Shown one piece after another: positions 1 to 64,000 of a DNA stretch of 64,000 nt. The translations under genes were made by a program, and so were the position numbers. Below the pieces are notes generated by a model, which was not told the origin of the DNA, made no database searches, and was given only the letters and a program-made list of their open reading frames with translations. This stretch comes from Oscillospiraceae bacterium. Its GTDB lineage: Bacteria > Bacillota > Clostridia > Oscillospirales > Ruminococcaceae. The DNA lies in assembly GCA_017512745.1 (NCBI GenBank), contig JAFWEV010000098.1, positions 1 to 64,000 of the forward strand. Direction: 5' to 3'. Within the stretch, counting starts at the first letter, position 1. Each line of letters opens with the position of its first letter.

Positions 1-300
1 CAGAAGAAGATCGAAGAATCCGTTGACTGGACAGTCGCCGGAATCCTCGACGGATCTCTTGCCCCGGGCAATCATGCAGCAACACTCGCCAACAACGGTG
101 TAGGTCTTGCTGACAATGAGAACTTCCAGGCACAGGTTTCTGCAGAGACACAGGCTGCTGTTAAGGCAGTTCTTGACTCCGTAGCAAGCGGTGCAGTAGA
201 TGTTCACAGTTACTATGACTTCACAGGTGACGACTTCTATGAGAAGTATGTCAACTACTACACAGACCATGAGATCTCCTTCGAAGAGGCTAATGGCTGA
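1..300 (+). CDS. BMP/PnrA-type nucleoside-binding lipoprotein, C-terminal 99 residues only
   Basis: The open frame runs in from the left edge and stops at TGA 298-300, so only the last 99 residues are visible. The segment has the C-terminal pattern of BMP-family (PnrA/TmpC) substrate-binding proteins of nucleoside ABC transporters: a DWTVAGILDG helix, a GNHAATLANNGVGLAD strand-turn and a final helix with a V-x-SGAVDV motif. These proteins deliver purine or pyrimidine nucleosides to an ABC importer at the membrane. The signal peptide and lipobox lie outside the window. A strong terminator follows at once, so this is the last gene of its transcript. Family call is good; the exact ligand is unknown. 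Confidence 0.7.
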   Translation, partial: QKKIEESVDWTVAGILDGSLAPGNHAATLANNGVGLADNENFQAQVSAETQAAVKAVLDSVASGAVDVHSYYDFTGDDFYEKYVNYYTDHEISFEEANG

Positions 301-333
301 TTAAATAGCAATATTTAATAGGAACGAAGTCCG

Positions 334-364
334 GACCCGGGGCATTTGCCCCGGGTCTTTTCTT
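334..364 (+). terminator. Rho-independent terminator after the BMP gene
   Basis: A perfect 10-bp GC-rich stem (334-343 with 348-357) closed by a 4-nt loop is followed by a T-rich tail. It separates the BMP gene from the blaI-like promoter 13 nt downstream. Confidence 0.9.
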
Positions 365-376
365 AACAGAAAACTG

Positions 377-425
377 TTGACATCTCTGCTCGACAGTTGT
401 AGACTATACGTACTTTACAACTGTA
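377..425 (+). promoter_or_regulatory. blaI-like promoter with two BlaI-type operators
   Basis: A -35 TTGACA (377-382) and -10 TAGACT (400-405) are spaced by 17 bp. Two dyads of the BlaI/MecI type overlap the promoter: GACAGTTGTA (392-401), which covers the -10 region, and TACAACTGTA (416-425) in the initial transcribed region. Their centres are 24 bp apart. Both are followed by the half-site continuation GTAGAC. The placement predicts autorepression by the gene downstream. The same half-site recurs at 34288-34321 and 37884-37899. Confidence 0.75.
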
Positions 426-442
426 GACTGGAGTTGGTATAT

Positions 443-805
443 ATGACCCCGATAAGGCTCAGCGAGAGTGAGATGAGATTCATGAAGATGATCTGGAACA
501 GACAGCCTGTTCACTCTTCGGTGCTGGTTGCTCTTTGCGAAGAACAGTTCGGATGGAAGAAATCCACCACATATACAATGCTCAAAAGGCTTGAGCTCAA
601 AGGCGCCGTAAAGAACGAGAACACAATAGTCAAGGCGCTTGCCGATGAGGATGATGTCAGATCAAAAGAGAGCGACCGATTCGTAACGGAACAGTTCGAC
701 GGGTCTTTGCCGAAGTTCATTGCGGCTTTCCTTGGGGACAAAAAAATTACTGATGCGGAGGCTGAGGAACTCAAGAGGCTCATTGATTCATACGTAGAGG
801 ACTGA
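443..805 (+). CDS. BlaI/MecI/CopY-family transcriptional repressor
   Basis: A 120-residue winged-helix protein of the usual BlaI/MecI length. The N-terminal region has the LSESEMRFMKMIW pattern and the recognition part GWKKSTTYTMLKRLELKGAV; the C-terminal half is the helical dimerisation region. ATG 443 is chosen over the upstream frame opening at 377 because GGAG at 430-433 is well spaced from it and the upstream stretch is promoter and operator DNA. It is followed 2 nt later by the M56 sensor gene, the standard BlaI-BlaR1 arrangement in which the membrane peptidase triggers cleavage of the repressor. The operators in its own promoter imply autoregulation. The signal sensed is unknown; no beta-lactamase is nearby. 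Confidence 0.88.
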   Translation: MTPIRLSESEMRFMKMIWNRQPVHSSVLVALCEEQFGWKKSTTYTMLKRLELKGAVKNENTIVKALADEDDVRSKESDRFVTEQFDGSLPKFIAAFLGDKKITDAEAEELKRLIDSYVED

Positions 806-807
806 AT

Positions 808-3165
808 ATGATGAAGACGGTTTTTCTAAGCGTGGTCAACATGAGCATAACGGCCGGGTACGTTATACTGGCTGTCATGTTGGCGAGATTGATGCTCAGG
901 AATGCTCCGAAAAAGTATTCATATGCCCTGTGGAGCGCTGTGGCTTTCAGGCTGTGCTGTCCGTTTTCATTGAGCTCGGAACTGAGTTTCTTCAACCTCA
1001 GGATAGAGGATAGCGGGAAAACGGCCATGGATCTCAGGGATGTCCCCACAGTGTTTTCGACACACGGCAGTACGTCATCCGTCGCTGCGGCGGAACGGGA
1101 TATCATCTATGAGACCGTGATACCGAGCACCGGTATAGAGAGTCTGGACAAGGCGGTCACAGCGACGGCGCCGGTCAGGCAGATGAATGCTGCAGGGATT
1201 CTTGCGGTCATATGGGCTGCAGGAGTTCTGATCTTTCTGATATACGGAATAGTATCATGTATCAGGATCGGACGAAGGATATCTTCAGCCATAAGGATGG
1301 AGGACAACGTCTGGGAGTCCGATGATATAGGCTCTCCGTTTATATTCGGGATCCTGAGACCAAGAATATATATCCCTTTCGGACTTGGATACACATCGCA
1401 GCGCATGGCAGTTCTGCATGAGAAGCAGCATCTTGCAAGGCACGATCACATGATCAAGATGGGCGCGTTCATCCTGCTCGCGGTCAACTGGTTCAATCCT
1501 CTCTGCTGGATCGCATTCGACATGATGACCCGGGATATGGAAATGAGCTGCGACGAAAGTGTGCTCGACAGGAACGTACATATCAAGAGGATATATAGTC
1601 TCGCGCTGCTTTCTTTTGCGGCAGAGACGAGATTTCCCGCACCGAGTCCCGTAGCTTTCGGAGAGACATCCGTGAAGGCCAGGATCCGGAATATACTCGC
1701 TCACAAAAAGACGAAGATGACCGTTACGGTCATATCCGTGATTGTTGTTGCAGCAGTCATGCTTGGCTGCGCGACCAATCCGGTGGATCACGTGGGAAAA
1801 CCGGTGTTCAATATGCTCACCGGAACCGAATCGCAGAATGTTCTCGAAAATCCGGTAGCTGTAACAGTAAGGAATACCCCTTCCGCGAGACCGTTCTACG
1901 GGCTTGACAGGGCAGATATCGTCTATGAATACGAAGTCGCCGGCGGAGTTACAAGATATACGGCAGTATTCTCGTCTATCGATGATATAGAAGCAATAGG
2001 CCCTGTGTTTGAGATGTACGACGTGTCTCTGAGACTAACTGCTCCTTATGGCGCAGTATCGGTGTGTACCGGAGCGAGCCAGTCCGATTCAGTGAAGATC
2101 CGAGAAGCCGTGGCTGCAAACGGACTTAAAGTTCTTGACGGTGAAACGGCAGAAGATCTCTATCATACAGACGCCAGCAGGGTCGGGCAGTATGCCCCGG
2201 ACAACAACTATTTTCTGTCTATGGATGTGCTCTCTGCGGAAGCGGGAGATACAGTCGTCTTTGACGCAGAGTCGAGGGCACCGGTCTTCAGCTTTGCAGC
2301 TGAGGGACAGGATGTTCTTGAAGATACAATGCCCGCCGACAGGATCGAATGGGATTTTTCTTCCAGAGAAATCGACATAATGGCCCCCGAAAAAGGTCTG
2401 ATCGGGACTACAGGATACAAGGGCACTTTTGAATATGACTCTTCATCAGGCCGATACAGAAAGATCCTCTTTGACGGTATAGGCGGAGACGGCAAGACTC
2501 TTATGTTCGATAATGTATTCCTCGTTCTGGCCGGCGGCGGTTATGATGAAAGAGATGAATTCACTTATGACCTCTCCACCGGAGGAAACGCGTATTACTT
2601 CTCTCATGGCAAATATATTGAATGCAGATGGGATAAAGGCAACGGAGGATATGAAGAACCTCTGAGGTTCGTCGACAGTGAGGGAAACGACATCAGCGTC
2701 AGCACCGGAACTTCATATATAGGTCTATTGCGGATTGGTATGGCAGAGAGCCTCAAGATCAACGGTATGCAGAAAATATTCTTTATCGATGCGCCGACGG
2801 AGGGGTCCATGATAGTTCCGGTCGCAGACGATCAGTTCATCTCAAGAGGCTTTACGCAAAACCACACTGGCATCGACTATGTAGCGCAGCTGGGGAAAGA
2901 AGTGTCTGCCGCATACGAAGGCGTTGTCAAAGAAACCGGTTTCGAAGAGAAGCGGGGCAACTATGTTGTCATTGAGCACGGCGGAGACATACTGACCCAA
3001 TATAGCCACATGGAATCCATAAGTGTTGAATCCGGGAATCATGTAATGCAGGGTGATATCATAGGTTTGGTGGGAAGTACAGGTATGTCTACCGGACCAC
3101 ACCTGGACTTTCGTGTGATCGTAAAGGGCGAAGAAGTGGATCCCGTTATTTACCTTATGCAATAA
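808..3165 (+). CDS. BlaR1-like M56 metallopeptidase fused to DUF3048-like and M23 domains
   Basis: A 785-residue membrane protein. Residues 1-330 form a BlaR1/MecR1-type M56 peptidase with several membrane helices and the zinc motif HEKQH (H204, E205, H208) followed by a downstream EMSCDE segment. Residues about 345-660 resemble the YerB/DUF3048 fold (ENPVAVTVRN, RADIVYEYEVAGGVTRY). Residues about 675-785 are an M23/LytM domain with HTGID (H686, D690), a GNYVVIEHGG strand and a SHME segment, ending in GPHLDF. The second histidine of the usual HxH pair is Asp767. The classical penicillin-binding sensor domain is absent. Likely role: a transmembrane sensor-protease that signals to the adjacent BlaI-like repressor. 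The M23 part may bind peptidoglycan rather than cut it. Confidence 0.85.
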   Translation: MMKTVFLSVVNMSITAGYVILAVMLARLMLRNAPKKYSYALWSAVAFRLCCPFSLSSELSFFNLRIEDSGKTAMDLRDVPTVFSTHGSTSSVAAAERDIIYETVIPSTGIESLDKAVTATAPVRQMNAAGILAVIWAAGVLIFLIYGIVSCIRIGRRISSAIRMEDNVWESDDIGSPFIFGILRPRIYIPFGLGYTSQRMAVLHEKQHLARHDHMIKMGAFILLAVNWFNPLCWIAFDMMTRDMEMSCDESVLDRNVHIKRIYSLALLSFAAETRFPAPSPVAFGETSVKARIRNILAHKKTKMTVTVISVIVVAAVMLGCATNPVDHVGKPVFNMLTGTESQNVLENPVAVTVRNTPSARPFYGLDRADIVYEYEVAGGVTRYTAVFSSIDDIEAIGPVFEMYDVSLRLTAPYGAVSVCTGASQSDSVKIREAVAANGLKVLDGETAEDLYHTDASRVGQYAPDNNYFLSMDVLSAEAGDTVVFDAESRAPVFSFAAEGQDVLEDTMPADRIEWDFSSREIDIMAPEKGLIGTTGYKGTFEYDSSSGRYRKILFDGIGGDGKTLMFDNVFLVLAGGGYDERDEFTYDLSTGGNAYYFSHGKYIECRWDKGNGGYEEPLRFVDSEGNDISVSTGTSYIGLLRIGMAESLKINGMQKIFFIDAPTEGSMIVPVADDQFISRGFTQNHTGIDYVAQLGKEVSAAYEGVVKETGFEEKRGNYVVIEHGGDILTQYSHMESISVESGNHVMQGDIIGLVGSTGMSTGPHLDFRVIVKGEEVDPVIYLMQ

Positions 3166-3191
3166 TCAAAAAGAATTATACAAAAAGTAAA

Positions 3192-3230
3192 GCTCTCTGA
3201 AGATCCCTTCAGAGAGCGTTGTTTTTTATT
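3192..3230. terminator. Terminator between convergent genes
   Basis: An 11-bp perfect stem (3192-3202 with 3207-3217) with a 4-nt loop is followed by a T-rich tract. It lies between the BlaR1-like gene and the acetyltransferase on the opposite strand. Confidence 0.85.
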
Positions 3231-3752
3231 TCATTTCTCAAGTTCGAAAATCTTTACGGTGCACAGTTCGTCAGAACCGAATTTTGCGGGGAACCTGGCT
3301 TCGCCCACACAGGTCATACCGCATTTCTGCATGACGCGTCCGGACGCCGGATTGTCGATGTGATGTTCCGCCCGTATCTTTGTGAAGCCGTCGTCGAACA
3401 GCTTCTGTATGACCGCCCTGAAGGCCTCTGTCACGTATCCCTTTGACCAATACTTCTTCCCTATGGCATATCCTACGTCAGCGGTTTTTCCGTCGTCGTC
3501 GATGCCGATGACGTCTATGCATCCCATGAGATCCCCTGAAGCTTTGTCCGTGATTGCCCAGCGGTATTCAAAACCGCCCTCCTGCTGTTCAAGATACATG
3601 TCGAGAAGGCGCTGTGTCGTTTCAACATTTTCATGGGGATACCATCTGCAGTATCTGGCGACGTTCTCGTCGAATGTCCATGAGGCGAACATCCGCGGAG
3701 CGTCGTCCCTGCCAAACGGTCTTAAGATAAGTCTGTCCGTCTCAATGACCAT
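3231..3752 (-). CDS. GNAT-family N-acetyltransferase (RimJ/RimL-like)
   Basis: A 173-residue protein beginning with the signature TDRLILRPF of the RimJ/RimL branch. The acetyl-CoA-binding segment is visible as DVGYAIGKKYWSKGYVTEAFRAVI, followed by the DNPASGRVMQKCGM turn. It probably transfers acetyl from acetyl-CoA to an amine, either a protein N-terminus or a small molecule; the substrate cannot be read from sequence. It lies just downstream of the phosphatase gene on the same strand with a 17-nt gap, so the two may be co-transcribed. Confidence 0.85.
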   Translation of the reverse strand: MVIETDRLILRPFGRDDAPRMFASWTFDENVARYCRWYPHENVETTQRLLDMYLEQQEGGFEYRWAITDKASGDLMGCIDVIGIDDDGKTADVGYAIGKKYWSKGYVTEAFRAVIQKLFDDGFTKIRAEHHIDNPASGRVMQKCGMTCVGEARFPAKFGSDELCTVKIFELEK

Positions 3753-3769
3753 GACTGAGTCTCCTTCTT

Positions 3770-4195
3770 TTATCGGATCCCGAGTTCTTCTCGGGCAAAT
3801 TCATAGACGAGAGGATTGGGGGAAAGCTCTCTGCCTGTCCGGATCTCATCTGTTTTTCCGCGGAATTCACAGATCGCCTTAGCGACCGCTCCGGACCGGG
3901 AAACACCCTCCCAGCAGTGGACGATGAGGTTATCGCAGGAAAGACGGATCGCGAAGTCTTTAAGACCGTTGAGATCCTCCCGCTTCGGAAGCGGACGGCC
4001 GTACGGGATCCCCTCTTCGTCATACTCCTCCGTCAGGTCGTTGAATCTGAGACGCAGGATCTCCTGAATGTGTGGGTTTTCGGGAAATTCCACGTCGTTT
4101 TCATCCGTCGACGTTATGGATATGACAGCTGTATTGACCTGTGTCTCCGCGGCGAGCCTCATGGCTTCCGCCTGACTGCATACGGTGATCGTCAT
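3770..4195 (-). CDS. Dual-specificity-like protein phosphatase
   Basis: A 141-residue protein with the cysteine phosphatase signature HCWEGVSRSG (C-x5-R) in the last third, the P-loop of the tyrosine/dual-specificity phosphatase superfamily. An upstream RLRFNDLTEEY segment may supply the acid/base aspartate. It is much shorter than eukaryotic-type enzymes and resembles small stand-alone bacterial DSP-like proteins. Substrate is unknown. It sits between a glycosyltransferase and an acetyltransferase on the same strand. Confidence 0.75.
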   Translation of the reverse strand: MTITVCSQAEAMRLAAETQVNTAVISITSTDENDVEFPENPHIQEILRLRFNDLTEEYDEEGIPYGRPLPKREDLNGLKDFAIRLSCDNLIVHCWEGVSRSGAVAKAICEFRGKTDEIRTGRELSPNPLVYEFAREELGIR

Positions 4196-4221
4196 AATAT
4201 TTCCGGCTTGCTGTATTTATA

Positions 4222-5145
4222 TCAGATGACCAGAAACTGGCCTACGTTCCTTATGAACGTGTTCTTCCAGTATCCGCCGGTGACCAGACGGACGCATTTC
4301 CTGATATGCGGCATGCCGAGCATCTCCCCGTATCCGGTGAGGACCTTCTTCTGCTCCGGCATCAGTTTGTCGGAGTATTCCTCCGCGAATGCCGAGGCCT
4401 GTCTGAACATGGAATCATAGATGGTCCTGTTCCTCTCTTTCGACGTAAGTCTTGAGAGAGAGGCGTCTGCGCTTGACGCGTTGTATGCGCCTACCTGATT
4501 TGATCCGTGCTGTCTGTAGAGGATCAGTGATTCCGGGAGAAACGCAATTCTTCCGAACGCCGAAGCTATGAGCGCGCACCACCAGTCGTGCATGACCGCC
4601 TCCGGCTCGCGGGTGATATAGTTCAGAAGAGCTCTGTTCACCATCATCGCGCAGCCGGTCACGTTGTTCTGGGCGGTGAGCTGTTTGAGACCGGTTCTCG
4701 ATGGAGTGAGCTTTTCGTATTCCACGAGGGATTCCGCGATGATGCCGAGATCCTCGCCGGCAACCTTGAGGTCACAGTGCACGAGGCACGGAATGTCCGT
4801 ATCTCCGTTTTCGAGCTTTTGCATGGCGGCAAGCGTGCGGGATACCTTCTCGGGCAGCCAGTAGTCGTCGGCATCGCACGTCATCACATAATCTGCGCTG
4901 CTTGCAAGCAGAAGCCTGAAGAAATTGGATTTGGCGCTCCCTGAAGAAGTCCTGTCCGGCAGGAGCTTTATCCGCGCGTCTTTTTGGGCGTATTCATTGA
5001 GGATATCCCATGTGCGGTCTGACGATCCGTCGTCCCGCACGGTAACGGAAATATCCCGAAAGTCCTGCGCGAGCAGGGAATCGAGCTGACTTGAAACATA
5101 TTGTTCGCTGTTGAATGTAGCGAGAAGTATCTCTACTGTGGCCAT
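4222..5145 (-). CDS. Family 2 glycosyltransferase (rhamnosyltransferase-like)
   Basis: A 307-residue GT-A fold enzyme. The N-terminus reads VEILLATFNSEQYVSSQLDSLLAQ, followed by VRDDGSSDRTWDIL (nucleotide-sugar site) and TCDADDYWLPEK (DxD metal site). The segment NNVTGCAMMVNRALL with a later MHDWW is typical of the alpha-L-Rha/galactosyl-transferring subgroup. It is probably cytoplasmic and adds a sugar to a surface polysaccharide or glycolipid. No polysaccharide cluster surrounds it, so acceptor and donor are unknown. Confidence 0.85.
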   Translation of the reverse strand: MATVEILLATFNSEQYVSSQLDSLLAQDFRDISVTVRDDGSSDRTWDILNEYAQKDARIKLLPDRTSSGSAKSNFFRLLLASSADYVMTCDADDYWLPEKVSRTLAAMQKLENGDTDIPCLVHCDLKVAGEDLGIIAESLVEYEKLTPSRTGLKQLTAQNNVTGCAMMVNRALLNYITREPEAVMHDWWCALIASAFGRIAFLPESLILYRQHGSNQVGAYNASSADASLSRLTSKERNRTIYDSMFRQASAFAEEYSDKLMPEQKKVLTGYGEMLGMPHIRKCVRLVTGGYWKNTFIRNVGQFLVI

Positions 5146-5170
5146 AGTAGCTCCTGTTGCGGGATCCTGA

Positions 5171-5812
5171 TCATGTACTAGTATCTTCTATCGGTCCGAA
5201 AAGGTCAAATGGTGGTCCGGAAGGCACCGAATCATATGTGACGGTCCCCTCCCCGGACGGGTCGGGAAAAGAGAGCTCACAAGAATACAGGGCAAGGGGA
5301 CAGTCCGATCTGCTGCCGTATCTGCGGTCGCCCTCAAGCGGCATGCCCCTTGAGGCGAACTGCGCCCGTATCTGATGGGTCCGTCCGGTGTCAAGAAGTA
5401 TTTTTACCAGCGCCAGCCCGTTTTTTCTGCCTGTGACGGCATATGAGAGGCGGCACTGTCTTACACCCTTTCTCATCCTCTTTACCGCATATGAGCGGTT
5501 TTTGGAGCTGTCGTGAAAGAGGAGATCCTCGAAGACGCCGCTGTCCTGCAGTTCCATGTCCGGGACGCAGGCGAGATAGACTTTCCTGAAGGAACCGTCC
5601 CGAATGGATTCCGAAAGCGCTGCGGCAGCCTTCTTTGACTTGGCGTACACCATGAGCCCCCGGGCTGGCTTGTCCAGTCTGTGGACAGGCAGGATCTCGC
5701 ATCCGAGCAGTTCCCTCAGCGCTCTGACCATACCGGTCTCCTCACTGGTGATGCCTGCCGGCTTTATGCATACGATAAAGTCTTTTCTGTTGTCAATTAT
5801 CTTGATATCCAT
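5171..5812 (-). CDS. RluA-family RNA pseudouridine synthase
   Basis: A 213-residue protein with the catalytic motif HRLDKPARGLMVYAKSKKAA, where the aspartate of HRLD is the nucleophile, and the later TGRTHQIRAQFASRGMPLEGDRRYG segment typical of RluA-type synthases. No S4 RNA-binding domain is present and the protein is shorter than RluD. It isomerises uridine in rRNA or tRNA; the target site cannot be assigned. A hairpin terminator for the upstream minus-strand operon lies immediately before its start, so it probably has its own promoter. Confidence 0.87.
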   Translation of the reverse strand: MDIKIIDNRKDFIVCIKPAGITSEETGMVRALRELLGCEILPVHRLDKPARGLMVYAKSKKAAAALSESIRDGSFRKVYLACVPDMELQDSGVFEDLLFHDSSKNRSYAVKRMRKGVRQCRLSYAVTGRKNGLALVKILLDTGRTHQIRAQFASRGMPLEGDRRYGSRSDCPLALYSCELSFPDPSGEGTVTYDSVPSGPPFDLFGPIEDTST

Positions 5813-5815
5813 AAA

Positions 5816-5854
5816 GTAAAAAGACTGCTGCAGATGACCTGATCCGCAGCAGTC
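5816..5854 (-). terminator. Terminator of the SGNH/DUF4358 operon
   Basis: A 12-bp stem (5823-5834 with 5843-5854, one wobble or mismatch position) has a T-run on the minus strand at 5817-5822. It lies 13 nt beyond the DUF4358 gene. Confidence 0.85.
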
Positions 5855-5867
5855 GCAGTTATTTGTC

Positions 5868-6326
5868 TCAGATGTATTTGTTGACGATTTCCTGGGCAGC
5901 TGCGCTGTCGTTCGCCACTACATATACCACATAATTTCCGCTGACCTTGATGATCGTGTTCTCGATCCTCGGTACTGCTTCCTGGTTATAGCTGACATAT
6001 GCGTTGTACTGAGCTGTTTTTCTTGCTTCAAGCTGTGTTTCGAGAGTCTTTGCGTCTTCCGCGGTCTTGCACTTGAACACTCCGAATTCCTCGCCTGTGA
6101 ATCCTGTCGTCATATAGAATTCATACTGTTCACAGAGGTCCGTATCGAGGAGGACCATGCTCTTTACGATAGAGTCATTTTGCTCGGTGAGAGGTTCCGT
6201 GAAGATGCTTGCGGCCTTGAGTTCCTGAGAGAGAGCCTTTATGTCGACATCCTTGGACTGTCCGCATGCTGCGAGGGACATGACAAGAACTGCTGCCATC
6301 AAAACACAAACCAATTTTTTTACCAT
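5868..6326 (-). CDS. DUF4358-type lipoprotein
   Basis: A 152-residue protein with a lipoprotein signal peptide ending in the lipobox SLAAC at residues 17-21. The mature part matches the DUF4358 pattern: an early MVLLDTDLCEQYEFYMTTGFTGEEFGVF block, a central helix rich in Glu and Thr, then IIKVSGNYVVYVVANDS and a final helix. Function of this domain is not known. Its start overlaps the end of the SGNH-like gene by 7 nt, so the two are translationally coupled and probably act together outside the membrane. Confidence 0.8.
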   Translation of the reverse strand: MVKKLVCVLMAAVLVMSLAACGQSKDVDIKALSQELKAASIFTEPLTEQNDSIVKSMVLLDTDLCEQYEFYMTTGFTGEEFGVFKCKTAEDAKTLETQLEARKTAQYNAYVSYNQEAVPRIENTIIKVSGNYVVYVVANDSAAAQEIVNKYI

Positions 6327-7372
6327 CTGTAATCTCCTTCTTTAACTGCGTGTGTCCTGAGATATGTACACCACAGATTTAATCCTTCCTGCGTGAGCGA
6401 GAGACCGTTCGGGGCCGCGTAGTCGCCGCTGAGAGAGCCGTCTTCCATGACAAGTTCTGTCGGCAGACCCAGGAAGAACACGTTCTTCGTTATTGCGACC
6501 GACTGGATCATGGCGTTCATGGACGCGATCTTCTCGAGAGTTATATATGAGTGGGACGACGCGAGACCTGCGGTGACAGGTATGACCGACTGCAGATAGA
6601 TATCAGCATTCGGCTGAGCCTGCTTGATAGTGTCCACAAGTCCTGCCAGCGACTCCTCGAATTCATTGACATAGTACCAGCCTATCTCGTTGAGGCCCAG
6701 GCAAATGTAGATCTTCCCGTACTGTTTGCCGGCGAGTATCGAACTCAGATTCGTGCTGTTTTCATTTCTGTCGTAGCCGGAACCTTCCTTGGCGCTCTCT
6801 GTCGTCATGGATCCCGAATAGAAGAGATCCGCGCCGGGAGCGAAGCCGTACAGCTCAACGCCCGAGATCCTCGTCTCGCCGATTATCAGGGCGTCGGAGA
6901 ACCATGTATTTCCCACATCTTCTGTTGCCGGAACTTCCTTGGAGAAGTTGTACGGATCCTTGAGACTCTCTACTGTTATAGTCTCCTGTGGCATCGGACC
7001 GATCTGAGCGAAGGTATCGGGTTTTTTGGAGTTTCTGATTGCTCTCACAATGAGGGTGATGCCTGTTATGAGAACGATCAGGATGAGAGCCATAAGCGCA
7101 TACGCTATCATGCGGCGCCGCTTCATCTCCTTGATCTTTGCCCTGCGGCGCTCTCTTGCTGCGGCGGCTTCCTCTGGAGTGAGTTTTCTGGGCTCTTCCG
7201 CCGGACCCGCGTCCTCTTCCTGCTCGACCGGTTCGAAAGCTGCGGTCACAACTTCGGATCCCGTTTCTTCTTCGGGTTCCTGAGGAGAGTCTTCTGCCGC
7301 GCTGAGAATGCGCTCTGCGTCTTCTATTGAGAATGAGGGATTAGTGTCGGAACGATTGAATTGATCTTCCAC
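6320..7372 (-). CDS. Membrane-anchored SGNH-like protein with degenerate catalytic residues
   Basis: A 350-residue type II membrane protein: an acidic cytoplasmic N-terminus, a basic RERRRAKIKEMKRRR stretch, one membrane helix at about residues 88-112 and an extracytoplasmic SGNH/GDSL fold. Block I reads ALIIGETR near residue 165 where hydrolases have GDS, so the nucleophilic serine is a threonine. Block III GLNEIG keeps the asparagine. Block V reads APNGLSLTQEG, lacking the usual D-x-x-H. It resembles enzymes found beside acyltransferases but probably lacks standard hydrolase activity. It heads a two-gene operon with a DUF4358 lipoprotein. Confidence 0.75.
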   Translation of the reverse strand: MEDQFNRSDTNPSFSIEDAERILSAAEDSPQEPEEETGSEVVTAAFEPVEQEEDAGPAEEPRKLTPEEAAAARERRRAKIKEMKRRRMIAYALMALILIVLITGITLIVRAIRNSKKPDTFAQIGPMPQETITVESLKDPYNFSKEVPATEDVGNTWFSDALIIGETRISGVELYGFAPGADLFYSGSMTTESAKEGSGYDRNENSTNLSSILAGKQYGKIYICLGLNEIGWYYVNEFEESLAGLVDTIKQAQPNADIYLQSVIPVTAGLASSHSYITLEKIASMNAMIQSVAITKNVFFLGLPTELVMEDGSLSGDYAAPNGLSLTQEGLNLWCTYLRTHAVKEGDYRW

Positions 7373-7522
7373 GATGATACCTCCGAGAAACTCTTGTCAC
7401 ATGCGCAGTTTTAAGGCGCTGCCACGAAACTGCCGCACAAATCACATTTTATGCATATATACACATATTATACATCATTAATCATTCAAATAAGCATTAA
7501 TGTTTTGTTAATGGTGCCGGTA

Positions 7523-7553
7523 TTGCGCGGAAGCGCCGGAATTGCTATATAAT
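7523..7553 (+). promoter_or_regulatory. Possible promoter of the pyridoxal kinase gene
   Basis: TTGCGC (7523-7528) lies 17 bp from TATATA (7546-7551) or 19 bp from TATAAT (7548-7553). The spacing is ambiguous, so this is a modest call. The rest of the 7373-7580 gap is AT-rich with nothing else I recognise. Confidence 0.4.
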
Positions 7554-7589
7554 AACTGAACAACACAGGATCTGAACGGAGTGAAACAG

Positions 7590-8441
7590 ATGGAAAAACA
7601 GAAAAGAGTGCTGGCCATACACGATATCTCCTGCGTCGGCAGATGCTCGCTGACAGTTGCTCTGCCGATACTTGCCGCGGCGGGGGCGGACTGCGCCGTA
7701 ATGCCGACTGCGATACTCTCCACACATACGGGAGGATTCACGGGATTCACGTTCAGGGATCTCACCGCGGACATGCTGCCCGTGGCGAGGCACTGGAAGG
7801 ATCTGGATCTCAGATTCGATGCCATATATACGGGATACCTCGGCTCTTCTGAGCAGATAGATATCGTCAAGGAGATAATAGACATGTTCAGGACTGATGA
7901 GACGACCGTGCTCGTCGATCCCGCCATGGCGGACAACGGAAAGCTCTATACCTCTTTTTCCGATGATTTTCCGATGCTGATGAGATCGCTCTGCAGCAAG
8001 GCGGATATTGTGATCCCGAATTTTACCGAAGCTGCGCTCATGCTCGGAGAGCCATACATAGAGCCGCCATACACGGATGAGTATATAGAAAAAGCGGTGA
8101 TTAGACTCAGAGACGAACTCGGCGTTCCATGCGCGGTGCTTACGGGAACCGATATCGGCGACGGACAGCTCGGAGCGATATCCTATGACGGAAAAGAGAT
8201 ATCCAGGGCCGGAGCCGGAAAGATAGACGGATACTTTCACGGTACGGGCGATGTGTTCGGAAGTGCTTTTCTCGCGGGAGTAATAAACGGACTGGATATG
8301 CGGGAATCCATGAGGCTCGCGTGCGACTATACAAGGGAGTGCATAAGGAGAACGGTTGAACTGGGACAGGAGGAGAGATACGGGGTGTGTTTCGAGAAGG
8401 TACTTCCGATGCTTATAGAGAGGATAGCCGGAAATGTCTGA
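7590..8441 (+). CDS. Pyridoxal/pyridoxamine kinase (PdxY-like)
   Basis: A 283-residue ribokinase-fold kinase. The opening KRVLAIHDISCVGRCSLTVALPIL and the block AVMPTAILSTHTGGFTGF are characteristic of pyridoxamine kinases. The C-terminal G-x-GD motif appears as HGTGDVFGSAFLAGV and includes the catalytic aspartate. It phosphorylates B6 vitamers at the 5' position in PLP salvage. ATG 7590 is preferred to GTG 7581 because GGAG at 7578-7581 is correctly spaced from the ATG. It overlaps trmL by 8 nt. Confidence 0.85.
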   Translation: MEKQKRVLAIHDISCVGRCSLTVALPILAAAGADCAVMPTAILSTHTGGFTGFTFRDLTADMLPVARHWKDLDLRFDAIYTGYLGSSEQIDIVKEIIDMFRTDETTVLVDPAMADNGKLYTSFSDDFPMLMRSLCSKADIVIPNFTEAALMLGEPYIEPPYTDEYIEKAVIRLRDELGVPCAVLTGTDIGDGQLGAISYDGKEISRAGAGKIDGYFHGTGDVFGSAFLAGVINGLDMRESMRLACDYTRECIRRTVELGQEERYGVCFEKVLPMLIERIAGNV

Positions 8442-8946
8442 AGCAAGACCTCTCAATATAGTGCTGTTCAATCCGCAGATCCCCCAGAATACGGGCAATA
8501 TAGCGAGGACATGCGCCGCGACAGGCTCAAGGCTGCATCTCGTCAAGCCGATGGGATTCAAGATAGACGATACGAAGATGAAGCGCGCCGGACTCGATTA
8601 CTGGAACTATCTCGATGTGACGGTATATGACTCCGCCGACGACTTCATGAGGAGAAACGAAGGGGAGGAGATGTTCTTCTTTTCATCCAAGAGCGTGCGC
8701 GGATATACGGAAGTCGAATATCCCGAAGGATGTTTCCTCATATTCGGAAGCGAGACAAAGGGAATAGACGAGACCTTCCTCAAAGAGAGGCTCGACAGGT
8801 GCGTAAGACTCCCGATGAGAGAGAACATACGGTGCCTCAACCTCTCGAATGCGGTAGCCATCGGCGTATATGAGGCGCTCAGGCAGCAGGGATTCAGACA
8901 GCTGAAAACCGCCGGAAAATTCGCCGTTGAAGTCAACGGACCGTGA
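8434..8946 (+). CDS. trmL: tRNA (cytidine/uridine-34-2'-O)-methyltransferase TrmL
   Basis: A 170-residue SPOUT methyltransferase. It shows NIVLFNPQIPQNTGNIARTCAATGS near the N-terminus, LIFGSETKGI in the middle and the knot motif LPMRENIRCLNLSNAVAIGVYEALRQ near the end. TrmL methylates the 2'-OH of the wobble base in leucine tRNAs using S-adenosylmethionine. Its length equals the family norm. It is translationally coupled to the upstream B6 kinase through an 8-nt overlap. Confidence 0.92.
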   Translation: MSEARPLNIVLFNPQIPQNTGNIARTCAATGSRLHLVKPMGFKIDDTKMKRAGLDYWNYLDVTVYDSADDFMRRNEGEEMFFFSSKSVRGYTEVEYPEGCFLIFGSETKGIDETFLKERLDRCVRLPMRENIRCLNLSNAVAIGVYEALRQQGFRQLKTAGKFAVEVNGP

Positions 8947-9024
8947 AAACGGCAAAAACCGGCCGAAAAAGATACAAAATGGTTAAAAAACGCCTTATTT
9001 AGGGCAAAACTGCATAAAAAATGC

Positions 9025-9053
9025 TTGCAATTGCCGATTTCGTTCTGTATACT
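9025..9053 (+). promoter_or_regulatory. Promoter of the rimP-nusA-infB operon
   Basis: TTGCAA (9025-9030) and TATACT (9048-9053) are spaced by exactly 17 bp. It lies 75 nt upstream of rimP and just before the leader hairpin at 9068-9094. Confidence 0.7.
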
Positions 9054-9067
9054 TCATATGTTAGGTT

Positions 9068-9099
9068 GAAAGAGTGGGTTTTGCCCACTCTTTCATTTT
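9068..9099 (+). terminator. Leader hairpin (attenuator-like) before rimP
   Basis: A perfect 11-bp stem (9068-9078 with 9084-9094) with a 5-nt loop is followed by ATTTT. It lies between the promoter and rimP, so complete termination is unlikely. It looks like an attenuator or RNA-stability hairpin in the operon leader. Confidence 0.6.
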
Positions 9100-9128
9100 G
9101 GATAAAGACCTTTTTGTGGAGGTGAAAC

Positions 9129-9605
9129 ATGGCAAAACAGTCTGTTGCAGACAGAGTGTGGGAAGCCCTCGAGCCTGTGGCCGAGAAACTCGGATACGAG
9201 ATATGGGACGTCGAATATCTCAAGGAAGGCGCGAACCTTGTCCTGAGAGTATATATCGACAAACCGGAAGGCATTTCCATAGACGACTGCGAGGCGATGA
9301 GCCGCGCATCCGATCCCGTTATCGACGAGATGGATCCCGTCGATTCGGAGTATTCCTTTGAGGTATCCTCTCCGGGGATCGAGAGAAAACTGAGACTGGA
9401 CAGCCATTTCGAGAAGTGTCTCGGAGAAAAGGTCTACGTAAAGCTCATAAGACCTGATGAAGACGGAAACAGAGAGTATACGGGGATCCTGAGGTCCTTT
9501 GACGGACAGTCTGTTTTCGTTGAAACAGAAGAGGAAAAAGTAATAGACATACAGAGAAATGCAGCCGCTCAGATAAGGCTGTGCTACGATTTTACGGAGG
9601 ACTAA
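9129..9605 (+). CDS. rimP: Ribosome maturation factor RimP
   Basis: A 158-residue protein of the standard RimP length. Visible landmarks are the N-terminal helix VWEALEPVAEKLGYEIWDVEYLKEGANLVLRVYID, the DDCEAMSRASDPVIDE block and YSFEVSSPGIERKLRL, followed by a C-terminal Sm-like barrel. RimP assists 30S subunit maturation in the cytoplasm. A strong GGAGGTG ribosome site precedes the ATG. It is the first gene of the canonical rimP-nusA-ylxR-ylxQ-infB operon. Confidence 0.95.
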   Translation: MAKQSVADRVWEALEPVAEKLGYEIWDVEYLKEGANLVLRVYIDKPEGISIDDCEAMSRASDPVIDEMDPVDSEYSFEVSSPGIERKLRLDSHFEKCLGEKVYVKLIRPDEDGNREYTGILRSFDGQSVFVETEEEKVIDIQRNAAAQIRLCYDFTED

Positions 9606-9614
9606 TAGAAAAAG

Positions 9615-10700
9615 ATGAAAAAGAAACCAGTTGAGACGGGTAATTCCGATTTCTTTGAAGCACTGGCACTCCTCGAAAAAGAGAGAGGACTGCCCGCCAA
9701 CTATCTGATGGAAAAGATAAAGAACGCCATCGTCATCGCCGCAAAGCGTGACTACGGCAACGGAGACAATGTCAACGTAGACATCGATCCCGCAACGGAC
9801 ACATTCAGAGTGTCTGTAACAAAAGAGATCGTTGAGACGGTCGAGAATCCGGGCACCGAGATCTCACAGGAAGACGCAATGCCCTACACGTCCGATCCCG
9901 CCATCGGATCCCTCGTAACGATACCGATCGACACAAAGAACTTCGGAAGGATCGCAGCGCAGACGGCAAAGCACGTTATCAGACAGAACATAAGAGAAGC
10001 CGAGCGTGAGCAGGCTTATGACGATATCAGAAGCAAGACAGGCGAACTCGTTCAGGCGACGGTCATGAGGACTGATCCCGTCAAGGGAACCATGGTCCTT
10101 GAGATAGGCAAGAACGAAGCCCTTCTGCCGAAGAGCGAGCAGGTACCGGGCGAGATCCTCAACGACGGAGAGAAGATCAGCGTTTACGTAGTCAGCGTTG
10201 ACGACTCCGCAAGAGGACCGAAGATCATGATCTCAAGAACGCATCCGGGACTCGTAAAGAGACTGTTCGAAGTCGAAGTACCGGAGATCTTTGACGGAAC
10301 GGTCGAGATCAAGGCGGTCGCCAGAGAAGCCGGAATGAGAACGAAGATCGCGGTATGGTCCAAGGACAAGGACGTTGATCCGCGCGGCGCATGCATCGGC
10401 CCGAGAGGGGCGCGTGTCGAGAGGATCGTCGAAGAACTCGGCGGTGAGAAGATAGATGTCGTTCTGTGGAGCGAGAAGCCCGAGGAGTTCATTGCGAAGG
10501 CACTCTCTCCGTCAGAGGTCATATCTGTCGAAGTCCTCGATCCGGATCAGAAGATATGCTCCGTTACGGTCCCCGATGACCAGCTTTCGCTCGCCATCGG
10601 AAACAGAGGCCAGAACGCGAGACTAGCAGCAAGACTTACGGGATACAAGATCGATATCAAGCCCGAGAGCGGTTACTACGAGAGCGAGATCGACGAATGA
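9615..10700 (+). CDS. nusA: Transcription termination/antitermination factor NusA
   Basis: A 361-residue protein with the NusA N-terminal domain (ALALLEKERGLPANYLMEKIKNAIVIAAKRDYG), an S1 domain (about residues 135-200, GELVQATVMRTDPVKGTMVLEIG) and two KH domains (RGACIGPRGARVERIVEELGGEKIDVV and AIGNRGQNARLAARLTGYKIDI). The length fits Gram-positive NusA, which lacks the C-terminal acidic repeats of proteobacteria. It binds RNA polymerase and controls pausing, termination and antitermination. Its stop overlaps the ylxR start by 4 nt. Confidence 0.96.
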   Translation: MKKKPVETGNSDFFEALALLEKERGLPANYLMEKIKNAIVIAAKRDYGNGDNVNVDIDPATDTFRVSVTKEIVETVENPGTEISQEDAMPYTSDPAIGSLVTIPIDTKNFGRIAAQTAKHVIRQNIREAEREQAYDDIRSKTGELVQATVMRTDPVKGTMVLEIGKNEALLPKSEQVPGEILNDGEKISVYVVSVDDSARGPKIMISRTHPGLVKRLFEVEVPEIFDGTVEIKAVAREAGMRTKIAVWSKDKDVDPRGACIGPRGARVERIVEELGGEKIDVVLWSEKPEEFIAKALSPSEVISVEVLDPDQKICSVTVPDDQLSLAIGNRGQNARLAARLTGYKIDIKPESGYYESEIDE

Positions 10701-10966
10701 GTAAAAAGATCCCGATGAGAATGTGCACGGGGTGCAGAGAAAACAAGCCGAAAAAGGATTTCATAAGGGTTGTAAGGAGCCCGGAGGGCGAGATCTCGAT
10801 GGATCTCACCGGACGTAAACCCGGAAGAGGCGCGTATATCTGCAGAAATGCCGAATGTCTTAAGAAAGCCATCAGGAACAAGGGCATAGAGAGAGCGCTC
10901 GGAGTCACACTTTCCGATGAAATATATGCTCAGCTGTTAAGTGAGATGCCTGCCGATGGAGAATGA
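10697..10966 (+). CDS. ylxR: YlxR family RNA-binding protein (RnpM)
   Basis: An 89-residue DUF448 protein: RMCTGCRENKPKKDFIRVVRSPEG at the start, GRKPGRGAYICRNAECLKKA in the middle. The C-x-x-C and C-x4-C cysteines are typical of Gram-positive members. The family binds RNA; in Bacillus it modulates RNase P. It is overlapped by nusA upstream and ylxQ downstream, in the invariant operon order. Confidence 0.92.
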   Translation: MSKKIPMRMCTGCRENKPKKDFIRVVRSPEGEISMDLTGRKPGRGAYICRNAECLKKAIRNKGIERALGVTLSDEIYAQLLSEMPADGE

Positions 10967-11279
10967 TTCTAAAGTGCTCAATGCCATAGGGATGTGCAGA
11001 AGAGCAGGAAAACTCGGCATAGGGATGGATGCAACGATCGAATCCTTAAGAAAGGGAGCCCCGCTCGTTCTGATCGCGAAGGATGCTTCGGACAGAACGA
11101 AGAGAAAGGTGACGGAAGCCGCTCAGGGCCTTTCGGAGACCGCAGAGCTCCGGTATACGATGGAAGAGATCGAGTCCGGAGTTGGCCGCAAGTTTGCAGT
11201 AGCGGCCGTCAAAGACAGAAACCTCGCACAGGCTGTGAGGATCGCCTTACAAAAGGAGGAATCAATTAATGCTGATTAA
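10956..11279 (+). CDS. ylxQ: YlxQ, L7Ae-family ribosomal-associated protein
   Basis: A 107-residue L7Ae/L30e-fold protein: [46 protein letters not shown]. It lacks a recognisable active site and probably binds K-turn RNA. ATG 10956 is chosen over GTG 10941 since AAGTGAG lies at good distance and the upstream residues are not family-like. It overlaps ylxR by 11 nt and infB by 11 nt. Confidence 0.88.
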
Positions 11280-13581
11280 GTATCGTCTGGGAGAACTGGC
11301 CAAGGATTTCGGACTCCAGAACAAAGAGATCGTGGCTATTCTCAACGAGAAATTCCCCGGAGATAAAAAATATGCAACAGTACTTACAGAGCCGGAGCTC
11401 AATTACGTCTTCAATGCCGTAACCAAGAAATATGCTTCGGAAAACTTCAACGAATATATAAAGATACCTGAACCTCAGGCAGCTCCCGCAGCCGCGGCCC
11501 AGACACCGAAGGCGCCGGCGGGCGAAGCTGTTCAGCAGCCGAAGCCGAAGAAACAGCCTCAGGAGCCCAAGAGAGACAGGATCACAAAGGTCGTTGATAC
11601 GGGCGCCGCTGCGGTCGACCTCGACAGGTACAACGAGAAGTACGACAATCTCGCTGATACCCAGGTCAGAACGGGCGGGCAGATGAGTTCCAGAAAGACC
11701 CAGTCACAGGGCAACAAACAGAAACTCAGCCAGAAATCCAAACAGGGCAAATACAGACAGATCCGCCAACAGAAGAAGGAGACCGAAGCAGAGAAACTGC
11801 AGAGGATCCAGCTCGAGAAGGCGAGAAAAGCCCAGCTCAAGATATCCATACCGGATGAGATCACGGTTGGAGAACTGGCGACAAGACTCAAGGCAACATC
11901 AGCCACGGTCGTAAAGAAGCTCATGTCGCTCGGTATCATGGCTTCTGTCAGCGATGTCATCGATTTCGACACCGCATATCTTGTGGCCGAAGAGATGAAT
12001 GCCAAGGTTGAGCGCGAGGTCCATGTGACCATCGAAGAGAGACTTATCGACGACACCGCCGATGAGGAAAAGGATCTCATGCCGAGAGCTCCGGTAGTCG
12101 TAGTCATGGGCCATGTCGACCACGGCAAGACCTCTCTCCTCGACTATATCAGAAAGACAAAAGTCACCGCTTCGGAAGCGGGCGGTATCACACAGCACAT
12201 CGGCGCCTACAGGGTCGACGTCAACGGCAAGCAGGTAACTTTCCTCGACACGCCGGGACATGAGGCCTTCACCGCCATGAGAGCCAGAGGCGCAATGATG
12301 ACGGATATCGCCATCCTGGTGGTCGCCGCGGATGACGGAATCATGCCGCAGACTATCGAAGCCATCAATCATGCGAAGGCCGCAGGCGTTTCCATCATCG
12401 TGGCCATCAACAAGATCGACCGTCCGACGGCCAATCCTGACAGGGTAAAGACACAGCTCACGGAGCACGGACTCATTCCGGAAGAGTGGGGCGGAGACGT
12501 TATCTGCTGCCCGGTATCCGCAGTGACAGGCGAAGGTGTCGACAACCTTCTTGAAATGCTCGTTCTCGTGAGCGACATGAAGGAACTCAAGGCAAACCCG
12601 AACAGATTCGCAAGAGGCACCGTCATCGAGGCAAAGCTCGACAAGGGCCGCGGACCGGTTGCGTCCGTACTTATCCAGAACGGTACTCTCCATGCCGGAG
12701 ACATCATCATTGCCGGAACTGCAGTCGGCAGAGTCAGAACGATGATCAATGACCGCGGTGAGCGCGTCAAGTCGGCAGGTCCCTCGGATCCGGTCGAGAT
12801 CGCAGGACTTATCGAAGTTCCGAACGCTGGCGATGTGTTCAACGCAGTAGAGGACGAGAGACTTGCGAGAGAACTCGCGGAGCAGAGAAAGGCCGAGATC
12901 CAGAAAGAGCAGTGGGGCAACTACACAAAGGTTACCCTGGAGAACCTGTTCAGCCAGATCGAGGAAGGCGAGAGGAAGGAACTTCCGATCGTCGTCAAGG
13001 CGGATGTTCAGGGAACGGCGGAAGCTCTCAAGCAGAGCCTCGAGAAGCTCTCCACTCCGGAAGTCAGGGTATCCGTTATCCATACAGCAGTCGGCGGTAT
13101 AACCGCGAACGACGTAATGCTCGCAAAAGCATCCGGAGCAATCATCATCGGATTCAACGTAAGACCGGATTCGAATGCAACGGATCAGGCAAAGCAGGAC
13201 AATGTCGAAATGCGCATGTACAGAGTTATCTATGATGCGATGAACGATGTTGAATCCGCCATGAAGGGCATGCTCGCGCCGAAGACGAGAGAAGTCGAAC
13301 AGGGAAGAGTCGAGGTTCGCGAGGTCTACAAGATCTCCTCTGTCGGTACTGTTGCAGGCTGCTATGTCACCAACGGAACAATTACGAGAGGAAGTCTCGT
13401 CAGAGTCGTCAGAGACGGTATCATCATCTATGACGACAAGGTCGGATCCCTCAGAAGATTCAAGGACGATGTCAGAGAAGTCGCTCAGGGCTATGAGTGC
13501 GGTGTAACGCTTGATAAGTTCACCGACATCAAGGAAGGCGACGTCTTCGAGACATACACGATTGAAGAGTACAGAGAGTGA
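11269..13581 (+). CDS. infB: Translation initiation factor IF-2
   Basis: A 770-residue GTPase. The N-terminus carries the IF2_N helix ([23 protein letters not shown]), then a low-complexity Gln/Lys/Pro linker to about residue 190 and a second IF2_N-like helix. The G domain has [24 protein letters not shown] and NKID. Domains II-IV follow ([28 protein letters not shown]-type end). It brings fMet-tRNA to the 30S subunit. Length is moderate for Bacillota. It is the centre of the operon. Confidence 0.97.
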
Positions 13582-13610
13582 TCCCCGAAATATTTACGAG
13601 GTAATCAGAT

Positions 13611-13964
13611 TTGGCGTCACACAGAGTAGAAAGACTCAATAAAGACATAAAGGTCCATCTCTCAAGAGAGATCCCCACACTTAAGGATCCCAGAGTGGAC
13701 TGCATGCCGTCAGTCGTGAGGGTCGAAGTCACCCCCGATCTGTCTCATGCGACTATCCTGATCAGCTCCGTATACGGACTTGACAGGGCTAAAGAGTGCT
13801 GTGAGGGGCTCAAGAATGCGGCAGGTTATCTGAGATCGTCGATCTCCAGATCCATGCACATAAGAAAAGCACCGGAACTGCACTTCATCCCCGACGGATC
13901 GGTCGAGTATGCCGATCACATAAACCGTATCCTGGAGAAGATCAATCATGAGTCAGAAGACTGA
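13611..13964 (+). CDS. rbfA: 30S ribosome-binding factor RbfA
   Basis: A 117-residue KH-fold protein: HRVERLNKDIKVHLSREIPTLKDPRV, then VVRVEVTPDLSHATILISSVYG and LRSSISRSMHIRKAPELHFIPDGSVEYADHINRILEKI. RbfA supports late 16S processing and cold growth. The start codon is TTG, supported by GAGGT at 13598-13602 with 8-nt spacing. It overlaps nrnA by 17 nt. Confidence 0.93.
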   Translation: MASHRVERLNKDIKVHLSREIPTLKDPRVDCMPSVVRVEVTPDLSHATILISSVYGLDRAKECCEGLKNAAGYLRSSISRSMHIRKAPELHFIPDGSVEYADHINRILEKINHESED

Positions 13965-14913
13965 TATAGCTAAAACATGCGAGCTGCTTACAAAGAGCGG
14001 CTCGCTTGCCATACTCACACACAAGAATCCCGACGGGGATACCCTCGGGACGGCATATGCGCTCTGGCACACTCTCGGCAGGCTCGGCATAAGGAGCAAG
14101 GTCATATCCGCTAGGGAATTTCCCAAAAGATATTCCGTGATAAAGGAATACTATGATCTCAATGCCGATGAGGACTTCACGCCCGATGCCGTCGTATCCG
14201 TCGACTGCGCGGGGATCAGCCTGCTTCCTCAGGAAGCCGAGCCCTACAGGGACAATGTCCTCCTTGCCATCGATCATCACGGAACGCATAAGGATTTTGC
14301 GGAATACCTGCTGCTCGATGCGGGAAGAGAATCCTGCGCCGGCGTCCTTTCCGGGATAATAGACGAACTCGGAGTGGAGTGGGACGACTATACGGCGAAA
14401 TGTCTCTATACCGGGCTGTCCACGGACACCGGATGCTTCAGATATACGAATACCACGGCGGAGTCGCTGGAACTTGCGGCAAGGCTGTACAGATACAACA
14501 TTGATGCCGCAAGGCTCAACTATCTGTATTTCGAGGAAAAATCCCTCTCCCATCTGGAGCTCGAAAGAGAAGCTCTTTCCGAGATGGAGCTCTATCTCGG
14601 AGGAACGATAGCCCTTATGGTCCTGACCAAGGATATGCTCGCCAGAGCCGGAGCAAAACTCAACGACATAGAGGGGATAACCCCCATACCGAGACAGATC
14701 GAAGGAGTAAAGGTCGGGATCACGCTGAGAGAACTCGATTCGGGGAACTGGAAGGGATCTCTCAGAACGATGGGTGAACCCGACGCGGCGGAGATCTGCA
14801 GAAAGCTCGGAGGAGGCGGACATCCCGGCGCTGCCGGATTTGAGTGTTCCGGCACGCTCTCCGACATAAAAAAACTGATCCTGGCAGAGACCGCGGCGGC
14901 TATCAACAGCTGA
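13948..14913 (+). CDS. nrnA: DHH-family phosphoesterase NrnA (nanoRNase / pAp phosphatase)
   Basis: A 321-residue DHH-DHHA1 protein. Motifs are HKNPDGDTLGTAYAL, VSVDCAG, IDHHGTH (the DHH triad) and GGGGHPGAAGFE near the C-terminus (DHHA1 substrate site). NrnA degrades 2-5 nt RNAs and dephosphorylates pAp. It sits between rbfA and truB as in most Bacillota. Confidence 0.92.
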   Translation: MSQKTDIAKTCELLTKSGSLAILTHKNPDGDTLGTAYALWHTLGRLGIRSKVISAREFPKRYSVIKEYYDLNADEDFTPDAVVSVDCAGISLLPQEAEPYRDNVLLAIDHHGTHKDFAEYLLLDAGRESCAGVLSGIIDELGVEWDDYTAKCLYTGLSTDTGCFRYTNTTAESLELAARLYRYNIDAARLNYLYFEEKSLSHLELEREALSEMELYLGGTIALMVLTKDMLARAGAKLNDIEGITPIPRQIEGVKVGITLRELDSGNWKGSLRTMGEPDAAEICRKLGGGGHPGAAGFECSGTLSDIKKLILAETAAAINS

Positions 14914-14925
14914 TATTCGGAAACA

Positions 14926-15795
14926 ATGGACGGAATACTGATACTGGACAAACCCGAAGGCTTTACGTCGTTTGACTGCGTCGCAAAGCTCAGAGGAATA
15001 TACCGGATGAAAAAGGTCGGCCACGGGGGAACGCTTGATCCCATGGCGACCGGAGTCCTGCCCGTGTTCTTCGGGAATGCGACAAAGACTATCCAATACG
15101 CGCCGGATTCGACAAAGGAATATGTTGCCGGAGTCAGTTTCGGGGTAAAGACGGATACCGGCGACAGGACCGGGACAACTACGGAAACATCCGATGTGTT
15201 TCCTTCGGAGGAGGAACTCCTGAAGGTACTTGAGGGATTCATCGGCAAAAGCAGTCAGATACCTCCGATGTATTCCGCTCTCAAGGTGAACGGGAAAAAG
15301 CTCTACGATCTTGCCCGCAAGGGGAAGACCGTCGAGAGAAAGCCGAGGGACATAGAGATATACGCTCTGGATCTACTGGATTACGATCCCGGCACAAGGA
15401 GAATAGAGATCCGTGTCAGGTGCTCATCGGGGACGTATATAAGGACCCTCGCAGAGGATATAGCGGAAAAGTGCGGTTCATGCGCCACGCTGAATTCCCT
15501 GAGACGCACGATGTGCATGGGATTCAGGGAGAGCGAAGCCGTACAATTTGAAACTCTTGAAAGTTCCGCGGATCCCGCGGAATATCTGAGAGATATGATG
15601 ACGGTATTCCGGGATGCCGAGGTACAGGAACTCGACGAGAAGAACGCGGACAGATTCATGAACGGCGCGCCTGTCCGGACCGATATTGAAACGGACGGAC
15701 TAATCAAGGTCAGGTGCGAAGACAGAATACTTGGAATAGCCAGAAACGAATGCGGATACTTGAAGAAACTCATACATCTTGCGCAAGGAGAATAG
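14926..15795 (+). CDS. truB: tRNA pseudouridine(55) synthase TruB
   Basis: A 289-residue enzyme with ILDKPEGFTSFDCVAKLR, the catalytic KVGHGGTLDPMATGVLPV (nucleophilic aspartate in TLDP), a central YSALKVNGKKLYDLARKG and VRCSSGTYIRTLAEDIAEKCG. It makes pseudouridine 55 in the T-loop of tRNAs. The C-terminal PUA-like extension is short. Its end overlaps the ribF ribosome-binding region. Confidence 0.95.
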   Translation: MDGILILDKPEGFTSFDCVAKLRGIYRMKKVGHGGTLDPMATGVLPVFFGNATKTIQYAPDSTKEYVAGVSFGVKTDTGDRTGTTTETSDVFPSEEELLKVLEGFIGKSSQIPPMYSALKVNGKKLYDLARKGKTVERKPRDIEIYALDLLDYDPGTRRIEIRVRCSSGTYIRTLAEDIAEKCGSCATLNSLRRTMCMGFRESEAVQFETLESSADPAEYLRDMMTVFRDAEVQELDEKNADRFMNGAPVRTDIETDGLIKVRCEDRILGIARNECGYLKKLIHLAQGE

Positions 15796-15802
15796 TTACC
15801 GG

Positions 15803-16678
15803 ATGGTGCAGAGAAACAGGACGATCGTAGCGGTGGGATATTTCGACGGAGTCCATATCGGACACAGAGAACTGTTCCGCAAGGCTAAGGAGATCGCAGA
15901 CAGAACGGGCTACAGGCCTATTGCCATAACATTTGATTTTTCGACGGCGCAGAGGCCGAGCGGCAAGGGAGCCAGCGATCTCTATCAGAGAGAGGAATCA
16001 TTCAGGATCATGAGAGAGCTCGGCGTGGAGCCCGAGATCATAAGATTTGAGGATATTGCCGATCTCTCGCCCAACGAATTCATCCACGGGATCCTCATAT
16101 CCGGATATGACGCGGAATATATCCTGAGCTCGAAGGACTTCAGATTCGGCAGAGGAAGATCTGCCGGAGTCTCCGAACTCAAGGAACTCTGCGCGGCGTA
16201 CGGGATAAGATCCGTCACCATAGAGGAGGAACTCTACGGGGGAAGACCCGTTTCAACGGCGAGGATAAAGGAACTGGTCGCCAACGGCGACGTGGCGACG
16301 GCGGGCAAAATGCTCGGGGAACCGTATCACTTTTCCTCAGTCGTGGCCAAGGGCAAAGGTCTCGGCAGGCAGATAGGATGCCCGACGATAAATCAGGTAT
16401 TCCCGAACATTTTAAGACCCGCAAGAGGGGTCTATGCCTCCGTAGCGGAAGTTGACGGCATAGAATACCACTCCGTCACCGATATCGGCATAAGGCCGAC
16501 GGTCGAGGTGGAGGGAGAATACAGAGCAGAGACACATATCATTGATCTGGATGAGGATCTGCTCGGAAAAGAGATCAGGGTGTATCTCCTGAGACGCCTC
16601 AGGGACGAGAAGAAATTCTCAAGTGTGGATGAACTCGTGAAGGCGATCCACCTGGATATACAGGAAGCGCTCAAATAG
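15803..16678 (+). CDS. ribF: Bifunctional riboflavin kinase / FMN adenylyltransferase RibF
   Basis: A 291-residue two-domain enzyme. The N-terminal nucleotidyltransferase part has VAVGYFDGVHIGHRELF and a later STARIKELVANGDV. The C-terminal riboflavin kinase part has GKGLGRQIGCPTINQ, RGVYASVAEVDG and GIRPTVE. It converts riboflavin to FMN and FAD. ATG 15803 is preferred to TTG 15779, which lies inside the truB end; AAGGAG at 15785-15790 serves it with a slightly long spacing. Confidence 0.94.
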   Translation: MVQRNRTIVAVGYFDGVHIGHRELFRKAKEIADRTGYRPIAITFDFSTAQRPSGKGASDLYQREESFRIMRELGVEPEIIRFEDIADLSPNEFIHGILISGYDAEYILSSKDFRFGRGRSAGVSELKELCAAYGIRSVTIEEELYGGRPVSTARIKELVANGDVATAGKMLGEPYHFSSVVAKGKGLGRQIGCPTINQVFPNILRPARGVYASVAEVDGIEYHSVTDIGIRPTVEVEGEYRAETHIIDLDEDLLGKEIRVYLLRRLRDEKKFSSVDELVKAIHLDIQEALK

Positions 16679-16725
16679 GCTTCCGGACGGACTGTACGCG
16701 CCGTCAGGACCGCAGTTTTTTGTTA

Positions 16726-16755
16726 TTGCAAATTTCAAAATGACTGTGATATAAT
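16726..16755 (+). promoter_or_regulatory. rpsO promoter
   Basis: TTGCAA (16726-16731) and a consensus TATAAT (16750-16755) are spaced by 18 bp, about 105 nt upstream of rpsO. Confidence 0.75.
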
Positions 16756-16756
16756 A

Positions 16757-16860
16757 CCTAGGCTACCTATCCGCGGGAACAGGAGTAACCTTGAGATCAA
16801 GGACCTTTCGGTACCTTTCCTGCGAATCAGGCAAATAAATAAAACGAAAGGAAAACAATC
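16757..16860 (+). promoter_or_regulatory. Structured rpsO leader, possible S15 autoregulatory RNA
   Basis: About 100 nt of leader lie between the promoter and rpsO. A small hairpin (CCTTGAGATCAAGG at about 16790-16803) and pairing between GCGGGAACAGG and CCTTTCCTGC can be drawn. S15 commonly represses its own translation through a leader structure, so that is the first hypothesis; I cannot fold it here. Confidence 0.4.
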
Positions 16861-17118
16861 ATGGTAGATAAGAAAGATATCATCGCTGAATATGCTATTC
16901 ATGAGGGCGACACAGGTTCTCCCGAAGTTCAGATAGCTATTCTCACAGCGCGTATCAATCATCTTACAGAGCACCTCAAAGAGAACAAGCAGGACAAGCA
17001 TTCCCGCCGCGGTCTTCTCAAGATGGTAGGTCGTCGCCGTAATCTTCTCGCATATCTGCAGAAGAAAGACATCGAACGTTATCGTTCACTTATTGCTAGA
17101 CTCGGTCTGAGAAAGTAA
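16861..17118 (+). CDS. rpsO: 30S ribosomal protein S15
   Basis: An 85-residue protein slightly shorter than the 88-89 residue norm. It contains [53 protein letters not shown], the near-invariant S15 core that binds the 16S rRNA three-way junction. Codon use is noticeably optimised (CGT arginines appear) compared with neighbours. It has its own promoter and a terminator at 17128-17160. Confidence 0.97.
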
Positions 17119-17127
17119 TCAGTAAAT

Positions 17128-17163
17128 AAAGGCAGGTCGGAGCTTTCCGATCTGCCTTTAATC
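17128..17163 (+). terminator. Terminator after rpsO
   Basis: A 14-bp stem with one G-T pair (17128-17141 with 17146-17159), a 4-nt loop and a short T-rich tail follow the rpsO stop. Confidence 0.85.
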
Positions 17164-17234
17164 GGTCAATAAATTACCCGCGGGGGCCCCGGGCTTAGCG
17201 GTAAAATCGATGAGTTTTCCAAAGAGGAAGAAGC

Positions 17235-17276
17235 ATGGATTTTATTGCTAACCTGGACGATGCGGGAAAAAAATAA
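17235..17276 (+). CDS. Possible 13-residue leader ORF before pnp
   Basis: ATG 17235 opens a frame of 13 codons (MDFIANLDDAGKK) ending at TAA 17274-17276. A purine-rich site GAGGAAG (17224-17230) precedes it, and pnp starts 18 nt after its stop. It could be a translated leader peptide, or a chance ORF in the pnp leader. A GC-rich dyad centred on GGGGCCCC (17184-17191) lies upstream. Confidence 0.3.
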   Translation: MDFIANLDDAGKK

Positions 17277-17294
17277 AACATTTAAGAGGTTAGT

Positions 17295-19418
17295 ATGTTC
17301 GAAAATTACAGAGTTTTCAATTACGAGCTGGCCGGCAGAAAGATGGTCGTTGAGACCGGAAAAATGGCAGGGCTGGCTGATGGTGCATGCCTTATAAGAT
17401 ACGGCGACACAGCCGTTCTCTGCACCGCAACAATGGCAGACACACCGAGAGAGGGAGTAGATTTCTTCCCGCTTTCAGTTGACTATGAGGAAAAGCTCTA
17501 CGCAGTGGGACGCATTCCAGGAAGCTATCTCAGAAGAGAAGGCAGACCGTCCGAGAAGGCAATCCTCGCTTCCAGAGTCGTCGACAGACCCATGCGTCCT
17601 CTCTTCCCGAAGGACATGAGAAATGACGTAGCCATCACGATGACAGTCATGTCGGTCGATCAGGACTGCTCTCCGGAGATCACAGGCATGATCGGCGCAT
17701 CCATTGCAGTCGCAATGTCCAAGATCCCATGGGACGGCCCGATCGGCGGCGTATCCGTAGGACTTGTTGACGGCGAGATCATCATCATGCCCGACGAAGC
17801 ACAGAGAGAGAAGAGCGACCTCAACCTGACAGTCGCGGCGACAATGGAAAAAGTCGTCATGATCGAAGCAGGCGCAAACGAAGTCGACAACGACACAATG
17901 CTCAAGGCCATCATCAAAGGCCATGAAGCGATCAAGGGAATCATCGGATTCATCAATGAGATCGTAGCAGCTGTCGGACACGAGAAGATCGAGTTCGAGA
18001 GCAAGGATGTCCCGGAAGACCTGTTCGAGGCAGTGAAGGAATTCGCTATCGAGGACGTAAGGGCAGCTATGGACACAGACGACAAGAACGTTCGCGACGC
18101 AGCTCTTCTGCCGGTATATGCTTCCGTACACGAGAAGTTCGATCCCGATTATGAGGAGAGAGAATCCCTTATCGACGAAGCTATGTACAAGCTTCAGAAA
18201 TACGTTGTGCGCAGATGGCTGCTCGACGACGGCAAGCGCGTTGACGGCAGAGATATCAACGAGATCAGACCTCTCGCATCCGAAGTCGGTATCCTTCCGA
18301 GAGTTCACGGTTCCGGTATGTTCACAAGAGGCCAGACACAGGTCCTCACAACATGCACGCTCGGCATGAGCGGCGACGCGCAGCTTCTTGACGGACTCGA
18401 TTCCGAAGAGACAAAGCGCTACATGCATCACTACAACATGCCCTCCTATTCCGTAGGAGAGACAAGGCCTTCCAGAAGCCCCGGAAGAAGAGAGATCGGC
18501 CACGGCGCTCTCGCCGAGCGTTCACTCGTTCCGGTACTTCCGACAATGGAAGAGTTCCCGTACACGATGAGACTCGTTTCCGAAGTCCTCAGCTCCAACG
18601 GTTCCACTTCACAGGGTTCCGTCTGCGGTTCGACACTGGCTCTCATGGATGCCGGCGTACCGATCAAGGCTCCTGTTGCGGGAATCAGCTGCGGCCTCAT
18701 CACAGAGGGCGAGCGCTGGATGACGATGGTAGACATTCAGGGTGTTGAAGACTTCTTCGGCGACATGGACTTCAAGGTCGCTGGAACAAAGAAGGGCATC
18801 ACATCCATCCAGATGGATATCAAGATCCACGGACTCACATACGAGATCATTGAGGAAGCACTGAACAAGACATATGCGGCCCGCTGCCACATTATCGACG
18901 ACGTCATCCTCAAGGCTATCCCCGAACCGCGCAAGGAGCTCTCTCCGTACGCACCGAAGATGGATTCCATCGTAATCAGCACGGACAAGATCGCTGAGGT
19001 CATCGGCAAGGGCGGAAAAGTCATCCAGAAGATATGCTCAGAGTGCGAAGTCAAGGTCGACGTTGAGGAAGACGGACACGTATATGTTTCCGGTCTCGAT
19101 ACAAAGAATATCGCAAGAGCCATCAACATCATCAAGACCATTGTCGAGGATCCCGAAGTAGGCGCAATGTACTACGGCAGAGTCACAAAGATCCTCCCGA
19201 TCGGCTGCAAAGTCGAGATTGCTCCGGGTAAAGAGGGCTTCATCCCGATCAGAGACCTCGAGGACAAGAGGACTGAAAAGGTCGAAGACGTCGTAACAGT
19301 CGGAGACATCATCCCGGTCAAGGTCATGAAGATCGGCGACAGAGGCATCGATCTCTCGAGAAAAGACGCCATCGCCGCCATCAAGGCAAAGCAGGAAAGA
19401 GAAGCTGCAAAAGAATAA
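17295..19418 (+). CDS. pnp: Polynucleotide phosphorylase (PNPase)
   Basis: A 707-residue protein of standard length. Two RNase PH domains are visible: GDTAVLCTATMADTPREGVDFFPLSVDYEEKLYAVGRIPGS at the front, and THGQTQ-type FTRGQTQVLTTCTLG with HHYNMPSYSVGETRPSRSPGRREIGHGALAERSLVPVLP in the second. The C-terminus has a KH domain (VIGKGGKVIQKI) and an S1 domain (GAMYYGRVTKILPIGCKVEIAPGKEGFIPI). It degrades RNA 3' to 5' by phosphorolysis. It follows rpsO, as in most bacteria. Confidence 0.97.
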   Translation: MFENYRVFNYELAGRKMVVETGKMAGLADGACLIRYGDTAVLCTATMADTPREGVDFFPLSVDYEEKLYAVGRIPGSYLRREGRPSEKAILASRVVDRPMRPLFPKDMRNDVAITMTVMSVDQDCSPEITGMIGASIAVAMSKIPWDGPIGGVSVGLVDGEIIIMPDEAQREKSDLNLTVAATMEKVVMIEAGANEVDNDTMLKAIIKGHEAIKGIIGFINEIVAAVGHEKIEFESKDVPEDLFEAVKEFAIEDVRAAMDTDDKNVRDAALLPVYASVHEKFDPDYEERESLIDEAMYKLQKYVVRRWLLDDGKRVDGRDINEIRPLASEVGILPRVHGSGMFTRGQTQVLTTCTLGMSGDAQLLDGLDSEETKRYMHHYNMPSYSVGETRPSRSPGRREIGHGALAERSLVPVLPTMEEFPYTMRLVSEVLSSNGSTSQGSVCGSTLALMDAGVPIKAPVAGISCGLITEGERWMTMVDIQGVEDFFGDMDFKVAGTKKGITSIQMDIKIHGLTYEIIEEALNKTYAARCHIIDDVILKAIPEPRKELSPYAPKMDSIVISTDKIAEVIGKGGKVIQKICSECEVKVDVEEDGHVYVSGLDTKNIARAINIIKTIVEDPEVGAMYYGRVTKILPIGCKVEIAPGKEGFIPIRDLEDKRTEKVEDVVTVGDIIPVKVMKIGDRGIDLSRKDAIAAIKAKQEREAAKE

Positions 19419-19433
19419 TCAGTATTCACAGAG

Positions 19434-19466
19434 AACCGTTCACCCGTGTGGTGAGCGGTTTTTTTT
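19434..19466 (+). terminator. Terminator after pnp
   Basis: An 11-bp stem (19434-19444 with 19450-19460) followed by eight T residues ends the pnp transcript. Confidence 0.92.
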
Positions 19467-19485
19467 GATATACTCAAAATGTCGG

Positions 19486-19513
19486 TTGACAATTCATATA
19501 TATAGATACTAAT
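19486..19513 (+). promoter_or_regulatory. Possible promoter of the mscS operon
   Basis: A consensus -35 TTGACA (19486-19491) is followed 16 bp later by ACTAAT (19508-19513), a weak -10. The AT-rich DNA makes the -10 position uncertain. Confidence 0.4.
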
Positions 19514-19553
19514 TTATTTTTAGGAAACTATTTTATAGCACGGAGGAAACACT

Positions 19554-20450
19554 ATGAAAAAGTTCAACAGCAGCGGATTTGCCGTGAAACTGGTCGTTTT
19601 TGCGATCCTTTGCGCGGCATTCGTAGGCATCGGTCTTGTGACCGGAGTTTTTGAGTCATTTGTGGGCACTTTCAAGGGGATCAACCTGAATGTGACTTCC
19701 ATCATCAAAGTCCTGGTAATGGCGGCGCTGGTTCTGGCTGTAGAGAACCTTATCCTTCTTATAATGAGCGTTCTCAAGACCGAGAACCGCAGGACACAGT
19801 CCGTCATCAGCATCGTGGGCAACGCGCTCAGATACATAACCGCCGTTGTCATTCTCGGATGGGGACTCACGATCCTCGGCGCTGACGTCGGAACGGTCGT
19901 GGCCGGCATCGGAATACTGGCCTTGATCATAGGTTTCGGAGCCAACAGCCTCATCGCGGACCTCGTTACAGGCGTGTTCATGATCTTTGAGAATCAGTAC
20001 AATATCGGCGACTACATCGAGGTCGGCGGATTCAGAGGAAAGGTCACAAGCATCGGCATCCGCACGACATGCATCGAAGATCCCGGCGGAAACGTGAAAA
20101 TAATCAACAATTCGGATATGAGCAATATCCTCAACCGCTCGGATCACTCGTCCAAGGCGGTCAGCACCATAGGAATCCCCTATGAGACAGACCTCGAAGC
20201 TTTGGAAGAGAAGATCCCGGGCATGCTCAAAGAGATCTATGACAGACACAGCGATGTCATGCTCAGCGAGCCGAAATATCTCGGAGTCGACGAACTCGCC
20301 GATTCCGCGGTGGTCCTCAAGTTCATCGCCGAAGTCGATGACAAGAACATCTATTCCGCGGGAAGAGTTCTCAACCGCGAACTGTTCCTGTGCTTCCGCA
20401 AGGTCGGAGTCAATGTTCCGTTCCCGCAGGTGGACGTACACCAAAAGTGA
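19554..20450 (+). CDS. Small-conductance mechanosensitive channel family protein (MscS)
   Basis: A 298-residue membrane protein with three N-terminal membrane helices. TM3 and the pore region read GAD-VGTVVAGIGILALIIGFGANSLIADLVTGVFMIFENQYNIGDYIEVGGFRG, the strongest MscS signature, followed by a beta domain (IKIINNSDMSNILNRS-type) and a C-terminal alpha/beta domain. It would relieve hypo-osmotic stress by opening under membrane tension. It is followed 20 nt later by an anchored hypothetical protein on the same strand. Confidence 0.92.
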   Translation: MKKFNSSGFAVKLVVFAILCAAFVGIGLVTGVFESFVGTFKGINLNVTSIIKVLVMAALVLAVENLILLIMSVLKTENRRTQSVISIVGNALRYITAVVILGWGLTILGADVGTVVAGIGILALIIGFGANSLIADLVTGVFMIFENQYNIGDYIEVGGFRGKVTSIGIRTTCIEDPGGNVKIINNSDMSNILNRSDHSSKAVSTIGIPYETDLEALEEKIPGMLKEIYDRHSDVMLSEPKYLGVDELADSAVVLKFIAEVDDKNIYSAGRVLNRELFLCFRKVGVNVPFPQVDVHQK

Positions 20451-20470
20451 TCTTTTGAGGAGGAAATACC

Positions 20471-21577
20471 ATGTATTTTGGTAATGGCAGTCGTGCCGAA
20501 TTCGGTCAGCCGCCTCCCGAAGACAATATCCCGAGAGAACAGGAGCTATACCCGAGAGATGAGTTTTCCCTCCCGCGGGAAGAATACCTAGCCGACGAGC
20601 TGGCAGCCCCGGGACCCGAGTACGCCATGCCGGGAGAACTGGTGTGGATACCGGAGAGGAAAAAGAGGGAAACCCCTTTTCTCAAGACCGCGATGTTCTA
20701 TCTCTCCGCAGCGCTGGTGGTGCTCATGGGATTCGGACTGCTTAAAGGTCCTTCCGCTCCGGTTATCCCGACGGACACGCCGTCGCAGACGCAGCCGTCC
20801 GGACCTGACGCTCCGCCGCCGGTGGTTGAACCCGAACCCGAGCCTCCGGAGGAAGAATATATAGCTCCGAAGTGCGATCTCGTGGCGTTCAGCTTCTCTT
20901 CCGAGATACGCGGAAGCGCGACGTTCACCGATATGGAGAACGCCGAGAAGGTCACATATGAGATCTGGGATCCGCTCACGGGCGGGCTCGAGCTGCAGGA
21001 AGACATAACCGAACAGGCGATGACCGGGCTCTATGAGATAGGGCCGTTCTACACCGATTTCATATTCGAGAGACATGAGACCGAATACCGCGAGAACAAT
21101 TCCTTCCCGATGGAGATAGAGATACGCGTGATCATCGACCATCCGGAGGGGCCGGACACCTATTCCGTCGTCACAAAGAATGAGATCGGCTGGTATACCA
21201 TGTACGAGAGGTCGGATGGCGCCTGGAGTGATTATCCCGGATGCATGATCGTCAAGATACTTGATTCGGTCGATGATTTCGAGATCGTCTTCGACGAGCC
21301 CGAGAAGGTCGGCCCCGGAGTCATGAGCATATCCTGCGATATCGACGGACATAAGGTCGACCCGTCCCAGTTCAGAGTGGATGTCGACCAGTTCGAGGCA
21401 ACGTTCTCCGACGGACACAAGGGCACGGTGATTTACAGGACAGTCGTAATGAGGAAACCTGTCGATGTCGAGGAAGGCGGAGACAGCGTGGCTCACTTCA
21501 CGATCACGCACTATCTCGAGAATTATGACCGAGTATACGTGTCCGAGGACTATGTCAGGTTCGATGATGAATTCTAA
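20471..21577 (+). CDS. Hypothetical single-pass membrane protein with Pro/Glu-rich linker
   Basis: A 368-residue protein I do not recognise. The first 65 residues are charged and rich in Pro, Glu and Tyr. One membrane helix follows (TAMFYLSAALVVLMGFGLL, about 70-90), then a Pro/Thr/Glu spacer (about 95-130), then roughly 240 residues of beta-rich extracytoplasmic domain with many Asp and Glu residues. The topology suggests an exported domain on a flexible stalk. It shares a likely transcript with mscS and is followed by an SDR gene 21 nt later. Confidence 0.65.
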   Translation: MYFGNGSRAEFGQPPPEDNIPREQELYPRDEFSLPREEYLADELAAPGPEYAMPGELVWIPERKKRETPFLKTAMFYLSAALVVLMGFGLLKGPSAPVIPTDTPSQTQPSGPDAPPPVVEPEPEPPEEEYIAPKCDLVAFSFSSEIRGSATFTDMENAEKVTYEIWDPLTGGLELQEDITEQAMTGLYEIGPFYTDFIFERHETEYRENNSFPMEIEIRVIIDHPEGPDTYSVVTKNEIGWYTMYERSDGAWSDYPGCMIVKILDSVDDFEIVFDEPEKVGPGVMSISCDIDGHKVDPSQFRVDVDQFEATFSDGHKGTVIYRTVVMRKPVDVEEGGDSVAHFTITHYLENYDRVYVSEDYVRFDDEF

Positions 21578-21598
21578 CCGGAAGGAGCAGTTCCCGAT

Positions 21599-22327
21599 TT
21601 GAGAAGGACGGCAGTTATAACAGGCGCCACCGGTGCTATCGGTGCCGCCTGTGCCAGAAAACTTGCGAAGTACGGATGGTGCGTCGTGCTGTCCGGCAAT
21701 TCGCATATGGAAAAAGCCGAAGAATTGAAGTCCGTAATAGTGTCGGACGGCGGAGAGGCTCAGTGCTTCAGAGCGGATGTCTCAAAAAGCGCTGACGCCG
21801 ACGCTCTCATGGAGTTTGCCGTCAGGCAGTACGGCGCTGTCGACGCGCTCGTGTGCTGTGCCGGCATAAGCAGGTTTTCCCTTGTAACGGAGACTTCGGA
21901 CGAGGCCTGGCGCGAGGTCATCGACACCGACCTCTCATCCGTATTCTATATGGTCAGGGCAGCCGCCCGGCACATGATACGGAGAAAGAGCGGCGCCATA
22001 ATTGCCATGTCGTCCATATGGGGATCCGAGGGAGCGTCGATGGAATCCGCGTACGCCGCGGCAAAAGGCGGCATAGAGGCATTTATAAAGTCGTGCGCGA
22101 AGGAATTCGCTCCGTCAGGCGTCACCGCGAACTGTATCTCCCCCGGCGTGATAGACACGCCGATGAACGCGCATCTGTCGGAAGACGAAAAAAAGGCGCT
22201 GTGCGAAGAGATCCCATTGGGGAGATTCGGCACAGCGGAGGAAGTGGCGGATATAACCGCCGCAGTGATAAACAACCGGTATATAACAGGCCAGGTAATA
22301 GGAATAAACGGAGGCATTGCGATGTGA
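21599..22327 (+). CDS. Short-chain dehydrogenase/reductase (FabG-like)
   Basis: A 242-residue Rossmann enzyme. The cofactor loop is TGATGAIGAACARKL (T-G-x3-G-x-G), the active site is S-x12-YAAAKGG (SSIWGSEGASMESAYAAAKGG) and the C-terminal block is ISPGVIDTPMNAHLS with GQVIGINGGIAM at the end. It is close to 3-oxoacyl-ACP reductases but outside any fab cluster, so the substrate is uncertain. Start is TTG 21599 with AAGGAG at 21582-21587. The last codons form the left arm of a terminator. Confidence 0.85.
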   Translation: MRRTAVITGATGAIGAACARKLAKYGWCVVLSGNSHMEKAEELKSVIVSDGGEAQCFRADVSKSADADALMEFAVRQYGAVDALVCCAGISRFSLVTETSDEAWREVIDTDLSSVFYMVRAAARHMIRRKSGAIIAMSSIWGSEGASMESAYAAAKGGIEAFIKSCAKEFAPSGVTANCISPGVIDTPMNAHLSEDEKKALCEEIPLGRFGTAEEVADITAAVINNRYITGQVIGINGGIAM

Positions 22328-22348
22328 CGCAATGCCTCCGGGCTTTTC
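22309..22348 (+). terminator. Terminator overlapping the 3' end of the SDR gene
   Basis: A perfect 13-bp stem (22309-22321 with 22328-22340) has the stop codon TGA in its 6-nt loop and is followed by a T-rich tract. The final four SDR codons therefore double as terminator. Confidence 0.85.
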
Positions 22349-22358
22349 TGTTTCAGAT

Positions 22359-23273
22359 TCAGATATTTACGAGGATAAGGCTTACTACAAGGATAGCGAT
22401 CGAGATCTTCTGTTTTTTGCTGAGCGCCTCCTTGAAGATGAGCGCACTCACAAGAGTGACCGTCACGAGACTTCCCGCAGCGGATGTGGGATAGAAGATG
22501 TTTGACGGAACAGCGGCGAGAGCGCGGAGCTGAACGTAACTTGAGAGTACGTTCGGAGTTCCGAGCAGTATGCCGAACAGGATCTCCTTACCGGTGATAT
22601 GGAATTTCTTGTGTTCCTTTACATGCTTGATGATCAGGTAGCCGATTCCGCAGATGAGAGCAGTCGGGAAGAGGGTACTTATGAGAAGCGGCCGCAGTTC
22701 CTCAAGAGCATAGTAGACCGAAGTCTTGTTTATGATGGCCATCGCGGCAGTCGAGGTGAAAGCTATGACGAGGAGCGAGGGCTTTTTTATTATGCTCTTT
22801 TCGGAGGGCTTCTCATATGCGGTTATGAGTGCGATCACGGCGAGAACTATGCCGATTATCTGGAGAACGGTCGGGATCTCCTTCCATATGAGCATCGCGA
22901 TAGTCATCGTCAGGATGAACCCCGCCTGATGGAAGAGCGTGGAGATGCCGGCGCCGTTATATTTTACAGAGTTTCTCGTGTTGAAAAGGGTATAGATGTA
23001 GAAAACTCCCTGTACGAGTCCGAGCGTGAGGAGCAGAAGATATGAGTTTCCGACGTTCTTCTGTGTAAATACCGTACCTGCGTCAGCCTGCGCAAGCTTG
23101 CCGAAAAAGTCGCTGTATATCCCCGCCCGCACGGAAGTGATGATCGAGACGGTAGATGCGACGAGGTAATTTACCACAATGAGATTGTCGTCATTTAGAC
23201 CCAGTTTGCCCGTTATCTTGAACATCAGGGTGACGGTACTTGAAAGAATGATGAACAGCAACAGATATATCAT
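22359..23273 (-). CDS. EamA/DMT-superfamily membrane transporter
   Basis: A 304-residue protein of about ten hydrophobic helices, organised as two EamA-like repeats of five. The second half carries the usual PxxSAAGSLVTVTLVSALIFKEALSKKQKISIAILVVSLI end, where a Pro-rich loop and the KE motif sit before the last two helices. DMT transporters move small metabolites or drugs across the inner membrane; the substrate cannot be assigned. It faces the guanine deaminase gene divergently. Confidence 0.82.
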   Translation of the reverse strand: MIYLLLFIILSSTVTLMFKITGKLGLNDDNLIVVNYLVASTVSIITSVRAGIYSDFFGKLAQADAGTVFTQKNVGNSYLLLLTLGLVQGVFYIYTLFNTRNSVKYNGAGISTLFHQAGFILTMTIAMLIWKEIPTVLQIIGIVLAVIALITAYEKPSEKSIIKKPSLLVIAFTSTAAMAIINKTSVYYALEELRPLLISTLFPTALICGIGYLIIKHVKEHKKFHITGKEILFGILLGTPNVLSSYVQLRALAAVPSNIFYPTSAAGSLVTVTLVSALIFKEALSKKQKISIAILVVSLILVNI

Positions 23274-23437
23274 ATAGTTCTCCGAGATTTGTTATTCCTA
23301 GAACAGTTTATATTATTTTCGTTTAAGTGCAACATGTTTTTTGATATTAATTAAGCACCGGCATGTGAACATTTTCCGTTATTGGAGTTTTATTCTCCTG
23401 ATGGTATTATGGATTCACCAATGACGCGGAGGACAAT

Positions 23438-24748
23438 ATGGGTATCAGGATATTCAAAGGCAATATAGTAAATCCGAAATCAAAGGATATTCTCGAGGAG
23501 AAAAAAAACTGCACGATAGTCGTGATGGACGGAGTCATCGACTCCATATATGACGGGGATGAAGAAGTCCCCAAACAGTTCGACAGGGAGGAGACCGTCA
23601 ATTTCGGCGACGGGATAATAATCCCGGCTTTTTCCGATCTTCACATACACGCCTCGCAGTATGTCGAGCGCGGAGTCGGAATGGACAGCCTGCTCTTCGA
23701 CTGGCTGAACAATTTCACGTTTCCCCAGGAAGCCGGGTTCAGGGACATAACATACGCGAAGCGTATATACTCGCAGGTGATAAGGGATTTTCTCCTCCAC
23801 GGGACATTCCAGACCAACCTGTTCACGACGATACACTATGACGCGTGCGACCTCTTCTTCAGGATGCTGGAGGAGAGCGGACTGTATGCGTATTGCTCAA
23901 AGATCAATATGGACATGAATTCCCCCGAATACTATGTGGAGGATACAGATCAGTCCATATACGACACGGAGAGATTCATCTGTGAACACACTGACGGATA
24001 CAGCGGCCGCGTTAAGCCGATTCTCATCCCGAGATTCGCTCCGACCTGCTCGGAGAAACTTCTCAAGGGGCTTGGAAACCTTGCGGAAAAGTACAGACTC
24101 GGTCTGCACACACATCTCGTCGAGTCGAAGGCGGAGGCTGCGTGGGCAAAGGAGCTTTATCCTCAGTACGCGTCCGACGGAGACATCTATGAGCAGACGG
24201 GACTCATGTCGGGAGACGGTCCGAAGATCTTTGCGCATGTGATATTCCCGACGGAAGTCGAACTGGATCTCCTCAGAAAATACGACGCCGTATCGGTGCA
24301 CTGCCCCGACTCAACGACGAACATAACGGCAGGAATAATGCCAGCAAGCACCATGATGGACGACGGACTCAGGATCGCGCTCGGGACGGACGTGGGCGGT
24401 GGTCACTTCATGGGACTGTACCGCGAGGCGTCGACCGCCATACAGCTTTCCAAACTCAAGGAATTCTATGAGGAAGACCACAGGCGTCTTGTCTTTGCAA
24501 ACACCTTCTACATGGCGACCGCAGAGGGCGGATCGGTATTCGGAAATATTGGAAAGATAGAACCGGGATATAAATTCAATGCCATTGTAATAGACGGTAT
24601 GCAGGACAAGGGATATGAACTGTCGCCGAGAGAGTGTGTTGAGAGATTCTGCTACAGCGGTGATGACAGAAACATAACGGCAAGAGTCATTGACGGAAAC
24701 GTTATAAATGTCGACGAGGTTATGTCGAGAGTAATACAAATCAACTGA
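23438..24748 (+). CDS. guaD: Guanine deaminase
   Basis: A 436-residue amidohydrolase. Metal ligands are visible as DLHIHASQY (HxH), THLVES with its histidine, FAHVIFP and the aspartate in LGTDVGGGHFMG. The pairing of DLHIHASQY with RFAPTCSEKLLKGLGNLA and TDVGGG is typical of guanine deaminases, which convert guanine to xanthine in purine salvage. GGAGG before the ATG gives a strong start. It is not clustered with the nucleoside operon at 57-63 kb but may feed the same pathway. I looked for a purine riboswitch upstream (23274-23437) and saw none. Confidence 0.85.
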   Translation: MGIRIFKGNIVNPKSKDILEEKKNCTIVVMDGVIDSIYDGDEEVPKQFDREETVNFGDGIIIPAFSDLHIHASQYVERGVGMDSLLFDWLNNFTFPQEAGFRDITYAKRIYSQVIRDFLLHGTFQTNLFTTIHYDACDLFFRMLEESGLYAYCSKINMDMNSPEYYVEDTDQSIYDTERFICEHTDGYSGRVKPILIPRFAPTCSEKLLKGLGNLAEKYRLGLHTHLVESKAEAAWAKELYPQYASDGDIYEQTGLMSGDGPKIFAHVIFPTEVELDLLRKYDAVSVHCPDSTTNITAGIMPASTMMDDGLRIALGTDVGGGHFMGLYREASTAIQLSKLKEFYEEDHRRLVFANTFYMATAEGGSVFGNIGKIEPGYKFNAIVIDGMQDKGYELSPRECVERFCYSGDDRNITARVIDGNVINVDEVMSRVIQIN

Positions 24749-24763
24749 TCAACAGAGCGTAAG

Positions 24764-24799
24764 AAAAGCCATCGGCAATTGAGCTGATGGCTTTTACTT
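24764..24799. terminator. Bidirectional terminator between guaD and the propeller-SBP gene
   Basis: A 13-bp stem (24764-24776 with 24783-24795, one G-T pair) is flanked by A-run and T-run. It can serve both convergent genes. Confidence 0.85.
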
Positions 24800-24821
24800 A
24801 TATGTGGATTACAATGGAAAA

Positions 24822-27362
24822 CTATCTGTAGTATGAGTCTACCATGGCAGATGACTGTTCTACGGCTTCATCAATGGAGATGGATCCTGAGAATAGATTA
24901 TCTGCTATTTTTGATAATTCCCACATAAGCACATGGTCTATTATCTGAACATCGCCAAGATCATCATATATTGAATCGACTTTCATAATGTCAGACTCAA
25001 AGAATTTATGATATTCATTCTCGTTTGCGTAGGATCGCATGTGTGATCCCACGGATGATGCAGAATCTTCGTTCACAGGCATGAACCCCCAAATAGGAGC
25101 CTGAAAGCCGAAATTGATACTACCGAACGAATCCTGGAACGACTTATCAAGGGCAGCATTTACGTAAGCGAGACTGTGATCCGGATAAGCGGTATTTTTG
25201 TTGATGCCTATAGCGATTGGTATCACGTAAGGATCTTCTGTGAATGTCGGAATGCTTGCGGGCTGGATATTCGGCCAGATTTCGGGGTGATCATAGTCCA
25301 GTTTATCGAACAGTTCATAGACGAATCTTATCGGTGTTCTTGCAGTCATATCATATGCAGGTTTTATAGTGTAGTTATTGTTCAATTGTGTAAGGAACAG
25401 GCTTCCTCGCAACACCGGCCCTTGATAATAGAATGAGGTCGTACCGCTTTGTCTGTACTCTGTTGGAACGCCTTTAGTTCTGTCACCCTCTTTAAGCTTG
25501 TAGTCACCATAGGGGTCACCATTGAGAACAGCTTCTTTATAGGAGGTGATATTATTCTGGGCTTGCGCACTGGAGATTGAATCAGTGATCGCCTTCAGCA
25601 TTTGTAAAAACAGGCGATATTTTTCAGTGTCAAGGTGATCATCCCGAATGAGTTCTGATTGATTCAGCATATAGAATCTATCAAACATATTGATATAATC
25701 GTCGAAATAGAATGGATAGTTGCCCGATTCATCATTTTCAATTGACTGTGTGAAAGCCTGAACAGATGATGTATCATAGCTTCCATTTCCGGTCGAGAAG
25801 AAGGCTGCTTGTTGAAACAGAAGAGGATAAGCGTATATATTTTCTCCAATGGACATTGAATTTAAAATGGATTCAGGGATATTTGCGGCAGGATCATTAT
25901 CAGACAGGTCCATGAGATATCCGTTTTCTCCCAACAGTTTTATGGTTTGAGCATCTGCAATTATGACATCAGGACCATGACCGGATGAAAACATGTCTAT
26001 TATATTGTTCTGCAGCTCACGATAATTGTCTATAAGGTCATCATAAGAAGGACTTCCCGGTATAAAGCTGATTCTTCCGTAGATGCCTCTGTCTTCATTT
26101 GGAATGATCTGCTTCCTGAAGGATACATCGTCTATGGTAGATGATAACTGCTTATCTATAAGCGATGTGCTGTCATTGCCGAACATATCCAAAACATGAA
26201 CAGACGGTGTATTAACAACAACCATATTCTGATCGTATTTGAGATATACAAGTGTGTTCTGATAGGCTCCTCTATCATTTCTTTCGGCCAAAGTTACATA
26301 GAAATCCTTATTTGGTCCCAATGCTATTTTCGTTGAGTAAACGGTTAAATCTATATCGCTGATCTGAGAAGAGTCTAATATGAGCTCCGGAATAGACCCA
26401 CCTAACATTATTCTGCTGATCCCGAGTGAATCGCAGTAATAAACGGCTTCCGAGTCAATCCCGCAGAGCTTGACTGATGATTCCGTATTGAAGATCGGAG
26501 AGATGTGGATCCCGGATGAAGATGGTTCAGAAAAGTCTGACGAAGAATAAATATGTATCTCTTCACCATCATAAATAGCATTTAACGTTCCGTCTGATAC
26601 CATATTACTTGCGTAGAAAGACTGGCGGATCGGAATATTATTTAACCAGGAAACCTCTTTGGATTCAGTATCAAAAACCAAATTCACGCAGTCGTTATAC
26701 CCTTCATATGAATCAGCTATCATTAATATCTTAGTCCCAGATACGACATATTCCCGTATCATATTAATAAATCTGTAATCATCTCCGTCTTTGGGATCGC
26801 GGGTCAGCTGCGATAATCCTTCAGATCCAAGCATTTCTTTGATATTGCCGAGATATTTCATATCGTCATATGCAGAGAGGTATTCAGCATCGGAGGAATA
26901 CTTGAACATATACATGTCGTTGCTGATATCAGAGCTGTTACCTATAGAGGTGAACAAATACAGATTATCATTATCATCAGCAACTATTCGTGAGTTGTCA
27001 TATAGATATTTGTCTTCCAACAGAGATCCTTTGAGATCGTTCCGTATTATATGTGAGTTCTTTAGCTCACCTTCAGAAAATGTATCAATGACTATACTGC
27101 GTTCGCTGAGAGGATATTCGATTTCGAATATAGCTTGAATATCTCCGTTTTGTTTTGTTCTCAAGCTGATACAATAACCGCTCGAATGGTTGACTTCTGC
27201 GATCGGTACTTCTTTGCTTGAATATCCTCCTGACACAGAGGCTGGTATTAGATCCTGAGCAGACTCTTCTGGTACAGGAGAACTGTTTGAACTGCAGCCG
27301 CAAAGGAGATTTAGCAGTAACATGAGAATCATTATGGCTGATACATATTTGTAGTGTTTCAT
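24822..27362 (-). CDS. Large lipoprotein: propeller-like N-terminus fused to type-1 solute-binding domain
   Basis: An 846-residue exported protein. The signal peptide ends in the lipobox LCGC (Cys23). Residues about 40-410 are a series of beta-strand blades (DDNDNLYLFTSIG, DSEAVYYCDSLGISR, GPNKDFYVTLAER), suggesting a beta-propeller. Residues about 420-846 resemble a type-1 extracellular solute-binding protein: SSGHGPDVIIADAQTIKLLGENGYLMDLSDNDPA, then YPLLF and a late PIAIGINKNT strand. No permease or ATPase is adjacent. Instead, the gene is divergent from a response regulator/kinase pair, so it may be an accessory ligand receptor for that kinase. A 784-residue paralogue repeats the arrangement at 29729-32083. 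AT-rich compared with flanks. Confidence 0.7.
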   Translation of the reverse strand: MKHYKYVSAIMILMLLLNLLCGCSSNSSPVPEESAQDLIPASVSGGYSSKEVPIAEVNHSSGYCISLRTKQNGDIQAIFEIEYPLSERSIVIDTFSEGELKNSHIIRNDLKGSLLEDKYLYDNSRIVADDNDNLYLFTSIGNSSDISNDMYMFKYSSDAEYLSAYDDMKYLGNIKEMLGSEGLSQLTRDPKDGDDYRFINMIREYVVSGTKILMIADSYEGYNDCVNLVFDTESKEVSWLNNIPIRQSFYASNMVSDGTLNAIYDGEEIHIYSSSDFSEPSSSGIHISPIFNTESSVKLCGIDSEAVYYCDSLGISRIMLGGSIPELILDSSQISDIDLTVYSTKIALGPNKDFYVTLAERNDRGAYQNTLVYLKYDQNMVVVNTPSVHVLDMFGNDSTSLIDKQLSSTIDDVSFRKQIIPNEDRGIYGRISFIPGSPSYDDLIDNYRELQNNIIDMFSSGHGPDVIIADAQTIKLLGENGYLMDLSDNDPAANIPESILNSMSIGENIYAYPLLFQQAAFFSTGNGSYDTSSVQAFTQSIENDESGNYPFYFDDYINMFDRFYMLNQSELIRDDHLDTEKYRLFLQMLKAITDSISSAQAQNNITSYKEAVLNGDPYGDYKLKEGDRTKGVPTEYRQSGTTSFYYQGPVLRGSLFLTQLNNNYTIKPAYDMTARTPIRFVYELFDKLDYDHPEIWPNIQPASIPTFTEDPYVIPIAIGINKNTAYPDHSLAYVNAALDKSFQDSFGSINFGFQAPIWGFMPVNEDSASSVGSHMRSYANENEYHKFFESDIMKVDSIYDDLGDVQIIDHVLMWELSKIADNLFSGSISIDEAVEQSSAMVDSYYR

Positions 27363-27435
27363 ATGAGTAGTCCTCCTTTTTAGATGAAAGATGCAGTTAT
27401 GTTCTTTCGGATATATCCATATTAGGAGAGTAGTC

Positions 27436-27510
27436 TTAAATTAATCTTTATTTGTTATTTAGATTATATTTGTTTTGTTTAAGAAATAATAAAGATTTGC
27501 GAGCTATGAT
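27436..27510 (+). promoter_or_regulatory. 11-bp phased repeats and promoter of two-component system 1
   Basis: T-rich half-sites start at 27436, 27447, 27458 and 27469 (TTAAAT, TTTATT, TTTAGA, TTTGTT), each 11 bp apart, then TAAGAA at 27480. A TATGAT -10 lies at 27505-27510. OmpR/PhoB-type regulators bind direct repeats with 11-bp phasing, so this is a probable binding array of the regulator below, serving both divergent genes. Confidence 0.5.
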
Positions 27511-27549
27511 AGAGGTAAAGAGAATTCTGATGATTAAGGGGAGATTCTT

Positions 27550-28227
27550 GTGAAAATACTTTTGATCGAAGATGATAAACAACTCAGCCGACAAGTCAGT
27601 ATGGGATTGAGAAGTGACGGCTTTGAGGTAGACCAGGCCTTTTCAGGTAGTGATGGTGTATATATGCTCACCGAGGGTAATTATGATGCAGCGGTCATTG
27701 ATTGGTTGCTTCCTGAAGTTGACGGGAAGCAAATAGTCAAAAGAGCAAGAGCTCAAGGTATCGTATGCCCCGTTATCATTGCAACAGCATTGGGGCAGGT
27801 TGAGAATAAGCTCGAATGTTTTGAGGCCGGTGCAGATGATTACATTGTCAAGCCTTTCGATGTCAGAGAACTCAGCGCTAGGATCAAAGCTCTGTTGCGC
27901 AGACCGAATACTGTTGTCAGGGAAGTGCTCAGTTTTGATGACATCAAGCTGGATATGACGGAGATGCAGCTTATTGGCAGCAAAGGAGGTGTCGGAGTTA
28001 CTCAGAAAGAGGCTGAGCTTTTAGAAGCATTCCTCACAAGACCGGGACATACTTTAACAAGAGAACTTCTTTTTTCGAGAGTGTGGGGAATAGAGGCGGA
28101 TACACTGGAAAGTGCCCTTGACATATATGTCCATTATTTGCGCAGACACCTTTCATTTGTATCGGATAATGTTATTATCAAAACTACTCGGGGAGTGGGG
28201 TATAAACTCACAAAGAAAGATGTATAA
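27550..28227 (+). CDS. OmpR/PhoB-family response regulator, module 1
   Basis: A 225-residue regulator. The receiver domain has the acidic pair E7-D8/D9 region IEDD, phospho-acceptor Asp51 (AAVIDWLLPEVDG) and the KPF signature in DDYIVKPFDVREL. The C-terminal winged helix ends in LDIYVHYLRRHLSF and TTRGVGYKL. Start is GTG 27550 with AAGGGGA upstream. It overlaps the kinase gene by 8 nt and is divergent from the propeller-SBP lipoprotein. Closely related to the regulator at 32240. Confidence 0.93.
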   Translation: MKILLIEDDKQLSRQVSMGLRSDGFEVDQAFSGSDGVYMLTEGNYDAAVIDWLLPEVDGKQIVKRARAQGIVCPVIIATALGQVENKLECFEAGADDYIVKPFDVRELSARIKALLRRPNTVVREVLSFDDIKLDMTEMQLIGSKGGVGVTQKEAELLEAFLTRPGHTLTRELLFSRVWGIEADTLESALDIYVHYLRRHLSFVSDNVIIKTTRGVGYKLTKKDV

Positions 28228-29491
28228 GTCGTTAAGAAATAGATTATGTATTACACTCTTTTTGCTGACGTCCTCAGTTGTATGTCTTGTTACTGCTATT
28301 CTATGCATCACAAACATAAGACAGGCTTCAAAAAGTTATCGGATTGAGAATGAGAAGAGTGTCAATGAAGTATTATCAAAGATCAGTGCGGAGAACCGTA
28401 TAAATGATATATGGATTGCCGAATTTGAGGATGATAAACAGGCACTGGTTGCTATTTTTGAAAATGGACATCAATACTCTTTTGGCGGAAGATATATCAC
28501 GGGTACAGGCAGAGATCTTTTGGTTGATATTGCACTTAATAAAACTGTTGAAGAAGGCCTGGATATCAGTAACAGCCTTTATTCTGTAGATGAGGCAATA
28601 GAATATGAGATCAAAACAGCAGACGGAAGCCGTTATTTCGGGGTAGCAAAAGCAGAAATGATAAATGCTTCCAAAATTACGGTGATAGCATTATTTGATG
28701 ATCAGCCTGTTATTGATGATATAAAAGGGATCGTCTCAGAATATGTGATTATTTCCTTCTTAGGATGTTTTATATTATTGATTATCAGCCGTTTCTTATC
28801 TTTTAAGATGGTTGAGCCTATTATAGAGGCCGACAGGAAACAAAAAGAATTTATAGCTGCAACAAGCCATGAGCTTAAAACACCGCTTGCTGTCATTAAA
28901 GCGGTGCTTTCGACTGCAGAAATGACTGGAAATAAGGATCAGGTTATATCTGTTGTTGCATCTGAGACGAACAGGATGACAAGACTCGTAAATGATCTTA
29001 TGTCTCTGGCGCGAAACGATATGGGAAAATGGAATGTAAATATAAAAGAAGTTGATTTGGAATTATTGATTCTGTCATGCTTTGAAAAATATGCCCCGGT
29101 TCTTGAGGCGAACGGACACGAGTTAACGCTTGATATTCCAGATTCGAAGTTGCCCAAAATAAAATCAGATGATGACAAGTTATCTGAAATATTAGAGATC
29201 TTGCTTAACAATGCAAACGACTACTCTGTTGAGAATGGAGTGATTACTTTGGGCGCTGGCAAATGCGGAAGAGGAATCGTGTTATTTGTCGAAGATGAAG
29301 GACCGGGTATCCCTGACAAGCTTAAACAAAAGGTTTTTGAAAGATTCTACAGAGCAGATCAGGGCAGGAGCGACAGAAATCATTTTGGGTTGGGCCTTTC
29401 CCTCGCTTCGGACTATGCAAAGCTAATTGGAGCAAGTATCGAGTTGAAGGATTCTCGGCATAGAGGATCCAGATTTGAAATAATTCTTTAA
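28220..29491 (+). CDS. Sensor histidine kinase, module 1
   Basis: A 423-residue kinase with two membrane helices (about residues 8-30 and 170-195) bracketing an extracytoplasmic domain of about 135 residues. The H-box is ATSHELKTPLAVIK, the N-box ILEILLNNANDYS, the G1 box VEDEGPGIPDKLKQKVFERFYRADQGRS and the G2 box HFGLGLSLA. There is no HAMP domain that I can see. ATG 28220 overlaps the regulator stop. The upstream in-frame extension to 28112 lies inside the regulator gene and is ignored. It probably reads a ligand with help from the divergent lipoprotein. Confidence 0.9.
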   Translation: MYKSLRNRLCITLFLLTSSVVCLVTAILCITNIRQASKSYRIENEKSVNEVLSKISAENRINDIWIAEFEDDKQALVAIFENGHQYSFGGRYITGTGRDLLVDIALNKTVEEGLDISNSLYSVDEAIEYEIKTADGSRYFGVAKAEMINASKITVIALFDDQPVIDDIKGIVSEYVIISFLGCFILLIISRFLSFKMVEPIIEADRKQKEFIAATSHELKTPLAVIKAVLSTAEMTGNKDQVISVVASETNRMTRLVNDLMSLARNDMGKWNVNIKEVDLELLILSCFEKYAPVLEANGHELTLDIPDSKLPKIKSDDDKLSEILEILLNNANDYSVENGVITLGAGKCGRGIVLFVEDEGPGIPDKLKQKVFERFYRADQGRSDRNHFGLGLSLASDYAKLIGASIELKDSRHRGSRFEIIL

Positions 29492-29597
29492 AGCTGTGAT
29501 TGGCAGTTAATTGTTTGTCGAAAGCTTAATATAACGGCATTACAGTTTGTCGGCCGTGTATATAAATCAGGAGACAGTAATTATCCGGAGGAGAGAA

Positions 29598-29627
29598 ACG
29601 GGGCTCGACATTTTCGTCGAGCCCCGT
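29598..29627. other. Very stable hairpin in the gap between the two modules
   Basis: A perfect 12-bp GC-rich stem (29598-29609 with 29616-29627) and 6-nt loop. No T-run follows on the plus strand; on the minus strand the tail is only partly T-rich. It is the only structure I see in 29492-29728 and may terminate the kinase transcript. Confidence 0.55.
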
Positions 29628-29728
29628 AACAATTTATCGGGATTTGTCTGAACTTATAGCAATCATATGTGTAAGTTAGCGGATGCTCCGAAGCAGAAGA
29701 ATGTATGAAAACATGATGGTTAACAATT

Positions 29729-32083
29729 CTAGAATTTGGAGTAGCTGTCAGTATATTCAACTGCTCTATTGACTACCTCATCTAGGGAACAGGCTCCGGT
29801 GAAGTACTCATTAGAGATTTGAGTCAAGCCATAGATATATTCATAATCCATTATCATTGGAGTGCTCATCTCTTGGTATTCTGTTCTCATAAAATCAATA
29901 TATGCAGAGAAGAAATCTGACCGTTCCGATTGCATTTGTTCATCCTCATAGAATTCAAGTGTTTTCGAAGATTCATTCATAGACGTTTCAAAAGCATTGA
30001 ATGACAGGGGCAGTCCTCCGAACATACCACTGTAAAGGAACTCTGTGTCTTCGTATACATATGTTTGACATTCGTCTGAAACAATGGCGTTAATTAGTTC
30101 TACACATTGTTCGGGATATTTGGTATTTGCATTTATGGCAACAGCATATCTTATTTCAAAGGGATGAGGATAGCCGGAATCAGGATTATGATAAACAAAT
30201 TGGGAGTCATTTAACATTGTTTGTGCGCGTTGTTTCATTGACTGATAGATTACTGAACTGGCACATGGATAAATCAAAATGTTAGTTACCATATCATTTG
30301 AAGAACTAATAGAGCTTTGAACACATCTATAAGGTTGTACTATATTGATATTGACAGGTTCGACTCCATAGTAATCATATGAGCGTTTTGATAAAGTAGT
30401 AATGTCGTTGACTGTTTTTATAATGTCTCTATAATTCTGAACAGTAAAATTATATCTGTTTGATATATAGAGAGATGCAAGTTCCGAGAATAATGTTGAA
30501 GAGAGATACGTGTTTAAGTAGCATTGACTGCCGTCTGATTCAAGCAACTCCTCTATTGAAATATCAGGATCTCCGTAGAGGATTGAAGTTTCTATGGCAA
30601 GCGGAACAGCATAGACAGTTTGCTCAGAGGAGAAAGCATTAGCGATACTTGATGAGATATTGGGATTGTTTATAGATCCGGCGAGATCTAACAGATATCC
30701 GTTATTCCCTAGTTCCATTATTGCAGAAGCATCCCACACGATTACGTCAGGGGCGTTTCCGTCTTCAAACAATTTCTGTAAATATGCATTCCCCGCATGT
30801 AATTCGGATAACAATGGCAGATCTTCTTCCGAATTGCGAAGCGCATGTCTCTGATTATTACTCAGAACACCACTATATTCTTCGGAAACATTTTTTGTTG
30901 AGACATATATTTGAGAATCTCTGACGGATTCGATTGCGTAATCTACGATAGCAGAGTCATCAAGGCACAGGAGGGAAATATTTGTTGCAGGTTTATACTG
31001 TATTTCAGGATCGAATTTATAGAATAATAATTTGCTTTCTTCTGTTTTTTCATTGTAATAAAGGATATAGAAGGAGTTGTTTTCTGATAATGTGGCACAG
31101 ACAGGCTGCCACATTGATGAATGCAAAAGACAGTTCTGTGTATCAAGAATTGTTTCTGTCAATGAACTTCCCTGTGGAATTCTGTTGACACCTTTACTAT
31201 CGATGTAATAGTAGAAATTGTCATTTATGCCCATCAGGATCGGGGTGCCGTAGTAAGGCCCCGGTATTCTCTTGTCATTGTTTTTTCCAGTTACCGCGCA
31301 TTGAGATGAAAGTTGCTCCTGTTTTTGCCCTGTGTGAAGGTCATAGGCATCAATAGACTCGTCACCGATATAGTAAAAGTTATCATCGTCAATAAAATAC
31401 CGCTGGGGATTCTGCGAAAAAATATCAATGACCAATTCATTGGTGACCTGACTTTCCATATTACCATAAATAATAAGTGAATCATTAGCATATGGTTCAA
31501 GATCATATCCGTGCCAAACAACTACGGTATTACCGTTACTGCTCGACTTGATGGTAGGAGAAGCACCATTCATAAGTGGCCTCTCAATATTGGTGCCTAA
31601 CATAATCTGGTGATAGCCAGAGTTGAAAGGTAGGACATTTTCGGGATATGCCACGATAGAATAATCAAAAACATCGCTTTCGGGAGATGCCGGATCAGAT
31701 AGACCGGAAGTAACATAATACATATTTCCGTTTGGATCTAGAGCGGGGCCGGCAATGGCATGAAACGGCATGTCAAAGAAGACTTCTTTTTCATAGCAGT
31801 ATTCTTTTGACGAAATTTCAGTAGTTTCAGAAAACTGTCTGACAACAGTAGTGATAGCAGAATCGGGAATGTAATCATATTTAAGAAAAACGCCGTTTTC
31901 TGCCGGATAAATCGTACAGCCGTACTCATCGGAGGAAGACCATACTTCCGTTTCTGAAAATCCTCCTAGAGGAGCGGCTTCTGATAACGGTTCTCCTTCA
32001 ATTACACTCTGTGTACCGCTGCATCCGGCAAAGAGTGAGACGATCATGCTTATGATCAATATAAAAGTAATTATTTTTTTCAT
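29729..32083 (-). CDS. Large lipoprotein: propeller-like N-terminus fused to solute-binding domain, paralogue 2
   Basis: A 784-residue paralogue of the protein at 24822-27362. The lipobox is LFAGC (Cys21). Residues about 40-380 form strand-rich blades (DPNGNMYYVTSGL, DDDNFYYIGDESIDAY, GINDNFYYYIDSKGVNR). The C-terminal half contains FEDGNAPDVIVWDASAIMELGNNGYLLDLAGS, matching the other copy's solute-binding signature, and IRYAVAINANTKYPEQCVELINAI near the end. As with copy 1, it is divergent from a response regulator and kinase, and no transporter partners are present. It is visibly AT-rich. Confidence 0.7.
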   Translation of the reverse strand: MKKIITFILIISMIVSLFAGCSGTQSVIEGEPLSEAAPLGGFSETEVWSSSDEYGCTIYPAENGVFLKYDYIPDSAITTVVRQFSETTEISSKEYCYEKEVFFDMPFHAIAGPALDPNGNMYYVTSGLSDPASPESDVFDYSIVAYPENVLPFNSGYHQIMLGTNIERPLMNGASPTIKSSSNGNTVVVWHGYDLEPYANDSLIIYGNMESQVTNELVIDIFSQNPQRYFIDDDNFYYIGDESIDAYDLHTGQKQEQLSSQCAVTGKNNDKRIPGPYYGTPILMGINDNFYYYIDSKGVNRIPQGSSLTETILDTQNCLLHSSMWQPVCATLSENNSFYILYYNEKTEESKLLFYKFDPEIQYKPATNISLLCLDDSAIVDYAIESVRDSQIYVSTKNVSEEYSGVLSNNQRHALRNSEEDLPLLSELHAGNAYLQKLFEDGNAPDVIVWDASAIMELGNNGYLLDLAGSINNPNISSSIANAFSSEQTVYAVPLAIETSILYGDPDISIEELLESDGSQCYLNTYLSSTLFSELASLYISNRYNFTVQNYRDIIKTVNDITTLSKRSYDYYGVEPVNINIVQPYRCVQSSISSSNDMVTNILIYPCASSVIYQSMKQRAQTMLNDSQFVYHNPDSGYPHPFEIRYAVAINANTKYPEQCVELINAIVSDECQTYVYEDTEFLYSGMFGGLPLSFNAFETSMNESSKTLEFYEDEQMQSERSDFFSAYIDFMRTEYQEMSTPMIMDYEYIYGLTQISNEYFTGACSLDEVVNRAVEYTDSYSKF

Positions 32084-32151
32084 TATACTAATCTCCTGTG
32101 ATTGTGAGGTGTGCTTACTATCGGATTACCAACAATGTATCTCACAGTCCC

Positions 32152-32216
32152 TTAGAATAGTTTTAGAAACAACATAGAATTATCTTAAGGTCTTTCTAAG
32201 ATAACACAACTATGAT
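32152..32216 (+). promoter_or_regulatory. Five 11-bp phased half-sites and promoter of two-component system 2
   Basis: Half-sites TTAGAA (32152), TTAGAA (32163), ATAGAA (32174), TTAAGG (32185) and CTAAGA (32196) recur every 11 bp exactly. A TATGAT -10 (32211-32216) follows 9 bp after the last site, so the array overlaps the -35 position. This is the pattern of an OmpR/PhoB-type activator site. The last arms also form a TTATCTTA/TAAGATAA dyad. Confidence 0.65.
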
Positions 32217-32239
32217 ATAGATTAGATGGAGGAGATATC

Positions 32240-32914
32240 ATGAAAGTGTTAATTGTTGAAGATGACCGAGACCTGAGCATGCAGATAAAGAGAGGGTTGG
32301 TTTCAATCGGCTTTGATGTTATACAGGCATTTGATGGAGAAGATGGTTTTTATCAGTTGTGCGAGGGATCCTGCGATATTGCCATAGTGGATCGGATGCT
32401 TCCGGTAATGAGTGGAACAGAGGTTATCAGTCGGATAAGAAAGATGGGAAAGGATATCCCAATCATTATAGCAACTGCCCTTGGAGATGTGGACGACAGA
32501 ATCAACGGATTGGACAGCGGTGCTGATGACTATATTGTAAAACCCTTTGATGTCAGGGAGTTAGCAGCAAGGATAAGGGCGTTAACAAGAAGGGCTGCCG
32601 GCGGCAGCGGCAATCAGTTGTCATTTGGCGATGTGATATTCAGCAAAGACGAACTTAAGATTAATGGCCCTCTTGGAGACCAAGCAGTCACCCCCACAGA
32701 AGCAGAGTTGATTGAAACTTTGATGAGAAATTCAGACAAAGTCATCACAAGAAATCAACTTTTCGTGAGGGTATGGGGTATAGATTCTGACTCATTGGAT
32801 GGATCATTGGATATATATATCCATTATGCCAGGAATCATTTAGCTAAAATATCACAAAGAACAACAATAAGAACCGTAAGAGGAAAAGGATACAGATTGG
32901 AATTTGAACAATAG
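32240..32914 (+). CDS. OmpR/PhoB-family response regulator, module 2
   Basis: A 224-residue regulator, clearly a paralogue of the one at 27550. It has VEDDRDLS at the front, phospho-acceptor Asp51 (AIVDRMLPVMSG), DDYIVKPFDVRELAARI, and the winged-helix end LDIYIHYARNHLAK with TVRGKGYRLEF. ATG is preceded by GGAGGAGAT. Its stop overlaps the kinase GTG start by one base. The phased repeats upstream are probably its own binding sites. Confidence 0.93.
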   Translation: MKVLIVEDDRDLSMQIKRGLVSIGFDVIQAFDGEDGFYQLCEGSCDIAIVDRMLPVMSGTEVISRIRKMGKDIPIIIATALGDVDDRINGLDSGADDYIVKPFDVRELAARIRALTRRAAGGSGNQLSFGDVIFSKDELKINGPLGDQAVTPTEAELIETLMRNSDKVITRNQLFVRVWGIDSDSLDGSLDIYIHYARNHLAKISQRTTIRTVRGKGYRLEFEQ

Positions 32915-34206
32915 TGGTTAACAAACTGAAAAAAAGGATCAGATTATCTGTCTGGGGATTGACGTCGCTGGTCCTGTTAGTTTTTGCTGTTTTTTCGTTT
33001 GTATTAAATTCGAACAGTATCAGGTTTAATTTCAGATCAGCATTGGACAATTACACCGAAATCGTAATCACTAAAATCAGATTAGATAATGCAGTCAGTA
33101 CCAATTGGATCAATACACTTGAAGCAGCGAACAACATTATTATCGGTATAAAGGATAATAACGGTAATGTGTATTTGTTTTCAGGCAATAATGAATTCAA
33201 GACATCAAGAGAAGTGTTGCTTAACAGAACATATGATATAGCAAGAGAAAATGGCGTTGCTGCCTATGAGCTTGAATTTATGTCAAGCACACTTTCAACT
33301 AGCATAACAGTCAATGGGGATAACGGTGATACTTATTTGTGTAAGGTTACTGTTATTCCTATCAAAGAATCGTATGTTGCGGTTTCAGTCATATTGTCGA
33401 ACGAGAAATATGAGAAAGATATTGAGAACTTATTATTCAGATATATTCTCATAATTGTGATTCTCGAAGCGATACTGTATCTTATCAGCAAAATTCTGGC
33501 GGAATATGCAGTGAAGCCTACCATTCAAAGCGAGAGAAGCCAAAGAGAATTTATCGCCTCAGTCAGTCATGAATTGCGAAGTCCGCTTGCAGTAATAAAA
33601 GCTGCCTCATCTACCGCTCAAATCAACGGGGATCATACTAAATTACCGTCGATTGTCGATTCTGAGGTGAACCGAATGTCACGGCTGGTAGAGGATTTAA
33701 TGACATTGTCGAAGGCTGATACTTCGGGATGGGAGATAGAGACTGAAGACATAGATTTAGATGATCTGACATTGAATATATATGAGAAGATAGTAGTTTT
33801 AGCCAATAACAGAAACCGATCAATTAGAATGATACCTGCTAAAGGTACTCTTCCGGTGATAAAAACTAACGGGATGAGATTGACGCAGATTATTCTGATT
33901 TTTTTCAATAACGCATGTGAGTATTCCACGGAGGGGAAGGAGATCACGTTCGGCGTTGTAAATAACAGCAAATGGATAAAACTCTATATCGGAGACCGGG
34001 GACCGGGAATTCCGGATAAAGAGAAGAAAAAGATATTTGAACGTTTTTACAGGGCAGATAAAAGCAGATCAGATAAAAAGCATTTTGGTCTCGGGTTATC
34101 TGTCGCAATGGCTCTTGCAAAAGCAATGAATATGGAAATAGGTGTTGATGACAACGAGTTCGGGGGATCTGATTTTTATATTCGGCTCAACAAACGAATA
34201 GAATGA
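32914..34206 (+). CDS. Sensor histidine kinase, module 2
   Basis: A 430-residue kinase, paralogous to the one at 28220. Two membrane helices (about 11-30 and 172-195) flank an extracytoplasmic domain. The H-box is SVSHELRSPLAVIK, the N-box ILIFFNNACEYS, and the ATP lid reads GDRGPGIPDKEKKKIFERFYRADKSRS with HFGLGLSVAMALAKAM. Start is GTG 32914 overlapping the regulator stop. Followed after 138 nt by the operator-controlled exported-protein array. Confidence 0.9.
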   Translation: MVNKLKKRIRLSVWGLTSLVLLVFAVFSFVLNSNSIRFNFRSALDNYTEIVITKIRLDNAVSTNWINTLEAANNIIIGIKDNNGNVYLFSGNNEFKTSREVLLNRTYDIARENGVAAYELEFMSSTLSTSITVNGDNGDTYLCKVTVIPIKESYVAVSVILSNEKYEKDIENLLFRYILIIVILEAILYLISKILAEYAVKPTIQSERSQREFIASVSHELRSPLAVIKAASSTAQINGDHTKLPSIVDSEVNRMSRLVEDLMTLSKADTSGWEIETEDIDLDDLTLNIYEKIVVLANNRNRSIRMIPAKGTLPVIKTNGMRLTQIILIFFNNACEYSTEGKEITFGVVNNSKWIKLYIGDRGPGIPDKEKKKIFERFYRADKSRSDKKHFGLGLSVAMALAKAMNMEIGVDDNEFGGSDFYIRLNKRIE

Positions 34207-34260
34207 TTTTGTAAACAAAGCTGCAATGATAAACAAATTGTAAATCAATCAAATAAAGAC

Positions 34261-34321
34261 TTTACTCTCATTCGCTGATGATGTATATTTAATGCGGTCT
34301 ACATATGTAGACTGCATTAAA
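34261..34321 (+). promoter_or_regulatory. Promoter with long BlaI-type palindromic operator
   Basis: TTTACT (34261-34266) and TATATT (34284-34289) are spaced by 17 bp. Directly after the -10 is a 34-bp dyad (34288-34321; two 17-nt arms with one mismatch) whose core is GTCTACATATGTAGAC. The central TACATATGTA is a textbook BlaI/MecI operator. It covers the expected transcription start, so it should repress 34345-37754. Confidence 0.75.
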
Positions 34322-34344
34322 TTATTACAGAATACGTTGTTGTA

Positions 34345-36138
34345 ATGAAAGACAAGAACAAAAGACTAAAGACAAAGATAATTACTGGATTTGGTTTGAC
34401 TGCAGCTTTAATAGCTGGAGTTTTGATGTTTTGCTTTTCCAAGAATGGTGTTGCAACTGAACAGTCAATAGAAGATCTAAGACAAGTGATTTCGGTACTG
34501 GATGCAGTTAATTACAACGAAAAAGGATTGCTTGCGTTTACTTCAGATCAAAATGATTCGGATACTGTTGTGTACTATAGTTTTAAGGATATGAGTTATT
34601 CGAAGGTTCAGCTTGATGGACTGAACAGAAACTATTATGGGTATTACAGCATCTACTCTATAGGTGATCTGTTCTATATTGTCCACATAGTACCTGAATA
34701 TAGTTCAGGTTCAATCGTATCTTATCTCGAAGACGTTGCGCCAAGTGTATGGACATTCGATGCTGATACGATGAAAGGTACGAAGCATTCGCTTCCGATA
34801 GATTACTATTTCCATGGTATTACTGCTTACTCAGAGTCATCTAGAGGACCTGAATCTATTATTATCAAGGCTTATGATCGAACTGATGAAAAGGTATGTA
34901 TGCTTCAAATTGAGTTAGATGATTGGAGTATCACAGAAACAGAAATGTCGTCGTATGAGGTAGCAGATGAGGTGCTGGAAACCATAAATGGTGATCTTGA
35001 GAGCAGCTTGATGAAGAGTCTTGATGGTGACGGATATTTATATAAATATTGTGCTTATAGAGATGAAACAACGCACCGTTATGGAGAACATATTTTATAC
35101 AGACACCAACCTGGAGCGCAGAACGAGCCAAATGTAGTGATAGATTCACTTTTCCCAGATGAATATTGGGCAGGTACTGTTTTTACTTTTATTATCAATG
35201 GTGGAAATGTCTATTACCACGGGATAAATGATATAAACGATGAACAGGCTGATTTTATCGGAGATATGGAAACAGGCACAGTCAGGATGATCAATAGATG
35301 CAGTTTGGAAGATGAATCTCCTTGGATAGTATATGGGGCAACTAGCAGCAAATTGATCCTATGCGAAAAAAACAGGCAACCATTAGGACAGGTAATCGAC
35401 CCTGAAATGATTGCTCTTGTAGATGTAACTGATTACTGTACTGGCGCATATAATCCGGCTTTTTTTAAAGGAGACTGTTTGACTCCGAAAGGTGATATGA
35501 ACTGCAGTTCAACAAGCGAGTTTCGAATGATGATCGAACATATGAGTGCCGTAGCACCGTGGCTTCAAACTGAGAAGGAGCAAATGAGTGGATCAACCGG
35601 ATTTATTTGTCGATATATTGATAATGCGGGTAATTCTTACATGCGGCTTAAAAGTATTTCGGATGAAGAAGAAGTAATTTTAAATATGTTTAATCCTCCA
35701 CAGGCACCATTCTTTGGAGATTGTATAACTAATGACCGCTATATATACCTTTTTATACAAGATAACGGACAAGACACTAACCGTTCGTCACTAACTGTTT
35801 ATTCACGGAATGGCGAACCGGTGGACAAAGTTCTTCTGGTGAACGATGAACACTTCTTCTCACCCAGCGGCATCGTATTTGACGCATTAACTGAAGACAT
35901 TCTATTTGTGACAATAGTCCGGGATAATTCTGGAGAACAATATTATCTCTGTCAATACGATTCGTTTGAACATTTAATTTATAGAACTGATTATGTATCC
36001 TCCACGCCTATAGTAATTGTTGGCTGTGGAGAAGGAAATATAGTAATACATACAGGCTATGATCTTCTCGACATGAAGTACACATCGACTCAAATTATTA
36101 ATCTCAAAGAATTCATAAATGGGGGAAATCCAAAATGA
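34345..36138 (+). CDS. Exported strand-rich (propeller-like) protein, array member 1
   Basis: A 597-residue protein with an N-terminal membrane/signal helix (IITGFGLTAALIAGVLMFCF) that lacks a clean lipobox. Residues about 35-375 match the two lipoproteins at 36567 and 37944: VVYYSFKDMSYSKVQLDGL, then IYRHQPG-type blade ILYRHQPGAQNEPNVVIDSLFPDEY and the shared end PEMIALVDVTDYCTGAYNPAFF. About 220 further residues (GNSYMRLKSISDEEEVILNMF, YIYLFIQDNG) look like an extra set of blades absent from the others. Function unknown. It is expressed from the promoter with the BlaI-type operator. Confidence 0.65.
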   Translation: MKDKNKRLKTKIITGFGLTAALIAGVLMFCFSKNGVATEQSIEDLRQVISVLDAVNYNEKGLLAFTSDQNDSDTVVYYSFKDMSYSKVQLDGLNRNYYGYYSIYSIGDLFYIVHIVPEYSSGSIVSYLEDVAPSVWTFDADTMKGTKHSLPIDYYFHGITAYSESSRGPESIIIKAYDRTDEKVCMLQIELDDWSITETEMSSYEVADEVLETINGDLESSLMKSLDGDGYLYKYCAYRDETTHRYGEHILYRHQPGAQNEPNVVIDSLFPDEYWAGTVFTFIINGGNVYYHGINDINDEQADFIGDMETGTVRMINRCSLEDESPWIVYGATSSKLILCEKNRQPLGQVIDPEMIALVDVTDYCTGAYNPAFFKGDCLTPKGDMNCSSTSEFRMMIEHMSAVAPWLQTEKEQMSGSTGFICRYIDNAGNSYMRLKSISDEEEVILNMFNPPQAPFFGDCITNDRYIYLFIQDNGQDTNRSSLTVYSRNGEPVDKVLLVNDEHFFSPSGIVFDALTEDILFVTIVRDNSGEQYYLCQYDSFEHLIYRTDYVSSTPIVIVGCGEGNIVIHTGYDLLDMKYTSTQIINLKEFINGGNPK

Positions 36139-36565
36139 GTAGTTTAAAAAATTAAGACATTAATTACATACATTCTTCTTTTCTTGTTGGTTTTCTTTAG
36201 CTGCTGGTGAAACGAAAATAATCAATGATGATATTTATCCTGGAGATTATGGTGTTGGAGCAAGTTATTTGTTTGTTTCTGATGGCGATTTCGTTTATTA
36301 CGTTGGTATCGATTCAATCAATCATTGCATAGCAAACTTTGTGGTGGAGACCGCAAGCGGAGAAGCAACAATGATTAAAGAGAATAACATTACTGATCAG
36401 GAACAATCATTCTATTGGGTATACGGAGTTGTTGAAGATAAACTGATTATGAGCAATAAATTTGAGATCAGCATGTCTTTTATGGATCCTGGGAGTTTTG
36501 CTATTGTAGACAAGAGTGATTATTTATCAGGAGTATATGAATTGACGTTCTTTACGGAGGGATAG
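36135..36565 (+). pseudogene. Decayed paralogue of the exported-protein array
   Basis: ATG 36135 overlaps the previous stop but reads only six codons (MSSLKN) before TAA. An AT-rich stretch that looks like a broken signal peptide follows. From about 36203 an open frame matches the last third of the 37944 protein: ETKIINDDIYPGDYG against DDIRVITDDLYPDGYG, then VYYVGIDSINHCIANFVVETASGEATMI and the shared end PGSFAIVDKSDYLSGVYELTFF. The middle two thirds of the gene are missing. I infer a deletion plus frameshift in a former array member. Confidence 0.75.
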
Positions 36566-36566
36566 A

Positions 36567-37754
36567 ATGAAAACTCTACGTGAAGTCATTTGTTTCTATA
36601 TTGTTGTATTGGCTATTCTGATGTGTTTCATAATATGCGGATGCACATCAGCTTCCAGCAGTAACAGCAGCGTCATGGAACAAGAGCAGGTTTCTGAAGA
36701 ATCTGAAACCCAAGATGCTTGTGAAGAGAAAGTGGAAGAATTGTTTGAGCCTGTCAAACCATATGACGATGAGGGATTCGTTACGATCGTTGGCGAGGAT
36801 ATCTATTATTACTCTTTTGACAGCATGACCTATATAAAGATTCCCCTTGTTGGTATAAAGACGAAAGTAGCGGGAGCCCACGCGCCAATAAGGATAGGCG
36901 ATAAAATATATATTATCCAGCACAGGTTATTTACAGGAGGTGGAAACACTTTTGTAGAGAACGGAGTCGACAATAATCTGTTTGTATATGACCTAAAGGC
37001 TAACTCTGCTGAGGTTATTGAGTTGCCGGAAGAGATATATTTTAGGGGCTTTGCAGTGTCTGTAAACAAATTAGAGAATCTTTTGCATGTTAACGGAGCA
37101 GTGAAAAAGGAAGACGGTTCAATAGATGTTAGGAGCTATGAGATATCTCTGGACAACTATTCGGTTATTGAGATCGACGAAATGCAGTCCAATGAAAATG
37201 CGGATCCCGCTAGTGAGTACTTACAGATTCGCGACACCGGAGCACAGGAGATTTTTCAGGATGTGAACGGTTCTGGGAATTGGTATGGGTATTCTGTTGA
37301 AAGAAAAGAGGGTGTTAAGCTGAGTGGCCCTATTGGAATAACGGATTATGATCGCATCATCTACAGATGTAAGAACGGGAGTGATGATGTGGAAGTCCTG
37401 ACAAAATCAGCGTACCCTGGTTCATACGCAAGGGGAGCGGTGGACTACGGATTCATTAGTATTGATAACCACATTTTCTATTGCGGTATCGATATTGTAA
37501 ATCAGACGATCTCGAATTTTATATTCAATACAGAATCTTGTATTGTTGAAAAAAGGGATGAAAAAGGCGATCTCTATACCACTACAGTATTTCTCGCTCC
37601 TTATGCATATATCGACGGAAGGTTAATATTGACCAATGTTAACAGAGGATTATCATTGCCGCATCTTACCCCGGAAGAAATCGCTGTAGTGGATTTGGAG
37701 GACTATATTGACGGCACTTACGAATTTGTGTTTTTTAGTCCTTCGGTACAATAA
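36567..37754 (+). CDS. Propeller-like lipoprotein, array member 2
   Basis: A 395-residue lipoprotein with lipobox IICGC, followed by a Ser/Glu-rich spacer. Strand-rich body: EDIYYYSFDSMTYIKIPLVGIKT, IGDKIYIIQHRLFTGGG, NNLFVYDLKANSAEVIELPEEIYFRG, then DYDRIIYRCKNGSDDVEVLTKSAYPGSYA and the conserved C-terminal PEEIAVVDLEDYIDGTYEFVFF. GGAGGG at 36556-36561 is its ribosome site, and no promoter is evident, so it is probably co-transcribed with 34345. Function unknown; may share a ligand or partner with the other members. Confidence 0.7.
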   Translation: MKTLREVICFYIVVLAILMCFIICGCTSASSSNSSVMEQEQVSEESETQDACEEKVEELFEPVKPYDDEGFVTIVGEDIYYYSFDSMTYIKIPLVGIKTKVAGAHAPIRIGDKIYIIQHRLFTGGGNTFVENGVDNNLFVYDLKANSAEVIELPEEIYFRGFAVSVNKLENLLHVNGAVKKEDGSIDVRSYEISLDNYSVIEIDEMQSNENADPASEYLQIRDTGAQEIFQDVNGSGNWYGYSVERKEGVKLSGPIGITDYDRIIYRCKNGSDDVEVLTKSAYPGSYARGAVDYGFISIDNHIFYCGIDIVNQTISNFIFNTESCIVEKRDEKGDLYTTTVFLAPYAYIDGRLILTNVNRGLSLPHLTPEEIAVVDLEDYIDGTYEFVFFSPSVQ

Positions 37755-37800
37755 AAGTATATGAGAACTTAGAGTGATAATAGTAGTACAGTTAAACATC

Positions 37801-37822
37801 GCCGCATAACGGCATTTTTTAA
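37801..37822 (+). terminator. Weak terminator after array member 2
   Basis: A short GCCG/CGGC stem with a 5-nt loop is followed by six T residues. Stability is low, so some read-through is possible. Confidence 0.5.
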
Positions 37823-37849
37823 TAATTTGTAAATATAACTTGTGATTGC

Positions 37850-37899
37850 TTTACAATAACAGTGCGAGTGGTAGAATGAAAAGGTCTACAGATGTAGAT
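37850..37899 (+). promoter_or_regulatory. Promoter with BlaI-type operator before array member 3
   Basis: TTTACA (37850-37855) and TAGAAT (37872-37877) are spaced by 16 bp. The dyad GTCTACAGATGTAGAT (37884-37899) lies 6 bp beyond the -10, over the likely start site, in the same position as the dyad at 34288. Confidence 0.7.
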
Positions 37900-37943
37900 T
37901 AAAGCTATTAGAACTATTTCGCTGCTTATGGAAGGTGACAATA

Positions 37944-39113
37944 ATGGGTCTGCGAATATTTAAAAAAGTTTTAGCAATATTATCAGTTGTGCTCTGCTGT
38001 TTTTGTATTATCTCATGCACCAACGGTAGAGCAGTGCCTGCAGACAGCGATGAGAGCAGTTCAAAGATAGAACTGCCCGAAACTGATAGTGAGTCATATT
38101 CAAATCATTTATATGAACCGGTAAAACAGAATGATGAATCCAGTTTTGCTGCATACAGATATCCATCCGGTGATTCAAGTTTGACAGATGAGGAGAAGAA
38201 TACCCTCGTGTATTATGATTTCTCATCGATGACTTACTCTGAGATCTCTGTAAAAGAAATCAAAAGGACTTCAACTGAAGGTGTATTTATGAATCCTTCT
38301 CCGATAATAGTGGAAGACAGGATCTACGTGTTTCAGCAGAGATATTACAAAGCTCCTGCAGTCGTTGAAATATATACGGATACAGACAATAAAGTATTTG
38401 TTTACAGTACGGAGACTGGGACCTCTGAAGTCTTTGATCTGCCTGAGAACTACTATTTTGAGGGTATGCTGAGCAGCGGACTTACGGATGGAAATGTTGT
38501 TTTGATCCGTGGTTGCGAAAAGCTTGAAGATGGCAGTGTTGAAGATGCAGTGTTCCAAATCGATCTTGACGACCTAAGTGTCGAAAAATCCGATATAGCT
38601 TTGAACGACATAACAATCAACCGAAAACTGTTTGAGGCAACCGGCGGCAGAACGCAGTATATGAACCTTGACGGTTCAAAGCGCTTTGCCTTTACAAGCG
38701 GCAACAGCAATGACGGGATACTGAAGTGGATTCTCTATGAAGCTGTTTACGGAACAGATGATATCAGGGTCATAACGGATGACCTGTATCCTGATGGGTA
38801 CGGGGCGACTATGAATAACTCCTATGTTTTTGATGATCAGTATGCATATTTCACCGGAATTAATATTGAAAAACAAACGGCAGCTGATTTCGTTCTCGAT
38901 TTGGCTGATGGTCAAGCGACAATAATCAATGAACAGGATGATCCGGAAGACACGATGTTCCTGACTGTCCGCGGCGCAACAGAAGATAAACTCATTCTGA
39001 CTCAAGAATATAATTTGCTCAATAATAGCGTTGATCCTGAAGCAATTGCAGTGGTGGAGAAAAGTGATTATCTGACAGGTGTATTTGAACCTGAGTTTTT
39101 CACAAAAGGATGA
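37944..39113 (+). CDS. Propeller-like lipoprotein, array member 3
   Basis: A 389-residue lipoprotein with lipobox IISC. The body repeats the array pattern: LVYYDFSSMTYSEISVKEIKR, VEDRIYVFQQRYYKAP, NKVFVYSTETGTSEVFDLPENYYFEG, then YGTDDIRVITDDLYPDGYGATMNNSYVFDDQYAYFTGINIEKQTAADFVLDLADGQ-type blades and PEAIAVVEKSDYLTGVFEPEFF. ATG 37944 is preferred to GTG 37935 since GAAGG lies just upstream. It has its own operator-controlled promoter. Function unknown. Confidence 0.7.
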   Translation: MGLRIFKKVLAILSVVLCCFCIISCTNGRAVPADSDESSSKIELPETDSESYSNHLYEPVKQNDESSFAAYRYPSGDSSLTDEEKNTLVYYDFSSMTYSEISVKEIKRTSTEGVFMNPSPIIVEDRIYVFQQRYYKAPAVVEIYTDTDNKVFVYSTETGTSEVFDLPENYYFEGMLSSGLTDGNVVLIRGCEKLEDGSVEDAVFQIDLDDLSVEKSDIALNDITINRKLFEATGGRTQYMNLDGSKRFAFTSGNSNDGILKWILYEAVYGTDDIRVITDDLYPDGYGATMNNSYVFDDQYAYFTGINIEKQTAADFVLDLADGQATIINEQDDPEDTMFLTVRGATEDKLILTQEYNLLNNSVDPEAIAVVEKSDYLTGVFEPEFFTKG

Positions 39114-39168
39114 CTGTTCTGTTTATAACAGAGTTTGCGGAAATGTGATTTATAAGGGAATACTTTGG

Positions 39169-39202
39169 AAAAGAGACTTGCAAATCAGCAGGTCTTTTTT
39201 GT
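39169..39202 (+). terminator. Terminator at the right end of the AT-rich block
   Basis: An 8- to 11-bp stem (core 39174-39181 with 39188-39195) is followed by a six-T run. Confidence 0.75.
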
Positions 39203-39261
39203 TGGAGAGGCACAGCTATAATCCATTATCCGTGATCTTGTCTGCAAATACATGCAGGCAG

Positions 39262-39306
39262 TTGACTTTATAGACCGTGATTGCTAAAATTGAAAACGAT
39301 TTTCAA
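39262..39306 (+). promoter_or_regulatory. Promoter and Fur/Zur-like box of the zinc operon
   Basis: TTGACT (39262-39267) and TAAAAT (39285-39290) are spaced by 17 bp. The dyad TTGAAAACGATTTTCAA (39290-39306; 7-3-7) begins at the last base of the -10. This matches the size and placement of Fur-family operators, predicting metal-dependent autorepression. Confidence 0.72.
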
Positions 39307-39319
39307 ATTGGAGCATATC

Positions 39320-39742
39320 ATGGCAACGAGATCTCAGTACAATACAAAGCAGAGAGAGCAGATAATGGACTTCATCCTGACGAAGAAGGACGGACACTTC
39401 TCGGTCAGCGATGTCATGGATTATTGTGCGGAAAACGATATTCACATCGGACAGACTACCGTATACAGACACCTGGAAAAGATGGTGGATGAGGGCATCC
39501 TCAACAAGTACTTCGTTGATCTTCTGACTCCGGCATGCTTTGAGTACACCGGAGGCAAGCACACCCACAGTGGGCAGTGCTTCCATCTGAAGTGCGAAAA
39601 GTGCGGCAAGCTGTTCCATGTTCACTGCGATATGCTCGAACACATCGACGCGCATCTGGAAGAGGATCACGGATTCGTTCTGGATACCCGGAGAACGGTC
39701 TTTTATGGGACCTGTGAAGAGTGCAGGAGAAACGCAAGGTGA
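39320..39742 (+). CDS. Fur-family metalloregulator, probably Zur
   Basis: A 140-residue protein. The winged helix contains REQIMDFILTKKDGHFSVSDVMDYCAENDIHIGQTTVYRHLEKMVDEGILNKY. The dimerisation part has the metal motif H-x-H (KHTHSGQCFHLKCEKCGKLFHVHC) and a second cysteine pair CEECRRNAR, giving the structural zinc site. ATG 39320 is selected because GGAG (39310-39313) precedes it. It leads an operon with a zinc-type ABC transporter, so zinc sensing is the best inference over iron. Confidence 0.85.
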   Translation: MATRSQYNTKQREQIMDFILTKKDGHFSVSDVMDYCAENDIHIGQTTVYRHLEKMVDEGILNKYFVDLLTPACFEYTGGKHTHSGQCFHLKCEKCGKLFHVHCDMLEHIDAHLEEDHGFVLDTRRTVFYGTCEECRRNAR

Positions 39743-40035
39743 ACGTGCGGACGAAAAAACTGATCAAACGCATCGCGGTCATGTGCCTGGTGGCTTTTCT
39801 TCTGTGCACTGCTTACCTGATCATCGAGGCGGATCACGACTGTACGGGTGAAGAATGCCGGATATGCGAGACAATAGACGCATTGCTGACGGGGGCAAAA
39901 GAAGCGGCATCATGTTTTGCGTCTGCCGGAGCAGTCCGGGCAGCCGCAGTGCTCCTGATGCTTTGCGCAGGTCTTATAACTGTTCCGTTCCTCCCGGACA
40001 CGCCTGTTATCAACAAGATACGCATAGACTGTTAG
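39739..40035 (+). CDS. Small membrane protein with Cys/His metal-like motif
   Basis: A 98-residue protein with two membrane helices: one near the start (IAVMCLVAFLLCTAYLIIE) and one near the end (AAAVLLMLCAGLITVPFL). Between them is DHDCTGEECRICETID, where H, C, C and C could bind a metal ion. GTG 39739 overlaps the regulator stop by 4 nt, and AGGAGA (39725-39730) lies 8 nt upstream. It is translationally coupled to the Fur/Zur gene and precedes znuA. I do not recognise a named family. A role in metal handling at the membrane is inferred from context only. Confidence 0.7.
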   Translation: MNVRTKKLIKRIAVMCLVAFLLCTAYLIIEADHDCTGEECRICETIDALLTGAKEAASCFASAGAVRAAAVLLMLCAGLITVPFLPDTPVINKIRIDC

Positions 40036-40093
40036 TTTAAGGTATTCACGGTATAATACCGGCCGCAACTGACAGAAAGGAATTTATAAAGCA

Positions 40094-41074
40094 ATGAAAA
40101 GAATAATCAGCAGCTGTACAGTCGTACTGTTGCTTATATGTATACTCTGCTCATGCGGAGCATCTCAGGGGGCAGCGTCTTCCGGAAACGCCGGGAAGAC
40201 CAGCGTTGTAGTCACGATTTTCCCGGAATATGACTGGGTAAGAGAGATCGCCGGCGAAAAAGCCGGAGATCTCGACATTACGTTGCTCATGGACAGCGGC
40301 GTGGATCTTCACAGTTTTCAGCCTTCCGCTGAGGACATCATGAAGATCTCCACATGCGATGTGTTTATATATGTCGGAGGAAACTCAGACGCCTGGGCGA
40401 ACGACGCGCTAAAGACAAGCACCAACAAAGACATGACTGTTATCAACCTTATTGATGAGCTCGGCAGCCTCGCCAAGGAAGAGGAGATCGTCGAGGGAAT
40501 GCAGGGCGAAGAAGAGGAAGAGGAGGCAGAGGAAGGTCCGGAATACGACGAACACGTATGGCTTTCCTTAAGGAACGCCTCGCATATCTGCGGCGTTATC
40601 GCGGATGCGCTGTCAGAAAAGGACCCCGCAAACGCATCCGTGTATAAGGCGAACAGCGAGGCATATCTGGCAAAACTGTCAACTCTCGACTCGGAATACG
40701 GGAAGGCGGTAAGCTCCGCAAAGTTCGATACGGTACTGTTCGGGGACAGATTCCCGTTCAGATATCTCACGGACGACTATGGACTCAAGTACTATGCAGC
40801 GTTTGTTGGCTGTTCCGCCGAGACCGAAGCGAGTTTTGAGACGGTCATTTTCCTCGCCGACAAACTGAATGAGCTGGGGCTCGGAAATGTATGCACGATT
40901 GAGAGCTCTGACGGCTCGATAGCAAGAACGATAATCGATACGGCAAAGAGCGATGCCGGCATCGTAGTGCTCGACTCCATGCAGTCTGTAACCGCAGCCG
41001 ATATCGAAAACGGCGCAACATACCTCTCCGTCATGGAGAGCAATCTAAATAACCTGAAAGAAGCATTGAATTAA
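40094..41074 (+). CDS. znuA: Zinc/manganese ABC transporter substrate-binding lipoprotein (ZnuA-like)
   Basis: A 326-residue cluster A-I binding protein with lipobox LCSC. Expected ligands are visible in DSGVDLHSFQPSAED and YDEHVWLSLRNA. The third-ligand region reads FGDRFPFRYLTDDYGLKYYAAF where many members have a histidine. The usual His-rich loop is replaced by an acidic run (EGMQGEEEEEEAEEGPE, about residues 138-154). It captures metal outside the membrane for ZnuBC. First of three transporter genes, 10 nt before the ATPase. Confidence 0.87.
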   Translation: MKRIISSCTVVLLLICILCSCGASQGAASSGNAGKTSVVVTIFPEYDWVREIAGEKAGDLDITLLMDSGVDLHSFQPSAEDIMKISTCDVFIYVGGNSDAWANDALKTSTNKDMTVINLIDELGSLAKEEEIVEGMQGEEEEEEAEEGPEYDEHVWLSLRNASHICGVIADALSEKDPANASVYKANSEAYLAKLSTLDSEYGKAVSSAKFDTVLFGDRFPFRYLTDDYGLKYYAAFVGCSAETEASFETVIFLADKLNELGLGNVCTIESSDGSIARTIIDTAKSDAGIVVLDSMQSVTAADIENGATYLSVMESNLNNLKEALN

Positions 41075-41083
41075 GAGGTCGAT

Positions 41084-41776
41084 ATGGCACTTATAACAGC
41101 AGATCATCTGAAACTGGGATATGATTCGCAGATAGTGGCGAGCGATCTGTCTTTTACGGTTGAAGAGGGAGACTATCTCTGTATCATCGGAGAAAACGGA
41201 TCGGGCAAGACCACTCTCATGAAAGCGCTCCTCGGGCTTCACAAGCCTCTGGAAGGTTCTCTCGAATTCGCTGAGGACATGGACCAGAACGAGATAGGAT
41301 ATCTTCCGCAGCAGACGGTCATACAGAGCGATTTCCCGGCATCTGTAAGGGAGATAGTTCTCTCCGGCTGCCAGGGACACTGGCGAAACAGATTTTTCTA
41401 CAGCGCGGAAGACAGGGCGACTGCGAAGAGATATATCGAACAGGTCGGGATAACCGATCTGGCTGACAAATACTATTCGGATCTGTCCGGAGGACAGAAA
41501 CAGAGAGTGCTGCTCGCAAGAGCTCTCTGCGCTGCTGTTAAGGTGCTTCTTCTCGATGAACCGATCGCGGGACTAGACCCGAGTGCCTCTGAGAATATGT
41601 ACAGAGTGATAAAGGAACTCAACGGGGCAGGAATGACGATCATCATGATCTCGCATGACCTCACTTCCGCGCTCAAAGATGCGAATAAAGTCCTGCACAT
41701 AGGTGAGACCAATTATTTCGGAACGGTCTCGGAATACCTGAAAGTCAGAACGGAAGACCTGGGAGGTGCCAAATGA
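41084..41776 (+). CDS. znuC: Zinc/manganese ABC transporter ATPase (ZnuC-like)
   Basis: A 230-residue ABC ATPase. Walker A is GENGSGKTT, the Q-loop sits in GYLPQQT, the signature is LSGGQKQRVLLARAL and Walker B is VLLLDEPIAGLD with the switch histidine in MISHDL. It powers metal uptake with the permease that overlaps it by 4 nt. Confidence 0.92.
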   Translation: MALITADHLKLGYDSQIVASDLSFTVEEGDYLCIIGENGSGKTTLMKALLGLHKPLEGSLEFAEDMDQNEIGYLPQQTVIQSDFPASVREIVLSGCQGHWRNRFFYSAEDRATAKRYIEQVGITDLADKYYSDLSGGQKQRVLLARALCAAVKVLLLDEPIAGLDPSASENMYRVIKELNGAGMTIIMISHDLTSALKDANKVLHIGETNYFGTVSEYLKVRTEDLGGAK

Positions 41777-42615
41777 TACAGAAACTCATAATGTACTTCC
41801 AGTTTCCGTTTGTAAGATACGCCCTTATAGTCGGAGTGCTGATAGCCCTGTGTTCTTCGCTGCTGGGAGTGACTCTTGTGCTCAAAAGATATTCGTTTAT
41901 AGGAGACGGGCTCTCCCATGTTGCTTTCGGCGCGATGGCCGTAGCGGCTGTCATGAGATTCGCGAGCACCACGGTAGTCGTGCTCCCGGTCACGGTGATA
42001 TGCGCGATACTGCTGCTGAGGAGAGGGCAGAACGCGAAAATACACGGAGACGCAGCGATAGCTATGCTCTCCGTATCCGCGCTCGCTTTCGGATATATGC
42101 TGATGAACGTGTTCTCGGCATCGTCTAATGTTTCGGGAGATGTCTGCAGCACGCTCTTCGGCTCGACGTCCATACTCACGCTCTCAAAGACGGATGTATG
42201 GCTCTGCGCGGTGCTGGCAGTAGTTATGCTGGCGCTGTTTGTCCTGCTTTTCAACAGGATATTCGCCGTCACGTTCGACGAGACGTTCGCGAAGGCGATC
42301 GGCATCAACGCCGACAGATACAACCTCATCATCGCAATAATGATAGCGGTGATAATCGTCCTGGCGATGAATCTTGTCGGATCTCTCCTCATCTCCGCGC
42401 TTGTCATATTCCCCGCGCTTTCCGCAATGAGATTGTACAGATCGTTCCTCAAAGTTACGGTCTGTTCCGGTATACTGTCCGTTCTGTGCGCGCTTGCAGG
42501 CATACTCATATCCATACTTGCGGGAACTCCCGTGGGTTCGACCATAGTTGCCGCCGACGCCGTCGTATTTCTGATCTGCTGTGTTTTGAAAAGAATTGGG
42601 GTTGGAACTGAATGA
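41773..42615 (+). CDS. znuB: Zinc/manganese ABC transporter permease (ZnuB-like)
   Basis: A 280-residue permease of the ABC-3 family with about eight helices. Characteristic parts are LGVTLVLKRYSFIGDGLSHVAFGAMAVA near the N-terminus, FDETFAKAIGIN in the middle and VGSLLISALVIFPALSAMRL, then a C-terminal helix pair. It overlaps the ATPase gene at the start and the next lipoprotein gene by 4 nt at the end, so the cluster is one operon. Confidence 0.92.
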   Translation: MIQKLIMYFQFPFVRYALIVGVLIALCSSLLGVTLVLKRYSFIGDGLSHVAFGAMAVAAVMRFASTTVVVLPVTVICAILLLRRGQNAKIHGDAAIAMLSVSALAFGYMLMNVFSASSNVSGDVCSTLFGSTSILTLSKTDVWLCAVLAVVMLALFVLLFNRIFAVTFDETFAKAIGINADRYNLIIAIMIAVIIVLAMNLVGSLLISALVIFPALSAMRLYRSFLKVTVCSGILSVLCALAGILISILAGTPVGSTIVAADAVVFLICCVLKRIGVGTE

Positions 42616-43316
42616 GAAAACAAAGTATTGTGAAGGCTGTGCTGCTGATCGCAGCGGCAGTCCTGTTGTGCTCGTCATGCGGGTCAAAGCCGGAGATCCT
42701 GCCGGAGCCCGTATCCGCGGATGAGCAGATATCCATGAGTTCGGCAGCAGAAGAATCGGCTGCAGAGGAACCGATATCTCAGCAGCCGGAGGAGATCTCT
42801 GAAGAAAACGGACCTGCGGCTGAAGAGCCGGTATCCGAAACGACCGTTTCATCTGAAGAAGAGCCGGTGCAGGAGATCCCTCAAGAGAGCGGACCCGCAG
42901 CTGAAGAGCCGCTCCCGGAAGAAGTGCCCGCCACGGAGCAGCCGGAAGAGGAGGAGCCCGCAGAGCCTTTCGAAGGATATGACAGCGTAGACCTTGATCT
43001 CACTGTGATGTCACCGACCATGATATACAGCAATGTATATAACATGATGATGACGCCCGATGATTACTTCGATAAGGTCATCAAGGTCGAGGGGATGTAT
43101 GCATATTACTTTGACGAAGAGACCCAGAAAACGTACTATGCCGTCATAATCCCGGACGCAACGGCATGCTGTCAGCAGGGCGTGGAATTCATACTTGCCG
43201 ACGAGACGGCATATCCCGAGAGCGCGGAAACGGTGACTGTGACCGGGGTGCTCTCTTCCTACGAGGAGAACGGATTCAAATATCTCGTACTTGCGGACGC
43301 AGTGCTTGAGATATAG
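42612..43316 (+). CDS. Lipoprotein with Glu/Pro-rich stalk and OB-like C-terminal domain
   Basis: A 234-residue lipoprotein (lipobox CSSC) of the zinc operon. Residues about 25-118 form a low-complexity stalk of repeated EEP/PAAEEP units. The C-terminal 110 residues are compact: SNVYNMMMTPDDYFDKVIKVEGMYAYYFDE, YYAVIIPDATACCQQGVEFIL and VTVTGVLSSYEENGFKYLVLADAVL, with an OB-fold-like strand order and a vicinal CC pair. Function unknown; coupling to znuB suggests a part in metal capture at the cell surface. Confidence 0.72.
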   Translation: MRKQSIVKAVLLIAAAVLLCSSCGSKPEILPEPVSADEQISMSSAAEESAAEEPISQQPEEISEENGPAAEEPVSETTVSSEEEPVQEIPQESGPAAEEPLPEEVPATEQPEEEEPAEPFEGYDSVDLDLTVMSPTMIYSNVYNMMMTPDDYFDKVIKVEGMYAYYFDEETQKTYYAVIIPDATACCQQGVEFILADETAYPESAETVTVTGVLSSYEENGFKYLVLADAVLEI

Positions 43317-43331
43317 CCTGAAAATAAGAAC

Positions 43332-43378
43332 AGATCCTGCGGACTGTCTTGCGGTCAGTCTGCGGGATCTTTGTTTTC
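43332..43378. terminator. Terminator between the zinc operon and the RT gene
   Basis: A 15-bp stem with a few G-T pairs (43332-43346 with 43356-43370) is followed by a T-rich tract. It overlaps the 3' end of the reverse transcriptase gene on the other strand. Confidence 0.8.
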
Positions 43379-44584
43379 CGGTGCGCTGTCCCGGAATAAA
43401 TGGTATTCATGCACGAGATTTCTGTATCCCAGAGCTTTGAGTTGTTCGTACCTGATGTTGTATCTCGACTTCGTACGGGTGCCGCTCAGGAGATACCGCA
43501 GGCATTCCTGCGCGTAAAGGTCGATCTCGTGCAGGCTCCTGTCGGTATTGATGACCGGAAAAAACCAGAGGCTCCAGGACAGTTCGCTGTCCTCGGGAAT
43601 ATCCAGGAGTTTTTTGTTGAATATCCGGATGAAGGCTTTGGCGGCCTGTTCGGGATCCCGTTCGTTTCTCGACCTCCAGCGCATTAGCGCGCGGGTCTTC
43701 CGGCGCATCTTGGCTTTAAGCTTTTTAATTGTTGCGGGAGCTATATCAATAACCCTGTCTCTGTATGAAAAGCCGAGGAACGTCCATCCGGTATCGGGAG
43801 ATCCGAACTCCTCCTTGTCGGGATTTATGGAGAGACCGTATTCGCCGAGCACACGCCTGAACATTCCGGCGCATTCAGCGATCCTCTCTCCGGAAGGAGA
43901 CATAAAGATGACGTCGTCGGAATATCTAGCGTAAAGTACTCCCTGCCCGGCAAAGTATTCGTCGGCGTCCCTGAGATACAGATTGGCGAGGAAGGACGAT
44001 ATAGGCGTTCCGGCCATGATGCCCTTCTGTTCTGTTATTGCCGTTCCGCCGTCGTATACGCGCTCCTCGAGAAGCAGCCCGCAGATGAATGAACATAGGA
44101 GCGGATCATCGCTCATGACTTCCCGGATCATGGGAATGAGACGGTCTACGGGGATCGAGTTGAAGTAGTTGCTTATGTCAGCCTTGTAGGAATACATGTT
44201 CCGGATATTTCTGGTTCCGGAGAGTTTCCTCACGGCGTCTTTTGCCGTGACTCCCGGTCGGAAGGAGTAGAGACTGTCGTTGAATATCCTGTCGTATTTC
44301 CTCAGGATGAGGTGAGTCAGTAGTTTCAGGACGGTATTCTCCGGCTCCGGGTAGATATACACGGTGCGTTTTTTTCCCGTGCTCATCTTGCTGATGACAG
44401 CTTTTCTGGGCAGCGGAAAAGGATCCCCGCGCTTTATTGAATTGAGCACAGGGATATATGACTCAGAGTCGATGAACGACCGGAGCTCCTCAAGGTCTGA
44501 TTTTGAGCGGGCGAGAGAGGATCTGTATTCCAGAAAATCCTCCCAGCACTGTTTGCGGTAAAGTTTGTCTAAAAGTGAATCCAT
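43355..44584 (-). CDS. Stand-alone reverse transcriptase
   Basis: A 409-residue RT. Motifs in order: the front LKLLTHLILRKYDRIFNDSLYSFRPG (85-111), catalytic Asp136 in YKADISNYFNSI, motif 4 GIMAGTPISSFLANLYL (188-204), active site YARYSDDVIFM with YSDD at 221-224, LSINPDKEEF (motif 6) and TGWTFLGFSYRDR (motif 7). A basic C-terminal helical region of about 120 residues follows, ending GYRNLVHEYHLF. No maturase X/HNH domain is seen, so it is not an intact group II intron protein. The retron motifs NAxxH and VTG are also absent. The catalytic aspartates are all present. The 162 nt upstream hold a structured element. Confidence 0.85.
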   Translation of the reverse strand: MDSLLDKLYRKQCWEDFLEYRSSLARSKSDLEELRSFIDSESYIPVLNSIKRGDPFPLPRKAVISKMSTGKKRTVYIYPEPENTVLKLLTHLILRKYDRIFNDSLYSFRPGVTAKDAVRKLSGTRNIRNMYSYKADISNYFNSIPVDRLIPMIREVMSDDPLLCSFICGLLLEERVYDGGTAITEQKGIMAGTPISSFLANLYLRDADEYFAGQGVLYARYSDDVIFMSPSGERIAECAGMFRRVLGEYGLSINPDKEEFGSPDTGWTFLGFSYRDRVIDIAPATIKKLKAKMRRKTRALMRWRSRNERDPEQAAKAFIRIFNKKLLDIPEDSELSWSLWFFPVINTDRSLHEIDLYAQECLRYLLSGTRTKSRYNIRYEQLKALGYRNLVHEYHLFRDSAPENKDPAD

Positions 44585-44592
44585 AGGTACAG

Positions 44593-44737
44593 AAAAAAGC
44601 AGAAAGAGAAATAGTTAAAGCCAGGGCAATCCCTGGAAGTACCAGACCGTACCCGAAACGGCTGCCTGCGAAGCGCTCATACTGCTCCGGGCCTGGTCCG
44701 CCGCAGGCGCTATAGAGCATTCTCTTTCTGCTTTTTT
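44593..44737 (-). ncRNA. Candidate RT-associated structured RNA with 18-bp terminal inverted repeats
   Basis: Perfect 18-bp inverted repeats (44593-44610 and 44720-44737; AAAAAAGCAGAAAGAGAA on the transcript 5' side) enclose 109 nt. Inside, read on the minus strand, are GCCTGCG pairing with CGCAGGC, a CCGT/ACGG stem, and a perfect CCAGGG-ATTG-CCCTGG hairpin. The right-hand repeat arm ends 8 nt before the RT start codon. TATAAA precedes the 5' arm and could be a -10. The layout is like a retron msr-msd with a1/a2 repeats, or like the RNAs of some defence RTs. No promoter is certain. The segment could instead code for a short membrane peptide. Confidence 0.55.
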
Positions 44738-44746
44738 ATACGGGGG

Positions 44747-45280
44747 TTATCTGCCGATGGCATTCCTGACGCGCTCACGAACGTAGGTTCTCGTATTCCA
44801 CCATCCGTCGTGGTCATAGTAGAAGCGGAGATACGGCAGTCCGATGGCCGCGCAGTCCCTGCGCAGCTTGTAGGGGGAACTGCTGTCGTGAAGCAGCTCG
44901 ATCTTGATCAGGTCCAGACCGCCTGAGCGCAGCGTATACACATATGACCTGGAACTCCTTCCGGGTTCGCGGACCGTTTCGTATTCCGGGAAATCGTCCC
45001 TGAAAATATGGTCGAAATACTCGAGATATGTCCCCGGATAATTGTACTGATTTTCTTCATCCGGCATGAATTCTCCCCAGGAATTGCCGTACGCGGCCGG
45101 CTGTCTTGCCGGAGCCTGAGCGGCGGAGCGGTCGGATTCGGGTACAGAGGCTTTCACCTCTTTGGCAGCTTCCTTGACATCCTCAGCCACCTCTTTTGCA
45201 ACGTCGGTAACGGTCTTGACCAGCTTGTCCAGATCAAGATCGGGAGCGACGTCCCCGAGAAGTTTGGAAAACAGTCCCAT
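44747..45280 (-). CDS. Hypothetical protein with helical N-terminus, upstream of the RT element
   Basis: A 177-residue protein. ATG 45280 is chosen because a strong AGGAGG precedes it; the upstream extension looks non-coding. The N-terminus is an amphipathic, coiled-coil-like Lys/Glu/Val helix (DKLVKTVTDVAKEVAEDVKEAAKEVKAS), then a Pro/Ala linker. The C-terminal 100 residues (GGLDLIKIELLHDSSSPYKLRRDCAAIGLPYLRFYYDHDGWWNTRTYVRERVRNAIG) form a compact domain that slightly recalls PD-(D/E)xK-type folds, but no complete catalytic set is visible. It may be co-transcribed with the RT. Function unknown. Confidence 0.65.
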   Translation of the reverse strand: MGLFSKLLGDVAPDLDLDKLVKTVTDVAKEVAEDVKEAAKEVKASVPESDRSAAQAPARQPAAYGNSWGEFMPDEENQYNYPGTYLEYFDHIFRDDFPEYETVREPGRSSRSYVYTLRSGGLDLIKIELLHDSSSPYKLRRDCAAIGLPYLRFYYDHDGWWNTRTYVRERVRNAIGR

Positions 45281-45453
45281 AAGCGGAACCTCCTCAAATG
45301 TATTTATGTCATTGCCTGGATATGTTGCTGTATTGATTGTAACAGATAAAAGACCGATAGCGAAGTATACAAGCGGACGGTTTCTGATGTCTTTTCTGAA
45401 GCGGAAAGGTATAATGAATAAAAATAATACACTATCGATCGGAGGAGAGACAT

Positions 45454-46425
45454 ATGGCGAAATCCAAATACGCGCTCGATGAGATACTGGATATCCCGGT
45501 GAATGGGGATATGCAGAACATCCATATCCGCTCAACGAGCGACAAAAATCCCGTGCTGCTGTTCGTGCACGGAGGTCCCGGGGTATGCGATCGCTCGTGG
45601 GTGATGCCGAAGCAGTCGGAATATCTTGCTGACAAATTCATCATGGTGTGCTGGGACCAGAGAATGGCGGGCAAAAACTACAGGGCTGACAAAGTCTCGC
45701 AGAAGATGACGCTGGATCAGCAGGTCGAGGACATGCACGACGTGGTCATGTATCTTGTGAACAGATTTAAGCAGGAGAAGATCTATGTCGTGGGACACAG
45801 CTGGGGGACTATCCTCTCATGCCTGTACCTGCCGAAATACCCCGAGAACGTGAAGGCATATGTCGGCATGGGACAGTTCGTCAACGGACCGCTGAATGAG
45901 AAGATGAGCTATGACTTTGTGGTGAATTACGCAAAGGAACACAACGATCAGAAGGCACTCAAAGACCTTGCGGAGATAGGCGAGCCCAAGGAAGGCCTGT
46001 ATGCCGGCGGCCTCGACGCGCTGATGGTTCAGAGGAACTATATGACGAAGTTCGGCGGGGGCAGCTGGAAAGAGAAGGAAAACATCTTCAAATCGGTCCT
46101 GGTGCCGTTCCTCACGAGCGGCGAGTACAAGGTCATTCCGGACCTCTTCCGGTACTGGAAAGGAACTTATCACTGCCTGAGACAACTGTGGCCGGACGTC
46201 GTCAAACTCAGATATGACGAGACGGTAAAGAAACTTGATGTTCCCGTATATCTCTTCCAGGGTGACCACGACCAGAACACACCTACCGTGCTCGCGAAAA
46301 AGTGGTTCGATGAGCTGGAAGCGCCGTACAAGGAATACGTGCCCTTCCATGAATCCGCCCATTCCCCGATAAAAGAGGAGGCGGAACTCTGGGGAAAGAC
46401 TCTTGTCGAAAAACTCCTCGGCTGA
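45454..46425 (+). CDS. Alpha/beta hydrolase (proline iminopeptidase-like)
   Basis: A 323-residue hydrolase. The oxyanion loop is FVHGGPGVCDRSW, the strand WDQRMAGKNY follows, and the nucleophile elbow is VVGHSWGTILS (G-H-S-W-G), typical of the S33 group. The late acid and His are in FQGDHDQNTP and FHESAHSPIKEE. It is likely a cytoplasmic esterase, lactonase or aminopeptidase. No partner gene is coupled to it. A GGAGGAGAG site precedes the ATG, and TATAAT at 45410-45415 may be its -10. Confidence 0.87.
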   Translation: MAKSKYALDEILDIPVNGDMQNIHIRSTSDKNPVLLFVHGGPGVCDRSWVMPKQSEYLADKFIMVCWDQRMAGKNYRADKVSQKMTLDQQVEDMHDVVMYLVNRFKQEKIYVVGHSWGTILSCLYLPKYPENVKAYVGMGQFVNGPLNEKMSYDFVVNYAKEHNDQKALKDLAEIGEPKEGLYAGGLDALMVQRNYMTKFGGGSWKEKENIFKSVLVPFLTSGEYKVIPDLFRYWKGTYHCLRQLWPDVVKLRYDETVKKLDVPVYLFQGDHDQNTPTVLAKKWFDELEAPYKEYVPFHESAHSPIKEEAELWGKTLVEKLLG

Positions 46426-46445
46426 TATAATTGCCCAATTACCGC

Positions 46446-46482
46446 AATACCATCCGCTGCTTATAGCTGCGGGTGGTATTTT
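46446..46482 (+). terminator. Terminator after the alpha/beta hydrolase
   Basis: A 12-bp stem with one G-T pair (46446-46457 with 46469-46480) and a short T-tail follow the hydrolase stop. Confidence 0.75.
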
Positions 46483-46485
46483 CAC

Positions 46486-46520
46486 ATAAAAATATCCCAC
46501 GCACACTCATACGCGGGATA
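46486..46520 (-). terminator. Terminator of the 43-residue protein gene
   Basis: An imperfect TATCCC.../...GGGATA stem (46493-46502 with 46513-46520, one bulge) is followed on the minus strand by five T residues. Confidence 0.7.
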
Positions 46521-46541
46521 CGGGGAGAATTAACTTTGTTC

Positions 46542-46673
46542 TCAGATATCAAAAGAGTATTCTTTTGAATACTTTCTCGGAAACAGACCGAATATGGCCA
46601 TGACTCCGGCAAGAATGGCAAACACTGCGGCGATTCCCAGAAATACGGCTATGATCTTCTTTATATTATCCAT
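46542..46673 (-). CDS. 43-residue single-pass membrane protein
   Basis: ATG at 46671-46673 and stop at 46542-46544 enclose 43 codons: MDNIKKIIAVFLGIAAVFAI at the front, a helix of about 22 residues, then the basic tail FPRKYSKEYSFDI. AAAGGAG precedes the start at ideal distance, and a terminator follows. It is on the same strand as, and just downstream of, the 195-residue hypothetical gene. No family recognised. Confidence 0.7.
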   Translation of the reverse strand: MDNIKKIIAVFLGIAAVFAILAGVMAIFGLFPRKYSKEYSFDI

Positions 46674-46694
46674 AAAAACATCTCCTTTGAGTTT

Positions 46695-47282
46695 TCAGAA
46701 CTTAACAACTTTGAATTCATCCAGATTGCCCGAGTAATATACGGACTGGATCGCTGCCGGGGCTACGCATCCGAAGTGAGAGAAATGACCTGACTTCTGG
46801 AACTTGTACGCGTTCATGAACACGGAAGATCCGTCTTCCGGATACCTTGCGCCGAGACTTTTTATCATGGACTTTTTGAGAGTCCACCTCACTTCCCAGA
46901 ACCAGCCGACTTCGTCTTCTCCCTTTGAGAGTTCGCCTTTGATCGGGATGGGATTCTCGGGTGTGTTCTGCGATCCGTCTCCTACAAACAGAGCGCCTTT
47001 GCCGTCCGCCGTGAAAACGACCGTGAGCTGAGGCCCTTTGAGGTCAAAAGAAACGGAAACTGCCGCGCAGCTGCCCTGAGAAATGGAGTTCAGCACATTC
47101 GTTCCGATCGCAGGGTCTCTTTCGAAACAGATGAGATCCAGGAACAGACCCTGATCGTTGAATGCGGGGCGGAAGTGCATGAACGGCTTGAAACTGTCGT
47201 CGGTCCACGGATAGTAAGTGGTCTTTATGACAGGCAGCGTATCTGCCTGCACGTTGTCATCGATTATAGGTATTATGTTCAT
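46695..47282 (-). CDS. Hypothetical protein, carbohydrate-binding (CBM9/DOMON-like) pattern
   Basis: A 195-residue protein without a signal peptide. Strand-rich, with YYPWTDDSFKPFMHFRPAFNDQGLFLDLICFERDP at the front, a middle GEDEVGWFWEVRWTLKKSMIKSLGA and the C-terminal GHFSHFGCVAPA. The arrangement WxVRWTL with a late HFG recalls CBM9-like sugar-binding domains, which would be the first guess. ATG 47282 is used rather than GTG 47291 since GGTG lies before it. Has a plausible promoter at 47303-47332. Ligand unknown. Confidence 0.6.
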   Translation of the reverse strand: MNIIPIIDDNVQADTLPVIKTTYYPWTDDSFKPFMHFRPAFNDQGLFLDLICFERDPAIGTNVLNSISQGSCAAVSVSFDLKGPQLTVVFTADGKGALFVGDGSQNTPENPIPIKGELSKGEDEVGWFWEVRWTLKKSMIKSLGARYPEDGSSVFMNAYKFQKSGHFSHFGCVAPAAIQSVYYSGNLDEFKVVKF

Positions 47283-47302
47283 ATTCTTCACCAGCTAGAA
47301 AA

Positions 47303-47332
47303 ATTATATCATTACGAAAAGGGCAATAGCAA
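47303..47332 (-). promoter_or_regulatory. Promoter of the 195-residue hypothetical gene
   Basis: On the minus strand, TTGCTA (47327-47332) and a consensus TATAAT (47303-47308) are spaced by 18 bp, about 20 nt before the start codon. Confidence 0.55.
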
Positions 47333-47454
47333 ACATAGTGTGAACAATTGATAATACTATTGGTATATATAAACGGTAATATTACACTCGTTCTCTTTGA
47401 TGTTAAATAATGGTAAAATTAATAAGCTAAAGCAAAAACACGGGAGATAAGCTC

Positions 47455-48912
47455 TTGCAGTTTGTAAGTGTTCCTTTCTTTATATTTCTGGCTTTGAGTT
47501 TCGCGCTGTTCTGGGCTGTTCCGAACAGGGTGAGACCTTTCGTGCTGTTTGTCGCGAGCATTTTCTTCTATCTGTATCTCAGTCCGAAAATGGTGATCTT
47601 CCCGGTGCTGACGGCGCTGTTCATATGGCTTATCGGCATGGAGATGGAGAAGAACAGAAGAGAGGAAAAGAAAAAGCGGCTTCTTCTGTTCTCCGGCATA
47701 GCCGTTCTCGTGCTGTGCCTCGCGGCATTCAAGTATCTCAGAGAGATACGTATCGGAGACTCTTTCTTCATAAGAGTCATAATGCCTCTCGGCGTATCGT
47801 TCTATACATTCAGAGCCATAAGTTATCTTGCGGATGTAGGCCGGGGAGATATTCAGGCCGAGGAGAATCCGCTCTACTGCTTCCTGCTCGTAATGTTCTT
47901 CCCGATGGCGACGTCAGGCCCCATAGAGCGCGGCAGCAGGATAATTCCCCAGTTCAGGCAGGAATTTGTATTCGATCCGTCAGCCGCGGCGGACAGCGGT
48001 CTGCTCATTGTGCTGGGTATCATAAAGAAGGTGTGCGTTGCGGATCTTCTCGCGATCCCCGTTGATACCATCTTCAACAATATCCATGATTATTCCGGTC
48101 CGGTCATCGTTCTCGGAGCCGTGCTGTACTCTTTTCAGCTGTTCTTCGACTTCTCAGGCTATTCCGACATGGCGGTCGGCGCGGCTGGACTGTTCGGCAT
48201 AGAGCTCACGCAGAATTTCAGGGCGCCGTATCTCTCGAAAAACTTTGCCGATTTCTGGAAGAGATGGCACATCTCGCTTACCTCATGGCTGCAGGACTAC
48301 ATATTTATCCCGCTCACGTGGTCGAGATGGTGGGACAGACTTTTCTTCAGAAAGACGATGGATGAGAGAAAACCATCAGTGCTCATCAATATATTCATGG
48401 TATTTCTCGTGAGCGGCATCTGGCACGGCACGGGATTTACGTTCCTCGTGTGGGGAATGCTGCACGGACTCTACAGAGTAGTTGAGGAACTTATCAAGAG
48501 AAACAGAAAGAAGAAAAAGAAGCGTTCCGGAAAAGGCGGCGTACTCAGCATTGCGGGCGTGTTCCTTCTCAATGCCCTGACAAACATATTCTTCAGGGCA
48601 AACACGATCGGCGAAGCGGGATATGCCGTGACGCATCTCTTTACAGGATGGAACCTTGCGTCTGTCCTTACAGCTGCTAATATCGCCGTGATGATGAAGA
48701 CACTTGCCGTCGCGTATCTGTTCATAATCATCAATGTCTTCGCGGACAGGATCATCTATCCCGGAGGTTCCGTCATAGAGAAGATCAAGGGCTTGCCTTC
48801 ACTTAGAAGGTGGGCGATCTACTTTGCGCTTGTGCTGATAGCGTTCTTTATGTTCCTGCACGGAAACGGCGGTTACGGGAATGCACAGCAGTTCATATAT
48901 TTCCAGTTCTAG
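47455..48912 (+). CDS. MBOAT-family membrane O-acyltransferase (AlgI/DltB-like)
   Basis: A 485-residue protein of about 11 helices. The MBOAT motifs are visible: FPMATSGPIERGSRIIPQF, FFDFSGYSDMAVGAAGLFGIELTQNFRAPYLSKNFADFWKRWHISLTSWLQDYIFIPL, and the catalytic His region VSGIWHGTGFTFLVWGMLHGLYRV. It would move an acyl group across the membrane onto an extracellular polymer or lipid. Start is TTG 47455 with GGGAGATAAG upstream. It overlaps the start region of the DltD-like partner, which supports an O-acylation pair. Confidence 0.92.
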   Translation: MQFVSVPFFIFLALSFALFWAVPNRVRPFVLFVASIFFYLYLSPKMVIFPVLTALFIWLIGMEMEKNRREEKKKRLLLFSGIAVLVLCLAAFKYLREIRIGDSFFIRVIMPLGVSFYTFRAISYLADVGRGDIQAEENPLYCFLLVMFFPMATSGPIERGSRIIPQFRQEFVFDPSAAADSGLLIVLGIIKKVCVADLLAIPVDTIFNNIHDYSGPVIVLGAVLYSFQLFFDFSGYSDMAVGAAGLFGIELTQNFRAPYLSKNFADFWKRWHISLTSWLQDYIFIPLTWSRWWDRLFFRKTMDERKPSVLINIFMVFLVSGIWHGTGFTFLVWGMLHGLYRVVEELIKRNRKKKKKRSGKGGVLSIAGVFLLNALTNIFFRANTIGEAGYAVTHLFTGWNLASVLTAANIAVMMKTLAVAYLFIIINVFADRIIYPGGSVIEKIKGLPSLRRWAIYFALVLIAFFMFLHGNGGYGNAQQFIYFQF

Positions 48913-48931
48913 GGAGAGGAGGATCACTGCC

Positions 48932-49912
48932 ATTAAAAAGTTCATCAAAAAAGTGCTGATCCTGCTCATTCCGGTGATCGCATATATGGCGCTGTTCATA
49001 GCTTTCGAGCCGTACGAGTATTTTGAAAAGCGCGTTGACGGAAGAGAGAACATAACGACATCGCCTCTTCAGGCGATGAGGGCCGCCATGAGAGGAGATG
49101 TCAAAGATCTGCTGCTCGGGGATTCGAGGACAGCTCACTTTGACACGAGATATCTCGATTCCGTCACCGGGAAAAATTATTTCAATCTCGCTTTCGGAGG
49201 AGCGTCCATGGAGGAGTCCATAGAGCTCTTCTACTGGGCGGACAGGTATAACGATCTCGACAGCGTGTCTATACAGATAAGCTTCTACACGATAAATCAG
49301 AAGTACAACCTGAACAGGATCCCGGATATGGAGGACTACTGTACCGATCCCCTGAGATTCATGTTCACATGGGATTACCACGCGGACACATGGAAGGAAC
49401 TGTACAACAGGATAAGAGGGATAAAGGATCTCGCTCCCGTGTATACGGACGAGGAGAGGGAAGAGAACTTCAGGGTGTATGCTCTTGAGAGCATCTATCC
49501 CATGACCGAAGGCTACGGTATAAACTACGATATGATCGAAAAGCTGAGGGACATGGCGGAATACTGTGAAGGCAAAGGCATACAGCTGAATGTGATCATG
49601 GCGCCAATGGACAGATCCCTCTGGGAGTATGTCGTGAAGCCTCTCGACCTCTATGACGAGATGGACGAATACAAGCGGCTCATCTCCGAATTTGCGGTGA
49701 TATACGACATGGAATACGAAGAGATGGACGCGTACGTCACGAGCGATTATGCGGACGGATTCCATATGATGGGAATGCAGAACGGAGTGGATTACACCTC
49801 TCCGTCATTTGAGACGGATTATCCCGCGCTCGCGGATTACCTCAAGGGAATGTACTCCTTCAGTTCGGATCACATGAGGATCTGGAAAAACGGAAAAGTG
49901 ATAAAGGAATAA
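48932..49912 (+). CDS. DltD/AlgX-like SGNH protein, acyltransfer partner of MBOAT
   Basis: A 326-residue membrane-anchored SGNH protein. An N-terminal helix (VLILLIPVIAYMALFIAF) is followed by LLLGDSRTAHFDTRYL (nucleophile Ser in GDSR), a middle with NLAFGGASMEES and the C-terminal SSDHMRIW (Asp-His). This is the catalytic set missing from the SGNH-like protein at 6320. No ATG, GTG or TTG lies at the right distance from the strong AGGGAGAGGAGG (48911-48922). ATT 48932 gives 9-nt spacing, so a rare AUU start is likely. The next in-frame choice is GTG 48953, which is poorly spaced. It probably completes O-acylation started by the MBOAT protein. Confidence 0.8.
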   Translation: MKKFIKKVLILLIPVIAYMALFIAFEPYEYFEKRVDGRENITTSPLQAMRAAMRGDVKDLLLGDSRTAHFDTRYLDSVTGKNYFNLAFGGASMEESIELFYWADRYNDLDSVSIQISFYTINQKYNLNRIPDMEDYCTDPLRFMFTWDYHADTWKELYNRIRGIKDLAPVYTDEEREENFRVYALESIYPMTEGYGINYDMIEKLRDMAEYCEGKGIQLNVIMAPMDRSLWEYVVKPLDLYDEMDEYKRLISEFAVIYDMEYEEMDAYVTSDYADGFHMMGMQNGVDYTSPSFETDYPALADYLKGMYSFSSDHMRIWKNGKVIKE

Positions 49913-49924
49913 TTCGGAAGACAT

Positions 49925-51646
49925 ATGAGACTACTCGGAAAATATATGGGGAAATACAGGTTCCAGTCAGTAATGGCACCTCTGCTAAAGATGGCAGAGG
50001 CGCTTTTTGACCTGTTCGTTCCCATAGTGATGGCAAGGCTCATCAATACAGGTATAGGAAACGGCGACAGGGCATATATCCTGAAGCAGACGGGCATACT
50101 TGTCATGCTCGGTGTCATAGGACTTATCTTCAGCATAACCGCACAGTACTTCGCGGCCAGAGCCTCAGTTATGACGTGCAGCGACATGAGAAGAGACGTC
50201 TTTGCGCATGTGCATGAGCTCAGTTTCAGGGACCTCGACAGGATCGGAAACAGCACCCTCATAACGAGGATGACGAGCGATCTCAATCAGGTGCAGAACG
50301 GACTGAACCTCGGGCTGCGCCTTCTCCTGAGATCCCCGTTTATAGTATTCGGCTCGGTCATAATGGCGTTCACTGTGGACGCAAAGGCCGCATGGGTATT
50401 CGTAGTTGCGGTACCCCTGCTCGGAGCGCTTTTCTACGGGATAATGCTGAAGACTCTGCCGATGTACAGAGACGCCCAGAAGGGGCTTGACGCGGTCACG
50501 GAGCACACGAGAGAGCAGCTTACCGGCGTCAGGGTCATACGCGCTTTTGTAAAGGAAGAGGATGAGGAAAGGGAATTCTCCGCACGCAGCGCAGAACTCA
50601 AGAGAAGACAGCTCAGCGTCGGCGGGATATCCTCGCTCATGAATCCGCTCTCATACGTAATAATCAACCTCGGCATAGCTGCCGTTCTGTATATAGGGGC
50701 AGTCAGGACGGACGCCGGACTCATTATGAGCGGCGAGGTCATAGCTCTTGTCAATTACATGGGACAGATGCTCATCGAGATAGAGAAGCTGGCCAACCTC
50801 ATAATACAGATGACGAGAGCAGGAGCTTCCCTCGGCAGAGTGGAAGAGCTTCTCGCAATAGAGCCGTCGCAGAAATTCGGAAATGCGGAAGTGGACGATT
50901 CGGGCAATACGGCCGTTGAATTCGATCATGTATCCGTGAGATACAACGAGGGAGCCGACGAGAGCCTTCAGGATGTCAGTTTCACCGCGCTGAAGGGCGA
51001 GACCATAGGGATAATCGGCGGTACGGGCAGCGGCAAGACCACGCTTGTGAGCCTTATCCCGAGATATTATGATGCCACGGGCGGACAGGTGAGAGTATTC
51101 GGAAGAGATGTCCGCGATTACAGGAAAGACAGTCTCAGGGACAGAGTTCTCACCGTGCAGCAGACGGCAAAGCTGTTCAGCGGTACAGTGAGGAGCAATC
51201 TCCTGATGGGCAATCCGGGAGCGTCCGACGAAGAACTGTGGTCGGCTCTTGAGACCGCGCAGGCCGCGGATTTCATACGGGCCAAGGAAGGCCTCGACAC
51301 GGTGGTGGAGCAGGACGGAAGAAATCTCTCCGGAGGACAGAAACAGAGGCTCAGCATAGCAAGAGCGGTGGCGGGACATCCGGATGTCCTCATCATGGAT
51401 GACAGCGCCAGCGCCCTCGATTTCGCGACGGATGCCGCCTTGAGAAAAGCCGTCAAGGGGCTTGGAGACATGACGGTCTTTATCGTCAGCCAGAGGGCGA
51501 GCAATGTGATGGAGGCCGACAGGATACTTGTTCTGGATGACGGAATACTTGTCGGCAGCGGTACGCATGCGGAACTTCTAAAAGACTGTGAAGTATACAG
51601 AGATATATACGGAACACAGTTCGGCGGAGAGGAGGCAGGAGCATGA
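49925..51646 (+). CDS. ABC exporter half-transporter with degenerate ATPase site
   Basis: A 573-residue type IV exporter with six helices and an ATPase domain. Walker A is GGTGSGKTT, signature LSGGQKQR, Walker B LIMDDSASALD with Asp in place of the catalytic Glu, and the switch region IVSQRAS with Gln in place of His. These changes mark the degenerate partner of a heterodimeric exporter. It overlaps the second half-transporter gene by 4 nt. Substrate unknown. Confidence 0.92.
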   Translation: MRLLGKYMGKYRFQSVMAPLLKMAEALFDLFVPIVMARLINTGIGNGDRAYILKQTGILVMLGVIGLIFSITAQYFAARASVMTCSDMRRDVFAHVHELSFRDLDRIGNSTLITRMTSDLNQVQNGLNLGLRLLLRSPFIVFGSVIMAFTVDAKAAWVFVVAVPLLGALFYGIMLKTLPMYRDAQKGLDAVTEHTREQLTGVRVIRAFVKEEDEEREFSARSAELKRRQLSVGGISSLMNPLSYVIINLGIAAVLYIGAVRTDAGLIMSGEVIALVNYMGQMLIEIEKLANLIIQMTRAGASLGRVEELLAIEPSQKFGNAEVDDSGNTAVEFDHVSVRYNEGADESLQDVSFTALKGETIGIIGGTGSGKTTLVSLIPRYYDATGGQVRVFGRDVRDYRKDSLRDRVLTVQQTAKLFSGTVRSNLLMGNPGASDEELWSALETAQAADFIRAKEGLDTVVEQDGRNLSGGQKQRLSIARAVAGHPDVLIMDDSASALDFATDAALRKAVKGLGDMTVFIVSQRASNVMEADRILVLDDGILVGSGTHAELLKDCEVYRDIYGTQFGGEEAGA

Positions 51647-53409
51647 GCGCAAAGAAACTGCCAAGGGATCTCCGCAGAGATACGGTAAAGAAGATATTTG
51701 TCTGCCTCGGTCCGTATAAGGGAAGAATAACCCTCAGCATACTGTCCGCGGCGGTGATAGTGGCCGTGCAGCTCCTGATACCGGTGCTCACCGGTAAGGC
51801 AATCGACCTCATGATAAAGGGAGCGACCGAATTTGCGGGAGTCCTCAATTACATAATCCTCATAGGTATATCCGCGGGAGTGTCGGCACTGTTCAGCTGG
51901 CTCCTCAGGATATCCAACAACAGAGTCGTTTACGGCATAAGCGAAGACCTCAGAAAAAAGGCCTCCGGCAAGATAAACAGACTTCCGCTGAGTTACCTCG
52001 ATTCACATCTCTCCGGAGATATAGTGAGCAGGATCATATCCGACGTAGAGCAGTTCTCCGACGGACTTCTGCTCGGATTCACCCAGTTTTTCTCCGGAAT
52101 ACTGACGATTCTCGGAACGCTCATATTCATGCTGGTCACGAATATACGCATAGCCCTTGTCGTCGTGCTAATAACGCCCGTGAGCCTGCTGGTCGCGGCA
52201 TTCATATCCAAGAACACATTCGGATTCTTCAAGCTCAGAAACGAGATAGGCGGCAAACAGACGGCACTGGTTAACGAGAGGATAGACGGGATGAAGCTCG
52301 TGCAGGACTTCGGATACGAGAAGGTCGACATGGAGCAGTTCGAAAAGATAAACAAAGAATATACGGACGCCACGGTCAAGGGAGTGTTCTTCTCGAGCAT
52401 CACGAATCCCTCGGTCCGGTTCGTAAACAATCTTGTGTATGCGGGAGTGGGACTCACCGGCGCGCTTTCGGCCATATCCGGCGGTATATCCATAGGGCAG
52501 CTCAGCTGCTTCCTCTCATATGCCAACCAGTACACAAAGCCCTTCAACGAGATATCCGGAGTCGTGGCGGAGATGCAGAACGCCATTTCATGCGCCGCCA
52601 GGGTATTTGAATTTCTCGAGGCGGAAGAGATGACCGAAGATCCGGCCGATCCGTATGAGCTCCATATCGATGAGGAGGGCGGCGACGTGACTGTCGAGGA
52701 TGTGGCCTTCAGCTACGATCCCGCAAGGCCGCTCATCGAGCACTTCGATCTCAATGTGGACGCGGGAGAGAAGATAGCTATCGTGGGACCGACGGGATGC
52801 GGCAAAACGACGTTCATCAACCTGATCATGCGATTCTACGATGTCGATAAGGGAGACATAAAAGTCGCGGGACACAGCACGCGGTCCATGACGAGGCAGA
52901 ACCTGAGGCAGAACATAGGAATGGTGCTGCAGGATACGTGGATAAAACACGGTACCGTAGCGGAGAACATAGGGTACGGTCTCAAAGGCGCGTCGATGGA
53001 AGACATTATCGACGCCGCGAAGCGCGCGCACTGCCACAGTTTTATAAAGAGACTTCCCCAGGGATACGACACCGAGATATCCGAGACGCTCGGCGGCTTA
53101 AGCCAGGGCCAGAAGCAGCTTCTCTGTATAGCCAGGGTCATGCTTAGGATCCCGCCGATGCTCATCCTCGACGAAGCCACTTCCAATATCGACACAAGAA
53201 CGGAGATCAGGATCCAGAAGGCCTTCAATGCGATGATGGAAGGCAGGACGACCTTCATAGTCGCCCACCGACTGTCCACCATTAGAAACGCTGATCTCAT
53301 TATCTTCATGAAGGACGGAAAGATAATGGAGCAGGGAACTCACGAAGAGCTCCTTGCGAAGGGCGGACTCTACAGAGAACTGTTCGACAGCCAGTTCGTC
53401 AGGACATAG
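51643..53409 (+). CDS. ABC exporter half-transporter with intact ATPase site
   Basis: A 588-residue partner of the preceding protein. Walker A is GPTGCGKTT, signature LSQGQKQLL, Walker B LILDEATSNID and the switch His in IVAHRLS. All catalytic residues are in place. Together they form a lipid- or drug-type exporter of the BmrCD/TM287-288 kind. Substrate cannot be assigned. A terminator at 53428 ends the operon. Confidence 0.93.
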   Translation: MSAKKLPRDLRRDTVKKIFVCLGPYKGRITLSILSAAVIVAVQLLIPVLTGKAIDLMIKGATEFAGVLNYIILIGISAGVSALFSWLLRISNNRVVYGISEDLRKKASGKINRLPLSYLDSHLSGDIVSRIISDVEQFSDGLLLGFTQFFSGILTILGTLIFMLVTNIRIALVVVLITPVSLLVAAFISKNTFGFFKLRNEIGGKQTALVNERIDGMKLVQDFGYEKVDMEQFEKINKEYTDATVKGVFFSSITNPSVRFVNNLVYAGVGLTGALSAISGGISIGQLSCFLSYANQYTKPFNEISGVVAEMQNAISCAARVFEFLEAEEMTEDPADPYELHIDEEGGDVTVEDVAFSYDPARPLIEHFDLNVDAGEKIAIVGPTGCGKTTFINLIMRFYDVDKGDIKVAGHSTRSMTRQNLRQNIGMVLQDTWIKHGTVAENIGYGLKGASMEDIIDAAKRAHCHSFIKRLPQGYDTEISETLGGLSQGQKQLLCIARVMLRIPPMLILDEATSNIDTRTEIRIQKAFNAMMEGRTTFIVAHRLSTIRNADLIIFMKDGKIMEQGTHEELLAKGGLYRELFDSQFVRT

Positions 53410-53427
53410 CGGATCAAAAAACAAAAG

Positions 53428-53472
53428 GCTCACATGCTTCGGATCGCGATCTGAAACATGTGAGCTTTTTTC
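53428..53472 (+). terminator. Terminator after the ABC exporter
   Basis: A long stem (GCTCACATG 53428-53436 with CATGTGAGC 53457-53465, extended inside by a TTCGGAT/ATCTGAA helix) is followed by TTTTTT. Confidence 0.88.
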
Positions 53473-53599
53473 CTGTCGGGGAAAAATACAGCAGGGTATG
53501 CTTTTGTATAGTACAGTGTATAATGAGAAAGTGAATACAGCGTGTTGACCGCCGCCAGGCGATCCGGAGACTGTATCAACCGAAAGAAGTGAGGTATAT

Positions 53600-54025
53600 A
53601 TGCGGACTTTCAGAGATAGAAAGAAACTTTATGCGGCGTTGTTGCTGATCATCGCGCTTCTGTTGTGCCTTGCAGGATGTGGAAGCAGTCAGGCTGCGAT
53701 GCTCGTCCGTCCCACGTATTCTGCGGAGGCCTCAGAACCCGAAAGAGAGGCAACACAGTCAGGGAAAGGATCAGAGGACGGGAACTCCGAACTGGAAGCG
53801 CTCGTCGCGTATGCTAGGGAGCTTGAAGAAGGCGGGAACTATGCCGCGGCCGCAAAAGTATGGGAGCTGATAGAGAAAGCTGCCCTGAATGAGGCGGAAG
53901 CTGAAATGCAAAGGACCGGTGAAGAATCGGTAAAGGATATAGATCCGTTGTATAAGGCAATGCTTATCGGGAACGTTTTTGCCGGTGACACGAAAGAGAC
54001 TGCAGTCGTGGGAGGGGTCGGATAA
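53600..54025 (+). CDS. Small lipoprotein
   Basis: A 141-residue lipoprotein with lipobox LAGC. A Ser/Glu/Pro-rich spacer is followed by a helical hairpin, SELEALVAYARELEEGGNYAAAAKVWELIEKAALNEAEAE, which looks like one tetratricopeptide-type unit. TAA and the next ATG overlap by one base, so the secreted repeat protein is coupled to it. TATAAT at 53519-53524 may be its -10; the -35 is poor. Function unknown. Confidence 0.7.
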   Translation: MRTFRDRKKLYAALLLIIALLLCLAGCGSSQAAMLVRPTYSAEASEPEREATQSGKGSEDGNSELEALVAYARELEEGGNYAAAAKVWELIEKAALNEAEAEMQRTGEESVKDIDPLYKAMLIGNVFAGDTKETAVVGGVG

Positions 54026-55941
54026 TGCTGAAGAGAATCACATGCGCGGTCCTTACGGCAGTTCTGCTTGTCTTTTCCGCAGGCGGTACGGTCTCTTATG
54101 CCGAAACGAATCCTTTTGGCGACATCGAGATAACTGTGGAGGAGATCTCGTCTTTCGGTTATGACGGCGATGCCCCTTTAGGAGATGCGCTTACCGATAT
54201 ATATGAGGAAGTTCGTGATTCTGTGGATGAGCATGCGGAATCCAGACGCGAAAGCGGTACCGATGACAGCGTCCTTGAGACGATGATGAATGAGACGCTG
54301 ACCGGGGACGCGGCCGATTCCTTTGATTCAGGCAACAAGGAGCGGATGGAAGACAGCTTTATCGGAGCTTCCGAAACGACGGAGGATCTCAGCGGAAACA
54401 GGACTGAAATCTATGAAGACGGTTCAGTCCTGACTGAGAAGAGCGATGGTACCAAGGAAGGGATATCCTCCGACGGAACAAGAGTGACTGTCGACAGCAA
54501 TGGGAATACGACATATCATTTCGCGGACGGAAGTCAGGGGATAAAGCACGCAGACGGTCTTAAGGAGCAGATCTTTCCTGACGGCACAAAACTTATGGAA
54601 AGACCTGACGGGAGCCAGTACACATACGAAGCAACAGGCTATTATACCGATCTTGACGATCAGGGCAACGTCACCAGGGTATGGTACGATAACGGAGAGA
54701 GCATCGATCTTTTTGATGAGAACGGCGATATTTTCGTGGGAGAAAAGACCATCACGGGACCCAATGGCGAGACCTTTACCTACAAAGGGGATGCCGGATA
54801 TGACGAAGACGGAAATTATGTCGTGAGAGAATTCAGCTTCTCCGCGTCTGGAAACGGAAAAGAGTTCCATCTTGAAACAAAGGGAGACGGCAAAGGGGGA
54901 TGCTCGATCGATTACAGCGATCCGGACGGGAATTCCTTTGAGGCCGAATTTGGCGAGAATGGCAACAGAGTGGATGCGTCATCTGGAGACGGACAGAGCG
55001 AGACTCATTATTCCGAGAAGGACGGAAAGGGGTCGTTTACGTCAAGAGAAGGCGATGAAATGAGCTCCATGAAGTGGGCGGAAGGCAAGGATTCGGATTC
55101 CTTCGAAATGGCCTTTTCCGACGGAAGAACGATGAACATTACGACCGACAAAGACGGCAATGTCATCAAAGGAAACGTTAAAACTGCAGACGGTCTTACG
55201 GTGACTGCCGACGGCGACAGGGCAACGATCGAAGATGCGAAGACGGGTTTGTATATAGAGAAGGATCAGGAAGGAATCAAACAAGCCCACATTCCGCGCG
55301 AAGACGGGTCGTCCTTTGATTTCGGAAACGGAACGGGAGTTCTCGTGGACAATGCCACGGGCAATAAAGTCATGTGGACACATGACCAGAATGGGGATCT
55401 CACGATCCTCTCGCCCGACGGGGAATACACCACAGACGAAAACGGCAATCTCTATAAAGACGGCGAACCGGTCCTGTATAACGGAATACAGGTGAACACC
55501 GAAACGGGTCTGAGCCTGCCGGGGGAGAGCTCAGGGGAGGATACCCCGAAGAGCACTCCTGAAGATTCGGAACCCGAAGAAACAGCCGGTTCGGGAACGC
55601 TTGCGTTACCGGATATCTGCGGAAGGTATGATATAGGCGGATATGTCTCATTCTATGACTATGAGGACGAAACCACGGAATCGGAGTATATCACGGGCAG
55701 TATCACCGTCAGGGCCGAAGGAGATGTTCTGTATATAGAGGACGCTGACGGCGGAGTGCTTATAGCGTATGATTACGACCCCGGTACCGGAGTCTGCAAT
55801 GCCGTTTATGAAGAGGATGAGGAAGCTCTTTCGGAAATGCATTTTACAAGAGACGGCAACAGGATCAGATTGACCATCTATGTCACTGAAGATTTCGATT
55901 TCGGAAAGTCGACGGGAGAGTTGACGGGATACCGTTACTGA
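54025..55941 (+). CDS. Secreted Gly/Asp-rich G-box repeat protein
   Basis: A 638-residue protein with a cleavable-looking signal peptide (VLLVFSAGGTVSYA). The middle, about residues 120-500, is a run of short units with DGS/DGT/NGN spaced about ten residues apart (EDGSVLTEKSDGTKEG, DGTRVTVDSNGNTTYH, FADGSQGIKHADG). This matches the beta-strand repeats called G-box, as in TCP10_C-type domains, forming an extended sheet. The last 110 residues are a separate strand-rich domain (GRYDIGGYVSFYDYED). Likely an extracellular scaffold or adhesin. Role unknown. Confidence 0.65.
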   Translation: MLKRITCAVLTAVLLVFSAGGTVSYAETNPFGDIEITVEEISSFGYDGDAPLGDALTDIYEEVRDSVDEHAESRRESGTDDSVLETMMNETLTGDAADSFDSGNKERMEDSFIGASETTEDLSGNRTEIYEDGSVLTEKSDGTKEGISSDGTRVTVDSNGNTTYHFADGSQGIKHADGLKEQIFPDGTKLMERPDGSQYTYEATGYYTDLDDQGNVTRVWYDNGESIDLFDENGDIFVGEKTITGPNGETFTYKGDAGYDEDGNYVVREFSFSASGNGKEFHLETKGDGKGGCSIDYSDPDGNSFEAEFGENGNRVDASSGDGQSETHYSEKDGKGSFTSREGDEMSSMKWAEGKDSDSFEMAFSDGRTMNITTDKDGNVIKGNVKTADGLTVTADGDRATIEDAKTGLYIEKDQEGIKQAHIPREDGSSFDFGNGTGVLVDNATGNKVMWTHDQNGDLTILSPDGEYTTDENGNLYKDGEPVLYNGIQVNTETGLSLPGESSGEDTPKSTPEDSEPEETAGSGTLALPDICGRYDIGGYVSFYDYEDETTESEYITGSITVRAEGDVLYIEDADGGVLIAYDYDPGTGVCNAVYEEDEEALSEMHFTRDGNRIRLTIYVTEDFDFGKSTGELTGYRY

Positions 55942-55989
55942 CCATGAGATCCTGACGGATGCGGACCGTTCAGCGAAAAAAAGATAAAA

Positions 55990-56033
55990 GAAAAAAGAAC
56001 TTCGTTCTCGTATGAGACCGAAGTTCGTTTTTA
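55990..56033. terminator. Bidirectional terminator between convergent genes
   Basis: GAACTTCG (55997-56004) pairs with CGAAGTTC (56019-56026), with a weaker internal stem, and both flanks carry A- or T-runs suited to both strands. Confidence 0.8.
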
Positions 56034-56046
56034 ACGGATCGGAAGA

Positions 56047-56715
56047 TCAGATGATTCCCAGCGGGATCAGCACTATGAGGAGCAGAGCGTCGAGTCCCCA
56101 TATGCCTATGAGAAAGCGATTGCGCTTCTTCGGCTCCCAGTCAGGAACGTAGTTGGAAGCCAGGAAAAACGGTATGTAAGTCGTGATGAAAACGGGAAGA
56201 ACTCCCCACCATTTATACACCCATATAAAGCTCCAGTTATCTGTTGCTGCGAGGAACGATTCGACGAGCGCGAAGAGCAGCGCCATCTCTATCGCACCTG
56301 CCAGCTTGCAGCTTATACCCTTTTTGCCGTCCTTCGCGAAGTATCTCTTTTCGCGGTCATCCGGCAGCATCTTGAATGAGATGATACCGGCAAGGCTGAA
56401 CATCATTGACAGTTCCCAGCACACGCCTATGAGCAGGATGAATGTGGTCGATTCGTTGCTGACCGCCCACAGGGGAAATCCGGAAACTTTTGCGATTATC
56501 GCATTGCAGATCTCATACAGCCAGTGTACTCCGTAGAGTGCGAGCCCTGCGTAGATGACCTTGAAATTCTTTTTGTTTATCTCGGACCAGTACACATAGA
56601 AAACCACAGCCAAGATGAATATGAAGGTCCAGTTGAAGTTTTCCGTGCTGCGCACAACGATCGCGCGGACCTGCTCCATGGCTTCGGCGGAACCGTCTCC
56701 CCAGAACTTAAACAT
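56047..56715 (-). CDS. Hypothetical multi-pass membrane protein
   Basis: A 222-residue protein with about six helices (TFIFILAVVFYVYW, VIYAGLALYGVHWLYEICNAI, TTFILLIGVCWELSMMFSLAGIISF, then three more). Aromatic residues are plentiful. A conserved-looking SNESTTF lies before helix 3. I do not recognise a family; it resembles neither an ABC permease nor a known transporter by eye. No neighbours are on the same strand, and a ribosome site AGGAGG precedes its start. Confidence 0.65.
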   Translation of the reverse strand: MFKFWGDGSAEAMEQVRAIVVRSTENFNWTFIFILAVVFYVYWSEINKKNFKVIYAGLALYGVHWLYEICNAIIAKVSGFPLWAVSNESTTFILLIGVCWELSMMFSLAGIISFKMLPDDREKRYFAKDGKKGISCKLAGAIEMALLFALVESFLAATDNWSFIWVYKWWGVLPVFITTYIPFFLASNYVPDWEPKKRNRFLIGIWGLDALLLIVLIPLGII

Positions 56716-56852
56716 CGCAGTTATCCTCCTTCTCGGAAATATCTTCGTGCTTTCATTCTAGCACCATCAAACATAGCGGGATATACGGCCTGAAAAATCA
56801 CCAAAGGAACATGCCGTTAATAGGGCAAAATACAGAAAAAGAAAGCATGGCA

Positions 56853-56881
56853 TTGAATTATTTCCCTGAGCAGGGAATAAT
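56853..56881 (+). promoter_or_regulatory. Possible promoter of the nucleoside operon
   Basis: TTGAAT (56853-56858) and AATAAT (56876-56881) are spaced by 17 bp; an overlapping TATAAT at 56881-56886 has no well-placed -35. No riboswitch is visible in 56716-56929, and I cannot identify a GntR operator. Confidence 0.45.
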
Positions 56882-56929
56882 ATAATCAAGTTGTCATACA
56901 AGTTGAGAATGCCCGGAAGGAGACGTTTT

Positions 56930-58279
56930 ATGGGGAAATTCTATATAAAGAACTGCGAGATCGCCGATTTTGACACTATGAAGGCCGTTCCCGGCGAGAT
57001 CCTTATCGACGGAAACAGGATAAAGAGGATAGTAACGAAGATCGAACCTGCCGAGGCGGACGGCGCGACAATCATCGACGCAAAGGGAATGCTGGCGATG
57101 CCGTCGTTCACCGACACGCACACACATCTTGTCCAGACGTTTATGAAGGGACCGCTCGACGACTATCCGATCACGAAGTGGCTCGTAAAGATGTTCACTC
57201 TAGAGGCTCTGATGAACGAGGAAGAAAAGTATTACAGCACTCTTCTGGGGTGTCTTTCGTCCCTGAGATTCGGGACCACACTCGTAAACGATATGGGCGG
57301 ATGGGACATGATAGATACGGATATCCGGGCGATCGAAGATGCGGGGATAAGGGCGACATACGGCATCAGCTATACTGACATAGCCGAGAATGAGAAGACT
57401 CCAATAATCTCTCTTGACGAAGCGATGAGGAGAGCGGAGATCACATACAGTAAAGCGCAGGGTAAAGGCGGCGGCCTTATAAAGGCGTCCGTCGCTCCGG
57501 CGGGGCTGCCTGCTACATCTAAGATTCTCGCTCAGAACCTCAAGAAGTTCGCTAATGAGAAGGGCATAGTCTATCATACGCATCTTGGCGAGGGCAAAAA
57601 AGAGACGGAGGACGTCATGAGGATGTACGGCCTCAGAGGCGAGGGCGAAGCCCTTTATGAATTCGGGATCCTCGACAAAAACACGCTTCTCGCGCACAGC
57701 ATCTGGCTCAAGGACTTCGAACTCGACATGATCAGGGAGACGGGAGCAGTACCGGTGCACTGCCCGAATACAAACATGAAGATAAGCGACGGTATCCCGC
57801 CGATCGCCGCTATGCTGAAGCGCGGCATCCCGGTAGCCATGGGATGCGACGGCGAGGCTTCAAGCTCGACGAGAGACATGATTAGAGAGGGAAGAGCCGG
57901 AGCGTATCTGCAGAAGGGAGTGACTCTCGACCCGACGGTCATGGATGCCGGCACGACATTTAAAATGATGACCGTCAATGGCGCGAGAGCTCTCGGATAC
58001 GATGACCTCGGAGAACTGAAAGAGGGCAATCTCGCCGACCTCATACTCGTCAATACGGATGACGATGTCTCGCTGGTAAACCACGAATACAGGATAGGGA
58101 ATGTGCTCTACGCCGGAGACGGGCACGCTGTCGATACGGTATTCTGCAACGGCAAACTCATGGTCAGGAATAAGAAGATCATGGTCGTTGATGAAGAAGA
58201 GATAATACACAAGTGCAGAGAGATCCTCACCGGATTCAACAGGAGGATCGCAAAACTCGAATCAGAGGGAAAGATCTGA
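56930..58279 (+). CDS. Amidohydrolase/deaminase (MTA/SAH-deaminase and chlorohydrolase family)
   Basis: A 449-residue metal-dependent amidohydrolase. Ligand motifs: TDTHTHLVQTFMKG (HxH), YHTHLGEG (His), LAHSIWL (His) and CDGEASSSTRDM (Asp). The order resembles 5'-methylthioadenosine/S-adenosylhomocysteine deaminases and related 8-oxoguanine or triazine enzymes, so a purine or nucleoside deaminase is likely. ATG 56930 is chosen because GGAAGGAG (56915-56922) is placed 7 nt upstream. It opens an operon with three nucleoside phosphorylase-like genes and a carboxylesterase. Confidence 0.85.
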   Translation: MGKFYIKNCEIADFDTMKAVPGEILIDGNRIKRIVTKIEPAEADGATIIDAKGMLAMPSFTDTHTHLVQTFMKGPLDDYPITKWLVKMFTLEALMNEEEKYYSTLLGCLSSLRFGTTLVNDMGGWDMIDTDIRAIEDAGIRATYGISYTDIAENEKTPIISLDEAMRRAEITYSKAQGKGGGLIKASVAPAGLPATSKILAQNLKKFANEKGIVYHTHLGEGKKETEDVMRMYGLRGEGEALYEFGILDKNTLLAHSIWLKDFELDMIRETGAVPVHCPNTNMKISDGIPPIAAMLKRGIPVAMGCDGEASSSTRDMIREGRAGAYLQKGVTLDPTVMDAGTTFKMMTVNGARALGYDDLGELKEGNLADLILVNTDDDVSLVNHEYRIGNVLYAGDGHAVDTVFCNGKLMVRNKKIMVVDEEEIIHKCREILTGFNRRIAKLESEGKI

Positions 58280-58296
58280 GAGGAGGGAAAAACATT

Positions 58297-59133
58297 TTGG
58301 AATTCAAGAGAGAAAAATTCGTCGACGAAGACGGAAGACTGTTTTTTACCGGCCTTAAGGAGGGCGACGTTGCGCCGACAGTCCTCATGCCGGGAGATCT
58401 GGCAAGGAGCAAGATAATATCCGAGTGCTTTAAGACGGCCGAGTACAAGGGACAGAGAAGAACATACGTAACATATACGGGAGAGACGGAAAACGGCACT
58501 CCCATAACTGTCTGCTCGTCGGGAATGGGACCGCTCGCGGTAAGCACCGTCGCAGAGGAACTGAGCCAGATAGGCATGAAGAATCTTATACGCGTCGGAA
58601 CAGGAGCCGCGTTGCTCAAGGACTACAAACCGGGCACGATAATAATCGCGACAGGATGTGTGAGAGGCGACGGATGTTCGTACGAATACGTTCCGCCCGA
58701 GTTTCCGGCGATAGCTGATCCGTTCATCGTCGAGGCGCTCGTGAGGGCGTGCAGGGAATTCGGAGAGGAACCGGAAGTCGGACTCTACAGAGCGCATGAC
58801 TCATATTACAGAGAGACGAGCACCGCGATGGTCGACACATACGAGAGGATGAAACCTTGGGTCGACGCGGGAGTCAAGATGATCGAGAACGAGAGCGCTA
58901 CGCTGTTCACAGTTGCGCACAGGCTCGGGATCCGCGCGGGATCCATATGCGTATCCCACCTCAGCATGATAGAGGATACGGTATACTACGAAGGCCCCGA
59001 TTCGAGGCTCGCATACCCGGAGGCATTTGAGGACGGATTCATGGAGGAGAGGATACTCCTCGCGTCGAAGATCTCAGTGAGAGCTACCGAGATCCTCGAG
59101 GAAATGAGAAAGGCGGGTGAGATCTATGAGTAA
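58297..59133 (+). CDS. Nucleoside phosphorylase-family protein 1
   Basis: A 278-residue protein of the PNP/UDP family. MPGDLARSK matches the GDPxR phosphate loop with an altered residue, LIRVGTGAAL matches the second phosphate-site arginine, ATGCVRGDGCSYEYVPPEFPAIADP is the typical base-binding block. The ribose motif reads ENESATLF where uridine phosphorylases have EMESA. TTG 58297 is used, with GGAGGG at 58282-58287. The second gene in the operon; overlaps the next by 8 nt. Substrate unknown. Confidence 0.85.
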   Translation: MEFKREKFVDEDGRLFFTGLKEGDVAPTVLMPGDLARSKIISECFKTAEYKGQRRTYVTYTGETENGTPITVCSSGMGPLAVSTVAEELSQIGMKNLIRVGTGAALLKDYKPGTIIIATGCVRGDGCSYEYVPPEFPAIADPFIVEALVRACREFGEEPEVGLYRAHDSYYRETSTAMVDTYERMKPWVDAGVKMIENESATLFTVAHRLGIRAGSICVSHLSMIEDTVYYEGPDSRLAYPEAFEDGFMEERILLASKISVRATEILEEMRKAGEIYE

Positions 59134-59917
59134 GATCAAAAACGGATTTGACAGCGTGCCGCAGTATGAGAAGGATTTCAAGGTCCATCATCTCAATCTC
59201 AATGCGACCGAGATCGCTCCGGGCGTCATACTGACATCGAATCTTGAGAGGACGCCGGTTATAGCCGCGACATTCGATGAAGCGAAGCAGATGGAGTATC
59301 ACCGCGAATATATCTCGTACAAGGGCAAAAAGCACGGCGTGGATATGAGCGTCATGAGTATAGGCAACGGCTGTATGCCGACAGCCATCGCCGTGGAGGA
59401 ACTTCGCCATATAGGCTGCCGCAATATGATCAAGGTCGGTTCCTGCGACGCGATCCAGGAGGATATAAAGCCGGGTACGATAATCGTTCCGACGGGAGCA
59501 GTGAGAAGCGAAGGCGCAACGCTCGAGTATGTCAATCTGCAGTATCCCGCGGTCACCGACCACGACGCGCTGTTCTCGATACTCGAGGCCGCGAAGGAGC
59601 TCGGCGAGAAGGTGAAGATGGGAGTCATAAGGACCCATGACGCGCTGTTCATGGAATCCCCGTTCGCGCACGACGGAGTCGAGGAGAGGATAAAGCCCTG
59701 GAGAGATCTCGGAGTGCTGGCGATAGACAACGAAGCGGCAGCTATGCTCACGATAGCGTCCATACTGGGACTTCATGCGGGATGCGTGTATGTTGTCACG
59801 AGCAATCTCACCACAGGAGAACACCTTGAGTTTAAAGAAGAATATCCGGAAATAATGAAAAGAGCCATAGAGATCTCCACTCTGGCGCTCTCCAAACTGA
59901 TTAAGAAAAATGGCTAA
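59126..59917 (+). CDS. Nucleoside phosphorylase-family protein 2, phosphate motifs altered
   Basis: A 263-residue paralogue. The N-terminal phosphate loop (GDPxR in the family) reads TSNLER, and the RVGT arginine is Lys (MIKVGSCDAI). The base block AVRSEGATLEYVNLQYPAVTDHD and the ribose segment IDNEAAAML are kept, with N-E in place of M-E. These changes suggest it cannot bind phosphate in the usual way, so it may be a hydrolase or a partner subunit. It is fully coupled with protein 1 upstream and overlaps the GntR gene by 8 nt. Confidence 0.8.
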   Translation: MSKIKNGFDSVPQYEKDFKVHHLNLNATEIAPGVILTSNLERTPVIAATFDEAKQMEYHREYISYKGKKHGVDMSVMSIGNGCMPTAIAVEELRHIGCRNMIKVGSCDAIQEDIKPGTIIVPTGAVRSEGATLEYVNLQYPAVTDHDALFSILEAAKELGEKVKMGVIRTHDALFMESPFAHDGVEERIKPWRDLGVLAIDNEAAAMLTIASILGLHAGCVYVVTSNLTTGEHLEFKEEYPEIMKRAIEISTLALSKLIKKNG

Positions 59918-60695
59918 TATAAATAATGCGGTCGTAAGCGAGAGATCCCGTTCCGTGCTGGCATCGGTTGCCCGCGGATCGGGCACTCCGATATATGTGG
60001 AGATCTACAGAAAGATGCTCCAGCTCATAAAGGAAGGCGAGTTCGGATACGGGGATATGCTTCCCGGAGAGGAAGAACTAACCTCCCTTACAGGTACGGG
60101 CAGATCTTCCGTGAGAAGCGCTCTTATGCTTCTCTGTGAAGACGGATATACGGAGACAAGAAGGGGAAGAGGGACCTTCGTCATTTACAGAGGAGATCCC
60201 AAAGAAAAGTCTGCGGCATTCCCGACGGAATATATCCTTCCGCGAAGACGTCTGGAAGCCGAGCAGGACGACGTCAAAGTCTGGTATTCCCTTTTTAAAA
60301 AGAACACATATGACCAGTTCCTGGATGAGGAGCTGAGCGCGGACGGAAAAGAAGTCAACATATTCATCCGCGCATACGGCGGCGAGTCCGGACCGGCGGT
60401 CGTCAGCTCGGTCTATTTCACCGACGACCTGATCGACACGGAGGGAATGACGGAGGACAGGATAGAGGAAAAACTGGAAAAGGTCTTCCGGAAGAAAGTC
60501 AAAACTGTGGATACTGCTCTTTCCATCTCGTATTCGACCGAGATGCAGATGGCGGGATTCGGAAAAGATCTCCCGAACAAGAAATACCTCCTGTGCGTGA
60601 CGACGTGGAAGGACAAGAAAGACAGACCCCTCGCATACTGCAAGGATTATTACAACAGCGATATCCTGAGATTCAGACAGACATTCTCGAAGTGA
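59910..60695 (+). CDS. GntR/HutC-family transcriptional regulator with UTRA-like domain
   Basis: A 261-residue regulator. The winged helix at residues about 24-95 reads PIYVEIYRKMLQLIKEGEFGYGDMLPGEEELTSLTGTGRSSVRSALMLLCEDGYTETRRGRGTFV. The C-terminal 150 residues resemble a UTRA ligand domain, ending SISYSTEMQMAGFGKDLPNKKYLLCVTTWKDKKDRPLAYCKDYYNSDILRF. Such regulators respond to the operon substrate, so the ligand may be a nucleoside or its product. It sits inside the operon it probably controls. Confidence 0.88.
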   Translation: MANINNAVVSERSRSVLASVARGSGTPIYVEIYRKMLQLIKEGEFGYGDMLPGEEELTSLTGTGRSSVRSALMLLCEDGYTETRRGRGTFVIYRGDPKEKSAAFPTEYILPRRRLEAEQDDVKVWYSLFKKNTYDQFLDEELSADGKEVNIFIRAYGGESGPAVVSSVYFTDDLIDTEGMTEDRIEEKLEKVFRKKVKTVDTALSISYSTEMQMAGFGKDLPNKKYLLCVTTWKDKKDRPLAYCKDYYNSDILRFRQTFSK

Positions 60696-60708
60696 ACGGA
60701 GGCAGCTC

Positions 60709-62238
60709 ATGGATTTTGAATACGGAAGAGAGAAGTGCATAGTCGGTACAAAATACGGCGCGGTAAGAGGATACAGGCAGGACGGCGTGTATATCTTCAA
60801 GGGGATGCGGTACGCCCGGGCTAAAAGGTTCGAGGCACCTTCCGAGCCGCTGCCGTGGGACGGAGTGCGGGATGCGGTCGCCTTCGGGGATACATGCCCG
60901 TATATGGAGAAGAAGGTGAATTCGTTCAAGGATCTGAGGGCACCGCATCTGTACTGGCCGCAGGACGAGGAGTGCCACTATCTGAACGTGTGGACCGAAA
61001 CGCTCGATCCCGGCGCGAAGAAGCCTGTCCTGTTCTTCATCCACGGCGGCGGATATGACACGGGCAACTGCATGGAGCTCACGAGCTATGACGGAGCTAA
61101 CTCCGCGAAATACGGGGACATGGTGTTCGTGTCGATCAATCACAGGCTCAACATACTCGGCCATCTGGATCTCTCCTCTTACGGTGACAGGTACATGAAC
61201 ACCGGAAGCCTCGGCATACAGGATATAGCCGCTGCGCTGAGATGGGTCAGGGACAACATCTCCGGATTCGGCGGAGATCCCGGCAACGTGACGGTCCTCG
61301 GGCAGTCCGGAGGCGGCGGAAAGATACAGGCGCTGCTCGCATGTCCCGAAGCGGACGGACTGTATCACAAGGCGATAATGCAGAGCGCCGTGTTCAGAAG
61401 CCCGTTCACAAAAGAGCAGGCGCAGACCGTCGGGATAAGGGTGGCGGAAAAGCTCGGATTCTCAAAGACAACCATAGACGGAATAAAGAGTGTTCCGTTT
61501 GCAGAACTCGCCGGAGCCTACAATTCGATAAAGAAGGATCTCGCCGGCGAGGGTATACCGCTCACATGGGCTCCCGTAGAGGACGGGTATTTCCTCGGCA
61601 TGGCTCTTGACCGCGGGATGACGGAATACGCGAAGAAGGTACCGAAACTGATCGGATCAAACATCTGCGAGATACCCGTGGCGGATTTCCCGAAGGGCAG
61701 AGATCTTCTGAGCGATGAGCAGCGGGAAGACATTCTGAAAGACAGATTCGGCGACAGTGCCGGAGAAATCATCAGCGCCTTCTGCGAGGCATATCCGGAC
61801 AAGGATATTCTGGATGCCATTATCATCGACACGAAGTTCAGATGTCCCACGGTCGACTATCTTGACCTTCATGCGCGCGATGCGGAAGCCCCCGCGTACT
61901 CGTATGTTTTCGCGTACGACTTCCCCTACAGGGAAGGCGAACCCGCATGGCACAGTTCGGAGATGCCGTTTATCTTCCGCAACATATCCGCAACTCCGTT
62001 CTGCCATTTTGACGGGGCCGAGGTCATAGAGGAAAAGATGGCGGAGACGTGGAAGGCTTTCATCCATACAGGAGATCCCAACAATCCGCTTCTGCCCGAA
62101 TGGCTGCCGTACAGGCAGGATGAGGAATATACCATGGTATTTGGGGATAACGATTACGTGAAGAAAGATCTCGACAGAGATCTTCTTGGCGCAGTATATG
62201 ATGTCAACAGCAGGATCAACTTTGTTCACGAGGAATAG
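60709..62238 (+). CDS. Type-B carboxylesterase
   Basis: A 509-residue alpha/beta hydrolase. YLNVWTETLDPGAKKPVLFFIHGGGY gives the oxyanion loop, LGIQDIAAALRWVRDNISGFGGDPGNVTVLGQSGGGGK gives the nucleophile (G-Q-S-G-G), and WHSSEMPFIF carries the late His. An acid residue is likely in GSNICEIP. Type-B esterases cleave carboxylic esters; within a nucleoside operon, an acylated nucleoside is a natural guess. No signal peptide, so it acts in the cytoplasm. Confidence 0.88.
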   Translation: MDFEYGREKCIVGTKYGAVRGYRQDGVYIFKGMRYARAKRFEAPSEPLPWDGVRDAVAFGDTCPYMEKKVNSFKDLRAPHLYWPQDEECHYLNVWTETLDPGAKKPVLFFIHGGGYDTGNCMELTSYDGANSAKYGDMVFVSINHRLNILGHLDLSSYGDRYMNTGSLGIQDIAAALRWVRDNISGFGGDPGNVTVLGQSGGGGKIQALLACPEADGLYHKAIMQSAVFRSPFTKEQAQTVGIRVAEKLGFSKTTIDGIKSVPFAELAGAYNSIKKDLAGEGIPLTWAPVEDGYFLGMALDRGMTEYAKKVPKLIGSNICEIPVADFPKGRDLLSDEQREDILKDRFGDSAGEIISAFCEAYPDKDILDAIIIDTKFRCPTVDYLDLHARDAEAPAYSYVFAYDFPYREGEPAWHSSEMPFIFRNISATPFCHFDGAEVIEEKMAETWKAFIHTGDPNNPLLPEWLPYRQDEEYTMVFGDNDYVKKDLDRDLLGAVYDVNSRINFVHEE

Positions 62239-62249
62239 GAGGAAGCAGA

Positions 62250-63047
62250 GTGAAATACGAAGCGGCGAAATTGACTAATGCTGCAGGGAAAATGTGGCAT
62301 ATAGGTCTTGATGAGAACGACATAGGCAAACACGTGATACTGCCTGCCGATCCCGCGAGATGCGAAATGGTTGCGAAGCATTTCGAGGATGCGGAACTGA
62401 AGGCGGTCTCAAGAGGCAATCCCACCTATACCGGTAAGTATCACGACATCCCGGTATCGGTAATGTGCACCGGCATGGGAGCCATGGCAGTGGCGGTGTC
62501 CGTAGAGGAACTGAATATTCTCGGAGCCAAAACACTCATAAGGATGGGAACAGCCGGAAGTCTGCAGAAGGATATACCCTCAGGCTCGTTCGTCATCGCG
62601 ACAGGAGCCGTGAGAGGAGAGGGGACAAGCAATGAATACATACCTCCCGAGTATCCCGCCGTAGCCGATCCGGACGTGGTGATCGCGCTGAGGACGGCCT
62701 GCAGGGAGTACGGGATCGAACCGTATGTCGGTATTATCCGCAGCCATGATGCCTTCTACATGGAGAGTCCCGGAGCCCATGAGGGATATATTGAGAGGAT
62801 CAGACCGTGGACCGATGCGAATGTTCTCGCGGTGGAAAACGAGAGCTCCGCGCTGTTTGTCATCTCATCTCTTCTCAGAGGTATAAGAGCGGGTACCATC
62901 CTGCTGACCGGAGGAGATCTGTACGGTGAGCACGGCACAATGTCCACTTCAAATCAGGGAGATTACGCCGAAAAAGTTGATCTCCTCACAAAGGTGACCT
63001 TAAGGGCGATAGAGCTGATCGACGGTCTCGGGGACCTGAAAAAATAG
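62250..63047 (+). CDS. Nucleoside phosphorylase-family protein 3
   Basis: A 265-residue family member. The phosphate loop is PADPARCE (near GDPxR), LIRMGTAGSLQ is kept, and the base block GAVRGEGTSNEYIPPEYPAVADPD is highly typical. The ribose motif is VENESSALF, again with N-E. It is closer to canonical than protein 2. Start is GTG 62250 with GGAGGA upstream. Last gene of the operon. Confidence 0.85.
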   Translation: MKYEAAKLTNAAGKMWHIGLDENDIGKHVILPADPARCEMVAKHFEDAELKAVSRGNPTYTGKYHDIPVSVMCTGMGAMAVAVSVEELNILGAKTLIRMGTAGSLQKDIPSGSFVIATGAVRGEGTSNEYIPPEYPAVADPDVVIALRTACREYGIEPYVGIIRSHDAFYMESPGAHEGYIERIRPWTDANVLAVENESSALFVISSLLRGIRAGTILLTGGDLYGEHGTMSTSNQGDYAEKVDLLTKVTLRAIELIDGLGDLKK

Positions 63048-63071
63048 TTTAAAAAAATTTTGAAAAACCTA

Positions 63072-63099
63072 TTTACAAAAAATTTCCAGTTGCTATAAT
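63072..63099 (+). promoter_or_regulatory. Promoter before the structured RNA region
   Basis: TTTACA (63072-63077) and a consensus TATAAT (63094-63099) are spaced by 16 bp, shortly before the structured RNA region. Confidence 0.65.
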
Positions 63100-63104
63100 A
63101 TAGT

Positions 63105-63335
63105 TCCGCGGAGAAATCCGCTTAACATATCACCTGGTTTTCTAGACCATATATGGAGGAAATAATCGGACAACAGGAAAGCTGTGCCCGTTATTCCTCG
63201 GATATATGGTTTTTTTGTTGTCCTGAAACGCGGGGACGGTGCCGCGTAGAGTTCACCGGTCAGCGACGCAATGCGGCTGAATACATTGCGGGACGGCAAC
63301 CGACCAGCCAACCGAGTAAATAACGAATACAAACA
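63105..63335 (+). ncRNA. Candidate large structured non-coding RNA (raiA-motif-like)
   Basis: About 230 nt that look like a folded RNA. A 5-bp hairpin with a GAAA tetraloop (63108-63121) comes first. A long stem then closes with ACCATATAT (63146) and ATATATGGT (to 63210), with ACAG-GAAAG-CTGT inside. The loop GGACAACA (63168-63175) is perfectly complementary to TGTTGTCC (63216-63223), so a pseudoknot is likely. CGCGG/CCGCG and CGCAATG/CATTGCG stems follow, then a conserved-looking tail. It most resembles the large raiA-type RNA of Bacillota, but that name is a guess. The alternative is a terminator at 63146-63217. Confidence 0.55.
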
Positions 63336-63354
63336 GACAAGATCAGATGACAAG

Positions 63355-63585
63355 ATGAAAGGATATAGAATAACTATGATAATACTTTTTGCGATTTCTT
63401 TTGCCGCGGCAAACATAATGCTCTTCACAGGATTCCTCCGCTCTGCAGCTGTTCACAGCGGCGTCCTGAATTATTACGACAACAGCTCCATGGCCCACAG
63501 AGTGAGAAAGATACGTCTCAGAAGACACTGGCGTATAACGCTGCTTCTGTTTGCGGTCGCAATATACGCGGGTTTAAGTCTGTGA
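63355..63585 (+). CDS. Small two-helix membrane protein
   Basis: ATG 63355 opens a 76-residue frame with a helix near each end (ITMIILFAISFAAANIMLF and ITLLLFAVAIYAGL) around a basic RVRKIRLRRHWR patch. The frame also runs upstream through the RNA-like region, which is ignored. The ribosome site is weak, so the gene is plausible rather than certain. No family recognised. Confidence 0.45.
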   Translation: MKGYRITMIILFAISFAAANIMLFTGFLRSAAVHSGVLNYYDNSSMAHRVRKIRLRRHWRITLLLFAVAIYAGLSL

Positions 63586-63611
63586 CCCGCGGTGCCGGAT
63601 ACCGCTCATAT

Positions 63612-63639
63612 TTGCGGAACACCGGTTTCGGGGTACAAT
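63612..63639 (+). promoter_or_regulatory. Possible promoter of the DUF488 gene
   Basis: TTGCGG (63612-63617) and TACAAT (63634-63639) are spaced by 16 bp, about 60 nt before the ATG. Confidence 0.5.
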
Positions 63640-63701
63640 GTATCTGTACAGACAAAGAATTGACGAAACAAAAAGACCTATATATAAAGGCAGGAAAATA
63701 A

Positions 63702-64000
63702 ATGCAGCTGTATACGGTAGGACACTCCACTGTTCCGATAGAGACTTTTATAGATCTTATAAAACAATATGACGTGCAGTATGTAATTGATGTGAGAAGC
63801 ACTCCTTACTCAAGATATGCCTCCCAGTTCAATACTGATGTCCTGGAGTCGGCGCTGAAGAGCGAAGGGATAGGATATTCCCATATGGGACGCTATTTCG
63901 GAGCGCGTCAGGAATCAAGGGAATTCTACAACGTGGAAGGCTATCTTGATTTCGAACTGTTCCGCGAATCGGAACTGTTCAAGAAAGGGCTCCGGAACAT
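63702..64000 (+). CDS. DUF488-family protein, N-terminal part only
   Basis: ATG 63702 starts a frame open to the window edge (99 residues visible). MQLYTVGHSTVPIETFIDLIKQYDVQYVIDVRSTPYSRYASQFN is the standard DUF488 opening, and GIGYSHMGRYFGARQESREFY follows. DUF488 proteins are small cytoplasmic proteins of unclear function. AAGGCAGGA precedes the ATG. Confidence 0.85.
   Translation, partial: MQLYTVGHSTVPIETFIDLIKQYDVQYVIDVRSTPYSRYASQFNTDVLESALKSEGIGYSHMGRYFGARQESREFYNVEGYLDFELFRESELFKKGLRN

Follow-up and report, generated by a model that had tools for sequence, protein, structure and literature searches.

Does a BlaI/MecI-type repressor control an array of genes for exported propeller-like proteins that lies 34 kb from its own gene? 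The window, by which we mean the whole 64-kb stretch of DNA analysed here, comes from the beginning of contig 57 in a draft assembly of 2.52 Mb (completeness 90%, contamination 3%). A sequence-only reading of the window had placed operators of the same BlaI type at blaI and at the array, and had suggested that the repressor, released by its membrane sensor, acts at both. The blaI operon and its control region comprise the following features.

377..405, + strand: blaI promoter, TTGACA (377-382), 17 bp, TAGACT (400-405), read from the sequence
389..404, strand not applicable: blaI operator 1, CTCGACAGTTGTAGAC, within the spacer and -10 of the blaI promoter
413..428, strand not applicable: blaI operator 2, CTTTACAACTGTAGAC, 24 bp downstream of operator 1
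443..805, + strand: blaI, BlaI/MecI-type repressor, 120 aa (PF03965, E 2.8e-22; MecI structures match)
808..3165, + strand: membrane sensor with M56, DUF3048 and M23, 785 aa, the next gene after blaI (Pfam)

The Penicillinase_R domain of the blaI product scored 79.6 bits against a curated cut-off of 22.6, and TACA/TGTA-type dyads are present at the gene's own promoter, at 389-404 and 413-428. BlaR1 cleaves BlaI directly, between Asn101 and Phe102 (PMC9834060); at the aligned MecI/BlaI cleavage position the window BlaI keeps the Phe, and the preceding residue is Ala, not Asn. A pair of genes at 53600-55941 had sizes suggestive of a second BlaI-M56 pair and was ruled out by a domain search (Pfam).

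The sensor had been described as an M56-M23 protein. Both domains are present (Pfam E 2.3e-47 for M56 and 9.8e-28 for M23), but the actual make-up is M56-DUF3048-M23, with E values of 5.6e-23 for DUF3048 and 1.9e-14 for DUF3048_C, and the zinc site of M23 is altered. The metallopeptidase HExxH of the sensor is retained as HEKQH. In the M23 domain (PF01551 match), HxxxD is kept as HTGID while HxH reads HLD; because of this replacement, the domain may bind instead of cutting, and degenerate M23 domains serve as binding partners elsewhere (PMC9662197). Pfam detected only DUF3048 and M23 beyond M56, and no penicillin-binding domain, and the match to blaR1_generic is restricted to residues 164-318, which are the M56 part. 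Relatives of this genome commonly encode M56 sensors whose extracellular parts are of other kinds. M23 is also C-terminal in 2 of 19 BlaI-linked M56 proteins of relatives, DUF3048 occurs in none of the 19, and no close relative of the sensor was found on the relatives' contigs searched. Thus, compared with M56-M23 fusion sensors, a combination already on record (PMC9662197), the sensor differs by the additional DUF3048 and by HLD in place of HxH.

The array, with its two promoters and operators, comprises the following features.

34261..34289, + strand: array promoter 1, TTTACT, 17 bp, TATATT
34297..34312, strand not applicable: array operator 1, GTCTACATATGTAGAC, at the centre of the near-perfect 34-bp dyad at 34288-34321
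34345..36138, + strand: exported propeller-like protein, 597 aa (array profile)
36206..36562, + strand: truncated array-protein copy, 38% identical to residues 275-392 of the 37935 protein
36567..37754, + strand: propeller-like lipoprotein, 395 aa, 28-31% identical to the 37935 protein
37850..37877, + strand: array promoter 2, TTTACA, 16 bp, TAGAAT, with TG preceding the -10
37884..37899, strand not applicable: array operator 2, GTCTACAGATGTAGAT, a near-perfect dyad
37935..39113, + strand: propeller-like lipoprotein, up to 392 aa, start GTG 37935 or ATG 37944

The proteins encoded from 34345, 36567 and 37935 and the truncated 36206 copy form one family. For the 37935 protein, the structure model shows a beta-rich protein with moderate confidence (mean pLDDT 74.5), and its best Foldseek matches are kelch propellers with E values of 1e-8 to 1e-5 and a TM-score of just ~0.37; propeller-like is therefore a fair, if unproven, name. 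The truncated gene (36170-36566), which lies between two intact ones, is probably a decayed duplicate or remnant, and by its position the 36567 gene belongs to the transcription unit of 34345. Among 120 relatives the family was absent but for two marginal matches, which in effect confines the array genes to this genome within that set.

The dyads reported at the array and at blaI were present at the positions given for them. The accompanying claim that those at the array sit just past a -10 holds: both array operators start 6-7 bp past the -10 of their promoters. Operator 1 of blaI, by contrast, overlaps its -10 (TAGACT, 400-405). The 34-bp dyad is a property of array site 1, to which the outer arms (34288-34321) are peculiar; the symmetry of array site 2 is confined to the 16-bp core. 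The reported match between array and blaI operators is one between related sites, with the blaI sites fitting the core less well: relative to GTCTACANNTGTAGAC, array site 1 has no mismatch, array site 2 has one and each blaI site has two. No second, paired operator was found in the array promoters, each of which has a single dyad. A fourth TACANNTGTA, at 37362, was set aside as an operator given its position inside a coding sequence.

We compared these sites with the blaI promoters of 29 relatives at family and order level, each represented by its best BlaI match (42-56% identity). A dyad of the type GTCTA-N6/7-TAGAC is present upstream of blaI in 28 of these 29 relatives, usually at the -10, and most have a second copy ~25-30 bp away; the TTGACA/TAGACT arrangement is also found at the blaI promoters of most relatives. 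With a score matrix built from the relatives' blaI promoters alone, i.e. with the own genome excluded, the four highest-ranking sites in the 64-kb window were blaI operator 2, blaI operator 1, array site 1 and array site 2, in this order. Random 64-kb sequences contained 0.47 and 1.6 sites scoring at least as high as the respective array sites. Chance alone thus yields a score as high as those at the array roughly once in 64 kb, and the argument rests on rank and position together. Moreover, BlaI_0696 of C. thermocellum binds GTCTAT inverted repeats five bases apart, as measured by DAP-seq and gel shift (PMC8457756), and this motif together with the relatives-only matrix bears out the BlaI-type form that the sequence-only reading had assigned to the operators. 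GTCTACATATGTAGAC also fits the 16-bp operator form RNYKACANNYGTMRNY that CopY requires (PMC7253601); CopY itself was not found in this genome, and the window BlaI, which scored 42.2 bits against the NCBIfam CopY model (cut-off 121.95), has no Cys-x-Cys metal motif in its 120-aa translation.

A genome-wide, pattern-based motif search, in which weaker regulon members may be missed, detected four sites with at most one mismatch to GTCTACANNTGTAGAC in 2.52 Mb compared to ~0.40 expected (P ~8e-4, a uniform-base estimate). Two are those at the array promoters, and the other two lie outside the window, at C8:2757 and C84:34873; all four are at promoters. An exact GTCTACANNTGTAGAC occurs in the genome only at array operator 1. 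Sites with two mismatches were set aside since the reversed control yields nearly as many.

The genome has three DUF3048 genes, i.e. those for the sensor of the blaI operon, a protein on C8 and a protein on C84, all of which have PF11258 and PF17479 above cut-off, and the two sites outside the window lie at the only two that are not in the blaI operon. The C8 site is inside a TTGACA-17-TAGACT promoter, as at blaI, ahead of the gene for a DUF3048 lipoprotein that matches the YerB structure 2psb (E 1.3e-16). The C84 site follows a TATAAT ahead of the gene for a 782-aa DUF3048 lipoprotein (L018:6509-8857) and has 16 consecutive bases in common with blaI operator 1, ACAGTTGTAGACTATA. The chance that two of four random sites land at these two genes is ~3e-8. 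That a site is present at all three DUF3048 genes is the strongest single argument for control by the regulator of the blaI operon itself. Altogether, we are highly confident that the sites in the window and on C8 and C84 are BlaI-family operators as judged by their sequence, and it is probable that a single BlaI/MecI-type repressor, most likely the product of 443-805, acts at all of them.

The C-terminal part of the C84 protein had no similarity to the array family by phmmer and its structure model is poor (pLDDT 43), leaving its reading as a propeller unsupported; this extension has almost no relatives among 394 genomes of the order. The exact motif was not found in 296 other genomes of the family, and no convincing operators were found at the DUF3048 genes of relatives; because of these two results, the small BlaI-type regulon of exported lipoproteins is probably lineage-specific. 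In one relative (G014, locus L139) a blaI-M56 pair is preceded by two DUF3048 genes in tandem, and in another (L141) DUF3048 genes and such a pair are 12 kb apart, which weakly hints at a wider link between DUF3048 and BlaI.

Control of the array by the window BlaI, as the sequence-only reading had proposed, is in keeping with the finding from the own-genome search that this protein is the sole Penicillinase_R in the assembly, but a second M56 sensor gives rise to the main rival reading. C2:1-2328 opens with a conserved M56 tail (GESSIKERILNVMRYRK...), which matches the same position in ~25 M56 proteins of relatives, several of them encoded next to blaI. This tail runs into propeller-like repeats of the array family, and the next gene, cut by the contig end, is for an array-type lipoprotein; the two together span C2:1-3664 (L092). 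The M56 sensor end on C2 implies a second BlaI, presumably unassembled: the assembly holds one M56 and one BlaI, so the partner of the C2 sensor is missing. This second BlaI, upstream of the M56-propeller sensor, could bind the array sites, leaving the window BlaI to control the blaI operon and the DUF3048 genes alone, or the two could share sites. Consistent with such a division, the innermost two bases differ slightly, being TA and GA at the array sites and GT/AC at blaI and C84. However, the C84 site combines the 16 bases in common with blaI operator 1 and the core of the array sites, so that one specificity explains all sites; moreover, the second BlaI is itself only deduced, and C2, which is 3.7 kb long and belongs to a draft with 3% contamination, could be foreign. 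We consider control of the array by a second BlaI, alone or jointly, unlikely. Regardless of which BlaI acts at the array, the C2 fusion strengthens the general link of M56-BlaI to propeller-like proteins.

The dyads could alternatively be targets of another regulator, such as the OmpR-type response regulator encoded at 32240-32914, which with its kinase forms a pair directly upstream of the array, or of an unrelated repressor. Both array promoters also have TTGTAAAT, at 34238-34245 and 37828-37835, 22-23 bp ahead of their -35, which is a better position for an activator; it is possibly a response regulator box that gives the array dual control. Direct repeats ahead of the -35 are the usual binding sites of OmpR-type regulators, and palindromes past the -10 are atypical for them. 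Moreover, the same dyad recurs at blaI and, on other contigs, at the two further DUF3048 genes, and the dyads match BlaI motifs from other genomes, making it improbable that they belong to a regulator of another kind. Finally, that the resemblance arose by chance in AT-rich promoters, as the once-per-window frequency of array-site scores and the lack of over-representation of exact GTCTA-N6-TAGAC (2 versus 6 for the reversed control) might suggest, is very unlikely because, in 2.52 Mb, each of the four sites having one mismatch or none falls at the promoter of a gene for an exported protein; these genes form two groups, and two of the sites are those at the DUF3048 genes outside the blaI operon.

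Based on control by the window BlaI, we suggest the following mechanism. A repressor dimer would bind across or just after the -10 and silence its own operon, the two transcription units of the array, the plain YerB-like DUF3048 lipoprotein and the DUF3048 protein with the long C-terminal extension. The M56 sensor would read an envelope signal with its extracellular DUF3048-M23 part, and the activated cytoplasmic metallopeptidase would cut BlaI, turning all targets on together; here, we infer removal of the repressor upon sensor activation from the likeness to BlaR1. A peptidoglycan fragment can loosen BlaI/MecI from DNA (PMC3305447), which makes wall turnover a natural candidate signal. The cell would in this way raise surface proteins that share domain types with the sensors (DUF3048, propeller-like), and these might serve as decoys, scavengers or wall-repair factors. 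More tentatively, BlaI-M56 pairs of this lineage might form an envelope-sensing network in which sensor ectodomains (DUF3048-M23, propeller-like repeats) and repressed exported proteins are drawn from the same families and a signal raises copies, soluble or anchored, of its own receptor domain; we found no description of such feedback for BlaI-BlaR1 systems.

As a type, the system would be a BlaI regulon in which both the sensor and the targets are unusual. Switching in response to beta-lactams is what BlaI-BlaR1 systems are mainly known for. The staphylococcal BlaI-BlaR1 and MecI-MecR1 systems share with it the repressor family (the best PDB matches are MecI structures), the adjoining M56 sensor and the TACA/TGTA half-sites; by contrast, the sensor described here is without a penicillin-binding domain, and no beta-lactamase or mecA-type target was seen. 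As in the BlaI_0696 regulon of C. thermocellum (PMC8457756), BlaI is encoded beside BlaR1-type genes, the operators are GTCTA...TAGAC repeats, and autoregulation is combined with a few distant operons. In C. thermocellum, 7 bases separate GTCTA and TAGAC and all targets have paired dyads, which that study treats as required (PMC8457756); here, the spacing is 6, the promoters other than that of blaI, such as those of the array, have single dyads, and the predicted target genes encode lipoproteins with DUF3048 or of the propeller-like kind. These targets can be named from sequence alone, and no DUF3048 gene detected in the genome falls outside them. We found no function for YerB/DUF3048 in the literature; the structure of YerB has been solved, and the protein is listed as unassigned (PMC13068155). 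Compared to YerB of Bacillus subtilis, DUF3048 is here also fused to an M56 sensor and, in another protein, to a long C-terminal extension. The regulon provides a testable context for this domain, in which an M56 protein would sense a signal from the envelope, and suggests that surface proteins, including those encoded 34 kb away, are switched on together with a cell-surface sensor that has related domains.

The region 24822-39113 has a GC content of 0.39 compared to 0.487 across the window and contains two response regulator-kinase pairs; each pair adjoins a divergent lipoprotein that carries a solute-binding domain. The region is possibly an acquired, expanding island. The two large lipoproteins, encoded on the - strand at 24822-27362 and 29729-32083, have C-terminal SBP_bac domains and are mutually related over two stretches with 27% and 25% identity.

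What the first reader, a model, noticed from the sequence alone, without database searches (positions are those of the whole stretch)
43355..44740. Reverse transcriptase preceded by a structured element with 18-bp terminal inverted repeats
Seen: an intact RT (Asp136, YSDD at 221-224), and directly upstream on the same strand 145 nt bounded by perfect 18-bp inverted repeats (44593-44610, 44720-44737). Inside are GCCTGCG/CGCAGGC and a CCAGGG-ATTG-CCCTGG hairpin. Known: retrons have msr-msd RNA with a1/a2 repeats upstream of the RT, and several anti-phage RT classes have an upstream template RNA. The RT has no maturase domain and lacks the retron NAxxH and VTG motifs, so it matches neither an intron protein nor a typical retron RT. 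Inference: a retron-like or defence-RT system of an unassigned class.
Basis: partly seen in the sequence, partly recalled or inferred. Interest (0 to 1): 0.88.

Follow-up and report, generated by a model that had tools for sequence, protein, structure and literature searches.

The report
UG26 reverse transcriptase with RT-5 RNA
This gut-bacterial locus encodes a reverse transcriptase of a catalogued but unstudied antiviral-type family (UG26), a 145-base folded RNA that accompanies it in every genome checked, and usually a small nuclease-like protein; by analogy with studied relatives it probably copies a short stretch of that RNA into repetitive DNA as a defence against phages.

Summary
The RT (43355-44584, minus) matches PADLOC RT_UG26 at 564 bits (next family 122). 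The upstream element is Rfam RT-5 RNA (RF03026, 88.5 bits). The gene before it (44747-45280) is PADLOC RTasCOG2852 (183 bits). In 40 relatives the 18-bp terminal repeats covary (16 of 18 pairs change on both sides), as do the P3 and P4 helices; the 7-mers form a pseudoknot. Rfam's RT-5 structure lacks the terminal stem and the pseudoknot.

Pairing is obligate: 20 of 20 UG26 genomes tested carry exactly one RT-5 RNA, and in 245 genomes of the order RNA, RT and small protein occur in the same few. In one clade the RNA lies 1-9.5 kb from the RT and starts from its own TATAAT promoter at the 5' repeat arm. So it is a free ncRNA, not an RT leader.

Most likely this is a Class 2 defence-associated RT: the ncRNA scaffolds and templates protein-primed repetitive cDNA. 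Candidate template: UUUAANNNN between the last hairpin and the 3' arm. Defence, cDNA and priming are inferred, not shown. The locus is a new member of a known, uncharacterised kind.

The parts
43355..44584 (-). UG26 reverse transcriptase, 409 aa; catalytic D136, YSDD 221-224; conserved C-terminal tyrosine (Y394), candidate primer
   Evidence: PADLOC RT_UG26 564 bits; RVT_1; AF2 pLDDT 92; conservation
44593..44737 (-). RT-5 ncRNA gene, bounded by the 18-bp terminal stem P1
   Evidence: RF03026 88.5 bits over 44607-44712; covariation in 40 relatives
44720..44737 (-). P1 5' arm (terminal inverted repeat); 5' end of the RNA by analogy with the promoter-driven copies
44593..44610 (-). P1 3' arm (terminal inverted repeat), ends in U6
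44703..44708 (-). pseudoknot 5' strand GCCUGC
44664..44669 (-). pseudoknot 3' strand GCAGGC, in the loop of P3
44643..44700 (-). P2/P3 arm (P2 44695-44700 with 44643-44648; P3 44685-44692 with 44651-44658)
44621..44636 (-). P4 hairpin CCAGGG-AUUG-CCCUGG
   Evidence: 5 of 6 pairs with changes on both sides
44611..44619 (-). unpaired UUUAACUAU between P4 and P1; fixed-length segment (UUUAA + 4 nt), candidate template
   Evidence: position analogous to the DRT10 template loop (PMC12632851)
44747..45280 (-). 177-aa RTasCOG2852 partner; N-terminal helix, C-terminal domain with a PD-(D/E)XK/Vsr-like fold
   Evidence: PADLOC PDLC03793 183 bits; conserved upstream in 34 of 61 loci; fold

Best explanation
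A three-part Class 2-type defence-associated RT system: COG2852-like protein, RT-5 ncRNA, UG26 RT. Shown here: the RT is UG26; the ncRNA is a conserved, free-standing structured RNA closed by the inverted-repeat stem and locked by a pseudoknot; RNA and RT always co-occur in the genomes tested, and the protein occurs only with them. Inferred: the RT binds the ncRNA as scaffold, primes DNA synthesis from a C-terminal tyrosine, and repeatedly copies a short unpaired segment (best candidate UUUAANNNN, realigning on the first bases of the 3' arm) into tandem-repeat cDNA; phage infection changes this, and the cDNA and/or the nuclease-like partner stops the phage or the cell.
For: RT_UG26 564 bits against 122 for the next family; other hits include the ncRNA-using DRT10 (UG17), DRT9, DRT2 and Drt3a families. 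Foldseek lists DRT9-ncRNA and DRT2-ncRNA complexes among the matches, after group II-type RTs. RNA: 33 of 47 pairs change on both sides, 0 of 500 shuffles as high, slid controls far lower; a 36%-identical UG26 of another order keeps the RNA with a different terminal stem and a compensated pseudoknot. Obligate pairing: 20/20 genomes; RNA 10/245, RT 9/245 plus one cut by a contig end, protein 7/245, all nested. Own promoter at the 5' arm. In the genome of L007 the protein stays with the RNA although the RT is elsewhere. C-terminal YY in 41 of 46, like the DRT9 primer tyrosines (PMC12483538). 34 of 40 segments carry a 3-nt or longer A-A' repeat.
Against: No experiment exists for UG26 that I could find. 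The A-B-A' signal is modest (p = 0.002 and 0.027 by two shuffles, sequences not independent; a third permutation test gave p = 0.17) and A' would overlap P1. The window RT has only one of the two C-terminal tyrosines. No convincing defence gene was found near the locus, and one clade inherits the RT and RNA in fixed synteny without the partner protein, which could mean a housekeeping role.
Confidence: 0.7

Rival explanations
1. Retron: the RNA is an msr-msd transcript with a1/a2 = P1, and the RT makes branched msDNA.
For: The closing stem next to the RT resembles a1/a2.
Against: Retron model 53 bits against a cut-off of 235; no retron RNA family matches; no long msd hairpin; NAxxH and VTG absent.
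Confidence: 0.05
2. The RNA is a cis-acting leader (attenuator or riboswitch) of the RT gene.
For: It lies 8 nt before the RT start in the window.
Against: In one clade it lies 1-9.5 kb away, in several loci across opposite-strand genes, with its own promoter; in the genome of L007 it is on another contig; kept in 20/20 genomes.
Confidence: 0.03
3. The RNA is only a scaffold; DNA synthesis is untemplated or protein-templated, or the RNA templates a rolling-circle gene as in DRT2.
For: The conserved core is mostly structural; the A-B-A' signal is modest.
Against: The unpaired segment has fixed length and a near-invariant UUUAA; the RNA is only about 145 nt and leaves no long unpaired template.
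Confidence: 0.15
4. A domesticated host function rather than defence, at least in the Saccharofermentans-type clade.
For: Clade of 15 RTs (support 100/100) with recurring flanking chromosomal genes and no partner protein.
Against: Elsewhere the distribution is sporadic (9 of 245 genomes in 8 genera) with changing flanks, typical of defence genes; PADLOC lists both proteins as DRT.
Confidence: 0.15

Closest known systems
UG26 RTs (PADLOC RT_UG26, PDLC03764) with RTasCOG2852 (PDLC03793)
   Same: RT and partner protein match these models over nearly their full length.
   Different: No difference found; no functional study of this family was found in the held papers.
Rfam RT-5 RNA (RF03026)
   Same: Full-length match, 88.5 bits.
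   Different: The Rfam structure stops inside the terminal stem; P1 and the pseudoknot are added here.
DRT10 (UG17; PMC12632851)
   Same: Tripartite; RNA of about 140 nt with a large central stem and smaller stem-loops; unpaired segment after a stable stem-loop, about 18 nt from the 3' end.
   Different: UG17 model only 99.6 bits; partner is COG2852-like, not SLATT; here the RNA lies between partner and RT.
DRT9 (UG28; PMC12483538)
   Same: ncRNA-bound RT; conserved C-terminal tyrosine pair; fold match 9vma/9nlv.
   Different: Drt9 model only 91.6 bits; no conserved poly-U template loop in RT-5 RNA.
Retrons
   Same: Structured RNA with a closing stem beside an RT.
   Different: RT motifs, retron models and msd are absent.

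Membership tests
UG26 DRT | RT matches the RT_UG26 profile far better than other RT profiles | tested here: met
   564 against 122 bits
UG26 DRT | RTasCOG2852 partner adjacent | tested here: met
   183 bits; position
UG26 DRT | anti-phage activity | not testable with these tools
   needs phage challenge
RT-5 RNA (RF03026) | covariance-model score above the gathering cut-off | tested here: met
   88.5 against 45.7 bits
Class 2 DRT mechanism | conserved ncRNA encoded with the RT | tested here: met
   20/20 genomes, covariation
Class 2 DRT mechanism | ncRNA-templated repetitive cDNA | not testable with these tools
   only indirect A-B-A' evidence
DRT10 | SLATT-domain partner | tested here: not met
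   partner has no significant Pfam hit and matches RTasCOG2852
DRT9 | Drt9-type RT and conserved poly-U template | tested here: not met
   91.6 bits; no poly-U loop in the alignment
Retron | retron RT model and NAxxH/VTG motifs | tested here: not met
   53 against 235 bits for the one retron model listed; motifs absent in the sequence
Retron | msr-msd RNA | tested here: not met
   no retron RNA family; RT-5 matches instead
Group II intron | maturase domain and intron ribozyme | tested here: not met
   only RVT_1; no intron RNA in the window; group II model 111 against 300 bits

The most novel reading that the evidence does not exclude
UG26-RT-5-COG2852 is a separate, uncharacterised Class 2 DRT that performs telomerase-like, tyrosine-primed synthesis of 8-9-nt DNA repeats from the UUUAANNNN segment, partnered by a nuclease-fold protein, and in one clade has become a vertically inherited two-part system that works with its RNA in trans.
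Probability: 0.35. Interest if true: 0.75.

Novelty: new member of a known kind. Interest (0 to 1): 0.55.

Why it matters
Class 2 DRTs have yielded de novo genes (DRT2), poly-dA (DRT9) and telomerase-like repeats (DRT10). UG26 seems unstudied, yet its parts exist as three separate catalogue entries. Joining them gives a defined RNA with inferred ends, a candidate template, a candidate primer and a nuclease-like partner, all directly testable. The clade with an unlinked RNA gives natural evidence that the RNA acts in trans.

Tried and rejected
Protein-coding reading of the upstream 76-aa frame: rejected, because compensatory pairing and loop-length changes dominate the alignment. GUAC-N6-GUAC as template: set aside, because the N6 is the 3' strand of P2 and the second GUAC is not conserved. 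UG27 and Drt9 searches in the phylum to collect references for a wide RT tree gave mostly group II-like RTs, so no wide tree was built; placement rests on profile scores. The permutation test of the base before UUUAA against the A' side was not significant (p = 0.17). Homology of the gene upstream of the L111 RT to the partner protein is too weak to claim. UG26 was not found in the phage, plasmid or viral-contig collections beyond distant RTs. The reference papers for UG RTs and for the RT-5 motif are not held, so I cannot say whether their authors had already linked UG26 and RT-5.

Full report
OBSERVATION. An 18-bp complementary run did not occur in 2000 base shuffles of the two flanks (best 15), and the element folds better than 199 of 200 dinucleotide shuffles (z = -4.0).

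IDENTITY. The element is Rfam RT-5 RNA (RF03026; 44607-44712 minus; 88.5 bits, gathering cut-off 45.7). The RT is PADLOC RT_UG26 (564 bits; next UG27 122, then generic RT 121, UG4 107, UG17 100, Drt9 92). Pfam sees only RVT_1, and the group II and retron models of NCBIfam are far below their cut-offs. The gene directly upstream and co-directional (44747-45280) is PADLOC RTasCOG2852 (183 bits), with no significant Pfam hit. So the layout on the minus strand is: partner protein, 9-nt gap, RNA of 145 nt, 8-nt gap, RT.

RELATIVES. A scan of species genomes gave 61 loci, nearly all Clostridia from gut metagenomes. The partner protein lies upstream in 34 of them, amid changing flanking genes. An alignment of 40 RNA elements supports one structure: terminal stem P1 (the inverted repeats), a small P0 hairpin just inside it (weakly supported), a pseudoknot GCCUGC/GCAGGC, the P2/P3 arm, a 3-bp P3b, and hairpin P4. 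Of 47 pairs 33 show changes on both sides (221 cells against 61 in shuffles, none of 500 shuffles as high; slid versions 31-52 cells). P1 alone has 16 of 18 such pairs. The pseudoknot barely varies among close relatives, but a 36%-identical UG26 of another order (L111; 463 bits) has GCUCGC/GCGAGC and an entirely different 14-bp terminal stem. Rfam's structure line covers neither P1 nor the pseudoknot.

OBLIGATE PARTNERS. In 20 genomes with UG26 RTs, 17 of them chosen because no RNA had been seen beside the RT (plus three more), RT-5 RNA was found exactly once in each. Across 245 genomes of the window's order RT-5 RNA occurs in 10, UG26 in 9, and the partner protein in 7, all among those 10; the tenth genome's RT is cut by its contig end (about the first 75 residues are present). 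In the genome of L007 the RT stands alone, while partner gene and RNA remain together on another contig.

FREE RNA GENE. In one strongly supported clade of RTs (15 tree rows, 100/100) the RNA lies 1-9.5 kb upstream on the same strand in the cases where both are on one contig, in several loci with intervening genes on the opposite strand. All 26 RNA copies read, most of them from this clade and some of them seen twice, have TATAAT upstream of the 5' arm, 22 at exactly 9 nt from CAGAAAG and the rest at 8 or 11. Transcription should therefore start at the P1 5' arm. This argues strongly against an RT leader and implies action in trans.

MECHANISM. Foldseek's best hits for the RT model (pLDDT 92) are group II-type RTs, then DRT9-ncRNA complexes, with DRT2-ncRNA further down. 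Known Class 2 DRTs use a ncRNA to template repetitive cDNA: DRT10 reads a 9-nt template that lies after a stable stem-loop and is followed by a repeat of its first bases (A-B-A'; PMC12632851); DRT9 primes from C-terminal tyrosines (PMC12483538). In RT-5 RNA the corresponding place, between P4 and the P1 3' arm, holds UUUAA plus exactly four bases in all 60 elements that the pattern could read (48 distinct); the distant L111 departs from it. Of 40 distinct versions 34 carry a repeat of 3 nt or more with a period of 7-9 (shuffle means 26.8 and 30.2; p = 0.002 and 0.027). The two A-U pairs that would serve as A' are the only invariant pairs of P1. UG26 RTs end in ...SLVxxYY with a median tail of 6 residues (41 of 46 YY). 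For the window this predicts TAGTTAAA repeats. I rate RNA binding and templating as likely, this exact template at about 0.35, and tyrosine priming at about 0.5.

PARTNER. The C-terminal domain of the small protein models with high confidence. Its structural matches are led by endonuclease-like 3hrl and include I-Bth0305I, EcoT38I, Hjc and RecU (Z about 5-6.6), which agrees with the COG2852 name; these Z values are middling, and whether it is catalytic is unknown.

CAVEATS. No held paper found here treats UG26 as an RT, and the two papers most likely to discuss UG RTs and the RT-5 motif are not held. Defence is inferred from family, sporadic distribution and mechanism of relatives; the ten neighbouring window genes scanned include no convincing defence gene. 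UG26 is absent from the phage and plasmid collections except for distant RTs.

Noticed in passing
L019:2613-4997, also L029, L030, L032, L036, L037, L043, L044, L048, L053, L055: In 11 loci of the unlinked-RNA clade a gene of about 794 aa with an HD domain (HD_5) ends directly at the RT start codon, suggesting translational coupling to the RT.
   Followed up: partly
L007 and L082 (same genome, different contigs): The RT is separated from the partner gene and RNA, which stay together on another contig: a second, independent unlinking.
   Followed up: partly
G096 contig C10: 13870-13975 and 69213-69316: Two RT-5 RNAs, each followed by its own UG26 RT, on one contig of one genome.
   Followed up: no
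L009:4815-4961, L042:4176-4341, L016, L056: Insertions of about 25-70 nt in the P3 loop of RT-5 RNA; in L009 the insert holds a second GCAGGC-like copy.
   Followed up: no
window 44584-44592: No Shine-Dalgarno-like sequence between the RNA 3' arm and the RT start codon; several relatives (L004, L006, L023, L046) share this.
   Followed up: no
window 39281-42615: Regulator-like gene followed by a lipoprotein, an ATPase and an ABC-3 permease, resembling a metal-uptake operon, near the RT locus.
   Followed up: no
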